From: Patiria pectinifera
Lineage: Eukaryota > Echinodermata > Asteroidea > Valvatida > Asterinidae
Direction: 5' to 3'
Length of the DNA: 64,000 nucleotides
Assembly (NCBI GenBank): GCA_029964075.1
Contig: CM057147.1
Location: 16,513,513 to 16,577,512, forward strand
Part shown: piece after piece, positions 1-64,000 of the stretch
Layout: every line of letters begins with the position of its first letter
How positions within the stretch are numbered: the first letter of the stretch is position 1
Made by a program: the position numbers and the translations under genes
The notes under the pieces: model-generated
The model's input: only the letters and a program-made list of their open reading frames with translations
Told to the model about the DNA's origin: nothing
Database searches by the model: none

Positions 1-1299
1 GAACAAACTCACTGCAGGCAAAAATTAGGAGGCTCCATCAAAATTTATCTGAGTATCTCCCCCATATATCTGCCAGTGACATTGAATTCAAACATCATCT
101 TTTCGCACATTTATTGCAGTTGTCATTCAACTTCACAACAACTATAGTCGGTCCATCTTAATTGTACCATTCAATTATCTAGGCCCTACTCAAAGATCAA
201 TCCAGCACGACCGATTCATTCTCGCCTACGGTATGGTTGGCATTGAGGCCGAGCCTCTTTGAATCACGGGTGCGGAGCCCCACAAACTTCACACGAAACT
301 ACACAGCAACACTGACAAAAATTGGCCCGAAACCAGGGCTATAATTGGAAGATTCTCACCTCGAATTCCATCCATGATAGCATGTTTGCGCATGATGTCC
401 AATACTGTATAAACGCAGGAAAAATCCCGGGACGTCATGAACAGCGTTCAGGCCTGCATATAGACGTGGTTTCACACTGCACTCCCGCGTTTCCGCGGCC
501 AAGCATGCTGTGAACCTCAGCCGGTACCGGATGGACTGAAATCTAGGCGGGGGATTCACCGACCGTACTCCGCCGGTCATAACGTTGCGTACTTCAGTGT
601 TCGTAGACTAACAACAGAACATGATTAACGCACACTAGCTTCACTGATGGACTAATCACGATCTCCAAAACCTCACCAAGAGGTTGAACAAATAACTGAA
701 AGTTCAAGTCAGCTGAAGAAACGCACATGAAGTAAATTAAGTACGATCTGTCCGATGATTTAGCAGACTGCAGTCACCAGGTGTAGGGCCACTCTGGTCA
801 GCGTACGGCATCACGCCCACGGCTGGGCGAAGCATCGAAATGACGAAAAGTTGCGAAAACTCACAAGATCACTGCAGCCAGTTGTATAACAAAAATCCTA
901 TACCATCCCAGAGACAATTCACCAAACGATGTTCAATTATGAACGAAACACCCATGGAAATATAAGCGAAAAACGAAATATTCCGGGAGAAATTTATTTT
1001 TGATGTAGCGGTTTCAAAAAGCTATGCCGAACTGGCCTTTCTTGCCCCAAATGCACTTAGCGCGTCAATGCGCGCGCGTGAACTTAATACATTTGTATCA
1101 ACTCAGCAAAAAGCATCCATCCTTATGCCAAGAACATCGTTTTTGGCTTCATGCCATCAAGGGGCAGCAAACTGCAATTAGGCCAATCGATATGTTTACT
1201 TTTCCTACACCACAGCAACCATCAGCTGATAAAAGAAAGTGTAGAACTCAACTGTGCGTTTGTGGAGAATAATGTATTTTATCTTTCAGTGATAAAATG
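1..1299. other. Intergenic sequence, no gene recognised
   Basis: No reading frame resembles a known protein and no splice-site pair or repeat structure was found. Short open frames on both strands have chance length. The stretch ends where the 318-bp satellite begins. Confidence 0.5.
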
Positions 1300-4200
1300 A
1301 AATTCCGTCGAAATATTAAGGTAAAATCACTCAAAAATTAAAATATTTTTCTCAAAAATTGTTTATTTTTGCCCAAATCTTCAAAATTATGCATGGTAGA
1401 GTATTGTTTGATGTTCCTCTTGCATCCAGATGAATTTCTGCCTTGTTTTGAGAAAAGTCAATTTTTGGCCGATTTTGACTAAAAATGTAAGGCTTACCCC
1501 TTACATTTTTTTCCATTTTGGCCAAAAAATGAAATTTCTTGAAAGTTGCTAGAAAGATGCCTTAAGGGCCCTAGAACGCATTCCCAATCGATTGCTGGAC
1601 AGATATGCTTATCAAGGGAAATTCCGTCGAAATATTAAGGTAAAATCACTCAAAAATTAAAATATTTTTCTCAAAAATTGTTTATTTTTGCCCAAATCTT
1701 CAAAATTATGCATGGTAGAGTATTGTTTGATGTTCCTCTTGCATCCAGATGAATTTCTGCCTTGTTTTGAGAAAAGTCAATTTTTGGCCGATTTTGACTA
1801 AAAATGTAAGGCTTACCCCTTACATTTTTTTCAATTTTGGCCAAAAAATGAAATTTCTTGAAAGTTGCTAGAAAGATGCCTTAAGGGCCCTGAACGCATT
1901 CCCAATCGATTGCTGGACAGATATGCTTATAAAGGGAAATTCCGTCGAAATATTCAGGTAAAATCACTCAGCAATTAAAATATTTTTCTCAAAATTTGTT
2001 TATTTTTGCCCAAATCTTCAAAATTATGCATGGTAGAGTATTGTTTGATGTTCCTCTTGCATCCAGATGAATTTCTGCCTTGTTTTGAGAAAAGTCAATT
2101 TTGGCCGATTTTGACTAAAAATGTCAGGCTTACCCCTTACATTTTTTTCAATTTTGGCCAAAAAATGAAATTTCTTGAAAGTTGCTAGAAAGATGCCTTA
2201 AGGGCCCTAGAACGCATTCCCAATCGATTGCTGGACAGATATGCTTATAAAGGGAAATTCCGTCGAAATATTAAGGTAAAATCACTCAAAAATTAAAATA
2301 TTTTTCTCAAAAATTGTTTATTTTTGTCCAAATCTTCAAAATTATGCATGTTAGAGTATTGTTTGATGTTCCTCTTGCATCCAGATGAATTTCTGCCTTG
2401 TTTGGAGAAAAGTTAATTTTTGGCCGATTTTGATTAAAAATGTAGGCTTACCCCTTACATTTTTTTTCCATTTTGGCCAAAAAATGAAATTTCTTGAAAG
2501 TTGCTAGAAAGATGCCTTAAGGGCCCTAGAACGCATTCCCAATCGATTGCTGGACAGATATGCTAATAAAGGGGAAATTCCGTCGAAATATTAAGGTAAA
2601 ATCACTCAAAAATTAAAATATTTTTCTCAAAAATTGTTTATTTTTGCCCAAATCTTCAAAATTATGCATGGTAGAGTATTGTTTGATGTTCCTCTTGCAT
2701 TAGATGAATTTCTGCCTTGTTTTGAGAAAAGTCAATTTTTGGCCGATTTTGACTAAAAATGTAAGGCTTACCCCTTACATTTTTTTCAATTTTGGCCAAA
2801 AAATGAAATTTCTTGAAAGTTGCTTGAAAGATGCCTTAAGGGCCCTAGAACGCATTCCCAATCGATTGCTGGACAGATATGCTTATAAAGGGAAATTCCA
2901 TCGAAATATTAAGGTAAAATCACTCAAAAATTAAAATATTTTTCTCAAAAATTGTTTATTTTTGCCCAAATCTTCAAAATTATGCATGGTAGAGTATTGT
3001 TTGATGTTCCTCTTGCATCCAGATGAATTTCTGCCTTGTTTTGAGAAAAGTCAATTTTTGGCCGATTTTGACTAAAAATGTAAGGCTTACCCCTTACATT
3101 TTTTTCAATTTTGGAAAAAAAATAAAATTGCTTGAAAGTTGCTAGAAAGATGCCTTAAGGGCCCTGAACGCATTCCCAATCGATTGCTGGACAGATATGC
3201 TTATAAAGGGAAATTCCGTCGAAATATTCAGGTAAAATCACTCAAAAATTAAAATATTTTTCTCAAAAATTGTTTATTTTTGCCCAAATCTTCAAAATTA
3301 TGCATGGTAGAGTATTGTTTGATGTTCCTCTTGCATCCAGATGAATTTCTGCCTTGTTTGGAGAAAAGTCAATTTTTGGCCGATTTTGACTAAAAATGTA
3401 AGGCATTACATTTTTTTTCCATTTTGGCCAAAAAATGAAATTTCTTGAAAGTTGCTAGAAAGATGCCTTAAGGGCCCTAGAACGCATTCCCAATCGATTG
3501 CTGGACAGATATGCTTATAAAGGGAAATTCCGTCGAAATATTAAGGTAAAATCACTCAAAAATTAAAATATTTTTCTCAAAAATTGTTTATTTTTGTCCA
3601 AATCTTCAAAATTATGCATGTTAGAGTATTGTTTGATGTTCCTCTTGCATCCAGATGAATTTCTGCCTTGTTTGGAGAAAAGTCAATTTTTGGCCGATTT
3701 TGATTAAAAATGTAGGCTTACCCCTTACATTTTTTTTCCATTTTGGCCAAAAAATGAAATTTCTTGAAAGTTGCTAGAAAGATGCCTTAAGGGCCCTAGA
3801 ACGCATTCCCAATCGATTGCTGGACAGATATGCTAATAAAGGGGAAATTCCGTCGAAATATTAAGGTAAAATCACTCAAAAATTAAAATATTTTTCTCAA
3901 AAATTGTTTATTTTTGCCCAAATCTTCAAAATTATGCATGGTAGAGTATTGTTTGATGTTCCTCTTGCATTAGATGAATTTCTGCCTTGTTTTGAGAAAA
4001 GTCAATTTTTGGCCGATTTTGACTAAAAATGTAAGGCTTACCCCTTACATTTTTTTTCCATTTTGGCCAAAAAATGAAATTTCTTGAAAGTTGCTAGAAA
4101 GATGCCTTAAGGGCCCTAGAACGCATTCCCAATCGATTGCTGGACAGATATGCTAAAAAAGGGGGAATTCCGTCGAAATATTAAGGTAAAATCACTCAAA

Positions 4201-7200
4201 AATTAAAATATTTTTCTCAAAAATTGTTTATTTTTGCCCAAATCTTCAAAATTATGCATGGTAGAGTATTGTTTGATGTTCCTCTTGCATCCAGATGAAT
4301 TTCTGCCTTGTTTTGAGAAAAGTCAATTTTTGTCCGATTTTGACATAAAATGTAAGGCTTACCCCTTACATTTTTTTCAATTTTGGCCAAAAAATGAAAT
4401 TTCTTGAAAGTTGCTAGAAAGATGCCTTAAGGGCCCTAGAACGCATTCCCAATCGATTGCTGGACAGATATGCTAATAAAGGGGAAATTCCGTCGAAATA
4501 TTAAGGTAAAATCACTCAAAAATTAAAATATTTTTCTCAAAAATTGTTTATTTTTGCCCAAATCTTCAAAATTATGCATGGTAGAGTATTGTTTGATGTT
4601 CCTCTTGCATCCAGATGAATTTCTGCCTTGTTTTGAGAAAAGTCAATTTTTGGCCGATTTTGACTAAAAATGTAAGGCTTACCCCTTACAGTTTTTTCAA
4701 TTTTGGCCAAAAAATGAAATTTCTTGAAAGTTGCTTGAAAGATGCCTTAAGGGCTCTAGAACGCATTCCCAATCGATTGCTGGACAGATATGCTTATAAA
4801 GGGAAATTCCGTCGAAATATTAAGGTAAAATCACTCAAAAATTAAAATATTTTTCTCAAAAATTGTTTATTTTTGCCCAAATCTTCAAAATTATGCATGG
4901 TAGAGTATTGTTTGATGTTCCTCTTGCATCCAGATGAATTTCTGCCTTGTTTTGAGAAAAGTCAATTTTTGGCCGATTTTGAATAAAAATGTAGGCTTAC
5001 CCCTTAGATTTTTTTTTCCATTTTGGCCAAAAAATGAAATTTCTTGAAAGTTGCTAGAAAGATGCCTTAAGGGCCCTAGAACGCATTCCCAATCGATTGC
5101 TGGACAGATATGCTAATAAAGGGGAAATTCCGTCGAAATATTAAGGTAAAATCACTCAAAAATTAAAATATTTTTCTCAAAAATTGTTTATTTTTGCCCA
5201 ACTCTTCAAAATTATGCATGGTAGAGTATTGTTTGATGTTCCTCTCTCATCGAGATGAATTTCTGCCTTGTTTTGAGAAAAGTCAATTTTTGGCCGATTT
5301 TGACTAAAAATGTAAGGCTTACCCCTTACATTTTTTTTCCATTTTGGCCAAAAAATGAAATTTCTTGAAAGTTGCTAGAAAGATGCCTTAAGGGCCCTAG
5401 AAGGCATTCCCAATCGATTGCTGGACAGATATGCTTATAAAGGGAAATTCCGTCGAAATATTAAGGTAAAAGCACTCAAAAATTAAAATATTTTTCTCAA
5501 AAATTGTTTATTTTTGCCCAAATCTTCAAAATTATGCATGGTAGAGTATTGTTTGATGTTCCTCTTGCTCCAGATGAATTTCCGCCTTGTTTTGAGAAAA
5601 GTCAATTTTTGGCCGATTTTGAATAAAAATGTAAGGCTTACCCCTTACATTTTTTTCAATTTTGGCCAAAAAATGAAATTTGTTGAAAGTTGCTTGAAAG
5701 ATGCCTTAAGGGCCCTAGAACGCATTCCCAATCGATTGCTGGACAGATATGCTAAAAAAGGGGGAATTCCGTCGAAATATTAAGGTAAAATCACTCAAAA
5801 ATTAAAATATTTTTCTCAAAAATTGTTTATTTTTGCCCAAATCTTCAAAATTATGCATGGTAGAGTATTGTTTGATGTTTTTCTTGCATCCAGATGAATT
5901 GCTGCCTTGTTTTGAGAAAAGTCAACTTTTGGCCGATTTTGACTAAAAATGTAAGGCTTACCCCTTACATTTTTTTCAATTTTGGCCAAAAAATAAAATT
6001 GCTTTAAAGTTGCTAGAAAGATGCCTTAAGGGCCCTAGAACGCATTTTAAATCGATTTCCTGGACAGATGTGCTATTAAAGGGGGAATTCCGTCGAAAAA
6101 TAAAGGTAAAATCGCTCAAAAATTAATATTTTTCTCAAAAATTGTTTATTTTTGCCCAAATCTTCAAAATTATGCATGTTAGAGTATTGTTTGATGTTCC
6201 TCTTACATCCAGATGAATTTCTGCCTTGTTTGGAGAAAAGTCAATTTGGGCCGATTTTGACTAAAAATGTAAGGCTTACCCCTTACATTTTTTTCAATTT
6301 TGGCCAAAAAATGAAATTTCTTGAAAGTTGCTAGAAAGATGCCTTAAGGGCCCTAGAACGCATTCCCAATCGATTGCTGGACAGATATGCTTATCAAGGG
6401 AAATTCCGTCGAAATATTAAGGTAAAATCACTCAAAAATTAAAATATTTTTCTCAAAAATTGTTTATTTTTGCCCAAATCTTCAAAATTATGCATGGTAG
6501 AGTATTGTTTGATGTTCCTCTTGCATCCAGATGAATTTCTGCCTTGTTTTGAGAAAAGTCAATTTTGGCCGATTTTGACTAAAAATGTAAGGCTTACCCC
6601 TTACATTTTTTTCAATTTTGGCCAAAAAATGAAATTTCTTGAAAGTTGCTAGAAAGATGCCTGAAGGGCCCTAGAACGCATTCCCAATCGATTGCTGGAC
6701 AGATATGCTTATAAAGGGAAATTCCGTCGAAATATTAAGGTAAAATCACTCAAAAATTAAAATATTTTTCTCAAAAATTGTTTATTTTTGCCCAAATCTT
6801 CAAAATTATGCATGTTAGAGTATTGTTTGATGTTCCTCTTGCATCCAGATGAATTTCTGCCTTGTTTTGAGAAAAGTCAATTTGGGCCGATTTTGACTAA
6901 AAATGTAAGGCTTACCCCTTACATTTTTTTCAATTTTGGCCAAAAAATGAAATTTCTTGAAAGTTGCTTGAAAGATGCCTTAAGGGCTCTAGAACGCATT
7001 CCCAATCGATTGCTGGACAGATATGCTTATAAAGGGAAATTCCGTCGAAATATTAAGGTAAAATCACTCAAAAATTAAAATATTTTTCTCAAAAATTGTT
7101 TATTTTTGCCCAAATCTTCAAAATTATGCATGGTAGAGTATTGTTTGATGTTCCTCTTGCATCCAGATGAATTTCTGCCTTGTTTTGAGAAAAGTCAATT

Positions 7201-7574
7201 TTTGGCCGATTTTGACTAAAAATGTAAGGCTTACCCCTTACATTTTTTTCCATTTTGGCCAAAAATGAAATTTCTTGAAAGTTGCTAGAAAGATGCCTTA
7301 AGGGCCCTAGAACGCATTCCAAATCGATTGCTGGACAGATGTGCTATTAAAGGGAAATTCCGTCGAAATATTAAGGTAAAATCACTCAAAAATTAAAATA
7401 TTTTTCTCAAAAATTGTTTATTTTTGCCCAAATCTTCAAAATTATGCATGGTAGAGTATTGTTTGATGTTCCTCTTGCATCCAGATGAATTTCTGCCTTG
7501 TTTTGAGAAAAGTCAATTTTGGCCGATTTTGACTAAAAATGTAAGGCTTACCCTTACATTTTTTTCCATTTTGG
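1300..7574. repeat. ~318-bp AT-rich satellite array, about 20 monomers
   Basis: A monomer beginning near GAAATTCCGTCGAAATATTA recurs every 316-320 bp to the edge of the sequence gap. Each unit carries a short hairpin, AATGTAAGG then CTTAC then CCTTACATT, flanked by A and T runs, plus the landmarks GGGCCCTAGAACGCATTCCC and AATCGATTGCTGGACAG. Diagnostic variants recur every four monomers: TTTTTGTCCA at 2,321 and 3,591, and TTGCATTAGATG near 2,695 and 3,965. Both pairs are 1,270 bp apart, so part of the array is a higher-order repeat. Short translatable frames repeat with the monomer and break at random, so this is not a gene. It could be pericentromeric or a dispersed intergenic satellite. Confidence 0.95.
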
Positions 7575-8074
7575 NNNNNNNNNNNNNNNNNNNNNNNNNN
7601 NNNNNNNNNNNNNNNNNNNNNNNNNNNNNNNNNNNNNNNNNNNNNNNNNNNNNNNNNNNNNNNNNNNNNNNNNNNNNNNNNNNNNNNNNNNNNNNNNNNN
7701 NNNNNNNNNNNNNNNNNNNNNNNNNNNNNNNNNNNNNNNNNNNNNNNNNNNNNNNNNNNNNNNNNNNNNNNNNNNNNNNNNNNNNNNNNNNNNNNNNNNN
7801 NNNNNNNNNNNNNNNNNNNNNNNNNNNNNNNNNNNNNNNNNNNNNNNNNNNNNNNNNNNNNNNNNNNNNNNNNNNNNNNNNNNNNNNNNNNNNNNNNNNN
7901 NNNNNNNNNNNNNNNNNNNNNNNNNNNNNNNNNNNNNNNNNNNNNNNNNNNNNNNNNNNNNNNNNNNNNNNNNNNNNNNNNNNNNNNNNNNNNNNNNNNN
8001 NNNNNNNNNNNNNNNNNNNNNNNNNNNNNNNNNNNNNNNNNNNNNNNNNNNNNNNNNNNNNNNNNNNNNNNNNN
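7575..8074. other. Assembly gap (500 Ns)
   Basis: Exactly 500 unknown bases separate the 318-bp satellite from a different tandem repeat. The round length suggests a placeholder of unknown true size, so either array may be longer than shown. Confidence 0.98.
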
Positions 8075-8810
8075 GGCGAAAGGCTGCAGTTGCAGTTCAA
8101 ACAGACCATTTGGCTCACTTTGCGCAGAAACGATAGCCCTGGTCTACAAAATATCTAAAAAAATTAGTGACGCACCAAATTGAATTCTTGCCAGATGATT
8201 TATCATGATAAATAGACAAACAAGACAGAAGATCTAGACGAAATATTGTTTTTCTCTCCCTCAACAGTGTCTTGTGCAAAACCGGAGAAACACTTGGCGA
8301 AAGGCTGCAGTTGCAGTTCAAACAGACCATTTGGCTCACTTTGCGCAGAAACGATAGCCCTGGTCTACAAAATATCTAAAATATTTAGTAACGCACGAAA
8401 TTGAATTCTTGCCGGATGATTTATCATGATAAATGGACAAAGAAGACAGAAGATTAAGACAAAATATTGTTTTTCTCTCCCTTAACAGTGTCTTGTGTGA
8501 AAACGGGAGAAACACTTGGCGATAGGCTGCAGTTGCAGTCCAAACAGACGCTTTGGCTCACTTTTGCACAGAAACGATAGCCCTGGTCGACAAAATATCT
8601 AAACAATTAAGTGACGCACTAAATTGAATTCTTGCCAGAAGATTTATCATTAAAAATAGACAAACAAGACAGAAGATTTAGAAAAAATAGTTTTTTATTC
8701 TCTCCCTCAACAGTGTCTTGTGTGAAAACCGGAGAAACACTTGGCAATAGACTGCAGTTGCAGGCAGCGGACAGAATTCAATTCAATGCATCACTATTCA
8801 ATTCAAGGCT
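8075..8810. repeat. ~222-bp tandem repeat, about 3.3 copies
   Basis: Copies starting near GGCGAAAGGCTGCAGTTGCA are seen at 8,075, 8,297, 8,519 and (diverged) 8,743. Units share a palindromic TTTATCATGATAAA core and a CTCTCCCTCAACAGTGTCTTG segment. A short inverted piece of the unit (AATCTTCTGTCTTGTTTGTC) lies just beyond at 8,859-8,880, suggesting the array sits inside a larger foldback unit. Confidence 0.85.
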
Positions 8811-8999
8811 AACCCCTTAGGGCAATTTTTTTCAATTGTGGCCAAAACAGTATCTTGTCTCAATCTTCTGTCTTGTTTGTCTATTTTTCAGGACCGATTA
8901 TCCGGCCCCAATTTAATCAATGCATCATTTCATTTTTTTGAGTGAGAGTGTTGATGCGGACTGTGTCGTTTCTGTGCACTGAAAGTAAGGCTACAAGGC

Positions 9000-9290
9000 T
9001 GTTACAACTGATAATACCAACGGATAATGTATCACCAACCAATAATGTCACACAAATTGACCGATACTGTATCACTAACCGATAATGTAACAGAAATTGA
9101 CCGATAGTGTAGTCAATGTTACTACACTATCGGTCAATATTTGTTAAGACCGATAATTTAACAACAATCGACTGATAGTGTAGCACATTTTTACAACACT
9201 ATCGGTCAATTTGTGTGACATTATCGGTTATACAGTATCGGTCAATTTGTGTGACATTATCGGTTGGTGATACATTATCAGTTGTAACAA
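9000..9290. repeat. Imperfect palindromic element with ACCGATAATGTA-like repeats
   Basis: The ends, GTTACAACTGATAAT and ATTATCAGTTGTAAC, are inverted copies. Variants of ACCGATANTGTA and its complement occur many times on both strands in between. No coding sequence. Probably a MITE-like or foldback element. Confidence 0.7.
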
Positions 9291-10489
9291 AGGCAAACGT
9301 TCCGTTTGGACTGTGACAGATTCGCAAGTTGTTCTCCGTGTTGACACAAAACACTTATTGATGGAGAGAAAACCGGATAAACTGAGTGTTTTAACCGTGA
9401 ACAACAATCCGAAAGAGGCAACGTTCAAAACAACAAACCACTCGTTGTTTAGAGCAATAACTTGCGAAATAACAAATGTATTAAACTGAAACTTCGTCGA
9501 ATAATATTTAATGTCTCACGTTCAAACATTAGTATTTGATGAGAATTTAAAAGAAATTACAAACACTTTCCAAAAAAATATTTACGTGTTAAACCTGAAA
9601 ACACATTTCTAATGAATGTCATCGTACATGACAAAAATACTCTGTGGTTCGGGTGATTGAGCAATTTCAGTATTTATTTTTTCATCTAAAAGTAGCTTAT
9701 TATGAAATTGGCTTTCCAGTCATTATTATGTTTGGTGCTACATGTTTTTTTAAATATGAAATATATTTTGGGGGGTTAGGTTCCCCTTTATTTTTTACTC
9801 ACCCTGTATCACAATCAGGAATATATTTTCATGAAAGAAAGAGATTGATATCAAACAACTGAGTGTTTTAAACGTGAAAAATAAAATCGCATGAAAGCAA
9901 TGTTGCATGGCCAAAAAAAGCACACTCCTTTTTGAGCAATGATCTAAGAAATTGCAAAGAATTTCCTTTGTTTCATTCTTTTTTTTACAAGGGCATTTTC
10001 CCAAACACTTTTTTGCAACTACACTTTTCTGTATTTTTTTTCGTACGGAGACAATGCACCAAATGCTTTAATAACACGTACAAAATCCATCTAAAGTAAA
10101 ATCACACCTATATCACAAACTAAAACTTAGCTATTTGTTTTATTGAATTGATATTTTTTTCTAGAGGTTTAGCAGGACTGGCAACACAAACCTTTAAAAT
10201 ATTGAAACAAAATATGGAGATTATCGGCGTCAATATAATTTTTAGTAACACCGACAAAACTGCCAAATTGAAGTCATCACGGTGTCGAGAAAATCGGCCT
10301 CAGAAACAATAACATTCTTGGGTAAGAGTCCTATCAGGAATAGGCATGGGCTCATTGCGATGGCTCATCCGACCCCTAGATGCTTGAACATCAAATAACG
10401 TTTTGTTTTATTCACCATGCTCCAGGCCACTGCGTGTGTCTGTCATCACGCAAGGAGCCAGGTGCGAGTAAGCTGGGGGAAGTAATCGA
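9291..10489. other. AT-rich intergenic sequence
   Basis: No gene, RNA or clear repeat recognised. It lies between the palindromic element and the 147-bp satellite, downstream of the 3' end of ZSWIM7. Confidence 0.45.
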
Positions 10490-12030
10490 ACACACTCAAG
10501 ATGTTTGGTGGCTGTGATGAGGTCGTTCGTTCTAAGTTCTGAATGACCCTGAGGTCACTCTCATCTCATGATCATGAATGGTTCCAATTCGGATTTACTT
10601 GGGGTCAATTTCGCATCATCATGATCATCTGCAATGAGCCCATCATGTTCGATGGCTGTGATGAGGTCGTTCATTCTTAGTTCTGAATGACCCTGAGGTC
10701 ACTCTCATCTCATGATCATGTATGCTTCCAGTTCTGAATGACCTAGGGGTCAATTTCGCATCATCATGATTATCTGTATTGAGCCCATCATGTTCGATGG
10801 CTGTGATGAGGTCGTTCATAATCTTAGTTCTGAATGACCCTGAGGTCACTTTCATCTCATGATCATGTATGGTTCCAGTTCTGAATGACCTAGGGGTCAA
10901 TTTCACATCATCATGATTATCTGTATTGAGCCCATCATGTTTGGTGGCTGTGATGAGGTCATTCATTCTTAGTTCCGCATGACCCTGAGGTCACTCTCAA
11001 CTTATGATCATGTATGGTTCCAGTTCTGAATGACCTAGGGGTCAATTTCGCATCAACATGATTATCTGCAATGAGCCCATCATGTTCGATGGCTGTGATG
11101 TGTTCGTTCATTCTTAGTTCCGCATGACCCTGAGGTCACTCTCATCTCATGCATGATCATGAATGGTTCCAGTTCTGAATGACCTAGGGGTCACATTCGC
11201 ATCATCATGATTATCTGTATTGAGCCCATCATGTTTGGTGGCTGTGATAATTAAGGTCTTTCATTCTTAGTTCTGAATGACCCCGAGGTCACTCTCATCT
11301 CATGATCATGAATGGTTCCAATTCTGATTGACTTAGGGGTCAATTTTGCATCATCATGATTATCTGCAATGAGCCCATCATGTTCGATGGCTGCGATGTG
11401 TTCGTTCATTCTTAGTTCCGCATGACCCTGAGGTCACTCTCATCTCATGCATGATCATGAATGGTTCCAGTTCTGATTGACCTAGGGGTCAATTTCGCAT
11501 CATCATGATTATCTGTATAGAGCCCATCATGTTTGGTGGCTGTGATGAGGCCGTTCATTCTTAGTTCTAAATGACCCTGAGGTCACTCTCATCTCATGAT
11601 CATGTATGGTTCCAGTTCTGAATGACCTAGGGGTCACATTCGCATCATCATGATTATCTGTATAGAGCCCATCATGTTTGGTGGCTGTGATGAGGTCGTT
11701 CATTCTTAGTTCCGAATGACCCTGAGGTCACTCTCATCTCATGCATGATCAGGAATGGTTCCAGTTCTGAATGACCTAGGGGTCACATTCGCATCATCAT
11801 GATTATCTGTATTAAGCCCATCATGTTTGGTGGCTGTGATGAGGTCATTCATTCTTAGTTCTGAATGACCCTGAGGTCACTCTATCTTATCTCAAGATCG
11901 TGTATGGTGCCAGTTCTGAATGACCTAAGGGTCACATTTGCATGGTTGCGATTATCTGCATTGAACCCATCATGTGTGCCGGCTGTGATGAGGTTGTTCG
12001 CCTTCCGGTTCTGAATGACCAGGCGTCAGT
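10490..12030. repeat. ~147-bp satellite array, about 11 units
   Basis: Units of 144-152 bp are marked by GATGGCTGTGATGAGG or GGTGGCTGTGATGAGG near 10,507, 10,651, 10,796, 10,943, 11,088, 11,237, 11,389, 11,534, 11,681, 11,829 and 11,980. Most units contain two everted motifs, TGACCCTGAGGTCA and TGACCTAGGGGTCA. Reverse-strand frames stay open over about two units (10,643-10,966) by low stop density only. The last, diverged unit overlaps the terminal coding exon of ZSWIM7. Confidence 0.93.
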
Positions 12031-12116
12031 GTTTGGGTCATGCGATCATTTGAGACTTGTTGTTCCTGGCAAACTTCCATGGCGCAACTAAGCAGGACCG
12101 CCAAAACATGCTTACA
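11970..12116 (-). CDS. ZSWIM7: ZSWIM7 coding exon 6 (C-terminal, satellite-derived tail)
   Basis: Acceptor CCCTTTTTCTCAG. Encodes CKHVLAVLLS and on to stop TGA at 11,970-11,972. C104-K-H106 completes the SWIM site. The last ~18 codons align base by base with a reverse-complemented 147-bp satellite unit: the shared runs GGTCATTCAGAAC and CCTCATCACAGCC include the region up to the stop. The ordinary family C-terminus ends near residue 134. Confidence 0.85.
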   Translation of the reverse strand, partial: CKHVLAVLLSCAMEVCQEQQVSNDRMTQTLTPGHSEPEGEQPHHSRHT

Positions 12117-15100
12117 CTGAGAAAAAGGGAGGAGACAATAAGGAAGTGATGATCTAATGACTGACATGGCAAATTTGTCAAAAAATCAGCTACTCAGCTG
12201 ACTCAAAAAATTTTTTGATACATACAAAGTCGAACACCTTTATAACAAGGTCCTTGGGACTTACCATACAAACCTACAAATTACCTTGTTATAACAGGTA
12301 CCTTGTAGTAACAGTAATGAAAAACAAAGAAAAACAAAGATTTCAGATCTAAACAGTCACAGACAGTCAAAAAAGCAATCCTCTTGCCTGCCATGCCTTT
12401 TATGCAGGCTAGTCATCAACAGTCAGATCATATTTCAAGCAACCACTGTGACTAGTCAAATTCAGTCGAACGGACAAAAACAGGCAAGTGGTAGGCACAG
12501 CTGGCTTATCAATCACCTACAGTCAAAGCATAGCTGTATAAAGTAACATAAACAGTCACAGAAAGTCAGTCCTGCTTTATGTATACAGCTGGGAGCTCTT
12601 AACTTTTGAAAACAGTCACTTGAATAATAATTTTGACCGAAAGAACTACTTGGCACAGAATGTATGTTTGCATAGTAGGGTTAACAGTGCTCTTCTTATC
12701 AGGGCTTGAATGTACGATATTCATAACAAGTTTCTACCTCAATGTCAATGGATAAATATTTGAATATTCGATCAAACCTGAGTTCCAATAATCGAATATT
12801 ATATTATTCGAAAGGCCCAGCACTAATCCAGTTTACACTCATATAGGAGCACAATGGATTCCAGCTATTTTTCAAATTTTCAGTTTAAGATTTTAAGAGC
12901 AGAGGCTCCTACTGGAACGTTTCACGCATTCCGAATTGGAGACTCCACCTTAAAACTTTCCTTGACGTAAAAATAAGTACTTACCAGATCAACATCATTC
13001 CTCTTCAGAACTATGAAAAAAAATATGCAAACAAACAATATTACTTTAGAAATTTTGGGAAAACTGTCAATGACTACATTGTTTCGCAGTCTTCAACAAA
13101 AGAACCTAAAATTCCTTTTTGGACACCTCAATTGGGCGTCAATCGGTTGGGGACAGGGAGACAAGTCCCCCCCCCCCCCACACTTTTTAAGTGGAGGATA
13201 TCATATCGTTAGTCCCCCTCCCCCAACTTTTTTGTCCCTCTCCAAATGATTATGATTCTACAGCTCAGAATAGCTGATTCAATTACTCAAAAATGTTCAA
13301 ATGATGATCTTTTGCTAAAAAGAAATGGTTAAAGTGGTCAGAAATGGCCTCAAATTGCACCACAGGGCATCTAGAATACAATTTTTTTTCAGCCCCAAGA
13401 CCACACCATTAGGACTTCGCGCTTGCATTAGGCCCCCACTTTTGAAAAGGGATTGTGATGCCCTTGAACACTTCAATACAGGTTACAGACTTGAGTCAAA
13501 AATACCTTCTTGTAGGTTCCTGGCTTAAAATCTCACCTGTGAATGAGTAGTACTGACAGCTACAGAAGTTGGACGATGGGAGGCAAATGTATGGAATGCC
13601 TGAACTTCCAAGAACCTGGTCAAGTTCATGAAAACATATTCACAGCTCACACAATGATTTCAATATTTTTCCCAATTTTGTTAAACAAAATTACACTCAA
13701 CCAAAAATGAAAGTCCCCCCTTAATCCTTTTTTGTCTAACTCAAAAACTACTGGGCACATCTTGCTCAAATTACGACTGATCAGTACAGAAATTCCTTAG
13801 CAATCCAGCCATACTCTTTGTTTGGCCCAAAACAGTAATAATGTGTACAAAATGATGCAATTCATGACAAGAGGTACCGAACAAAAAGTTGCACTTTTGT
13901 ATTCTTGCAACGTGAGTGTGAACCACAACATGCACGTATACAAAAGTGCAACTGTTTTCGGTATGATTTGTCATAAATTGCATCAATTCGTACACATTAT
14001 CACTGCTTTAGGCCAAATAAAGAGTATGGCTGGATTGCTTAGGAATGTCTGTACTGATTAGTCGTTATTTGAGCGAGAGGTGCTCAGTAGTTTTTTTGAG
14101 TTGACAAAAAAGTATTGGAAGGGGGGGACTTTCTTTTTTGGTTGAATGTATTTGATATAAGCAGGATTTGCATGGTATCCTAAGATGGGGGATCTTTCTG
14201 TATTAATTGGCGACGAGGCTTTGCCTCGCCCTCTGATTTGTTTACTTTTGAATAATAATAATAATAATAGTAATAATGTAAATTTCTATAGCGCCGAATC
14301 CATTAACAAATGCTCCATGGCGCATTACAATCAAACTATTTATATAAATAAAAGTGCCGTGGCCTCGTGGATAAGGGCACTGAATTCGTGATCTGTGGGC
14401 AATTCTGCAGGTTGTGGGTTGGAGTCCAGCCAGTGGTTATGGTGCGTGTGCCCTTTGGCAAGGCACTTTGTCACTCATTGCTTCTCTCCACCCAGGAGTA
14501 AATGTGTACCTGTGAGGGCAGAGATGGTTATTGTGATTGAATAAGCTTGCTTGCGCCTAACATGCAGCATCGAGCAGTATACTCCCGAGGGAGCTGAGAT
14601 GGTATTTGGAATGTTTCATTGGTCCAATGATCAGGGGTAATAATAATACTGTAAGCGCTCTGATTTAGTTAACTAATAAGAGCGTTCTTAAATGCCGATT
14701 ATTATTATATTATTATTAGTATTATAAATAAAAGGAATATATATTAAAAAAAAAATGTGATTATGTTGTGACTGTTCAGACAGCAGGAGGGTTAATTACA
14801 GCAAGTACTACATTGTTTCATATGCTCTTGCTATCTTTTCTCAAACTTTAGAAATCTCACCTGGAAAGCTATGCGACCAGCAGGACATGTTATTTTAGTA
14901 ACACTCTTGTTGTCTACAAGGTCTAAGGCCTGCAGAAGGGGAGCCTTGAAGACAAAATGCAAACTGGAAAACAGAAAACAATGCACATTATTAACGACAC
15001 TAACGACACTAAAGCCCTTTTCACACTAGAGCCTCTCAACCCGGGTTGAACTCAACCCTGGGCAAACCTTGTGCTGCCCCAAGTTGATTTTTATATTTTT

Positions 15101-17086
15101 TTTAACCCCGCGTTCAACCCCGCATTGTTTCACACTTGTTTCATGCAAATCAAGCTTATCATGCTCAGTTACTACTGTTTTGAACCCTGGCAAGAATTTC
15201 AACCCGGGTTGAAAATCTCAACCCTGGTCTGGAGCAGGGTTGAGTTCAACCCAGGGCGAAATCAATCTCAGGGTTGATGTGGGGTTGACGCAGGGTTGAA
15301 ATTCTTCAAGTGTGAAACGATGCATGTTTTCAACCCTGCGTCAACCCCAAGATTTGTCTAGTGTGAAAAGGGCTTAACAACTAATGACAGAATTAAGCTA
15401 TTGGTCTTTAACTGATATAAGGTCTTGTGCTTTACCAAGGCTGCATGTTTGAAGTATGGCTCAGTGGTTAGGGTTCGTGACTCATAATCGGAGGGTCAGG
15501 GGTTCGAATACAGGTGCGGTCACATGTTGTGTCCTTGGGCAAGCCACTTCACCCCCACTTGCCTCTCTCCACCCAGGAGTATAAATGGGTACCGGCATTG
15601 GGGAGTAACCTGCGATGGACAGCATCCCATCCAGAGAGAGTAGAAATATTCTCATTCGTTTCATGCCACTGAAACCGGAGATAGACGCCTGCTTGATGGG
15701 CAACATTGGCTCGTGACAGACTTATTTTTTACTCATTTTTACCAAGGAACAAATATTTAAACCAAGTCCAAACAATACTAGGTATGGGTACCATAAGTAT
15801 AAGTAAAAACAAATTACTTTGAATTTTTCATACAACTGACACAGGTTGGCAGTGGCACAGATATACAGTAAAAACATTTCAAATGAAACACTTTAAAACA
15901 TCAAATACTCACGCTGACAAAAGATCCTCTGGCACTGCAAGAATCAAAAGGAAAAAAAAATTAACTTAAGAAAGCTTTTAAAATGGTGATGGTTTATGAG
16001 AGTATTCCCTTGAAGACATTAATTGGTTATTGGGTTTGGTCAATCTAAGAAATTGAATCGATTTGACCAGCATGTGAAAAATGTACCTAAATTCAAATAT
16101 AACGTTGTAGAGTTTCTGCACAGCTTTTCAAACAACTTTTGATCGTTGTCATCTTAAAACAATTTTTTTAATGGCACAATTGTTCCATGAATATATGCGT
16201 ATTTAGGGTACGTAACATTCCCAATCTACAAAAAGGGAAAATTGCATCAGCATTTTTGCAAGTGTCTGTCTCATCATGCGTGTATTCCATGATTGTCTCA
16301 ACAAGGCACAAATTTTTTTCTGGGAATTTTTGCCGCCCAAATAGTATTAGTTTAATTGTACTTTCAGATGACATCTTCCTTACCAGCCCCATAAATGTGG
16401 CTCAAATACTGGACTTCCTCCGTTTTACTGTGAGCCACACAGTGGTGATAGCTACGTGTGAGGAAAAGTTGATCTTAAGGAAATCAAAATTTGGACTGTT
16501 TTTTTTTCACTTGATATTCAATGTGGAAGATATTTACTTGGTTAATAACAAGGTAAATTCAAAAGGTCAAGTGTACATGACCTGCGACCCGGAGCAAAAT
16601 ACTGCTATCTTTTTTGGAAGAACTCACTGCAAACTTTGACTGAAAATTACAGGATAACTGGACACAGGCTACTACAGAAACAGAACTCATTAGGGAAAAA
16701 GTGTTGCAACCTGACGCCACTTCAGCAGTTGTGCACAAAGTCTATGAAGATTCATGTCTTATCATCATTTGTGAAATGACTGACTTTTGGCTTCATTGAG
16801 ATGATCATATGAAGAAAAAAAGTGGTGTCAGGTTGCAACATTTTTTCCCTAAATTTTTCCTGGCGATAACCACGATGTAAGTATCTCTCACTGTGAATAT
16901 CGAGTGAAAAAAAAACAGTCTCAATTTTGATTTCCTCAGAATCAACTTTTTCCCCCAGACTTCCCCAGTATTTGAGCCACATTTATGGTGCTACCGTACT
17001 TCCTTACATGCATGGCTTGTCTGGTAGGCAGTTTTGACATGCTTCAGCAATTCTGTCTGTGTTCTGTCAAGAAGGGCAGATGCCAT
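11970..17086 (-). CDS. ZSWIM7: ZSWIM7 (SWS1), SWIM-domain Shu-complex subunit; 6 coding exons, 151 aa
   Basis: SWS1/ZSWIM7 pairs with a RAD51-paralogue-like partner (SWSAP1) in the nucleus and promotes RAD51-dependent homologous recombination, in meiosis and at replication lesions. Coding exons, minus strand: 17008-17086, 15913-15934, 14861-14963, 13537-13615, 12985-13010, 11970-12116. All introns are GT-AG and the phases join to 456 nt. Visible: an N-terminal helix (MASALLDRTQTELL), the family signature ALDLVDNKSVTKITCPAGR (about 46-64), and the SWIM motif C86-S-C88 ... C104-K-H106, split over three exons. The vertebrate protein is about 140 aa; here residues ~134-151 and the stop come from a satellite unit. 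An acceptor (CATTTAG) just upstream of the ATG implies a non-coding first exon. Identity rests on recognised alignment to vertebrate ZSWIM7, not on a search. Confidence 0.9.
12985..13010 (-). CDS. ZSWIM7: ZSWIM7 coding exon 5 (26-nt micro-exon)
   Basis: Acceptor TTTTCATAG and donor GTAAGT bound 26 nt encoding VLKRNDVDL (95-103), the linker between the two halves of the SWIM motif. It corresponds to the vertebrate V-L-R-K-S-D-S-I-L segment. Confidence 0.82.
13537..13615 (-). CDS. ZSWIM7: ZSWIM7 coding exon 4 (first half of SWIM motif)
   Basis: Encodes VLGSSGIPYICLPSSNFCSC then QYYSFT (residues 69-94), with the C-x-C of the SWIM zinc site at C86 and C88. Acceptor TTGACCAG, donor GTGAGA, phase 1. 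Confidence 0.88.
13694..14148. mobile_element. Full-length palindromic MITE, TA target duplication (Tc1/mariner-like)
   Basis: About 455 bp whose halves are inverted copies. Termini CACTCAACCAAAAA and TTTTTTGGTTGAATG are flanked by TA on both sides. Sits in intron 3 of ZSWIM7. No transposase. Superfamily is inferred from the TA duplication only. Confidence 0.8.
14247..14345 (-). mobile_element. LINE/SINE 3'-end fragment with (AAT)n tail
   Basis: (AAT)n followed by a TATAGCGCC motif resembles the reverse complement of the 3' ends of LINEs and their partner SINEs elsewhere in this window, so a truncated insertion on the minus strand is likely. Confidence 0.45.
14348..14740 (+). mobile_element. 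tRNA-derived SINE, family A, full length
   Basis: The head has a degenerate A box (TGGCCTCGTGGATAAGGG) and B box (GGTTGGAGTCC). It is followed by the body motif GCTTCTCTCCACCCAGGAGT, shared with the copies at 15,449 and 32,560, and an ATT-rich tail. Lies in intron 3 of ZSWIM7. Confidence 0.75.
14861..14963 (-). CDS. ZSWIM7: ZSWIM7 coding exon 3
   Basis: Acceptor TCTGTTTTCCAG, donor GTGAGA. Encodes LHFVFKAPLLQ followed by the conserved ALDLVD signature and the CPAGRIAFQ strand (residues 35-68). The phase-2 entry matches exon 2. Confidence 0.88.
15013..15374. mobile_element. MITE with AGCCCTTTTCACACT termini, TAA duplication (Harbinger-like)
   Basis: Terminal inverted repeats AGCCCTTTTCACACTAG and CTAGTGTGAAAAGGGCT are flanked by TAA on both sides. 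The interior is an inverted set of CAACCCNGGGTTGA-type repeats. TAA duplications fit PIF/Harbinger. Non-coding; in intron 2 of ZSWIM7. Confidence 0.8.
15449..15720 (+). mobile_element. tRNA-derived SINE, family A
   Basis: Near-perfect A box (TGGCTCAGTGGTTAGGG) and B box (GGGTTCGAATAC), then CTTGGGCAAGCCACTTCACC and CCACCCAGGAGTATAAATGG. A Pol III promoter head with a SINE body. Confidence 0.85.
15913..15934 (-). CDS. ZSWIM7: ZSWIM7 coding exon 2 (22-nt micro-exon)
   Basis: Acceptor TTCTTGCAG and donor GTGAGT bound 22 nt encoding LPEDLLSA across both junctions. This matches the vertebrate P-D-E-Y-L-L-S segment. It enters in phase 1 and leaves in phase 2, consistent with exons 1 and 3. Confidence 0.8.
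16390..16989. mobile_element. ~600-bp foldback element interrupted by a nested MITE
   Basis: ATAAATGTGGCTCAAATACT near 16,392 is inverted as AGTATTTGAGCCACATTTAT near 16,968. A further inner stretch (GATATTCAATGTGGAAGATA against its mirror at 16,880-16,905) extends the pairing. A second MITE (16,690-16,853) lies inside. In intron 1 of ZSWIM7. Confidence 0.7.
16690..16853. mobile_element. MITE, GTTGCAACCTGACGCC family (nested copy)
   Basis: TIRs TTAGGGAAAAAGTG + TTGCAACCTGACGCC and their inverted match. The same family occurs at 19,763, 48,581 and 61,261. This copy is in the opposite orientation. Confidence 0.8.
17008..17086 (-). CDS. ZSWIM7: ZSWIM7 coding exon 1 (start codon)
   Basis: Starts with ATG at 17,086 and encodes residues 1-26, MASALLDRTQTELLKHVK onward. 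Donor GTAAGG in phase 1. The ATG lies 9 nt inside the exon, after acceptor CATTTAG. Confidence 0.85.
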
Positions 17087-17264
17087 TGCAAGTATCTAAA
17101 TGAAAAAAAAGAAGAAAAAAAAGAAACAACTCAAAATTTGATGATTTAGAGTATTTGGTGGGCAACATTTGTTGATCTGTGCGATCGGTTGATCGCGTTG
17201 CACCGTTGCGCGATGGGTCGATTCTGTTGGATATCTTGGACATTATTTACCTTTTAAAAAACGC

Positions 17265-17613
17265 AGTGGCTATCTATCTATCGTTACGGTATAGTTCTTC
17301 AACTTTTATAAAAACATGAGAAGAAAATATAAAATTAGAAGGAAAAAAGTGAATTTGAACGTTATGAAATTCGGACTTTATTTCCCTTTTAAAAAAAATC
17401 CTCCAAAGCCTCAGGTTAGAAAAGGAAAAAAATTTGAGTGCAAAACTGAGATGCGAACCCGCAACCTCGCGGTGCAAAATCCTACCCTCTATCGACTGAG
17501 CTGTCGCACTGCTCGCTAAAACGTGGGGAAACAAATAATTATATACCTGCGCGAGTATCAAAAAAGTATCGTAGAGGGCGCTAAACAACGGCTGCTGTAA
17601 CGATAGCCACTTT
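17265..17613 (-). mobile_element. Element carrying a tRNA-like sequence (17,433-17,513)
   Basis: The minus strand reads GACAGCTCAGTCGATAGAGG ... GCGGGTTCGCATCTC, an A box and B box of a lysine/alanine-like tRNA relic. GTGGCTATC..ATCGTTAC at the left is inverted at the right as GTAACGATAGCCAC. No fully paired tRNA cloverleaf could be drawn, so this is a SINE or tRNA pseudogene rather than a functional tRNA. Confidence 0.55.
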
Positions 17614-18240
17614 GTTTTTAAAAAAAATGCTCCAGAGCTCTGAATCAGAAAGAAAAGGTGTTCGACTGGTGGCAGTTTGATTGACCGATAGCGTCATGAT
17701 CGACACAGATAGCGCAACGGGATCGAGCGATTGCTCCGATCGGCCGATCGCGCTCAACATATTCACGAAAGAAAGGTCAAATTTTGAATGAAGGTAACAT
17801 TTCATCTTGGTGATGGAGGGTACTTTGAATAATTAATACATTTTCAATTACAGATCCAACACGAAACTGGAAGAATGTTTCAATCATGTCAACAATTGAA
17901 TGGTGACCAGTTGTTAAGAATTAGTTTCATGAAAACCATATTAAGTCGTGAATTTTTGTTAGAAAATACTGGCGATCGTGTAGTGACATGTAGTGTAGGG
18001 CCCCTGTTTAGTTTCAATCAAATTAGAGTCAAGTGTGTTTTTTCTATTCACTGTACATCGTACGTAGCTATAGGATGATCCTAGCGTTATCTTTATTTTC
18101 GTGTTGCGTTTTGTCCTTGTCATCGTCATTTTACCCCCATATTTCCCTCAAAAATTCAAAACTCTGCCCTCTATCTAGTAAGACATGTCACTAACTTGAA
18201 CTAGGCCTATAGTTTGGTTGGCAAAAATAATTTTGGATAA

Positions 18241-18588
18241 GGCCAAAAAAAAAAAAAAGTTGGTCTCTGGGTTCCGTAATTGATGCGGCGATGCGTTTTT
18301 TTTTTTTTTTTTTTTTCAAGCTTGGATTGTACAGAAAAGGTGGGTACTATTTTTTGCTTTTTTGTGTTCTCATACACATTGGTGTCCTCCATAATTTGCC
18401 TTTATTGTGCCCTCCATCATTTGCTTTGGTGCAATTTCCCCATTCCTTGGTACAAAAATTTGAGGAGGTGCGGCAATAGAGGGCGCTGTTGTAGCTACCG
18501 CGGAAAATTTGAAGGGAAAAAAAAGGTTGATGCGCATGATTAAAATTGACGCGCGCGCTGGCCAGAGACCGACTATTTTTTTTTGGCC
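18241..18588. mobile_element. Harbinger-like MITE, GGCC-polyA subfamily 1
   Basis: GGCC + A-run + GTTGGTCTCTGG at the left is inverted at the right as CCAGAGACCGACTA + T-run + GGCC. TAA flanks both ends (18,238-18,240 and 18,589-18,591). The interior matches the copy at 45,600-45,865 in inverse orientation. Confidence 0.85.
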
Positions 18589-18918
18589 TAATTGTTCAAG
18601 GGAACCGGGCCCGTACTCGTAGACAAACGATCGGCAAAAAAACTTTCGCAAACCCAAAGGAAATCTTTGCACGACCAACCAAGTGGCAGAATACTGTCCT
18701 TACGACAACACTGTCTGCTATAGTGCATGTAGTGCTACATTACATAATTTTTCTCACGAAATAGGTGCAATACATTTTAAAAAGTTGAACTTCGAACTTC
18801 TCCCGAGTCGCAAGTCCGGTCGGAACATACGAATATTTTCACTACATTTTTGTTCTACATTATTCATATAACTAGAAAATCACAGGACACTGTGAATTCA
18901 CGGTTGCTCAGTGCTCAC

Positions 18919-19040
18919 CAAGTTCCTTGATTCTCCGGAAAGTTTGGAAGTCAGTAGCAGACGATTTTGACACATGCATGACTCGCCATCGACAAGTGGG
19001 GGCGCTTTACCTTTTCCGGCTAACTAGCAGAAACTTCGAA
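18919..19040 (-). other. ZSWIM7: Candidate 5' non-coding exon of ZSWIM7
   Basis: The coding part of ZSWIM7 exon 1 begins just after an acceptor, so an upstream exon must exist. On the minus strand, AAGGAACTTG followed by donor GTGAGC at 18,918 is a strong donor. It is preceded by GC-richer sequence and two CCAAT motifs further upstream. The segment contains a 12-codon upstream ORF. Extent and assignment are guesses. Confidence 0.3.
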
Positions 19041-19042
19041 CC

Positions 19043-19075
19043 AATCAACGCACGGCAGATTTGAGATGGACCAAT
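19043..19075. promoter_or_regulatory. Pair of CCAAT boxes, possible ZSWIM7 promoter
   Basis: CCAATCAACG and ACCAATCCTTCC lie ~30 bp apart in a short GC-richer island, immediately upstream (on the minus strand) of the candidate non-coding exon. No TATA box is obvious. Confidence 0.25.
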
Positions 19076-19762
19076 CCTTCCCCCCTTTGTTTACTCGATT
19101 CAGAATTATACCAAATTCTGACAATATACCAAATTAATTGTGTCAAGTGCTAAGTTGAGTTACGAAGTGGGAGAGGGTTTGGTCAGAAAAAAAACACCAA
19201 AAAGTACCCAAAGCATGTTAGAATTTGAAGGAAAAAGTTGTGCTCTGCCAAGCTTCAAAGTCTCACAAAAATCAAGGTCACTACAAACTGCAACGTTTTG
19301 AAAGGGGTTTTATATCTTTAATTTCCATTTTCTTGAGTCTACAGTCAAATTCAAAACTGTACAGGTATTCCTTCCCACACACAAAATTACTAGTTTGGGA
19401 TTAAACCTCGCATCAATCATACAATCTTACAAAGCAAATTGCACATGGAAAATAAGTTTGAAGTTGTAACAAAATTCCACATATTGTTAAAGATTTTTTT
19501 AACTATTTCTATGAAGTCTATCATAAGTCAGATTACAATTAACGGAGGGATGGACAGTGAAAAAGAAAGGCCTGTTACGGTTCATATGAATGGCTTGACA
19601 CTCGAAAAGAGATGTCAATTGAGTTGGACTTGTTATACCTTTAATTTAGTTTGAGGAGAGAAATTTGCCTTCTCCAAGTGAATTTGGTAAACAAGTTTCA
19701 GTTAAAGTCAATCCCATATTTTGGTAAATGGTTCAAAATCACTGTGGAGCATAACAAATTTT

Positions 19763-19963
19763 GGAAAAAATGTTGCAACCTGACGCCACTTTACTCTTCA
19801 TATATCATCTCAATGAAGGTCAGTCATTGCATAAATGATAGGACATGAATCTGGGACTGAGAAACATTTCAAATTTTGTTAGGAAATACTTGGAAAATTT
19901 GCTTGACTCTCCATAGACTTTGTATACAACCGCTGAAGTGGCGTCAGGTTGCAACATTTTTCC
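19763..19963. mobile_element. MITE, GTTGCAACCTGACGCC family
   Basis: GGAAAAAATG + TTGCAACCTGACGCCACTT at the left and the inverted match ending at 19,963. The interior ATATATCATCTCAATGAAGG is shared with the 48.6-kb and 61.3-kb copies. About 200 bp. Confidence 0.85.
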
Positions 19964-22484
19964 CCAAATTTTACCAACTTTTCCAGCAAAAATGAAGTTG
20001 ACTAGTACGGTGTAATAAAACCCTCAATTATTAGTTCAAATAGTACAATTTTATAGATGGAAAAAACAGTTAATTTTTATGATTCTACCAAAAAGCCAGA
20101 TTTTACGAGCAACCTGTGTATTAACAGAGAACATGTTGCTTGGAATTTCATGAAGCAAGAAATCTACGCAGAATTGTTTTGTAACATTTTGTTTTATTGT
20201 CTGTAATTGGTTTAATGGTAATCCAGCTTTGTTTCCTTCGGTCAAAAATTAACACAATGATGTCTGAAGGCCAATATTCAGGTTACACTCTTAGCAAATT
20301 CATTCAACTTGAGATTTTGAATTTGACAATTGAAAACATCATCGTTACTTTGTTGACGCTTGGAACCAACAACAATTTAAAATCAATGCCTGGCTAGACC
20401 CACATGACAAAACAAGCTTACATTAACACAGTGGCAAGACAAACTATTTTTAAGCAACACATTATTTTGTTAACAGGAGATTCATTTGGAAATTGAAGGA
20501 CGGCAATATATATTACACAATAATATTCAAATGAATCGAATTTTGCAAACAATATCTTTCATTTCCAACTAAGAATTGTGTATTAATACATTTAAAATAA
20601 TACAGCAATGAGAATTGATGGGACAAATTTTATATTATACAGAACACGTACTGTGCTACGTGACCTTTCTGAATAGTATTAATAAAATGTGCAAGTTTTC
20701 TAAGAGTAAGGGGTCATCCAGAATTTATCAACATTTTCAAAAGCGCACAAAAGGTACTCCTTTTGGCAGACCAAAGATATCCTGGTTTCATTCATAGCGC
20801 CCCGATTAGTTATGGAATATTAGCGCCTTGAAGATAGGTGAGACACACAAGGCGCTTGCCGTAGGCTCATGAATAATTTTGCCATTCATCGCTACAAAAG
20901 TTGCTGCTGAAAAGGGTTGTATCGCATATGTTTGTTACCAGCGCGTAGCACGAATCTGAATAACAAATACGCTGCACCCATGAATCCCGAGCCGGCACGG
21001 TTTATCGAAGTTCGCCAAGTTGAGGTATCAAGATCTTCTGAAAGCCCATTGCCATGATAAAAAAAAAAATACTGAACCGAAAATATTGACCAACATTTTT
21101 ACAAAATTTCTAAAGTGTACATGGGTCGTTTAACTCTTCCTCCAGAGTTTGACAGGCATGCAACTGGGAATTTAGAAATAAACAAGGAAACTCCAAACCA
21201 CACAATACTTTGTACAGCATTTTTCAATTTGTAATGGCATTCATGAGAAGTAAAAAAAAAGGAAATCAGAGGAAAATGTTGATAATTATGGATAAACCCC
21301 AAGAATGAACCAACTATGGGCATTATGTAAGATGATCTGACTACGAGGCCAGACGACTGTGATGGAAACATGATAGTTTATACACGTGGGGCTTTTGTGT
21401 ACAAGGAATAAAAGGCATCCAGTTAATAATTGGATGCCGTAGTTTATAGACAAACGGACCCCCTTTCAATGCTCATGGGACCAAGTTTTCAAGAAGAAAA
21501 AACTGTGTTTAGCAAGTAAACACTTTTTTTGCTATCGGTGTTCAATACCTGAACATCAATTTTCAATGGCTAAACACTATCTGTCCTCATGCTAAAAATG
21601 TTTAGCATGTAAACTGTTTACAAACTGATAGCAAGAAAATGTTTAGAATTGTTTGTACTCGCTTAACACATTTTTTTTGTAGGCCAGGCAATTTTCCACA
21701 CAGGGGCAATTAGGCCACCTTTGTCCCAATGCCTAAAATTGAAAACTTGGTCCCAAGATTAATTTGACCTTTCTTGGAAAATTACTCATAACTCTGTCCA
21801 AAAAAATCAGATTTGGACGTTTGATGTCTCATTTTAAAGTGGAAAGGCCTATCTTTCAAACCATCCCTATATTATCTATGTTGGTTTATACACATTGTAC
21901 GTCTGGCATTCCGATATACTTTGTTTTTTAGACACACTGTCAGTCTCTTGGAACAGTTTTGCTCTGTACAACAGCTAGCAGAGTGCTTCTGCCATTAATG
22001 GGGGCCTCCTTCAGTGTACAGTGATTAGGGCTGTCCTTTTTCGAATAATTTAGTATTTGATTATTCGAAACTGCACTTGACCGAATATTTGAATATTCGA
22101 AACTCGCCAATCAAGTTTGACAAATGCTGCCTTCCTCACTGGTCAAAAGTTGCATACAAAGCGCGCCGGTTTAAATTTGCATGAGGATATTATGGAATGC
22201 TGGAGTGTTTTGCAGTAAGTACTGTATAACTGTCAATTCAGTTTTTGTATGCTTTGTCAATGCGGATCAGAGTCATCAACCATAATTAAATTCACATTTC
22301 CACCACAAGGGGGCCATATATGTAAAGAAGTAATCAAACCTGCTGAATTTAAAAGAACACATACTTCATTTCCCCACTATTTATGCGGAAAAAGCCAAGT
22401 TAATATGAAAATTGTATACAGTAAGTGACATACTCAAGGAACTATGTATGAAATCCAGTTAGTGTAATCCATTGTTTATCAATT
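19964..22484. other. Intergenic sequence between ZSWIM7 and mitofusin
   Basis: No gene recognised. There are several imperfect repeats of GTTTAGCA/TGCTAAAC near 21,500-21,680 and scattered AT-rich sequence. Open frames of up to 90 codons (21,099-21,371, minus) have no recognisable similarity or splice context. Confidence 0.45.
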
Positions 22485-22835
22485 ATTATACAACACCTGA
22501 ATAAATCCCCGTCATCTGATTGGTGGATCGTTGATCACATGTCATTGAATTATTCGTACCAACGCACGGCGCTCACATGGCGCGCAGCACACAGTGCAAT
22601 GGAAGTTCTATTGCACGGTGAATAGAACTTCCATTGCACAGTGTCATCGCTGCTGGCGGTGGCGCTGTTTTAAATCGAGATTACTTGAATATGAACGTTC
22701 TCAACCTGTTGAACAGTTCGCATAAATGAAATTTGATGAACTTCCTTGTCAAACTTTCAAACAGTTTTTAACCTGAATAAATTGGCTATTAAAAGTCAAC
22801 CAATCAGATGACGAGGATTTATTCAGTTGTTATAT
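22485..22835. mobile_element. MITE with ACAACACCTGAATAAATCC termini
   Basis: TATACAACACCTGAATAAAT ... ATCTGATTGGTGG at the left is inverted at 22,799-22,834. A central palindrome, CAATGGAAGTTCTATTGCAC with its inverse, lies at 22,595-22,640. Non-coding. Confidence 0.75.
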
Positions 22836-22837
22836 GA

Positions 22838-23004
22838 AACAAATAATGAACGTTTCACGTTCATGCAATAGAAAGAATAATTTCAATCGGTGACAGATGA
22901 AATGTTCCATTCCACTCGGCTTCGCCTCATGGAATGGAACATTTCATCTGTCACCTCATGAAATTATTCTTACCATTGCACTCACAAACATTCATTATTT
23001 GTAT
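22838..23004. repeat. Near-perfect ~165-bp palindrome (long hairpin)
   Basis: The arms include GGTGACAGATGAAATGTTCC with its exact inverse, and AAATAATGAACG/ATTCATTATTT at the ends, with a short loop (CTCGGCTTCGCC). It starts about 320 nt past the mitofusin stop codon, so it may lie in that gene's 3' UTR. Confidence 0.8.
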
Positions 23005-23324
23005 ACTTTGTACATATTGTACAAAATGGGAGGATGAAAATGTGAAAAATGAAAGGAAAAAAATGTGGTCAGAGAGAGACTGAAGACTCTACTGCTGACC
23101 TGGGTCAAAGTTCAAAGGTCGGGTCACATCAGAACATCCCAGAAGGTCAACCTAATCAGAGAACCACTGCTAGAAAGAAAGCTTTGCAAAGATGTGAATG
23201 TTTGCATCCCAGTCATGCTCCATTCGCAGTGATCTCTCCATCCAGTCAAACTCTGATTCCTTCTGCCCGATGCTTTCGTTGTATATATAGAGCATGTATC
23301 CAGCGACTGGTACCCGACCATGCC

Positions 23325-23388
23325 TCAGTGCTTTAGGTAGCTATGGATATAGCGGTCCAGCTCGCTGTCCAGCCAACCAGCCTTGTTC
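23325..23388 (-). CDS. MFN: Mitofusin coding exon 17 (C-terminus and stop)
   Basis: After acceptor TTCTCCAACAG it encodes (R)[20 protein letters not shown] and then TGA (23,325-23,327). It corresponds to the conserved C-terminus beginning N-K-A-G-W-L-D in vertebrate mitofusins. Confidence 0.95.
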
Positions 23389-26300
23389 CTGTTGGAGAAA
23401 AAAAAAGGGAATGCATTGCAACTTGGACCAACTCAACTGCTTGTCAAACACAAACAAAATCAATGACCAAGAGAAATTAAAATGTACTCGCTGTGGGAAC
23501 AGCAGAAAGTCCCCATAACTCGGTCCTAATTTGCCTAAGAATAAAAATTTCCCCATAAGGCCAAAAAAAAAAAAGTCTCCGGTTTCTGGTATGCGCGCGC
23601 GTCGCCGTAGCCATGCGCGTCGGCAAAATGAAAAAGTTTTTTTTCAATGAAAGATGATGTCTCAAAACCGCCAAACTCACTGGTTTGACTGGAATCCTGC
23701 TGCTGCACAATTTTAACGTGTTTTAAGATGGGGTTATGATCGAGAATAAGCTTTATGTGGCCTCTCTGGACTCCCATATATTTGCACTAAGTTTAGTCGG
23801 GCACCATTTGCAGTCATCAGCCGACATTTGAAGCCAAAAAAAAAAAGGTAAAAAAAAAAAAAAGCCGCGTCGCCGCACCACTTTTTGGGCAAACTCCATA
23901 CCAGAAACCGGAGACTTTTTTGGGGGGGGGCCTAACGCTGTGACGGCCTGCCCACAGGGTTCCCACAGAAATCTCAAAATGAAATTCCAGGACTATTCCA
24001 GGACTTTTCCAGAACAAACTCATAGGCTTCCCGTGACCAATTCCTATGCTGTTTTGACATCTTAAGAGCCAATACACTGGCTCATCACACTGAGGCAAGG
24101 GGCGCCACTCCCTTTCAGGCATCTACGGCCAACTTCGCGCAAGGACTATAGTTGACCAATGGTTAACTAACGTTTGCCCGAACTCTGTCTAGTCGACGGT
24201 GGTTGACTACGCTAGTCGACTATTTGGAACCAGCCTACTGGGGTTGGTTGCTTCGCTGGTAACCAATAGCCGCGCGTATTCATAACGCTAGCAGAGAGCC
24301 AGGATCCAGAAGTTTTGCGATGACATTTTGACCAGCGTTTGACTAGAGACGTTCGCACGTTGCTATCAGTGCGCAGGCGTAAGGTACGTCACAAATCAAC
24401 CACTAGTCGACTAATGGTCCTTGCCCGAACTTGGCCCATTTTGACGCAAGACCACTGAGAGCCACAAAGCCATCGCAATGGTGCAATAAACATGCAACAC
24501 GTACAAAGCAAACTGGCAGACTGCCATGCACATCATTACATTCCATGACTTTTTTTTCTAGGCTTTCGATGACAGCTTTAAATTTTTGGATTTTCCAGGA
24601 TTTTTCCATTACTGTTTGAACCCTGATATATGGGCTACTCTTCCATCAAATTTACATGATGATGATTTCTCATGTAGAAGGCTATTTCTACAAACCTAAG
24701 GACTTTGGCCCTGGACATCATGCCTTCCAGTTTCTGGCTCTCGTCCTCCATCTTGATCAGCTCTTTCTTCAAGTCGTTGGTGTGGTTGTCCACCTCCAGG
24801 CAAAGGCGGGCAAAAGTAGTAGACAGCTCCCTGGGAATGAGAACAGATGAGGTGAAGAGGTCACAAGGGGTCACTGAAATGCTTTTCCAAATGCTTGAAT
24901 TAAGATAAAGAATAATAGGGAACATTTGTATCCGCCTAAAAAGGCGCTCATGGCGCTTGAGCAGAAAGTCAAGTTAGGATAGTGTGTTGTGAGAGAAAGG
25001 TGAGATTTTATGTTTGTCTTAAATGTTGTGATGGATGGAGATGATTTGATAGCCAGAGGGAGTTGGCTCCACACTCGGGTTGACGCTGCAGTAAAGGATC
25101 TGTCACCCCAAAGAGTGGAGGTCCTGGGCTCGTGAAGCATCAAGAGCTCACTGGAGCGGAGTCCGGTGCGTGCGGTTGAGTACAGGTGGATGAGGTCGAT
25201 GAGGTCTCTTTTCAAACTTCCAAAAATTCACCCTAAGGCCAAAAAAAAAGTCTTTGGTTTCTGGTATGCGCACGCGTCGCCGTAGCCATGCGCGTCGGCA
25301 AAGTGAAAACGTTTTTTTTTCAATGAAAGATGATGTCTCAAAACCGCCAAATTCACTGGTTTATCTGGAATCCTGCTGCTGCACAATTTTAATGCATTTT
25401 AGATTGGGTTATGATCGAGAATAAGCTTTATGTGGCTTCTCTGGACTTCCATGTATTTGCACTAAGTCTAGTCGGGCACCATTTGCAGTCATCAGCCGAC
25501 ATTTGAGGCAAAAAAATCAGGTGAAAAAAAAAAAAAAAGCCACGTCGCCGCACCACTTTTTGGGCAAGCTCCATACCAGAAACCGGAGACATATTTTTTT
25601 TGGCCTCAAGGTATGTAGGATCATTTGCTCTTTATGCCTTTTGTTCGTTTCCTATAATAAAACCACTCAAAATCCAACCAAGAATGTTCATAACCTATCC
25701 TGATAAAGTTTCAGAACAGTGGATACTACAATTCAAGTAAACAGTGAAAACTAATGCTCAACATTTTGATCACGAAACACGATCTTTGTCGAAAGCACTC
25801 TTTCTTTCCAAAGCTCAGGGCAACTGACTGATCAATTGAAATCAACGACACTTCTCGATGTCTTCAAAATGACAGCAAGCCAGATGGAATAATGTCATGG
25901 GGTTATTAGTACCAGTATGAATTTAATCGTACTATGGTGAAAGAACTTGTGACCAATTTGGGCGTTTCCCAATGCAGCGCGCCACCAAGAGTTTGCCACG
26001 GAGAATTCAATTTTCCCTGTGCATTGTGGGAGATGGTGGACAAATTCGCAGCGCAGGACATTTGAAATTGTTCGTTTTTCCGGTCAGAAGTTTTGTAAGC
26101 GTATGATTCCAGTATCTGTTTGCCCTTTTCTTTTCTTGTTATCAATGTGGTGTTTTTTTGTACGGTCAGAAGGTATATGCCCCAATTCATAACGAATTAG
26201 CTCAAGTTGTCTACTGACACTCATTCAAATGAGCCATGTTTTGTCGACCATTAACTTTGAAAATGGACTCTCCATGGCAAACTCTTGGTGGCGCACTGCA

Positions 26301-29300
26301 TTGTGAATCCCCCGAATTTTCAAACGAATATTTTCAAGTGCGAAAAAATGTATAGCAGCAATGGTACTCAAGGGTCCTTTCATTTTTTACAGCCAAAGTT
26401 ATGCACAGGCTTATATTGTGACATAAGTTTCACTCCTACTTACTGCTGAATCTGGTGGCTCAGGTTGGAGCCAGTGAAGTTGACCAGCAGTTTCAGCTTC
26501 TCCGACGCGTACTGCACAAACTGCTGCTTGAATGCCCTCTCCTTGGCCTTATTGGTCCAGGTCAGTCGCTCGTAGACGTACAGTAGGGAGTAAAGACCGC
26601 CCCCTACTGCCAAGACTCGCCAACCCACGGCCTTCCAAACCTTGGTAGGGAGGGACACAATCAAACTTAGAATCAAACTTTGCCAAAACTGTGGCATTTG
26701 TGTCACTTCTCTGATCTGCAACTTGATTTTTTTTTATGTTGTCTCTTTCCTAACTAGCTTTGTAGTTAAATAGATTTATTAAAAAGAGAATGAAATAAAC
26801 CTTAAAACTGGGCTATTTTGCACTTTTGTGAGAATTTCATTATTTGAAATATGAAGACCTTTTTTTCTACAAGTGTGATTTATTTTAAACAAACAAGCTT
26901 TGAAAAATGAAAACGTGCAAGGGTTAACCAAATTTTCTAACCAAATTCAATTAGGGAATGTATGTACAAACGATCTATTAAAAAAACCCAACTATTCCAA
27001 AGTTTGAAAACTCGGAAATTGTTTTTAACCTTAATTAATTCTGTTGCTAAAAGCTAATGACATTTAAATGAAAATGTGCTCTGTTTAGACACAATCTCTA
27101 AAATTTGAAATTTCCTTTTGGTATTGCTTGGTCAACAAATTAGGAAAACACTCACAATGCCGATAACAATCATCAGCCCCATGGATGTGCGAGACGTCAA
27201 CGATGCCAATCCCGTTACCACGGCAACCGTCATGTCCTCCTGGCTTCGGGACCCACATTCTGCTCCAGCAGTTGCCAAGGGACGAGGAATCTACAATGAT
27301 AATCATATGTAAAGAAAATATGAAGAAAACAAAATTGGAGAAGTGAGTCAGGTTTTTTTTTTTTGTTGCTGTTTAGAGTTTCTCTTGTAATTTTCATTTA
27401 TACAATGAAATTAAAAGTAACTTCTGTTGTAAAGGAATTATACATTAATTCATAAATACCTGAGACAGTTTACCAATTCCTATTGGTCGAATGCCCGTCA
27501 CATGGGTGGTTTTAAACCATCATTCATAAATACCTAAAGACAGTTTACCAATTCCTATTGGTCGAATGCCCGTCACCTGGGTGGTTTTAAACCACCATTC
27601 ATAAATACCTAAAGACAGTTCACCAATTCTTATTGGTCAATTGTTTATACAGCGGGGAACAAACAAATTTTACTTACCACATTGGCAAAGCCAGCCATAG
27701 CCACCCTCGTGTTCTTGGGTCCCAGGAAACGATTCATAAGCGCCGTGAAGCCCAGCGAGAACCGAAACTCCACGTTCTCAGAGAAGTCGGCAAAGAGGTG
27801 CTGGCACTCCAGCCGGTAGCTGGGGCCAAAGTCCCGCCGGAAGAGCAGACGACTGAACTGGTCCTTGGCTTCGTCAGGGAGGAGGGCCGACATGTGCTCT
27901 AGAATGTTTTTAAAAAAATAGGATTTTTGTCTTCTTTTCTGGCTTCTGCCTCATCTTTTGTGACTGAATCATTAAGAAGCTGTTTAAGTTGCATTCCCCG
28001 TGCTATTTTTGAGGTTTTATCCCACAAACTACTTTTCTTAATTGCGATTTGTTTTCTTCTGCAATTCAAAAGTTATTGAATGAGACATCAACCGAAAAAA
28101 TCAGCCATGTTTAGTAATTGAATTATTACTTCAATTCAATTCTCACAGGGTAGGCTGGTCCCTGCCCCACAATCAGTATTGATAATGTAAGAATCAGGAG
28201 CCAGTCTGCTCCTGGATTTGTTTGTGCCTAAAACCAAAACACTTTTTTTTAGAAGGTTGCAGAGGTAAAAAAAAAAAAAGGGGGGAAAAAGGAGGGTTTT
28301 TTGGAATAATTTAAGCGGAAATGTATTAATATATAACAATGGACTTTATTGAAGAGCAGGGGGAATGCAACTTCAATGTTTAAACCATGCTGAAATACTT
28401 AAATGTTGGAATCATTATGGAATTTGATGTCCCTGAAGTAGAATGCGGACCCACATTTTGCTACATTATAGAGCTCCATGAAATTGGGTCAAGGTTAGTG
28501 TTGTGCAAACCCAAACCAAAACCGACCCAACCCGACCCGAAACCGACTTCAGGTCGGGTCAGGTCAGTTTGTCCATCATTTCAATCGGGTCAGGTTGGTT
28601 TCAATATTACGTGTGTGATTTTCGGGTCGGTCGGGCTGTTTATGCCATTTTTAAAAAAAATATGAAATAATTCCCAATAAATCCCAATAAAAAAAAAAGG
28701 AAACAGTTCGGAAATTCAGAGTCACTGTGCCCGGTACGACAAAATGTGGTTTGCAAGTTTAAGTTATCACGCATGGTCTACAACATGCAGGCCCACCAGT
28801 ACGTCAAATTGTGAGTGCCGTACAGTATGATTCAGCTACTTAGAGATTTTCACGTGACGCGGGTAAGTTTAGGCACAAAAAGCAGACACAGTTGCCTCAG
28901 CCAGATATTTGGTTTTGTTCGGGTCGGTTTCAGGTCGATTCGTATTGGTTTTCTATTGAATTTTTGTTGGGTCGGTTAGTGTCGGTATTAGGGAGTTCAG
29001 ATCGGTTTTGGTTCAGATTGGGTGTATATCTACAATGTTTCGGGTCGGTTTGGCCTGGCCAACCCGCCACACGATGCACAACACCAGTCTAGGTGATTAC
29101 AAACTTTATAATCACTTAGCAGTCTGGTGCTGGCTGCCAAGCAGAAAATCTGTGCCACGCAAAAGTGAGCTTGGAACACATCACAAGAAGACATGCATGT
29201 ACACTGAATGATATTTTGCTGAGTAAATTTACGCCCTGCAAAAGGAAACACCAGCTGATGAGAACCGTGGATTGAGATGTGCCCACCTGTCATCTGTTCT

Positions 29301-32300
29301 TGCACCTGTTGTACGTCCTGCATGACAGCTGATGTACACCTGGCATCCAGGTTGCGACCAAGGCCCGCCTCAAGATGCTTCTGCAACTCCTGTTAATAAT
29401 AATAATAATAAAACCTGAGTCTTATATAACATATCTACCAACAATTAGGTACTCAAGGTGCTGGAAATTATGCTTTTTATTAAAAACAGGTAAATGAAGT
29501 TTATGAGAAATATGAGATCCATTATGTAGCACCTTATAAGGGTTTGCAAAGGTGCTGCGGCGCACATTGCAGCCACTGCCAGAAACACCGGGGCAAACCG
29601 CTTCTCTTAGCGATAAGAGTAACTGAGTTCTTTAATGTGCAATACACAACACACGGGACCTACAGCTTTAAGTCAGATCCGAAGGACGAAGCAATAATGG
29701 TAAAGTGCCTTGCTCAAGAGCACAAACACCACGTTCCCACGGTCAGGATTCGAACCCGTGTACCACGGCACACGAGTCGAACACCGTAACCATTGGACCA
29801 CAGCACCCCACTGAATCCTGTTGAAGAAAATCAAACTTGCTCACCAATTGAGAATGGCAATTTTATGTTTAGACTATGATGTTCAGCCTGTACAAAGTTC
29901 TTTAAGTTGGTGGACTTTTAAAGTTAAATATCCGAAAGGAAAAATACCAGTCACTTGCCTCTTTGTAGACCTTGATGACGAGCGGGTCTGACTGGAAGGT
30001 CCGGTCAAACTGATCCACCAGTAACGACAACTTTCTGATCTCATCTGTCATGGCAGCCGACACCTGTAAAACCGTCAGAAAAACAATCCAATGATAAAGA
30101 GGCTCCTAGGGTACTGCAGACCTTTGCTTTGGGCACAAAGAACCATGCTGTAACTCATATTTTCATTCTGTTAAGGAGAATACACGAGATAGTGTGGATT
30201 CGTAATTTAAGAATTCGTAAATTAAGAATGCACGCTTGCGAGTGTATTCTCCGACTTAAACCATTGCGTCAATAGAAGTATTGTCATTAACAGTCCAGTG
30301 AGTGGAGATGAAAAGACTTGCATATCTCGTGTTGAGTCGTGGCCATTAAGGTAATTTACAAGGGAGTTTTTGGAGGCTCTTATACGTAATCAAGCATTGT
30401 GGTGTGTTTAGCATGTGCATCGCCACATCAGTACAACCTAGTCATTTTGTGTGTAGGCTCCTTACATCAACATGGATAGTTCATACGACAATTTTCTTTC
30501 TGAATAAAAGTAGTTTTTGCAGTGACGGCGGAGAATCTGATGGTGAAGATGCATTGGTAATTACAGAAGGTAAGTTTTCATGCAGACGGTGCTATTAATG
30601 CTCATTATGGAGAACAATTGTCCGACATTTTCAATGTGTGGATTTGTATTTCCGAATCCACACTTTACTAAAGATTCCTCATTCCGAATCCACACTTTGT
30701 GACCAGTGTAACAGATTCGCAGTTCCGAATCCACACTTTTAACAATAGTGTGACGTCATAGCACTGGTTTAATGAGTGACTTCAGTCATAGCCAATTCAA
30801 TTTCATTTCTCACATAAAATCACAAGCTATTTAAATGATTGCAGGGGCAATCCTTTGTCATAGTTAATACTCCTTCAGTTCATATTTCATTGTGGTTCAA
30901 CTTGTGATTCTTAATATCATATGCATTTCTTGTGACCTGAAGTATGATGGACTTGCTATTTAACTTGATGGATTTCAATATAAGTTGTGAACTTTGCTCA
31001 GTGTGTGATTTTATATACCCCATGAAGCAAATTTATATTAACCCTAACCGCCCTGAATCTTTCAAAATCCTCTTTGTCAAATGGAGGAATTTGGAGGATT
31101 GAGGTTACATGGCAAAAGTGCGTTACTGATTTCATAGGATGCACTTTGTCAAGGTCTTGGGCCGGACCTTGGGTTGTTTTTGCAAAGCCATGCATAAATA
31201 TAGGCCTGGATTATGCTTGAAATCCTCAACGTATTGACAGTCACTGCCGCAGGATTTTGCAGGATTCAGGTAGTGGTCACCCCTCCACGGACCATATTCG
31301 AGAAATACTGGAGGAATGTGCAGGACTGAGGCTATATGCTATTTCTCCATGAGGCCAATGGGAGGATTTTGCAGGATTGAGGCTACATCCTAGCAAAACG
31401 GCCAAGGGAGTTAGGGTTAAATACACAATACATGAACTTGTATTTTCTTTTCTTTTTTGGAAAGTTATGTACCTGACCTTTTTGACAGTTTGATTTTTCA
31501 TGTGTTGCAGAAAGACTGATTGTTAAAAACGCTGGCTGTCTGCTGAGCTGCGACAGACATTTCAGTTCTAGCAACTTCTAGCTGCTTTTGTCGCATAAGG
31601 ATTAATTCTGAACCCATTAAGAAAATATCCTTGATAATATCTTACCTTGGTCTCGGCTTGTTCAGCGATGTCTTTAATCTTCTCTTTGCATTCGCCCGTT
31701 AGTATCTTCAGCTGGGAGGTGACGTATTGCAGACGGTCGGTTTGCTCCTTGCGTTTCTCTATACACGTTGCCCTAGACAGCAACAGAATGCATACACAGC
31801 GTGTAAGTTGTCAGAAAACTTTGAAAGATAAATTTTTTTTTGCAAAACCAAACTGAAGGTGGTGAAAACATGCAGTACATGCAGTACAAGAAAATAAACT
31901 GGGAAATAAAAAAAATCAGTCTAATACTTCCATAGTGCTTAACAAGATATGTATGTCAAAACAAATCTGGTACCATGCCTCTAACTGTGTATATTCCTTC
32001 CACAAGTGATGCTGCCAGACTACTGAATCTAGGGTGGTCCAAAAAACAAAAACAAAACGGAACGGAACGGCATACTTCCACTACCTTGAGACTCAAACCA
32101 CCTGTACCAATTGATGGACAATCCTTTAGAAGAATTATGATACCAAATGGTTCAGTCCAGTAGTTTTTGCTGCAGAGCCTATATTTTGTGAAGCACACTT
32201 CTTTCATGTGGGTATTACTACATAACTATCCCTCTATCAATTACAATGTAAGTAAAATCCCGGACGTGGTTTAGTAATTCATCGAGACAAAAATGACCCC

Positions 32301-35300
32301 CACCTTGCTTCACAAAATAGGCTCTAGAACACAAACTACTGGACCGAATCGGGCGATCTTGGTTTCATTTCTCTTCTAAAAAGATTCTCCATGCATTGGT
32401 ATAATGTGGTTTGAGTCTCAGGGTAGTTAGACCACACTGTGCTTCAAATTCAATCACTCGTTTTTATTACTCGTTCATAGAGGTTGGAGTAAACTCTAAT
32501 TCGCAATTTAAATTGAGCTTTAAACATTTGCTGGTGAAACAATTGAGTAAGAAAAAAAAAAAGTCTGTCACGGGCCAATGTGGCCCATCAGGCTGGCGTT
32601 TATCGCCGGTTTCAGTAGCAAGAATATTTCTTTTCCCCTGGATGGGATGCTAGTCCATCGCAGGTTACTCCCCAGCTAATGTCGGTGCTCATGTGTACTC
32701 CTGGGTGGACAGAGGCAAGTGGAGGTGAAGTGGCTTGCCCAAGGACACAACATATAACCAGCGTCTGGATTCGAACCCCTGACCCTCTTATCACGAGTCA
32801 AAAACCCTAACCACTTGGCCACACTCTCCCCCCCCCCAAACAATTGAAGTACCCGTCAAACGTTACCTTTTCTTTGAGGACTGTTGGAGTGCTTCATCCA
32901 AGATGTCCTGTGTGCAGGCTGCAATCTGTTTGCCCTGCTTGGCGTGCTGCTCAAACTTGGTCACCACGGCCGAGTGTGATATGCATTCCTAAATTATCAA
33001 AACAATAAGACTGCTATGAAGAAAGTTTTGCAACTCCACCCCAAAATTCAACGAAATTGAAGTAGTGACTCAATTTCAATAGTAATCAACTCTACATGCA
33101 TAGTTTGCTTCAGTTCCTCAACATTCAGTTCCAGACACTTCGAAACAATATTTTATGGTAAATAATTGGATTTCAGAGAAGGATTACATCTCTTAAACTG
33201 ATGCTTTAAAGTCGACCACAAAGTTTTGATGGATTTGGCAGGATTGAGGAAGGTATAGCCTGGCCACCATTACTTAAAATGGGTCAAGATGCCCTTTTAA
33301 AGTTGGAATTATAAAGTTTCCTATACTGTAGTAGATTTTTGGAGGATTCAGAGAGTTCCTTACGAAATGGGATTTAGAGTTTATAAGAACCTGGCGTTAG
33401 CGGTCTAGAGTTATGTCCTAATTTTTATGTCTTAAAAGTTTTCAAATGCATTTAGCCGGGAAAAACTTGGTGTGGATTCTAAAAGGAATGGGACTTTTTG
33501 AAGGAATCAATTATTGAAATTGACAAAGCCTCACCTCAAACTTTCTTTCAAAGTTCTCGAAGGCAAAGAGTCTCGCCTGGAAGCCGTCGGCAAGAGGACC
33601 GCCTAGAAAATGACAAAAAGGAAAAGGGATGAGTGGTTTTTTTTATTTTAAGCTAAAAAAGAGAGTTTTATTGTCGAGACAAAGAAAACGTTGTCCTTTG
33701 CCTACTTACAAGGGAAAAGGATATAATGTACAAGAATACCCCCATAACTCAAAATGCCCGCACCAGTATCTCCTTTTATCTTGAAATTTTGTTGGCTAAA
33801 TCCATAAGAAACCACAGCCTAAACAGTCACAACAAAATGTTTTTCATGAGTAATTTATGCCGAACAAACTTCGTATTTTCACATCAGAATACAGCATACA
33901 CGATGCCATTGTGATCGGACTCAAGCCCGTAGCCGCAACAAATCCTGGCTTTCCAGTTAGCCAGATCGCTACCGCTGGCCCATTTGTAGCCTGCAAGCCG
34001 GCAGCCCAATCGCTGGCTCTTTGCGGTGGCCATGTGACCGCAGGGGAAACACATGCCTGGCTTTTGAGTTAGCCAGCTAGCTGCAGCTTGCATGATAGCG
34101 TGCCCTCAATCGATCAAATAGGAACGATCATGTGACTGCACATCCAAAAACCCGTCTGTGCAACGCGTCGCGCTAACGCTAGACTAGACTAGACATCGGC
34201 AAACACCACAAATTAAAGATTTGCTACTCAAAGTTACACAATTTGAGTGCTTTATTGTTATATTAATCCGTAGAGCAGACACTTTTAGGTAAAATAAATA
34301 TAAAATCCGAGCAAAATTGAAAATTTGTGATTGAAAAAAATCATTAAAATCAATAAAAAGATGGAAAGTGAGCCAAATAACATGTCAGGCATAGTGAGTT
34401 ACGATGAAAGCCATTCATGTACATGAACATGTACGTGATCATAGAAAAACTGGGATCTTTCCTTAACTCAAACTTCAGATATCTCAAATTTGTTATCCAT
34501 TCCCTTAAGATTTGACTTTTAGAAACGTCACTGTGCTCACTTGAGTCCGGCGTGTGTGAGGGTCTTGGGATGCGAGTGATCAGGGCCTCTTTGGCTGAGA
34601 CAAAGAAGACTCGGTCCTCTGCCTGTTGTCTGGTCACCACCTTCAGCTCATCCACAAGGAACTCAATATTCCGCTGCAAATGTTGCTTCTTAACCTATTG
34701 GCAGGACAACAAAAAAATACTGTAAAGATCCCCCAACTTTTGTGATATCTAAAACTACACTTATAGCCATCTGCGTATGATCCATGAAGATTTCTATTCA
34801 TTGTTAAATTTTGAAAGTGTCCTCAAAAACCTCAAGTGAATTTTAAAAGGATTAAAAAAAGTTACAGAAAAGTCAGATTTTTATTTTTCACTTTTTATGG
34901 AGATGAAGCTTTTAAACACAAAGGCCTCCAACTAAGTATGCCAAAATGCCAATTAAAGAGGTTGTGGAATGCTCGAAGACATTTCTGTCATTTTTCGGGT
35001 ATATGTAGGCTAAGGTGTGATGAAACAAAAACGACTATTGTTTCTGTCATAAAATGAGTACAAAAGGTACTTTTGAGAGCTGTTTTTCAAGTCCTGTCAT
35101 GCCTGTTTCGACCCGAACGTGCAATTTGTGTAAAAGTCGTCGTTACGGGCAGCAAACAAAACACAGTAAATCGTGACGTAATAAACGGGACTCCCGATGC
35201 AGAGTAGCATATACGAGTCCAGTTTATTACGTCACGATTTACTATGTTTTGTTTGCTGCCCGCAACGACGTCTTTTACACAAATTGCACGTTCGGGTCGA

Positions 35301-38300
35301 AACAGGACCTGAAAAATAGCTCTCAAAAGTACCCTTTGTACTCATTTCATGACAGAAACAATAGTCATTTTTATTTCATCACACCTTAGGCTACATATAC
35401 CCGAAAAATGACGGAAATGTCTTCGAGCATTCCACAACCTCTTTAATTCAGCACTCTTTCCAAACTTGCAACTTCAAATTAGGGTTTGAAGATTTGAAAT
35501 ACAAAAGAGTTGTATTAGGCCAAACCGTGGCTTTTTCGGAGAAATCTTAAGACAGCAGATTTGACTCACTGCTTCCATTTCAGGTTCGTTGGCCGACGCG
35601 TCCCAGCGGTTGTTCAGGATGAAGATGTTGGGCTTGGACAATCGCTGACTGACCTTGTGGAAGAAACTCTTCTCCTGCGGGACAAAATGTGCACAAAAGA
35701 ATATCGCATTGAAATTTTCTGCAAACGGGTGTGCAAGTTGATTGATTGTTAAGTGTGAAAAAAAAAAAAAAATTGGTGGACATTTCGGCGCTGTCCACAT
35801 CTCATCCATCATATACTCATGCTAAGGTGTGGTCCATAGATGTAAAGACGCTACAAATTTGTACACAAATTCAGTTGAAAATTGGATGCAAATATTTTAC
35901 ACCAATTTTATGCCGGAACAAATTTATGTGCAAAGGCTCTGAAGCTCTGCTTAGGTTTTGAAAGTAGGTCACCAATGTGCACAAAGTCCATGCCTTATTC
36001 ATGAAAAAAATCCACAGGATAACTTTTTTGATGATATGGATTAATGTATATGCTCAACCATGGCCAACAACAGTGACAGCAATTCTCAACAGACCTGGTG
36101 CGCCCTCAACTGTGAAAATAACATTTTTAGCGTATTTTTACCACTTTTGAGAGCACCTTGAACGGAACACAAAGCGTGTGCGTACTGTACCATACTGGTT
36201 CCCGCGGGAAGTACGCACAACTTCCTGAATGTGCCAAAGCTATTAGCCATAGCGTCTTCGCCTGAGCGTCAGGCGTCATCGGCGTGCGAATACGTTCAAA
36301 ATGAACTTGCGATGGTCTCCCAGACTAATCCCCACCTCCAATAACTCTGGATCATTCGAAATATGCAGTGGATGGAACAGGAACCAGTCTGGGTCTCCCC
36401 CAACTCTCTTTTTCTGGCCGTTGTAAGGGTACTTGTGCACGGAGCCCATAAACCTGTACGTGCTCAAAATATATCCTTTACCAACTCAGAATTTACTGGG
36501 TGGGAGACACAGTGCAGTCTTGAATTCCTGCACAGATGACTTTTTTTTCATGAAAGTACAAAAGACAAGACACTGTACATACCGTTCTCATCAATGTCGA
36601 CTCAGCATTAGATACAAGAACAAACACATCAGCATCCATGCAGTATTTGTCAATCCACTGGTCCAAGTCAGGCTCCACGTCGATGCCAGGACTGAAAAAC
36701 AAGGAAAATATTCACGCTGTTAGCTTCCTAGATAAATCCTGAGCAGGGCCCAATTTTCCAAAACCTGCTAAGCAGAAAGTATTGCTTTACAAATTTGTGC
36801 ACTAACTTAAATTGGCAGAGTACCAGTCAGTGCCAATAAACATTACATGACACTTAGGCTGGTAACTTGTTTTGGTTAAGCAAATTCCTTTTGTGCTAAG
36901 CACAATTGTGTGCTTAGCACCTCCATGAAATTTGCCTAAGGTATGATAAATACACTAAAGCCGCCTTCAGGTCGACATTGCGACAACACAGAACAGTCTG
37001 CGACTGACTTTTCAGGATCAAGCTGCGCCTGAGCTACGACCGTCTGGAACATATCAGTTACATTTTTTTTTTAGACCTGAGTGTGAAAATATTACTGTGA
37101 CAATATTAAGACGATGGGCATCAGTCGTCGCTTGGGATTTGAATCATTTGCCTGGCTATCAGTCATCATGGCAAGACCTCAGTTTAATGCTCGAGGGCAA
37201 ATGATTCCAATCCCAAACCACATCAGCCTTTTTTTCCCGACACCATGCAGGATTTTACACAGCTTACATAAAACAACACTGAAATTGATTAAGGCCAGGA
37301 ACTTGGTCACAGTGTCCAAAAATATTGTTGTGATCAATTGACCATTGTGCAGTGATGCGAGACTGAAATAAAATTTAACTCATAGGGGTTTAGGCCAAGG
37401 ATAAGGAGTATCAATCAAACATTTTCAAAATCGACTTCATGCTCAGTTGGTAGAGCACTGTCACAGCGTTTTGGAGTTACAGGTTCAAACCATGCTCCAG
37501 TCAATTTCTTCTTTCAGACTTATACTGACTGGATGTAGTACACTGACATTTAAAAAACCTTTACACATGTAAATGATGCCTTTTTTAAAAACTGGTAATG
37601 AACTAAACTATGGGCTCCATGCGCCAACAAAAGAGGGCATGTTTTCACCACTTTTGAGAGCCCCTCGACGGGACACCGTGTGTGTGTGTACGGGACTGGT
37701 TCGCGCTTTAAGTACGCACGACTTATTTATCCTGAATGTGCACAAAGCTAAGCCGTAGTGTCTTCGCGCGTGAGCGTAAGGCGTCGTCGGCACCCGAATA
37801 CATTTGAATTTAACTTGCGATGGTCTCCCAGACTAATCGCACGCCCAATAAATTTGGATCATGCGAAATACACAGTGGATGGACCGGGAACCAGTTAGGT
37901 CACCCAACTCTCCTTTCCTGGCCGTTGTAGGGGGATTTGTGCATGGAGCCCATAGGGTGTTCTAGAAAATTTAATCATAAAAAAATAATTTTGAAAATGT
38001 GTTTTTACCTGTCTAGCAGGACCACGTCGTTCTGTAGCAGGTGACATCGTGACTTGGGCCAGAAGACTTTGACTATGCTGCTCTGGCCGCATATTCTCTC
38101 ATTGGACAGGGCATTGGCCATCTGACCGACGTTCTGAAGGATGTAAGAACCAACGGAAAGATTAGACCAACAATGCAGTTAACATCTTGTGAAAATGTGG
38201 AACTAAAACACCCGGCTGGTTTGAAAGAACCAGTGGAAAGAATGTTTCACCAATGTTTCGGATGGCATATTATGTTTATCGGGACAGAACATGCCGTCCG

Positions 38301-41300
38301 AAATGTTGGAAAAAAAAACAAAACAGTCTCACCACTGATCATTCAGGAAAGGATAGAGCATATTTTCAGAAACAGTACAAACTTTGGGAAGAAATAATAG
38401 CCTACAGGCAGATAAAGCAAGTCAAGTGAAAACATCATGCCAAAAAAACACCAAATAGTGCTGTGTGGCCAACATTTGAAACCCACACTGCTCGCACTTA
38501 CAAGTATGTGTGCGTTTGTTTCTGCATTCAATAGGGGACGTTGAACAATAGAGGACAATAGGGTCCCCAATTCAAGAGAGGTCCCCAATTTATGATCGTG
38601 TACAAAACATATGGGAGGTCTTCCTAAAAAGATACAAACAAAAGAAGGGCAATAGGGGGTCCCCGATTGCAGGCTAATATACACTTGTGTGTTCCTGTGT
38701 ATGCAAGGGGCGCATGAAACCAGTATCTGTTCAAATGTGTACAAGCCTAAGTCCACTTCAGGGACTCCCTTACCTGTTAAACCTACGATTGCATATTTCC
38801 CTAGCCGTAGGCTTTCATGCTAGATTCTTTTTACCACACCGCAATAGCGCCCTCCATCGTCCATGCTCCCTAAGTCGGTCCATTAAGCCAACTCGTCCTC
38901 TTTTTCTCTAGCGTTTGGAGTATCCGGACGTGGTTTGTGTCACGGTCTTCCAACGTTTGTATGAGCTTTCATGATTCTTTATTGAACTATTTTCAGAAAT
39001 GTTTGGATTCAAGACAGGTTTTACCAGTGTGTCTTGTGTCTTTTCTCTTTGATTTTACACACCATTCCCGTTTTATTTTGTTGTATTTTCACTCGTGCGG
39101 TAAGCAACGTTCCGAGTCCTTTGTTGATTTAAATTCAAGATGGCGGAGTCGCGCTATTCGAAACGAAGTGCGTTGGCAGTTCGACTCCGGTCTCACTCCC
39201 CCTCTGTAGATACCACAGGGGGAGAATTATTTTCTACCGGGGACACGCTTCCCGGGCCTCTGGCCCCCGGTAATGTTTCTGACTCAAGTGTTAGAGCTGT
39301 GCCTTTCGGGCCTCCAGCCTCTACACCTCCATCTATTACCCCTGCTGGGGACACGCTTTCTGGGCCTCTGGCCCCCAGCAGCACGGGTCCTTCGGGCAAG
39401 ACTGATCCTTCGGTTCGAGTCTTGAATCCCGCTGGTGGAAAGAAGGTGAAAAAGGTTATTTCAAAACCCAGAAAAAATACTGGAGCTAAGCTTTCCGAGC
39501 CTCTAGCCTCCGGTACTCAGGTTCCCGTCGCTTCCGGCACTAAACCTAAGAAAAAATCTGGGGTCAGTACTTTGAATGTTCTTGCCTCTTCCCCCAATGT
39601 AAGTGCTAATTCCGGTGTTATGGGTCAGGAAAAATCTTCCCGTTCCGACCGCCATCGACGTCATCATAAGAAAAGGCGTCGTTATGCTAGTTCTAGCTCG
39701 GGGTCCTCGGATGAATATTATTCTTCTTCGTCTAGCCGTTCGGGGGCGATCGTCGCCGCCGCCGTTCCGGCACTTCTACACGGGCCATGCTGAAACAACT
39801 GACGGCCACAGTTTCGGCTTTGGTTCAACGCCCCGCTAATATTAGTGCTTCAGTAGATGTTCCCCCTCCGGTGTCGATGCCAGTGGCGGCCACCATTGCA
39901 GACCCCGGCCAGGATTCGGAGGGAATCGTTTCCTTGTTTCCATCTGAAAATTTTTCAGAAGATTCTGATTCCCGTCCTCGACCCCCGGACATTTCTGTCC
40001 CTTTACCTCCGCGGGGGGCGGAGTCAGCTCCGGATGGCGGTAAGAAGTCTGACACTTTCTTACCCCCCGCACAACTTAATCCACCTGGTGATTATTCATC
40101 AGACAATGGCACCGTAGAGTCGGTGAATTTGTCTTCTTCAGATATTAGATTACGTCATGTCATGCGTGATATGGTTCGTGTTCTACATATCCCAGATGTG
40201 GAGGATTCGACCCCCGATAGTGAGGTCCGTAAATCCTTTAAAAAACGCACTGGTCCTCCTGATTCTAAGGCTCAGTCCTTTCCGGTCCTCCCAGTTGATC
40301 GCACGTGTGCAGATCGTATCGAGGTCATTACCGGAGTTAAGAAATGGCGACCAGTGGCCAAGCGAGACGTGCGTCATTTCCGGGTCCCTAAGAAGGATTA
40401 TGAGACGTATCTTTCAGTTCCCGCCTTACCAGATGCTGTTCGAGACAAGATTGCGGCTGACTCTGGTGGACGCTCGACACTTAAATCATCGTTTTCAAGT
40501 AAAGAGCGCAACACTCTTGAAGACACTCTAGTCAAGGTTGACAAGGCCTCCAAGGCGGGCCTTCGAGTCACATGTTTTTTGCAGTTCCTTTCGGAGTATC
40601 TGGTCTGTTCATGTGAAGCGGATTCCGAAGTGGCTCCCGAGAACGTTGAACTAGGCTTTCGGTGTCTGGACGACTGCCTACGTGTCTGTATGGATCAGTT
40701 TACAAGGATTTCTTCCTTTTCTACATCCATACGTCGAGGTAACGTACTGGATGCCATCTATCTGCCTACTGAAGGGGCTCGTACCCGACTCGAGGCTCTT
40801 TCTCGGTTAGGTACAGACCTTTTCAACGGGAAGTTTCAGCTAACCCTTGAAGAAGAGGCTAAGCGGATCAAGGCAACGGATAAGATCAACCAGCGAAAGC
40901 CGACTCAAGGTTCGTCTCCTGCTGGTCGTGTTGGCAAGCGAGGTTCCGGTCTGCGTTTTCCTCGTAAGCCTTTACAGCCTTTTAAGGGTTCCGGCAGGTC
41001 TCCATTAGCCAGTCCGGCTAACCCCTACTCAGGCTCCCCTACTCCTCAGCCTCAGCCTTTGTTGACACCTAGCTCCGGTTTTGGTGGTCGTAGTCGTGGC
41101 TCCGGTCCCTCATATACCCCCCCCCCGCTCTAAGGCCAACTATGGGAGCGGTCGGGGTAGGCCATGGCGGCGGTGACGCCCCCCATTAGCGCCCCCCTAC
41201 TATGGGCCCGTAGGGGGTCGCCTTCAGTCTTTCGCAAAGACTTGGGCCCTCTATTGCGACGACAGATGGGTACTCGACACCATCGCTCACGGTTACAAGA

Positions 41301-44300
41301 TAGAGTTTACGAGTATCCCTCCGTCGTCGTATGTCCCTCGGCCAACACCGATTCCCTCCGATCAGACCAAACGCTTGGCTCTGGAATCAGAGATTCTCGC
41401 CTTACTAGAGAAACAGGCGATTTATCAAGTTCCGGTGGAGGACTCGAAGCGGGGATTCATTTCCTCCTTCTTTCTAACCCCAAAGAAAACCGGGGAATGG
41501 CGTCCAATCCTAAACCTAAAGCCATTAAACAGGTACATACGGCCCCGCCGGTTCAGAATGGAAACCCTTCGTACGGTTCTAGATTGCCTGACGATTCCAG
41601 CTTGGGCGTCAACATTAGATCTGAAAGACGCTTACCTGCATGTTCCAATGTTCAAACATCACCGTCATTTTCTCCGTTTTCAATATCGGGGAATGATGTT
41701 CGAGTTCCGATCACTTCCTTTCGGCATTTCGACAGCCCCAAGGGTGTTTACCCGTCTTGCAAAGACTGTCGCAGCCATTCTCCACTTGCATCACGTGCGA
41801 ATTTTTGTCTATCTCGACGACTGGCTCGTAGTAGGACAATCGGAGGCCGAGACCCGCTGGGCCATGGACACAACCCTGTCTCTGGCAAGAAATCTGGGAT
41901 TCATCGTCAACGAGAAGAAATCGCATCTGATCCCATCTTTCACCCCAACCTACCTCGGTGCCGTGCTCGATCTCCACCGGGGCATTGCAACACCAACAGA
42001 GGAAAGGATTCACAACCTTATACAATGCGTGAATCTATTCTTTGCCGTCACGATCGCTCCAGCCTTGGCCTGGTTACGCCTTCTGGGACTAATGGCAAGT
42101 CTAGTGGACCTCGTTCCTTGGTGCAGAATGCGAATGCGTCCCATACAACTCCATCTCCTGGCCTTGTATCGTCCAAAACGAGATCCTCTCTCGCTTTTGG
42201 TTCCGATTCGGCCCCTAGTACTTCAACATCTCAACTGGTGGCGCCAACGGGTAAACCTCAGTTGCGGAGTGACCTTCCCTCGACCTCAACCCACCTTGAT
42301 TCTGACGACAGACGCATCCATACAAGGATGGGGTGCTCATCTGGGAGCAGAGACCACAGCCAGAATGTGGTCCACAGAAGAGAGTTTATATCACATCAAC
42401 GCTCTAGAGTTGTTAGCAGTCCAACGAGCTCTAATTCATTTTTCCAAACTGGTGACAGGTCATCATGTTCGGATCATGTCCGACAACTCGACAGTCGTCT
42501 CGTATGTCAACCGACAGGGGGGGACTCGTTCCCCCCCGTTATGTTTTCAGACATGGGACCTCCTTTGTTGGTGCCTAGCGAACAAGGTACGACTAACTGC
42601 ATCTCACCTCGTAGGGAAAGTGAACACCCTGGCAGACGCCCTATCCAGGGGCAAGGTTATCCCCACAGAGTGGACACTTCATCGAACTGTGGTCGAGGCT
42701 ATCTTCAAGAAATTCGACCGACCTCACATAGATCTGTTTGCGTCGGCCCTAAACCACCAGCTACCGGTATACTGCGCTCGCAGTAGGGATCCTCAAGCAT
42801 GGGCGTCGGACGCTCTCTCGATCGATTGGACAAACATGTACGCTTATGCGTACCCTCCGATCTCACTAATTCCGAGAGTTCTAACCAAGATAGAAGCGGA
42901 AGCTTGCAGGGTTCTTCTCATTGCACCCTTTTGGCCTCGCCAAGCATGGTTCCAAAGACTTATTCGCCTTCTCGTACATCCCCCAGTCTTACTTCCACAA
43001 CGAGCGGACCTCATTTGCCAACCTCGGTCAAAGATTTTTCACCCGGGGTCAGAAAATCTGCACTTAACGTGTTGGATGTTGTCCAGCATTCTTTCCGATC
43101 AGCAGGCCTTTCAGCAGACGCTGCCTACATGGCTGCCAGAGGCCGGCGAAAATCCACTAGACAGACTTACGACAGCCGCCTTCAACATTTCCATAAATGG
43201 TGCAGAGTCGACTCGGTGGATCCGTGCTCAGCGCCTTTGAAAGATGTTGGTGATTTTCTATTGAAACTCTTCAATCAGGGTCTCACGGTGGCGACTATTC
43301 GAGGCTATCGTTCGGCTCTTGCATCAGTTCATGCGGGGTTTCCAGATGGTAGTACTATCTCTAATAATAACGCTCTAACTCAAATGCTTAAGGGTATGTT
43401 CATTGAGCGTCCTCCAAACAAGAAACTCTTTCCGACTTGGGATCTTGGGCGGGTCCTTCAGACATTGTCTAAGGCACCCTTTGAACCCTTATCTGAGGCC
43501 GCAGCTATAGATTTAGCTGTGAAAACGGCCTTCCTTGTGGCTACGGCCACTGCTAGGAGACGGAGTGAGATCCATGCTTTCTCTATTGATCCAGGCCATA
43601 TTCAATGGGAACCAGGGGGTGTTCGTCTGGTTCCCAACATGTCCTTTCTGGCCAAAAATCAAATCCCGTCTTATACGCCTCCTGATATTTTTATTCCTGA
43701 AATGAAGTCCTTGTCCTCAGTAGCCGAGGACAGACTACGGTGTCCAGTACGAGCTTTAAAGTGGTACATTGCTCGTACCAAGTCTCTCAGAGGTAATGTT
43801 TCCCAACTGTTCATTACTACTACCAGTCCGTATAAGGCTGTCTCGCCAGATACCATTTCTCGATGGATTGTAAGGGCGATACGCTCATCCTTTAGTTCCT
43901 GGCCAGACCTGACAGCAGACGCTCAGGCGGTGAATGCCCACGAGACGAGATCCATGGCCACGTCGTGGGCCTTCCTTAAGGGTGTTCCTCTCAAAGATAT
44001 TTTACAGGCTGCAGCCTGGAAAACTCCAACTACATTTATGTCATGCTACCTCAAAGATGTCAAGTCATCTGGAGGCAGAGTCGGCCGTAGTGCTCTGAGT
44101 GTACCCCAGACTTCTATGACAGCCCCCCGGGAGTGATGAGATGTTTCTACCACTTCTCCCTGGGATTTATATTTATCGGTGAGTTGGCTTCCTTTCTTTC
44201 CATCTTGCTTAAAGAAATTTGGAAGAGCGCGAAGGGACGATATTTATCTCTTTTACCAAGGACTTGTTGATTTATTGTTACCTTGCGCCTCACCCGTTGA

Positions 44301-47300
44301 CCCTCCTCCTTTTTACGGTGCCAGTCTATGCAATCGTAGGTTTAACAGGTAAGGGAGTCCCTGAAGTGGACTCCCCCAAATCAAGGGTGATTTGGGAGTC
44401 CACGAAGGGACGATACTTACCTGTTAAACCTCCCACCCTCCTTCCCCACTGGGGTTCGGCTTTACCGTGTCTTTTTACCAACACCTCGAGAAAAAGAGGA
44501 CGAGTTGGCTTAATGGACCGACTTAGGGAGCATGGACGATGGAGGGCGCTATTGCGGTGTGGTAAAAAGAATCTAGCGTGAAAGCCTACGGCTAGGGAAA
44601 TATGCAATCGTAGGTTTAACAGGTAAGTATCGTCCCTTCGTGGACTCCCAAATCACCCTTGATTTGGGGGAGTCTCTGTGCAAAAAAGGGACAAAAGCGT
44701 AAGCATGCAGCAGAAACATGTCTTTCAATATTGACCCTTTGTCATTTTTACCATGGGGGGGGGGGTTGAGTATGGAATCTAAAATACTTTTCATACAATG
44801 TAGCCATTCAGCTTGTCTTCTTCTTCTTCTTTACAAGTGCAGACTTCATGGCTGAAGATAATCGCACTGCCAGAAACACCGGGGCAAACCCCTTCTCTTA
44901 GCGATAAGTGTACTGGGTTCTTTAACATGCATTATACATTATACAACACACGGGACCTACGGCTTTATGTCTCATTCGAAGGACGGAGGAATAATGGTTA
45001 AGTGCCTTGCTTAAGGGCACAAGTGTCCACCCGGCGGGCTCGAAACCCACGTCACTGTTGCCTCTGAAACACCAGAGCATGAGTCCGGTGTTCTTAACCG
45101 CTAGGCCATGACACTCCCCGTCAGTCAAAGAGTGCGCACTGACCAATTTATCACACATTTGGGTCAGGTGATCGGGTCAAACTCGGTGACAAGCACTATG
45201 AGAATGTAAACAACACAATAGTGGGCGGGGTTTATAGTCTAATTTGGATCAGTCCATTGTCCATGCCAACTGTACCACGTACCTGTACGCTGAGTTTTTG
45301 CGTGGAATCATCCATCTGTAAGTACGACTCGTTGGTCTCGCTGCCTTCCACACACAGGAAGCAGTCTGTGGTGTGACCAATCCCGGTGGGTAGTACCTTG
45401 TCTCGTAGCATGGCGTTGACGACACTGCTCTTGCCATTGCTCGTTCTGATATATGTAAAATGTCAGAAGGAGAATCTTTATAACAACTTTTGGCCACTCA
45501 TTATGCATGCATTTATAACTACATTTATCTCCATGGAAACTTGAATCCTCTATCCTGATTGGTGGATCCATGGCAACAACAGTGTGATATTATACCTAAG
45601 GCAAAAAAAAAAGTCGGTCTCTGGTCAGCCAAAGAGCACCAAGGAATGGGAAATTGCACCAAGGCAAATGATCGAGAGCACCAAGGCAAATTATGGAGGA
45701 CACCAATGTACATGAGGACACCAAAAAAGCAAAATAGTACCCCACCTTGTCTGTACAATCCAAGCTTGAAAAAAAAAAGCAAAAAAAAAAAAAAAAAAGC
45801 CGCGTAGCCGCGTCAATTCCGGAACTTTGGTCTGACCAGAGACCAAATATCTTTTTGGGGGGGCCTAATAGCACTGTGAACAGGTCTCGATCTTGATAGG
45901 TCGTGATAGGTCATGAAAAGGTCTGGACTACAACAACTGATGTAGTGTAATTCTTTTATTTGATGTTTTTTATGAGTTATTTAACACACACTATCTCAAG
46001 GTCTTGGTTCAAGACCATCAGGGCTTGCGTGGTCTTGGACTTCAAAATCTTGGATTAAATGCTGACCGATGATACTAAAGTGACCAACAGTCTAGTGGCC
46101 ATGTCAATCCCTGGAAGAAGGCCTCTGTTCTAGCCTTGTAAGTGGAGCAGCCAGAATGTATGAAATCTGTGTACAAGTATCCCTCACCTTGTACCCTCCC
46201 ACGCAGAAAGCCCATTTACTAACACGCTTACAGTAAGGGGTCCCTCCGGGGACCCAGATATTTAGCGCCTTGGTTTGAGGCTACACAACACTGTATCTAT
46301 ATGTACACAATCTCGACATGTCTGTAGACTATAAATAAGGAGGTCATTGACAGGAAACAGATGTTGTATACATAGTCTGTGGTCAAGTCGTGCACTGGCT
46401 ACCCGCAAGTGACCTTGTTTTGTGCACTTGTATATGGGCAGCCCAGGTTGTCAGGCTCAGATATGCCTGAATTTCATAAAAATTCATTGTATGAACCCTT
46501 TAAAGGGAATGTACAACATCTGCTTTTGCTTCAATTTTCAGAAATAAATGGATTTGGAGGATTAGTATGTTATAGAAAATATTGTTGAACTGACATGTTT
46601 CACGTTTTGGGCTTGTAGATGCTGGAAAAACCAAGAAAACCTATCATGTTCTTGTAGTCTGGTTCCCTGACCCCAATAAGATGAAACGGAGCACTTAATA
46701 CACTTTAGGGAATTATAACTAGGTCAGAGAATCAGTCTAGCAGGCTTGTACCCCTGCAGAGGTGTGTAATCAATTGCAAAGAAATTTCAGAAAATTAAAT
46801 ATGAAAAATTAAGAACAGTTTTTGAAAAAAAAGCCAGTTTTTTCCAACGCTGGTCGGCCGACCAGCGTTGGAAAAATGCAGTTTTTCTTGAAAATGTCAG
46901 CACACCAGGAGCCACGATTTTAAAGGATGCTTTAGACTGTCATTCCTCACAATCCAGTAAGGTATTTCGTGATAATTTGACCATTTTGTTTTTTGATGTT
47001 TGCAAATGTTGTATCTTCCCTTTAACCTATCGCTGCTGTATGCCTGGCGCTTGTACGAGCTTGTGCTCATTCTGATTCAAATTAGTAGACTGTTGTACCT
47101 TGCGCACTAAGAACACCAGATTGAGCAGGCAGTGTGTCTCACACATGAGGCGCCATCCATTACTCATGCATAAAGTCCATAGGAGATTTTAGGTCACACA
47201 CCGGTCAGTTGAGACAATATCTTTCTTTCTTTTAGAGCTCCTAGAGACCCCTTGGCTTTCTCATTTGTGACCTGTTCTGTCAAAAGCAGACGCTTCTGGG

Positions 47301-48523
47301 CAGAGGTTGACATTGAGATACGGCCAAAAAATGCAGCGAGGGTGACTTTTTTTTAATTTTCAAATGTTTGCATATTTGTAATCCTGAACATGTCTAAAAT
47401 ATACTATAAAAATTTGAAACCCTAATTTGAACTCTAAATATAGTATTTTTGATGATTTGTTAAGGTATATCAGTTAAAGAAATTACTGTTTTGTGACGTT
47501 TGTGGCCATTTTCTCTGTTTTCTACTTTTCAACACAATGAACTTCAAAATAGCATAACTCTGCCCAGGAATGACCGGTTTCAAAAATTAAACCACATATT
47601 AAAAGGAAAAAGAACATTTTTAACAATATGCAAAAATATCATTTTTGACCTGATGCCCAGAAAAGTCTGATTTTGACAGAACAGGTCACATTTGGGTCTA
47701 CTATGCACGTAGGTCCGACTCACCGGCCAAAGAAGGCAACTTTCATGTGATCCCTGGCCAGCACCTCTCTGATGCCCTGCACCTGTGTGTAGAACCCCTG
47801 GACTTTCTCCTGTAGGTCATCAGATACCACGTGGAGATCACTCGGAATCCCTGCGTGCGACAACAAATTGAATACATTGAAAATGAAATAACCATGACTG
47901 AATTGAAGCAAGAAAAGCTACTGTTGCGTCAAGGGAAAAAGTTCTGCTTAACTACTTTGCGCCGGGATTATTTTTGCCGAAAAATTTCAATTTTCGCACA
48001 AGGCCAAATTTTCCAGCCACCTTCTGATATACAGCCCAACGCCACAAATACTGATTATCAAGAGTCTTGTCAACAGCATTTGTACGATATTTCTTGCCGA
48101 AACCTCATATGTTTCAATACTTCGGGGTGTGCCCTGAAGCATAAATTGTAAAATAGGCCGTGCACGACGGCCAATTCAAAATCAACACACAATCCCCCGC
48201 CACAGACTTCACAGACTTTGTGCGTGAGTGAATACAAAAGGCATGAGGAATTATTAGCGTGTTTAGACGTCACCTAGGGGTGAGTCAAGGCAATTTTGAC
48301 GTTTTCTTGGTTGGGACTGGATTCAAGTTCTTTCTATTCCCTGAATCAACTCACCAGCTATGAAGTCTTTGCTCTCTCTCGTATGCGAGGCAATCTCCCC
48401 GAAGATTTCGTTGATCTTCTTCTTGGCATCTACGAAGAGCCGGAGAGGAGTGCTGGAATTGTTGTGGCTGGTCTCCGGCTCCATGCTAGAGGGCTGAGAA
48501 GAACGCTGGAAATAGCCTGACAT
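23325..48523 (-). CDS. MFN: Mitofusin, outer-mitochondrial-membrane fusion GTPase; 17 coding exons, 742 aa
   Basis: Mitofusins tether and fuse outer mitochondrial membranes by GTP-driven dimerisation. Exons (minus): 48355-48523, 47724-47850, 45283-45445, 38009-38133, 36583-36691, 35570-35674, 34541-34694, 33535-33602, 32867-32988, 31646-31772, 29959-30063, 29287-29389, 27678-27898, 27156-27290, 26444-26640, 24696-24830, 23325-23388; the sum is 2,229 nt and every phase joins. Dynamin-type GTPase motifs: G1 GRTSNGKS (98-105), G2 threonines T124/T125, G3 DSPG (194-197), G4 NRWD (253-256), then VSAKE (298-302). A conserved NRFLGPKN lies at 548-555, paired membrane segments at ~586-635, and a C-terminal HR2 coiled coil at ~660-742 ending SYLKH. 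Length equals vertebrate MFN1/2 (741/757 aa); an invertebrate single-copy orthologue is likely. All introns are GT-AG except one GC-AG. A CAG acceptor 7 nt before the ATG implies a 5' non-coding exon. Confidence 0.97.
23559..23932. mobile_element. Harbinger-like MITE, GGCC-polyA subfamily 2
   Basis: GGCC + A-run + GTCTCCGGTTTCTGGTATG at the left. The inverted CATACCAGAAACCGGAGAC + T/G-run + GGCC ends at 23,932. TAA flanks both ends. About 374 bp, in the last mitofusin intron, and close to the copy at 25,237. Confidence 0.85.
24127..24436. mobile_element. MITE with GGCCAA-TTCG-GCAAGGAC termini
   Basis: GGCCAACTTCGCGCAAGGAC is inverted at 24,415-24,436. Repeated TAGTCGAC/GTCGACTA motifs lie inside. 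No coding capacity. About 310 bp. Confidence 0.7.
24696..24830 (-). CDS. MFN: Mitofusin coding exon 16 (HR2)
   Basis: [20 protein letters not shown] to SRAKVL (678-721), the HR2 coiled coil used in tethering. The donor is the weak GTTTGT; reading through would end after an unrelated 20-residue tail, whereas splicing restores the family C-terminus in frame. Confidence 0.93.
   Translation of the reverse strand, partial: GAVYYFCPPLPGGGQPHQRLEERADQDGGREPETGRHDVQGQSP
24920..25225 (-). mobile_element. 3' end of a non-LTR retrotransposon (CR1/L2-like reverse transcriptase C-terminus)
   Basis: The minus-strand frame contains [19 protein letters not shown] followed by an S-P-S-x-x-x-F-K-x-x-x-K-x-H-L pattern, the usual C-terminal region of LINE polymerases. 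It is followed by a GCGCCATGAGCGCCT 3' terminus and an ATTATT-like tail. 5'-truncated; the interruption upstream coincides with the MITE at 25,237. Confidence 0.75.
25237..25605. mobile_element. Harbinger-like MITE, GGCC-polyA subfamily 2 (second copy)
   Basis: Same termini and interior as 23,559-23,932, with few differences. The left flank is TAA; the right flank is TCA, a mutated duplication. Confidence 0.85.
25965..26312. mobile_element. MITE-like inverted repeat, GCGCCACCAAGAGTTTGCCA
   Basis: GCGCCACCAAGAGTTTGCCA at about 25,979 is inverted as TGGCAAACTCTTGGTGGCGC at about 26,276. The outer ends remain partly complementary. Non-coding, in a mitofusin intron. Confidence 0.65.
26444..26640 (-). 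CDS. MFN: Mitofusin coding exon 15 (second membrane segment)
   Basis: [20 protein letters not shown] then [18 protein letters not shown] (612 onward): the second membrane segment, then the very conserved YERLTWT-x-KAKERAFK into HR2. Donor GTAAGT, phase 2. Confidence 0.97.
27156..27290 (-). CDS. MFN: Mitofusin coding exon 14 (first membrane segment)
   Basis: Residues 567-611: linker [11 protein letters not shown], then the hydrophobic [20 protein letters not shown] and IVIGI, the first membrane-inserted segment. Acceptor ATTGTAG, donor GTGAGT. Confidence 0.95.
27449..27640. repeat. 75-bp tandem repeat, 2.5 copies, in a mitofusin intron
   Basis: CATTCATAAATACC repeats at about 27,447, 27,521 and 27,596. 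Each unit holds CCAATTCCTATTGG, an inverted pair of CCAAT boxes. Last unit incomplete. Confidence 0.9.
27678..27898 (-). CDS. MFN: Mitofusin coding exon 13
   Basis: Largest exon (494-566): [19 protein letters not shown], then [11 protein letters not shown] and the conserved NRFLGPKN. Acceptor CATTCTAG, donor GTAAGT. Confidence 0.96.
28496..29086. mobile_element. Non-autonomous hAT-like element rich in CCGACC/GGTCGG
   Basis: TIRs TAGTGTTGTGCA and TGCACAACACCA. The 8-bp flanks GTCAAGGT and GTCTAGGT differ at one base, fitting an 8-bp hAT duplication. The interior is built of AACCCGACC-like units, inverted in the two halves. No transposase. Confidence 0.8.
29287..29389 (-). CDS. MFN: Mitofusin coding exon 12, SINE-abutting acceptor
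   Basis: [18 protein letters not shown] to QEQMT (459-492). The acceptor TTATTATTAACAG is formed directly by the ATT-repeat tail of a minus-strand SINE. Donor GTGGGC. Confidence 0.93.
29390..29812 (-). mobile_element. tRNA-derived SINE, family B, full length
   Basis: On the minus strand: A box TGGTCCAATGGTTACGG, B box GGGTTCGAATCC, body with the motif read on plus as CACGGGACCTACAGC, and a 3' (TTA)n tail. The tail ends at the AG used as splice acceptor of mitofusin exon 12. A second copy is at 44,815-45,117. Confidence 0.85.
29959..30063 (-). CDS. MFN: Mitofusin coding exon 11, GC-AG donor
   Basis: [20 protein letters not shown] to VIKVYKE (424-458). It ends AAAGAG followed by GCAAGT, the usual consensus of the minor GC-AG intron class; no GT donor keeps the frame here. 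Acceptor TTTACAG. Confidence 0.93.
31042..31416. mobile_element. piggyBac-like MITE, TTAA duplication
   Basis: CCCTAACCGCCCT and the inverse AGGGAGTTAGGG are each flanked by TTAA (31,038-31,041 and 31,417-31,420), as in piggyBac. AGGATTTTGCAGGATT motifs repeat inside. Non-coding. Confidence 0.75.
31646..31772 (-). CDS. MFN: Mitofusin coding exon 10 (HR1)
   Basis: Charged helical segment [20 protein letters not shown] to QAETK (382-423). Acceptor TGTCTAG, donor GTAAGA. Confidence 0.94.
32080..32428. mobile_element. MITE-like palindrome, ~350 bp
   Basis: ACTACCTTGAGACTCAAACC at the left is inverted as GGTTTGAGTCTCAGGGTAGT at the right. Inner parts (TTTTGTGAAGCA with TGCTTCACAAAA) pair too. 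In a mitofusin intron. Confidence 0.7.
32560..32825 (-). mobile_element. tRNA-derived SINE, family A (minus)
   Basis: Plus strand reads ACTCCTGGGTGGACAGAGGC and GGATTCGAACCCCTGACC, the inverse of family A body and B box, ending with TAACCACTTGGCCACA (A box). An inverted relative of the 15,449 copy. Confidence 0.8.
32867..32988 (-). CDS. MFN: Mitofusin coding exon 9 (HR1 start)
   Basis: [20 protein letters not shown] onward (341-380), the first heptad-repeat region. Acceptor AATTTAG, donor GTAACG, phase 2. Confidence 0.94.
33535..33602 (-). CDS. MFN: Mitofusin coding exon 8
   Basis: Encodes [20 protein letters not shown] then FE (319-340), matching the F-x-x-F-E-R-R-F-E segment of the family. 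Acceptor TTTTCTAG, donor GTGAGG. Confidence 0.94.
34541..34694 (-). CDS. MFN: Mitofusin coding exon 7
   Basis: Encodes 267-317 with FLVDELKVV and [11 protein letters not shown] (G5 region). Acceptor CCAATAG, donor GTGAGC, phase 1. The upstream acceptor has a weak pyrimidine tract. Confidence 0.94.
34957..35442. mobile_element. ~490-bp near-perfect palindromic MITE, TTAA duplication
   Basis: AGAGGTTGTGGAATGCTCGA at the left is inverted exactly at the right, flanked by TTAA at both ends (34,953-34,956 and 35,443-35,446). Pairing runs almost to the centre at ~35,200, where each arm carries TTACGTCACGATTTACT or its inverse. piggyBac-like by target site only. Confidence 0.8.
35570..35674 (-). CDS. 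MFN: Mitofusin coding exon 6 (G4)
   Basis: [20 protein letters not shown] then [15 protein letters not shown] (232-266), with the guanine-recognition NRWD. Acceptor TCCCGCAG, donor GTGAGT, both phases 0. Confidence 0.96.
36100..36450. mobile_element. MITE, GGAGCCCATA family (copy 1, 5' end decayed)
   Basis: Parallel to 37,608-37,955: shared CACTTTTGAGAGC, AACTTGCGATGGTCTCCCAG and the terminal GGAGCCCATA. The left TIR is not intact. Confidence 0.7.
36583..36691 (-). CDS. MFN: Mitofusin coding exon 5 (G3)
   Basis: [19 protein letters not shown] then [17 protein letters not shown] (196-231). Strongly conserved GTPase core. Acceptor TTTTTCAG, donor GTATGT. Confidence 0.96.
37433..37503 (+). other. 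tRNA-like pseudogene or SINE head
   Basis: GCTCAGTTGGTAGAGCAC (D-arm and A box) and CAGGTTCAAACC (T-arm and B box) are correctly spaced. The anticodon stem and the acceptor stem do not pair, so a functional tRNA is unlikely. Confidence 0.5.
37608..37955. mobile_element. MITE, GGAGCCCATA family (copy 2)
   Basis: TIRs CTATGGGCTCCATGC and GCATGGAGCCCATAG. About 348 bp, non-coding. Confidence 0.8.
38009..38133 (-). CDS. MFN: Mitofusin coding exon 4 (G3 start)
   Basis: Encodes [19 protein letters not shown] to NDVVLLD (154-194). The Walker B/G3 aspartate is the last full codon. Donor GTAAAA, phase 2. Confidence 0.96.
38772..38914 (+). repeat. Left inverted terminal repeat of the DIRS element
   Basis: Begins ACCTGTTAAACCTACGATTG and runs to the CTCGTCCTCTTTTTCTC segment. 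It is the inverse of 44,487-44,630. The 22 nt outside it (from 38,750) form the left extension. Confidence 0.88.
39140..41133 (+). pseudogene. DIRS ORF1 (gag-like), interrupted by a frameshift
   Basis: ATG at 39,140 in good context (AAGATGG). The first part (39,140-39,793) is Ser/Pro-rich, with a basic patch (RRHHKKRRR) and a poly-Ser run. The frame then shifts: the continuing frame is open at 39,787-41,133, and the switch coincides with a G-run near 39,744-39,748, as expected for a one-base loss. The second part holds a conserved-looking globular region (~40,150-40,900) and a basic Gly/Arg/Pro tail. A C-run at 41,120-41,128 probably truncates the tail as well; an alternative frame continues to a stop at 41,174. 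Whether these are mutations, assembly errors or programmed shifts cannot be told from one copy. Confidence 0.75.
41177..43240 (+). CDS. DIRS ORF2: reverse transcriptase, RNase H and methyltransferase-like domain
   Basis: Copies the element RNA into DNA. The frame is open from 41,177, with no ATG near the start; TTG at 41,375 is only an in-frame codon. The RT fingers/palm include [28 protein letters not shown] and the catalytic YLDD at 41,810-41,821. RNase H follows, with [11 protein letters not shown], the INALELLAV glutamate and [12 protein letters not shown]. The C-terminal region ([15 protein letters not shown] ... [10 protein letters not shown]) is the segment usually annotated in DIRS elements as a DNA N6-adenine methyltransferase-like domain. 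It overlaps ORF3 by 442 nt in another frame, as usual for this group. No stop or shift within the domains. Confidence 0.92.
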   Translation, partial: RPPLAPPYYGPVGGRLQSFAKTWALYCDDRWVLDTIAHGYKIEFTSIPPSSYVPRPTPIPSDQTKRLALESEILALLEKQAIYQVPVEDSKRGFISSFFLTPKKTGEWRPILNLKPLNRYIRPRRFRMETLRTVLDCLTIPAWASTLDLKDAYLHVPMFKHHRHFLRFQYRGMMFEFRSLPFGISTAPRVFTRLAKTVAAILHLHHVRIFVYLDDWLVVGQSEAETRWAMDTTLSLARNLGFIVNEKKSHLIPSFTPTYLGAVLDLHRGIATPTEERIHNLIQCVNLFFAVTIAPALAWLRLLGLMASLVDLVPWCRMRMRPIQLHLLALYRPKRDPLSLLVPIRPLVLQHLNWWRQRVNLSCGVTFPRPQPTLILTTDASIQGWGAHLGAETTARMWSTEESLYHINALELLAVQRALIHFSKLVTGHHVRIMSDNSTVVSYVNRQGGTRSPPLCFQTWDLLCWCLANKVRLTASHLVGKVNTLADALSRGKVIPTEWTLHRTVVEAIFKKFDRPHIDLFASALNHQLPVYCARSRDPQAWASDALSIDWTNMYAYAYPPISLIPRVLTKIEAEACRVLLIAPFWPRQAWFQRLIRLLVHPPVLLPQRADLICQPRSKIFHPGSENLHLTCWMLSSILSDQQAFQQTLPTWLPEAGENPLDRLTTAAFNISINGAESTRWIRAQRL
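42799..44136 (+). CDS. DIRS ORF3: tyrosine recombinase
   Basis: 445 aa. Integrates the circular DNA intermediate by site-specific recombination. The catalytic set is complete: Arg255 in [10 protein letters not shown], His381-x-x-Arg384 in [12 protein letters not shown], Trp407 in AAAWKTP at the His/Trp position, and nucleophile Tyr417 in FMSCYLKD. The SAM-like core-binding domain spans about 90-200. The first ~85 residues overlap the end of ORF2 and are low in conservation features, so the true start may be internal. Intact, so recent activity is plausible. Confidence 0.93.
   Translation: MGVGRSLDRLDKHVRLCVPSDLTNSESSNQDRSGSLQGSSHCTLLASPSMVPKTYSPSRTSPSLTSTTSGPHLPTSVKDFSPGVRKSALNVLDVVQHSFRSAGLSADAAYMAARGRRKSTRQTYDSRLQHFHKWCRVDSVDPCSAPLKDVGDFLLKLFNQGLTVATIRGYRSALASVHAGFPDGSTISNNNALTQMLKGMFIERPPNKKLFPTWDLGRVLQTLSKAPFEPLSEAAAIDLAVKTAFLVATATARRRSEIHAFSIDPGHIQWEPGGVRLVPNMSFLAKNQIPSYTPPDIFIPEMKSLSSVAEDRLRCPVRALKWYIARTKSLRGNVSQLFITTTSPYKAVSPDTISRWIVRAIRSSFSSWPDLTADAQAVNAHETRSMATSWAFLKGVPLKDILQAAAWKTPTTFMSCYLKDVKSSGGRVGRSALSVPQTSMTAPRE
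44328..44430 (+). repeat. DIRS internal complementary region
   Basis: Contains the inverse of the left extension (AAGGGAGTCCCTGAAGTGG) joined directly to the inverse of the right extension (CCCCCAAATCAAGGGTG ...), flanked by short copies of the terminal repeat start. GACT (44,369-44,372) is the joint. It is thought to template completion of the ends. Confidence 0.88.
44487..44630 (+). repeat. Right inverted terminal repeat of the DIRS element
   Basis: Inverse of 38,772-38,914, ending TAGGTTTAACAGGT. A ~44-nt right extension follows, up to AGTC at 44,674. Left and right extensions are unequal, as in DIRS-1. Confidence 0.88.
44815..45117 (-). mobile_element. tRNA-derived SINE, family B
   Basis: Shares CACTGCCAGAAACACCGGGG, CACACGGGACCTAC and GTGCCTTGCT with the copy at 29,390-29,812. 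The head at 45,020-45,117 contains GGGCTCGAAACCCACG (B box, inverted) and TTAACCGCTAGGCCATGAC (A box, inverted). Confidence 0.82.
45283..45445 (-). CDS. MFN: Mitofusin coding exon 3 (P-loop, G2)
   Basis: [19 protein letters not shown] completes the GTP-binding P-loop, then [14 protein letters not shown] carries the switch I threonines. Donor GTACGT. The upstream intron is short (2.3 kb); the downstream one, towards exon 4, holds the DIRS element. Confidence 0.96.
45600..45865. mobile_element. Harbinger-like MITE, GGCC-polyA subfamily 1 (inverse of 18,241 copy)
   Basis: G-GC + A-run + GTCGGTCTCTGG at the left and CCAGAGACCAAATA + T/G-run + GGCC at the right, flanked by TAA. The interior GGAGGACACCAATGTA is the inverse of the 18-kb copy. 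Confidence 0.85.
46504..47021. mobile_element. piggyBac-like MITE with central perfect palindrome
   Basis: AGGGAATGTACAACATCTGC and the inverse of AGGGAAGATACAACATTTGC lie inside TTAA duplications (46,500-46,503; 47,022-47,025). CCAACGCTGGTCGG followed directly by its own inverse (46,848-46,875) is an uninterrupted palindrome. Related copies at 62,334 and 62,808. Confidence 0.82.
47724..47850 (-). CDS. MFN: Mitofusin coding exon 2
   Basis: Encodes residues 58-98, ending [13 protein letters not shown], the strand leading into the P-loop. Acceptor GCACGCAG, donor GTGAGT, phase 2 inside the P-loop arginine codon. Confidence 0.95.
48355..48523 (-). CDS. MFN: Mitofusin coding exon 1
   Basis: ATG at 48,523, with acceptor ATATTTCAG seven bases upstream. 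The serine-rich start is followed by the conserved [11 protein letters not shown] (31-41), typical of the mitofusin N-terminal helix. Donor GTGAGT, phase 1. Confidence 0.95.
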
Positions 48524-48580
48524 AGTATTTCTGAAATATGAATGATAATTGACATAGTTTCATGAAATGTTTTCCATTCT

Positions 48581-48786
48581 GGAAAGAATGTTGCAACCTG
48601 ACGCTGCTTTTTTCTTCATATATCATCTCAATGAAGGTCAGTCATTGCAAAAACGACGATAAGACATGAATCTGGGACTGAGAAATATTTCCAGTTTTAT
48701 TAGGAAATACTTACAAAAATGTTCTTGACTCTCCATAGACTTTGTACACAACCGCTGAAGTAGCATCAGGTTGCAACATTCTTTCC
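48581..48786. mobile_element. MITE, GTTGCAACCTGACGCC family, beside mitofusin start exon
   Basis: GGAAAGAATG + TTGCAACCTGACGC is inverted at the right end. 206 bp. It lies 58 bp upstream of the mitofusin ATG, within the 5' intron. Confidence 0.85.
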
Positions 48787-49299
48787 TAAATTCCCACACA
48801 TGTGTACCCACTGTTTAAAGACAATAGGCATTTGCCGTCACTGGGCAATAAACCTTGTACCTCCTAATGCTATTTTGCCCTCAGTGCTCTATTATTCCCT
48901 GTTATTGGCTGTTTTGATGGGAAAGTTATGCTAATTCATGAGAAAAGACAGTGATGTCTTAATGTTCTTAATCTTGACTAGTAACACTTGCAATTTTTGT
49001 ATTACAAGCTTGCCCTATAACTAAAAGCAAATTCGGAAACGAAGCCGAGCTTTGAAAAAGGGCCGTCAATGTCGTCATGTTTATTTTTAGCCACAAAGGC
49101 TGCCTGACCAACAATTTAAACATGAACATCTGCACATGCTGGAATAATGGTCAGGTTTGGGAACCAGACTAGTCATACGAGTCATTTTCAATAATCGTAA
49201 GACCCCCTAAAGCTACGCGGTCCTCTTTTTTCGTCCTTTTTCTACGCAATTACCTTCAATTTGTGTGTGACCACACGCGCGCCTATGTGCAAGCGTTAC

Positions 49300-49335
49300 C
49301 TGCGCAGATAATGGAGGGTTGAGGATACAGTTACA
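49300..49335 (-). other. MFN: Candidate donor end of a mitofusin 5' non-coding exon
   Basis: A leader intron is required by the acceptor just before the ATG. Minus-strand ATCTGCGCAG followed by GTAACG is one plausible donor, in slightly GC-richer sequence. Other donors are possible and the 5' limit is unknown. Confidence 0.2.
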
Positions 49336-49863
49336 ACTTTAAACGGTAATTTTTTATGAAAAAAATTAGGCAAAATAAACAAACATTAGGGACTTTCCTT
49401 TTCAAAACTGATCATGGCTTTTGTTCTACAATAATTAATATAATTTCATATGGTTACCAAAATTGCCAATAAAAAAAACAGGCCAAAAATAGCTGAAATG
49501 TATGCGCGGTACCCTGACGACATTGAATAGTAACACTCAACATCTTTTCATGGGCACCAGACCTGTGAGTGACTCATCACACTCGACGGGGAAATACCGT
49601 CTGACATGTCTGAAATGGTGCTGACTGCTGTACTTCAAAATGCCACATTTCCACCTAAACTAATAATAATATAACCCTCAAAAACGCAGACACTTGTTTT
49701 GAGTATTTTCGATCCAACTTACAACTATTTGATAGAAGTCGGGACCCCGCCGTTCAGATGTCGATAATTCGTGATTTCATGCCGAAGAAAGAAACGTGAA
49801 CCTGGCCGCGTATTCGGCCAGATACCCCAGCCGCGTATTCAGCCGTGTATTCAGCCGCGTATT

Positions 49864-51617
49864 CATAAAGTACGGAGGCCAATAAACAACATATTGATGT
49901 TATAATTTTTTATATATTTAATGCGGATTTCATCGAGGAGTGTACCGAAAATGAAGGACATCAGTATTATGCTTGATGGTTCGATATTTAGGACTAGAGG
50001 CTTCCTATAAAATATTTTGGTTTCAGATCTAGGGCAGCTATGAATCACGTGATACTCGTCCTGAGGAAAAACGTACCAAAATAGCATTTTGCGGTTGTAC
50101 AACATTAAACTTAAGTTAAATTTCAAGACAAAGTGTACCAAACAGTGAAGAAGAAAAAGTCAAATCGCCGATATCATCTTAAAGAGTGGTGTCCCGCCTA
50201 CACTTTATTTTGGTTTCAGGTGTTTGGGATGTGTCTGTCACGTGACAGTGGCATAACATAATGGGCTTTCACCCCAAAATTAATTTTTGAATATATTTAC
50301 TGTGGATTTAAGGAAGAAGTGTGCCGAAAATGCAACATGTCCGAATTATGTTTGATGGTCAGTTATTGAGGACTAGATGCTTCCTATAAATTATTTTGGT
50401 TTCAGATCTAGGGCAGCTATGAATCACGTGATACTCGTCCCCAGAAAAATCGTACCAAAATAGCATTTTGCGGTTGTACAACAACATTAAACTTAAGTTA
50501 AATTTCGAGACAAAGTGTATCAAACAGTGAAGAAGAAAAAGTCGAATCGCCGATATCATGGTGTCCCACCTACACTTTATTTTGGTTTCAGGTGTTTGGG
50601 ATGTGTCTGTCACGTGACAGTGGCATAACATAATGGGCTTTCACCGCCAAATTTTTCTTCTTTTTTTTATATATTTAATGTGGATTTCAGGAAGAAGTGT
50701 ACCGAAAATGCAACATGTCCGAATTATGTTTGATGGTCAGTTATTGAGGACTAGAGGCTTCCTATAAATTATTTTGGTTTCAGATCTAGGGCAGCTATGA
50801 ATCACGTGATACTCGTCCTGAGGAAAATCGTACTTTAATAGCATTTTGCGGTTGTACAACATTAAACTTATAAAGTTAAATTTCGAGACAAAGTGTACCA
50901 AACAGTGAACAAGAAAAAGTCAAATCGCCGACGTCATCTTAAAGAGTGGTGTTCTGCCTACACTTTATTTTGGTTTCAGGTGTTTGGGATGTGTCTGTCA
51001 CGTGACAGTGGCATGGCATAACATAATGGGCTTTCACCGCCAAATTTACTTCTTTTTTTATATATTTAATGCGGATTTCAGGAAGAAGTGTACCGAAAAT
51101 GCAACATGTCCGAATTATGTTTGATGGTCAGTTATTGAGGACTAGAGGCTTCCTATAAATTATTTTGGTTTCAGATCTAGGGCAGCTATGAATCACGTGA
51201 TACTCGTCCTGAGGAAAAACGTACCAAAATAGCATTTTGCGGTTGTACAACAACATTAAACTTAAGTTAAATTTCGAAACAAAGTGTACCAAACAGTGAA
51301 GAAGAAAAAGTCAAATCGCCGATATAATCTTAAAGAGTGGTGTCCCGCCTACACTTTATTTTGGATTCAGGTGTTTGGGATGTGTCTGTCACGTGACAGT
51401 GGCATAACATAATGGGCTTTCACCGCCAAATTAATTTTTTTATATATTTAATGTGGATTTCAGGAAGAAGTGTACCGAAAATGCAACATGTCCGAATTAT
51501 GTTTGATGGTCAGTTATTGAGCACTAGATGCTTCCTATAAATTATTTTGGTTTCAGATCTAGGGCAGCTATGAATCACGTGATACTCATCCTGAGGAAAA
51601 ACGTACCAAAATAGCAC
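49864..51617 (+). repeat. Left arm: ~4.7 tandem units of ~385 bp
   Basis: Each unit contains CACGTGATACTCGTC, ATAGCATTTTGCGGTTGTAC and TGTCTGTCACGTGACAGTGG. CACGTG and CACGTGAC E-box-type palindromes occur twice per unit. Confidence 0.88.
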
Positions 51618-52875
51618 AAGCTTCACGATTTAAGTACCGCCAGCGACCTTCGAATGTACCTCATGATGCAGGTTCTTAAACGGTCTGATATTGTTGATCC
51701 TCAGTTAAAAAAGGTATTCATTGATTTTAATGCACCCGTCGCAAACATCCCGTGACTTCAGTAACAGTTAAGATCAATACAAAGTACAGTGAAGTCGGTG
51801 AGTTGTAGTAATTTGAGCCTGACAGAGACGTTGAAGTGCAGGTACCAAATCAGAGATAAAGAGTATAGGCCTAAACTGCGAATAACAAAAGCAATCGTAC
51901 CGATTTAACCTGAGAATCTTTTTTTTAACATAAGTTTTCCTTTTTTATTTATATAACTGAGATTACGTAATGAAGTACAAGTAATAATCATGAGATATAA
52001 GAAATTAAGTGGAAATGCAATGTGCAAAAATATGGAACAAAACCCACAGTTAAAACTGCAGGAATAAAATAAATGTGCAGTGTTAATGGTGACAATCAAG
52101 AGGGGATATAGTGAAACATTTTATTGTTTTCATTTTTAGCAAAGGCCCTCTTAGAGTTTTGACAGTGCACAGCTGTAATGTATTTACAACATCCTGCTGA
52201 ATTATGATACTTTTTTGGTTTCATAAGGTTTTTTTTCTGTGTTATCTTTGCATTAAATACATTCAATAGAAGTTACATGTTATAACAAGATAAATATAGA
52301 AAGGTTTTGAACTGTATTTGTAATTAATCGTATATGGACATGGAGAACATTTTAATGGCAGTAACAAAACAAAAAATGGGATCCCAAAAAAGTAGTTTGT
52401 TTTGCGAAATCGACTACTTTTCATTTAATTTGTTTGGTATTTTTAATATAATATGCTCCTGTTGAATATTTTTAATTACTTGTTTTTGTGCCATTGTAAC
52501 CATACCCTTATGTAATTGTTTTGAGATGGGAACAGCTTTTAATGTATGATTAAGGAGTTCCAAATGTTAAAAGCCAAAATTGTATTTTTACAGCAGTTAT
52601 TTGGATACAATTAATCAAAAGGCTACTTAATGAAGGTTTTTGGCAGGGCGGGAGGGGCTACTGAGAGTGAGTACGTGCCAACAGAAATTTCGCACGGAAA
52701 AATTAAACGCATAATTTTTGCAAGAAGTATTTATTTTATACCTTGAGTAAAATTTTGTATAACTGCCCATTGTTTTAGAAATGTACATCTACAATAAACA
52801 CAATCTGTGACCGAACGTGTAAATAATGAGTGATGCAGGCTGTTTATCGCCTGTGTTTTCTTGTTTAACCGAAAA

Positions 52876-55760
52876 ATGCAAGTTTTAGTACAAATTTTCC
52901 CAGGACGACTTTCACGTGATTAGACGCTGCCCTAGATCTGAAACCAAAATAATTTGTAGGCAACCTCTAATTGTCAAAAACTGACCATTCAACTTAATTA
53001 TGACGTGATGGAATTTAGATACACTTTTTGATGAAATCCTCTTTAAATATATATTGAAAAAGTAAATTTGGCGGTGAAAGCCCATTTGTAATACCATGGA
53101 TCACGTGACAGATGTACCTCATAATATCAGCTGAAACCAAAATAGCGTGCAGGCGGGCCCTTACTCTTTAAGTTGCCATCGGCAATTTGAATGCTTCTCA
53201 TACACTGTTTGGTACACTTTGAACAGTAAAACAGCAAAATGCTATTTTTAGTTCAATTTTTCTCAGGACGAGTACCACGTGATTCATAGTTGCCCTATAT
53301 CTGAAACCAAAATAATGTATAGGAGGCCTCTAGTCCTCAATAACTGACCATCAAACATAATTCGGACATGTTGCATTTTTGGTACATTTTTTTCCTGAAA
53401 TCCGCATTAAATATATAAATACAGTAAATTTGCCGTGAAAGCCCATTATGTTATGCCACTGTCACGTGACAGACACATCCCAAACACCTGAAACCAAAAT
53501 AAAGTGTAGGCGGGCCACCACTCTTTAAGATGTCATCTGCGATTTGACTTTTTCTCCTCCACTAATTGGTACACTTTGTCTCGAAATTTAACTTAAGTTT
53601 AATGTTGTACAACCGCAAAAGGCTATTTCAGTACGATATTGCTCAGGACGAGTATCATGTGATTCATAGCTGGCCTAGATCTGAAACCAAAATAATTTAT
53701 AGGAAGCCTCTAGTCCTCAATAACTGATCATCAAACATAATTCGGACATGTTGCATTTTCGGTACACTTTTTCCTGAAATCCGCATTGAATATATAAAAA
53801 AAGTAAATTTGGCGGTAAAAGCCCATTTTGTTATGCCACTGTCACGTGACAGACACATCCCAAACACCTGAAACCAAAATAAAGTGTAGGCGGGACACCA
53901 CTCTTTAAGATGACATCGGTGATTTGACTTTTTCTCCTACACTGTTCGGTACACTTTGTCTCAAATTTAGGCATAATGTTTAAAACCGCAAAATGCTATT
54001 TTAGTACGACTTTTCTCAGGCCGAGTATCACGTGACTCATAGCTGCCCTAGATCTGAAACCAAAATAATTTATAGGAAGCCTCTAGTCCTCAATAACTGA
54101 CCATCAAGCACAATTCTGACATGTTGCATTTTCGGTACACTTTTTCCTGAAATCCGCATTAAATATATAAAATAAAGTTATTTTGGCGGTAAAGGCGCAT
54201 TTTGTTATGCCATTGTCACGTGACAAGAACAGCCCACACACCTGAAACCAAAATAGAGTGTAGGTGGGCCACCAATCATAAAGATGTCATCGGCGATTTG
54301 TCTTTTGCTCCTACACTGTTCGGTACACTTTATCTCGAAGTTTAACTTTACGTTAAATGTACAACGTTACCGCAAAATGCTATTTTAGTACGACTTTTCT
54401 CAGGCCGAGTATCACGTGACTCATAGCTGCCCTAGATCTGAAACCAAAATAATTTATATGAGGCTTCTAGTCCTCAATAACTGACCATCAAACATAATTC
54501 GGTCATGTTGCATTTTCGGTACACTTTTTCCTGAAATCCGAACTAAAATATAAAATAAATGTAACTTTGGCGGTGAAAGCCCATTTTGTAATATGCCATT
54601 GTCACGTGACAGACACGACCCACACACCTGAAACCAAAATAGAGTGTAGGCGGGACACCACTCTATAAGATGTCATCAGCGATTTGACTTTTTCTCCTTC
54701 ACTGTTTGGTACACTTTGTCTCGAAGTTTAACTTAAGTTTAATGTTGTTGTACAACCGCAAAATGTTATTTTGGTACGATTTTTCTGGGGACGAGTATCA
54801 CGTGATTCATAGCTGCCCTAGATCTGAAACCAAAATAATTTATAGGAAGCCTCTAGTCCTCAATAACTGACCATCAAACATAATTCGGACATGTTGCATT
54901 TTCGGTACACTTCTTCCTGAAATCCGCATTAAATATATATATAAAAAAAGTAAATTTAGCGGTGAAAGCCCATTATGTTATGCCACTGTCACGTGACAGA
55001 CACATCCCAAACACCTGAAACCAAAATAAAGTATAGGCAGAACACCACTCTTTAAGATGACGTCGGCGATTTGATATTTTCTTCTTCACTGTTTGGTACA
55101 CTTTGTCTCGAAATTTAACTTTATAAGTTTAATGTTGTACAACCGCAAAATGCTATTTTGGTACGATTTTTCTGGGGACGAGTATCACGTGATTCATAGC
55201 TGCCCTAGATCTGAAACCAAAATAATTTATAGGAAGCATCTAGTCCTCAATAACTGATCATCCAACATAATTCGGACATGTTGCATTTTTGGTACACTTC
55301 TTCCTGAAATCCACATTAAATATATAGAAAAAAGTAAATTTGGCGGTGAAAGCCCATTATGTTATGCCACTGTCACGTGACGGACACATCCCAAACACCT
55401 GAAACCAAAATAAAGTATAGGCAGAACACCACTCTTTAAGATGATATCGGCGATTTGACTTTTTCTTCTTCACTGTTTGGTACACTTTGTCTCGAAATTT
55501 AACTTAAGTTTAATGTTGTTGCACAAACGCAAAATGCTATTTTGGTATGATTTTTCTGAGGACGAGTATCACGTGATTCATAGCTGCCCTAGATCTGAAA
55601 CCAAAACATTTTATAGGAAGCCTCTAGTCCTAAATATCTGATCATCAAGCATAATACTGACGTCCTTCATTTTCGGTACACTCCTCGATGAAATCCGCAT
55701 TAAATATATAAAACTTTATAACATCAATATGTTGTTTATTGGCCTCCGTACTTAATGAAT
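52876..55760 (-). repeat. Right arm: ~7.7 tandem units of ~380 bp, inverted
   Basis: Inverse of the left-arm unit. Copies near the unique centre are most diverged; those near the outer end are almost identical to the left arm. Three more units than on the left. Confidence 0.88.
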
Positions 55761-55825
55761 ACGCGGCTGAATACACGGCTGAATACGCGGCTGTGGTATC
55801 TGGCCGAATACGCGGCCAGGTTCAC

Positions 55826-58800
55826 TCTGGTGTGCAAGTTGGATAACTACATTTTCGGCGAAGAGTACCTTGACGAATGAACTGTGGTCTCGTTGGCGAT
55901 TTTCATTTCAATCATAGCACCTGACTAGTTGAAATCCCAGGTTTTAAAAACTACGGGCTTACTTCAGTACAGCTTCATCTCCCACACCGAACTCGTTAGA
56001 AACCTTTAACATCCAACCAAGAGAAAAACACTCTCCACGTTGTGTCTCTTATTATAAAATAATGGGATCTTTTAAAGCAATTCATTGACCTTCATTGAAC
56101 GTTATTCTCTCATGATGTTAGAAGCACTGGAGGAGCGCTGCTCTATGCCAACTCAAGCCAAAGTTTAGGTGACTCCGAGGTTTAAAAAACACCAGCTCGG
56201 GGTTAAATAGTATTTTGAGCGCGTAATCATTTGCATAATTCACATTCTGATGTAATATAACTACAAATTTCAGACCACTCTCTCTGGCTGTTCCAGTCGA
56301 TAAGTTTTGAGGAATTTTTTTTTTTTCATCTAAAATTGCGGTTTATAGGTGACGCGATAGTTTATTGATCTGACGTCGCGCGGGCAGATACTATCAAATT
56401 CACACTCATGTACAAGAGTCTACTGTTGTTCCACGCTTTTGGCGGGTCTTTTGTTTTAATCATCGGAAGTTTTTTCGAGGTGTCAAAATGCCACTGATAA
56501 CTGGACGAGCCGGGCTGATATCACGCTGCCTATAGCTGCTGGGTCGTGGCCCAGGGCTACTATCTTGGGCCTCCAACACTTAGTGATTGCTTATATACCA
56601 CTAGCCCGACATGAGCTTCAAAATAGTGATAAGTGGATATCACAATTCATATCAATTTACCAACTTACGTCAGAGGCGGTAGTAGGAACTTTTGCGGGGA
56701 GGGAGGGGGGGGGGTGTGGTTCAGGCCATTCAGGCCCGTCAGACACATAACAATTGAACCGCGCTAGAGAATAGCTTTAATTTGTTGTGTCGGAGGAGTG
56801 TTTCGACCCCCTATAGTGATCCTCTCTGGATCCGCACCTGCATGTAAATGACAAATAAAAAAGCCCCGTGTAATGGAATTTTTCAGTTCAATCCTTAGTA
56901 CATTCTTGTGTTTCACATGACTTAAATTTGTTTTTCAATCTTGTATTTCCAGTTTTAAGGGTGAGGGGCTTAGGTTTCTTACGTTTTTCCTAATTTGCGA
57001 ATTAAGTTTGTTGGGAATTTTCACAATTGAAGACACATTTTTTATTTGACAGATGTAATATATAATTTACATCTAATTAATTTTTTCCCGTTATGTTGTA
57101 TTTGGCGTTTCATACGTCAATTGGAAATTTCGCCATTTACAATGGTAGTCATAGGCCTAATGATCAGTTGAACAAAACTTTGTTTTTACTAACTGTCTAT
57201 TATTAAATATTCATTGATTTATGCCGTAGACCTTTGTTTCGATTACCGTAGACTTACCCAGCAGACGTAAATATCAAACTAAACCAACGTTTACCAATAG
57301 CTAGAGAATTGAAAAAAAAATCGAAAAGTTATGTGCTAGCCAAGCATTCAGGGATCGGACTGAGCCATAACAATGCCCCAGCCAATCCCTTAGGACTCTT
57401 CCGGGGTCTCGGCGTTCCCGGCCAATACACACTTCCTTCCCTGTCCATCCATATAACCCCGGAGGGCCAGGCACCACGTAAAAGCAAAGAGCTAAGGGAG
57501 GAACAGGGCGGCACCCTAAGCCCTGATCCCCCGAGTGGATCGACTACACAGGCGCGGTTCTAGAACCAATATTTTTTTTTGGGGGGGGGGGCTAGCACGG
57601 TGGATCCAGAATTTTTTTCAGGGAGGCGTACTGAAATGTTGACCGGTTATTTTTTCCAGACACTTTGGCCTCCGAAAATCAATAGGGGGAGGGGGAGGGG
57701 GAGGGGGAGGGAGGGGGCTCATGCCATATTTTCAATGGGGAGCGTCAATAAAATCCTAAAATCATTCACACTATATTAACTAATGCACCCTTGTCATGGC
57801 TATTTCTTCTTTAGGGGGAGACCGTTCGCACATCACAATCCTTCTTTTTCTAATGTAATTTTTTTTTTACGGAATTTATTTTGGGGGGGGCTAGACAAAA
57901 TTTGGGGGGGCTACAGCCCCCCCTAGCATTATAATGTGCACAGTACGTTCTCATCCTTAATTCTTGAACAAAATATTTATATATAAGACTCAGACGAAAA
58001 CAACATTAACAAGGACAACTTACCAGGGTGCGCTGTTCATGATGTGCATCTTTATTTTATTGATGATAGCGCGTCACTCGTACCCGGTCCCCACCCCCCC
58101 TGTTCCCGCCCACGAATCTTTTTTCCCCCCAAACGACATCCGTTTCCCATCTTCTGATTGGTCCATTACATGCATATCTAATGCCTTGTTTTCCACAACA
58201 CCAACCCAAGATAGGTTTGATGGATGTCTCATACCAATACAATCCGAATGCAAGTCGACGTGGATTTTTCGCGTTCAAAAACACCACATTGTTACGATCA
58301 TGTTATATTCATTGTTCTACGGTTTCTCGTGATATTCAATACACTTATGTTACACATCATGGTTAATCACTGCACGAAATTTCAATTTAATTCTTCCGGG
58401 TTTTTTTTAGTTATTCATCGGAAACGAGTTTGTTCAAAAGTGCAGCATCCGTATTGAAGCTTTGTGGAGACAACTATGTGGCACGACCTCTATTGAACGA
58501 AACATAAAGGAGGCACGCGCGCAAGTTTGTCTTGTAGCGAAATCGCTACTTGATTATTTTGCTCGTACCCCCGCAATGCAAACAGGGAGCTGTTGGGAAG
58601 GGCTGATTAGCTTCCCATATTCTTGTAAAGGAAGTGGGAATGGCATTCTGGGTAGCTTATATAAAGACGTATCTGTAGCTGTTTTAAGGGTGCAGGCCGG
58701 TAAATCGGTCGGAAATTGCCTTCACCGGCCAAAGTACGATTTGCATGCCCTCAAATTCTTCAGTATTTGAGCGTATTGTGGGCCATGAACTTGATGGTTC

Positions 58801-58962
58801 GTAAAAAATAAGGTTGGAAGTATTGCCCAGGAACTTGAGCTTGTATTTCTTTGCAATATGGATAAAATTGGGGCCCAAAAAGTGCTCTATTTTTCAATGG
58901 AGAGTAGGCACCATTTTTCAAAATGGCGATGGGCTTCAGGACTATTTTGTAGTTATATCTTA
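55826..58962. other. Intergenic sequence, no gene recognised
   Basis: No recognisable protein. Contains a G-rich patch (57,570-57,940) and a GC-richer segment at 57,360-57,560. An 84-codon frame (57,309-57,563) has unusual Gly/Pro content but no similarity seen. Position between the foldback element and the plus-strand gene. Confidence 0.4.
57684..57718 (+). repeat. (GGGGGA)n tract, potential G-quadruplex
   Basis: At least five consecutive G-runs separated by single A. Further G-runs nearby (57,580-57,592; 57,885-57,915). Confidence 0.7.
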
Positions 58963-59168
58963 CACTGTAATAAAGTTGGGCAAAATGGAAACTTGATAAT
59001 TCGACCAATGCTGGTCGAATTATCAACTGACATTCTTGGGAAAGTTCTTCCCAATAGTTTGGCAGGTTTTTTTTTTACCCAATTCAACCCAATATCGGAG
59101 GTAATTTCATACCAATGCTGGGTAAATTACATTGCCCAACAGTGTTTTATCCAACCTTTTTTACAGTG
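58963..59168. mobile_element. 206-bp MITE with CACTGTAA termini, TA duplication
   Basis: CACTGTAATAAAGTTGG and the inverse CCAACCTTTTTTACAGTG are flanked by TA both sides. An internal palindrome, GATAATTCGACC + AATGCT + GGTCGAATTATC, is present. Tc1/mariner-like by target site. Confidence 0.75.
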
Positions 59169-60331
59169 TAGGTCTAGAATTATGGAGAAGGAGTGGAAAA
59201 ATCGAAGTAAGTAGGCGTCATAATTTTTTGTTATAATGATTTAAAAAGAATAGTGCTTGAGCGTTAGTATGATATGACGGTGGATATTCGATGACGGCTT
59301 AAAATGGCAAAAATGATGCCGGGTGGTCGGGCCGATGTACCGGGGAAAGATCCCCAGCATTAAGTCTTGAGGTCTGGAAAGCCAAGAGCTGAACTAATAA
59401 TATTATGGAAATTAATGAGTTGAACTCATTATAATATGGTTATTATGGATCCCAGCCCAGGCTTGGAATATATAACTTAACGCAACACTTGAAATCTCCG
59501 CATCCAACAAGTCTTATTCACTTCGTCAAACAACTCAAACAGAAAAAAAGGGGAAAAAGAAAGAAAGAAACGAAAAACAAGGGGAGGGGGGCGATATCAT
59601 CTTGCAGTGATGTTTCGTATTGTATTGTATTGTAATGTCTGTTTATCATCTGTGTAATTCCAATTTTATTTAAGTTTATCTGAATGAATTTTTAACATTC
59701 TTCCATTGTACTCTTAATATTTTAATTGTATTTTAATAGTAATTTTGTGTGAGCTGGGATTCATGGGAGCTCAGTGAGTTTTTCTCACTGAATGGATCAC
59801 CCAGGATAAATAAGAAATAAATAAATAAGGTAATCATAATATCCAAAACAAAATCTGGTCTGACCGGCACATTGAAGAATTATAATGATTTAGATATTAT
59901 TTGGGCTTTGGGCAATTCCCGGCACCCGTAGAGTGCAGTGTATGATTGATTTTCTCATAAGTAAATTATGCAACTTTAAAAAAGAAAATTAGAAATTTTT
60001 TTCATGTTCAATCGGAATATTTCCGAATAGAAACACGATCCAAACTTAGGCAGAATTTTACAGGTTTTTACATCATTATTTTGTGGGCTGGTCGGGGGCG
60101 GGGCACATGACTCCGGGAGAGGGCGGTATGTAGATGGCATGCAATGATGAAATATAAATCGACCGGCTTGGACCGGTACCGTTTGCACGCACGTACTACA
60201 CGTTCGATACAACTGCATGGAAAATTTTGGACGGGTACCCATTGCATGTGTGTAGTGTGATCACACTAAACTGCACCGGTACCGTACACGTGCTCGAAAT
60301 TCGCCGGCTGATCGTCTTTCTTCTGATCACG

Positions 60332-60455
60332 ATGGCCGAAGATTCCGTGGTGGAAAGCAGCAAATCGGAGAATGAAAGTCCAACTAAGGAGGTGCTGACT
60401 GCAAGCCAGCAGTCATGCGAGGGACCTGGTGCCGTAAAATCGGCGGACAGTGCCG
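60332..60455 (+). CDS. Putative first coding exon of an unidentified gene
   Basis: ATG at 60,332 (ACGATGG) opens a 41-codon acidic, serine-rich stretch (MAEDSVVESSKSENESPTKE ...) ending ADSAG at donor GTAAGAG, phase 1. Upstream sequence (60,100-60,330) is GC-richer and holds two ACCGGTACCGT copies and a CACGTG E-box, promoter-like. Low-complexity acidic N-termini are common in nuclear and cytosolic proteins, and the family cannot be told from this. No downstream exon was recognised before 64,000; the next exon may be outside the window. An upstream in-frame ATG at 60,227 exists but adds a hydrophobic segment unlike the rest. Confidence 0.5.
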
Positions 60456-60596
60456 GTAAGAGGCGACATTTTGGGGGTGATTTCGAGTGGATATATTCGA
60501 CTAGCGCAAGTTACATCATTCATTCATACAGCCATGACAGCAGTGCCATTGATCTCCATTGCACTGCACGGTACGCGCGCGTACACATGCACAATA

Positions 60597-60842
60597 AGGT
60601 CAATGCATAGATTTAAATGGATACACTTCTGCACTTGTGAACTAATTTCAAGTTGACTGAGGGATTAATCAGAAAAGTGTAATTCAGAATCATAAGTAAT
60701 AATCGTGATCATTTTTTTTCAGGTCAATGCGCCATAGCCATAGATTTAAATGGATACACTTCTGCACTTGTGAACTAATTCAAGTTGACTGAGGGATTAA
60801 TCACAAAAATTTAATTTCAGAATCATAAGTAATAATCTTGAT
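60597..60842. repeat. ~125-bp tandem duplication
   Basis: ATTTAAATGGATACACTTCT ... AATCATAAGTAATAATC is present twice in direct order with few differences. It lies in the presumed first intron of the gene starting at 60,332. Confidence 0.9.
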
Positions 60843-61260
60843 CATTTAAAAAAAAATTAATTAAAAATTGTGAATGAAATTGTGATCTCAAAAATATGCA
60901 CGAATAATTCGGCCTATCATGCCTATCCTGCCTATTAAGCGCCAAATGTCCCCCCCCCCCCTTTAAAAGTCCTTTAAAAGAGGTCAAATGGATACAGAGA
61001 TGGCATTGCAACTGCAACTGTTTTTCATGGTCCGAGATAAAAAGTACAAAACTTACAATGTAAATGATGTACTGAAACCAAAAAGCATTGAGCAAGTGTG
61101 TAAACTCTGGACATACTAAAAGCAAATTTCATCAGTTTTGGTTTTTGGTACACTTTACCACAGTACATTTTTTATATCCTTAAAACTAGTATAACTAGGC
61201 TGGGTTATTTTACAAATGGAACACTTTGTGATAGCTTTCTGTTGAAATAAATAAAAAACA

Positions 61261-61442
61261 GAAAGAATGTTGCAACCTGACGCTGCTATTTTCTTCATGT
61301 ATTCTCAATGAAGGTCCGTAATTGCAAAAGTGGTGATAAGACATGAATCTGGGACTGAGAAACATTTCCAATTTTGTTAGGAAATACTTAGAAAATTGTC
61401 TTGACTCTCCATAGACTTTGTACACAACCGCTGAAGTCAGGA
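61261..61442. mobile_element. MITE, GTTGCAACCTGACGCC family, right end truncated
   Basis: GAAAGAATG + TTGCAACCTGACGCTGC at the left and the shared interior. The right TIR is broken after GCTGAAG. Confidence 0.8.
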
Positions 61443-62333
61443 ATTGTTGTTAGTAAAACTTCAGTTTCTGGAAAATTTTGGAAGATTTAATGCAATCATA
61501 TTTTTGCTTTTGTCTGATTATGAGAGAGTGGCATTTGGGTCATATGGGGATATGATGTTTGTGTAATTCTCTAGTCCTGAAGGTGATACTATGCAAGACC
61601 ACTATGGCATTACATCATACATGTGATCCACAGCTTATGTAAGCAGCATTTGTAGGGCAGTCACAATACACCGTCCCAGCTGTGTATTGTGTGCAGTGTG
61701 TGTAATGAATAGGCCATACTACACACACATTGGAATTAGGTAACTTGTGAATGTACACACTGCATTATACCAGTACTTGGGCTTATAATACCCAACATAA
61801 GTCTTACCCATTTGAAAGCATTGTATTCTGAGAAAATGACTTGAGTAAACACTGTACAAGATTTTAGGCTGCTCAACTTGTTAGTGTCAATGATTACAAT
61901 GTAAATATTGTTTGTTTGTTTATTTGCTCATTATGACATTGAAAACAATTATATTCTTTCAAAAAAAACATTATAGTTCAAAAATGAAAAATTCTCTTAT
62001 TCTAACTTCAGCTACTGTATGACAGGCCTAGGTGTTTTTAGTTAAATACTTTTCTACAGTGACTATGACAAGTGATTTGAACAAATACATTTTTCATAGG
62101 TTCTTATCAGTGGACTTTGTTATCATTCAGAGTGCTTGTGCCAAAACTCTGCACATCACGTACCGCCCCAAACATTTTCATTGAACACGTGAAAGTTAAA
62201 TAAAAATTACCCAAACCCTTCCCAGATCCTTCAAACTCCATCAGGAGTTTTTGAAGGGTTTCAAAGGATTGAAGAAGGTTGGGCTGAGCCACTATAAATA
62301 CTTTTTGACCCTGGGCTTGAAACCCTTAACCCT

Positions 62334-62745
62334 TAAAAGTAATATACAACAGTTTGCTTTTTGTTGTAATTTTCAGAAATGAATAGATTTGGGGCTAGTA
62401 TTTCGTAGCAAATATTGTTTTACTGTCCTGTTGAAATTTTCATGTTCATGATTGCTGGAAAAACCAAGAAAAATGCTGTTCTTGTAGCCTGGTTCCCTGA
62501 TGGACTTCTGACAAAACGGAGCAATTTTAGACGTCAGAGTAATGTCAGGCCGGTATTGAAAAAAGTCAGGTTTTTTCCAACTATGGTCAGCCGAACATCG
62601 TTGGAAATTTGAAGACAAAATTTCCACTTTTTTAAAAAAAACTGACAGCACACCAGGTGCCATGATTTCACAGAATGCTTGAGATTATTATTCAGTTACA
62701 GTCCGGTAAACAGTAATTTGGTAGTTTTGTAAATGCTGTATGTAC
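62334..62745. mobile_element. Decayed piggyBac-like MITE (same family as 46,504)
   Basis: Shares ATTTTCAGAAAT, GCTGGAAAAACCAAGAAAA and GTAGTCTGGTTCCCTGA-like segments in the same order as 46,504-47,021. TIRs are mutated. Confidence 0.7.
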
Positions 62746-62807
62746 ATGTAGTTCATGAATTATGCAGAATATTGTTAAATTGAGCATGGTTCGGAACTTA
62801 TGGTTAA

Positions 62808-63335
62808 AGGGAAGATAAAACATTTGCAAACACCAAAAAACAAAATGGTCAAATTATCACGAAATACCATACTGGATTGTTAGGGAATGACAGACTGAAG
62901 CATCCTGTAAAATCGTGGCTCCTGGTGTGCTTATATTTTCAAGAAAAACAGTATTTTTCCAACGCTGGTCGGCCGACCAGCGTTGGAGAAAACTGTTTTT
63001 TTTTCTCCAAAAATTGCTCCTATTTTTTTCATATTTAGTTATAATTCCACATTTTCTTTGCAATTGATTACAAACCTGTGAAGGGGTACTAGCCTGCCAG
63101 ACTGATCCTCTGACCTCACAATTCCCAAAGTCTATAAATTGCTGTTTCATCAGAAGTGGGGTCATTGAGCCAGACTACAAGAACATGATTGGTTTTCTTG
63201 CTTTTTCCAGCATCTACAACCCCAAAACCTGAAACAAGTCAGTTAAACAATATTTGCCATAATTTTACTGATCCTCCAAATCCATATATTTCTGAAAATT
63301 ACAGCAAAAACCAATGATGTACATTCCAAAAAGGT
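62808..63335. mobile_element. piggyBac-like MITE, inverted copy
   Basis: Starts AGGGAAGATAAAACATTTGC after TTAA (62,804-62,807). The interior is the inverse of 46,504-47,021, including the central CCAACGCTGGTCGG palindrome (62,958-62,985). The right TIR is decayed. Lies tail-to-tail with the copy at 62,334. Confidence 0.78.
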
Positions 63336-64000
63336 TATAATTTTAAAGAATTTCCATTGGGTAAATTAGCAGATGATTTTTGGAGCAATGAGTAGATTCC
63401 TACTATAAATGACTCGGCCCATTCACCCGAGCAGAGTGCTTCAAAGTTCAAGTTACGTCAACCTTGAGCCAGGTACTCTTCCACAGATATGACTGTTTCC
63501 ACAACCCTGGGAACCTGTTTATCCAGTATATTGTTTACCTGTTGACACAAGCCTTTGTTAATCCTACCCCGCTGTTGGTCCGGGAAAACAAACTGGCCAC
63601 TCCCCCATGATTTTGTTTATGAATGCTGGGTTAATTTTTGTATGTGTGGCCAGCTATGAAGTGGATAGATAAGCTAAAGATAGATTAGCACTTCAAAAAA
63701 TCATTGTTTGATGTTCAATGTGATAGTATGTTATAGTGTTTGTCCTTTGATGGTATGGGTCTAGTGGTTGAGGGCTATTAGCTTAAGTGTTTGCTGGGAC
63801 TGTGATTTTCTTTTTTTATTAAAAAAAAATCTGTTTCCATCATTTTGCACTAATAAATGTATCAGTTTATCTTCGTCGTAGTGGATGGTCGAACAAACTA
63901 AATGTGTTCAATGTCAATGAAATATTTTTGGTAGGAGAAAATGTTCACTAAACATCTCATTGTATTGAGTTATTTTCAACGCAATGTGCTATTTAGACTG
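63336..64000. other. Sequence without recognised features
   Basis: AT-rich. No coding similarity, repeat or splice context was recognised in this end segment. Confidence 0.4.

Follow-up and report, generated by a model that had tools for sequence, protein, structure and literature searches.

VNTRs occur in the 3'UTRs of ordinary genes, the dopamine transporter gene being one example. The locus described here, from the sea star Patiria pectinifera, is like them in having repeats in the last exon and a copy number that differs (10 and 6 units), whereas the first repeat unit is here predicted to be coding. On a larger scale, satellite families are hypothesised to start as a duplication at one place, according to a review (PMC5615363). 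Measured against the birth stage described there, our locus is alike in its single location, its short array and a monomer that would derive from a further internal duplication, and differs in that the last codons of a gene are shared with the repeat, the array lies in a predicted 3'UTR and no spread was found. A further related class is that of the de novo C-termini of Andreatta et al. 2015 (PMC4494051), a set defined by stop loss against a sister species. The likeness lies in a short, weakly constrained protein end that shares 3'UTR sequence; the main text of that article does not contain the word "tandem". Both kinds of event are already on record (PMC5615363, PMC4494051). Literature queries on gene-derived satellites and on stop-codon minisatellites in general returned nothing on the subject.

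Predicted gene and tandem array

The window, that is, the whole stretch of 64,000 nucleotides analysed (positions 16,513,513 to 16,577,512 of contig CM057147.1, forward strand), carries on its minus strand a predicted gene of six exons and 151 residues with a SWIM zinc finger, which, from similarity along the protein, we take to be of the ZSWIM7/SWS1 type (ZSWIM7-like, presumably of the DNA-repair type). The joined predicted protein matched PF04434 (SWIM) with an E value of 3.2e-6 and 27 bits, the cut-off being 19.6, and contains the CxC...CxH arrangement of this finger. A PDB search with the last exon gave no match, and one with the longer protein gave a single match at chance level (E 0.92, an unrelated protein). 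The gene was predicted from DNA alone, with exon 1 picked by frame and phase. The last exon and the array behind it recur once, 29 kb upstream and inverted, with the frame intact; the 26-residue translation of exon 1 is identical in this second copy. The features of the locus are as follows, in window positions.

17008-17086, minus strand: predicted coding exon 1 (MASALLDRTQTELLKHVKTAYQTSHA), a candidate frame that ends at a GT donor
15913-15934, minus strand: predicted coding exon 2, with AG/GT borders and identical sequence in both copies
14861-14963, minus strand: predicted coding exon 3, with AG/GT borders, ungapped in both copies
13537-13615, minus strand: predicted coding exon 4, with the first two Cys of the SWIM zinc finger (PF04434 on the joined protein)
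12985-13010, minus strand: predicted coding exon 5, with AG/GT borders and identical sequence in both copies
11970-12116, minus strand: last coding exon, from the zinc-finger CKH to the stop TGA (11972-11970), equal in length and frame in both copies
11970-12020, minus strand: repeat-homologous tail (E), the last 16 codons and the stop, a candidate founder-type single-motif unit (score against shuffles; diagnostic columns)
10501-11971, minus strand: tandem array of 10 units of 144-149 bp in the predicted 3'UTR, each unit with half-motifs B and A
10495-10507, minus strand: distal array edge CAAACAT/CTTGAG, in the same phase as in the exon tail, with an identical edge in the second copy
10407-10412, minus strand: AATAAA poly(A) signal, the first after the stop; the second copy has one too
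7575-8074, no strand: assembly gap of 500 N that joins two contigs; an inverted match starts right behind it (8075)

Similar units lie head to tail in both copies, with 10 complete units in the window array and 6 in the second array, and with a mean identity between units of 0.906 and 0.938, respectively, and of 0.921 between the arrays. As only 10 and 6 complete units are present, "minisatellite" is a better name than the "satellite" of the sequence-only reading. That reading had also given the monomer as 147 bp, and here the tandem monomer was recovered with a length that ranges over 144-149 bp. Along the arrays, B is followed by A after 51-55 bp, and the next unit comes 93-98 bp later. In unit 10 of the window array the B motif is degenerate and escaped the pattern, so that one spacing is 144; with this exception, no unit with a single motif was observed within the arrays. 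An inverted TGACC...GGTCA core is kept in both half-motifs (window 10501-11971), and we take it to resemble everted nuclear-receptor half-sites. A 743-nt part of the array gave a better RNA fold than any of 20 shuffles (z = -2.67).

The array sits between the stop codon and the first AATAAA, and the stop itself spans the junction, the T of its TGA closing the tail and the GA opening the first unit. The distance from stop to AATAAA is 1560 nt and 964 nt in the two copies, with no AATAAA or ATTAAA in between in either of them; one AGTAAA lies inside the window array. At the other end of the array, past the distal edge, the frame of the tail reaches a TGA one codon on (ACA TCT TGA), and in the window copy the AATAAA lies 83 nt past this distal TGA and 88 nt past the array.

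Other features were observed in the window. Upstream of the ZSWIM7-like gene, and on its strand, open frames at about 23300-35000 (minus strand) appear to resemble mitofusin. A 318-bp tandem repeat (1292-7574; 19.7 copies, 96 percent matches) lies directly before the assembly gap. A 391-bp array (49828-51616) and a 384-bp array (53226-55793) appear, by eye, to belong to the same family and to run in opposite directions; each carries a 12-bp repeat at its outer end.

Exon tail, repeat homology and constraint

The terminal 49 nt of the last exon (12020-11972, minus strand) aligned to the adjacent array with a score of 28, while their reverse complement scored 9 and dinucleotide shuffles reached a maximum of 16 (0 of 1000 attained 28). 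The tail of the second copy behaved in the same manner, with a score of 34, a shuffle maximum of 17 and a score of 8 for the reverse complement. The homology of the gene end to the adjacent repeat, on which the sequence-only reading was built, is thus borne out, and the three words that it quoted as common to tail and repeat (GGTCATTCAGAAC, CCTCATCACAGCC and ACATGATGG) all recur, with 12, 7 and 9 occurrences in the window array and 7, 3 and 4 in the second array. As the 96 nt of the last exon that precede the tail scored at the level of shuffles (9, equalled by 735 of 1000), the boundary of repeat homology at 12020 is sharp. The extent of the homology had been put at about 18 codons, and this has to be adjusted to 16 codons and the stop, plus a further short match, TGAC-CCT, that extends it back to about 12031. 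ZSWIM7 family homology presumably ends just before the tail, judging from human ZSWIM7.

No signal was found beyond TGAC-CCT, where 0.47 (B) and 0.23 (A) of 20000 genomic controls were at least as good. When these bases were included in an anchored extension test (n=3996), the fraction was 0.005 against B and 0.38 against A, with the gain sitting in the TGAC-CCT bases. The possibility that repeat homology extends into the conserved part of the exon was also considered over the whole length and rejected, the fractions being 0.03-0.06 for genomic controls and 0.14-0.20 for shuffles against B, and 0.09-0.17 and 0.56-0.70, respectively, against A.

When the two copies were compared, 7 of the 108 codons compared in the body of the gene had changed, 1 of them nonsynonymously and 6 synonymously, and the 16 codons of the tail had 3 nonsynonymous changes and no synonymous one (one-sided p 0.033 against the body, on few changes); exon 1 was compared at protein level only. 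In nucleotides, 7 of 324 positions of the body and 4 of 51 of the tail, stop included, had changed (p 0.048). The body looks as if it were kept by selection, and the tail, within these small numbers, shows no such sign.

Second copy and distribution of the repeat in the assembly

Comparison of 16388001-16513512 with 16513513-16647512 revealed a long inverted match, interrupted by several large unmatched stretches and about 91 percent identical in blocks of more than 500 bases; the blocks amount to 59 kb, and a few small ones are non-collinear. In this way positions 8075-64000 of the window pair with 16448558-16500964 of the same scaffold; the blocks are inverted and collinear, at about 91 percent, and large stretches between them are unmatched. 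The match starts at 16521587 and its partner ends at 16423782; both positions come immediately after a 500-N gap, the gap in the window in the first case and a different one in the second. The remaining two ends lie within contigs. As one end of each copy falls exactly at an assembly gap, the second copy is probably the other allele, and most of the window probably represents the second allele of the sequence that lies upstream of it. Overlapping contigs of two alleles laid side by side in scaffolding would give such an inverted match, and extra copies of this type are a known assembly error (PMC7203741). The two copies may instead be a true duplication, since a further contig, which begins at 16619564 behind a 500-N gap, again resembles the same region (16423934-16451745, with 81-93 percent in most blocks, up to 16647512). 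This contig (C19:16619564-16647512) is a third copy of part of the region. Alleles or duplication alike, the second copy provides a natural replicate of the first: the two lie on different contigs and agree in gene frame, tail, stop, array and poly(A) signal.

The 613-Mb, 1020-contig assembly was scanned with three patterns, each drawn from another part of the monomer and allowing 1, 3 and 3 mismatches, respectively; the patterns count units more than once. All of their matches (22/22, 14/14 and 15/15) fell inside two arrays, each of which lies directly behind a copy of the last exon; one of these 51 matches overlaps the exon/array junction of the second copy. The reversed patterns, used as controls, had no match in the assembly. 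The monomer, used as query in a DNA search, found 18 matches, corresponding to 16 units and 2 exon tails, a number that may be a lower bound given that this search skips common words, and a search with the exon peptide gave two, one per array. Within this assembly the repeat is private to the locus, with two arrays at this gene only in place of the many copies at several loci of an abundant satellite. As 51/51 pattern matches are confined to these arrays, no genome-wide satellite "invaded" the gene. A dispersed satellite as the source is rejected, because in this assembly the patterns and the monomer search match only this locus.

Origin of the tail and the repeat

Columns diagnostic of A and B were taken from an alignment with 16 A and 16 B units, in which unit 10 has its B row shifted out of register. 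At all 4 of the columns where the tail has a letter, that letter is the B state, and for 2 of them this is contingent on where a neighbouring indel is placed (the gap was set by hand, upstream as in MAFFT); at the fifth column the tail has a gap. At two further columns the letter of the tail is absent from most A and B units, and downstream its sequence continues as A. Since B on the left and A on the right is the arrangement expected of the ancestor of a 51-bp duplication, the tail would be the single-motif form that preceded this internal duplication, and a founder-type unit is favoured over a recent overrun. A recombination between B and A that deleted 51 bp would likewise yield a single-motif tail.

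The phylogeny of the terminal unit against the array, proposed as a check in the sequence-only reading, grouped the two tails in one clade with a support of 100 and attached them beside a distal-edge unit with a support of only 44, too low to fix the root. Distances from tail to A units were 0.16-0.34 (smallest 0.161), those among A units had a mean of 0.076 and a maximum of 0.175, so that the ranges overlap, and the A units nearest to the tails are at or next to the distal edge. The tail clade and its distances from the A units make a recent overrun of the tail by the present array unlikely.

For the 37 bases at the start of the unit, ahead of TGAC, the exon contained no relative (a fraction of 0.47 of the 20000 controls was as good), and the whole unit had none in the window at 8075-10495 and 12021-35000 (best E 4.4). 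Because these 37 bases are without a relative in the exon or nearby, plain duplication of exon sequence alone cannot make the unit, and part of it must come from the old 3'UTR or from a source now lost.

We give a slightly better than even chance to a common descent of the exon 3' end and the array from one local sequence, with the gene end as founder of the repeat. The direction from gene end to repeat is favoured, not proven, since the repeat was found only at this locus and the exon tail has the single-motif arrangement expected before the two-motif monomer. A short segment, made of the last codons and the sequence just after them, would have been tandemly duplicated in place, and one half-motif would have been duplicated again (51 bp), resulting in the present monomer of B and A. 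Unequal exchange may then have altered the copy number to 10 units in one copy and 6 in the other, and the exon tail, lying outside the homogenised array, would have retained the older single-motif form. The stop codon would have formed across the junction of the founder tail and the first unit, and the predicted 3'UTR would have lengthened from an estimated 0.1 kb or so to 1.0-1.6 kb. We infer from the sequence that the tail already encoded protein when the repeat was born, that the duplications took place in this order and that the array is transcribed. The more specific proposal that the coding end itself seeded the repeat in place, leaving founder codons, a split stop and, 1.5 kb downstream, the former end with its TGA and poly(A) signal, is one we hold tentatively, at somewhat less than an even chance. 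Of the two routes offered in the sequence-only reading, an origin of the satellite from the gene end is therefore the favoured one, although the spread that it added comes down to local tandem expansion; replacement of the terminus by an existing satellite loses support, as no source array was found elsewhere in the assembly and the tail does not copy any unit of today's array.

It is possible, but rather unlikely in our judgement, that the repeat was born in the 3'UTR and that a frameshift or a lost stop made translation run into its first unit, which would have replaced or extended the terminus. Such a stop loss would agree with the coincidence between the boundary of repeat homology and the apparent end of constraint (nonsynonymous to synonymous changes of 1:6 in the body and 3:0 in the tail, p 0.033). 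However, the tail observed departs from a normal A unit, being B-like at 4/4 alignable diagnostic columns; moreover, the distal edge ends in the same frame with a TGA of its own, as if the tail had once directly preceded the unique 3'UTR. A satellite that already existed elsewhere and was inserted behind or into the gene, for instance through circular DNA or a mobile element, could supply the 37-bp part of the unit that has no local relative and no known source, but the absence of any match outside the two loci in the assembled sequence makes this improbable. Less probable still is that the tail is untranslated owing to a further splice, or that the arrangement is an assembly artefact. Against both stands the agreement of the two copies, on different contigs, in frame, stop, array and poly(A) signal, and against the splice also the fact that only 1 of the 7 GT sites of the last exon is donor-like by eye and lies in its first bases (TGTAAG), the zinc-finger CKH being located in this same exon.

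Once a repeat family has spread and its units have become alike, its starting point should no longer be easy to recognise. Being the end of a gene, the probable founder unit at this locus has stayed fixed in its position, and the order of the steps can be inferred from the two copies, which have diverged. The locus shows how a protein C-terminus and a repeat can have a common origin and, if relatives confirm the direction, it would be a small, datable case of the birth of a repeat from, or into, coding sequence.
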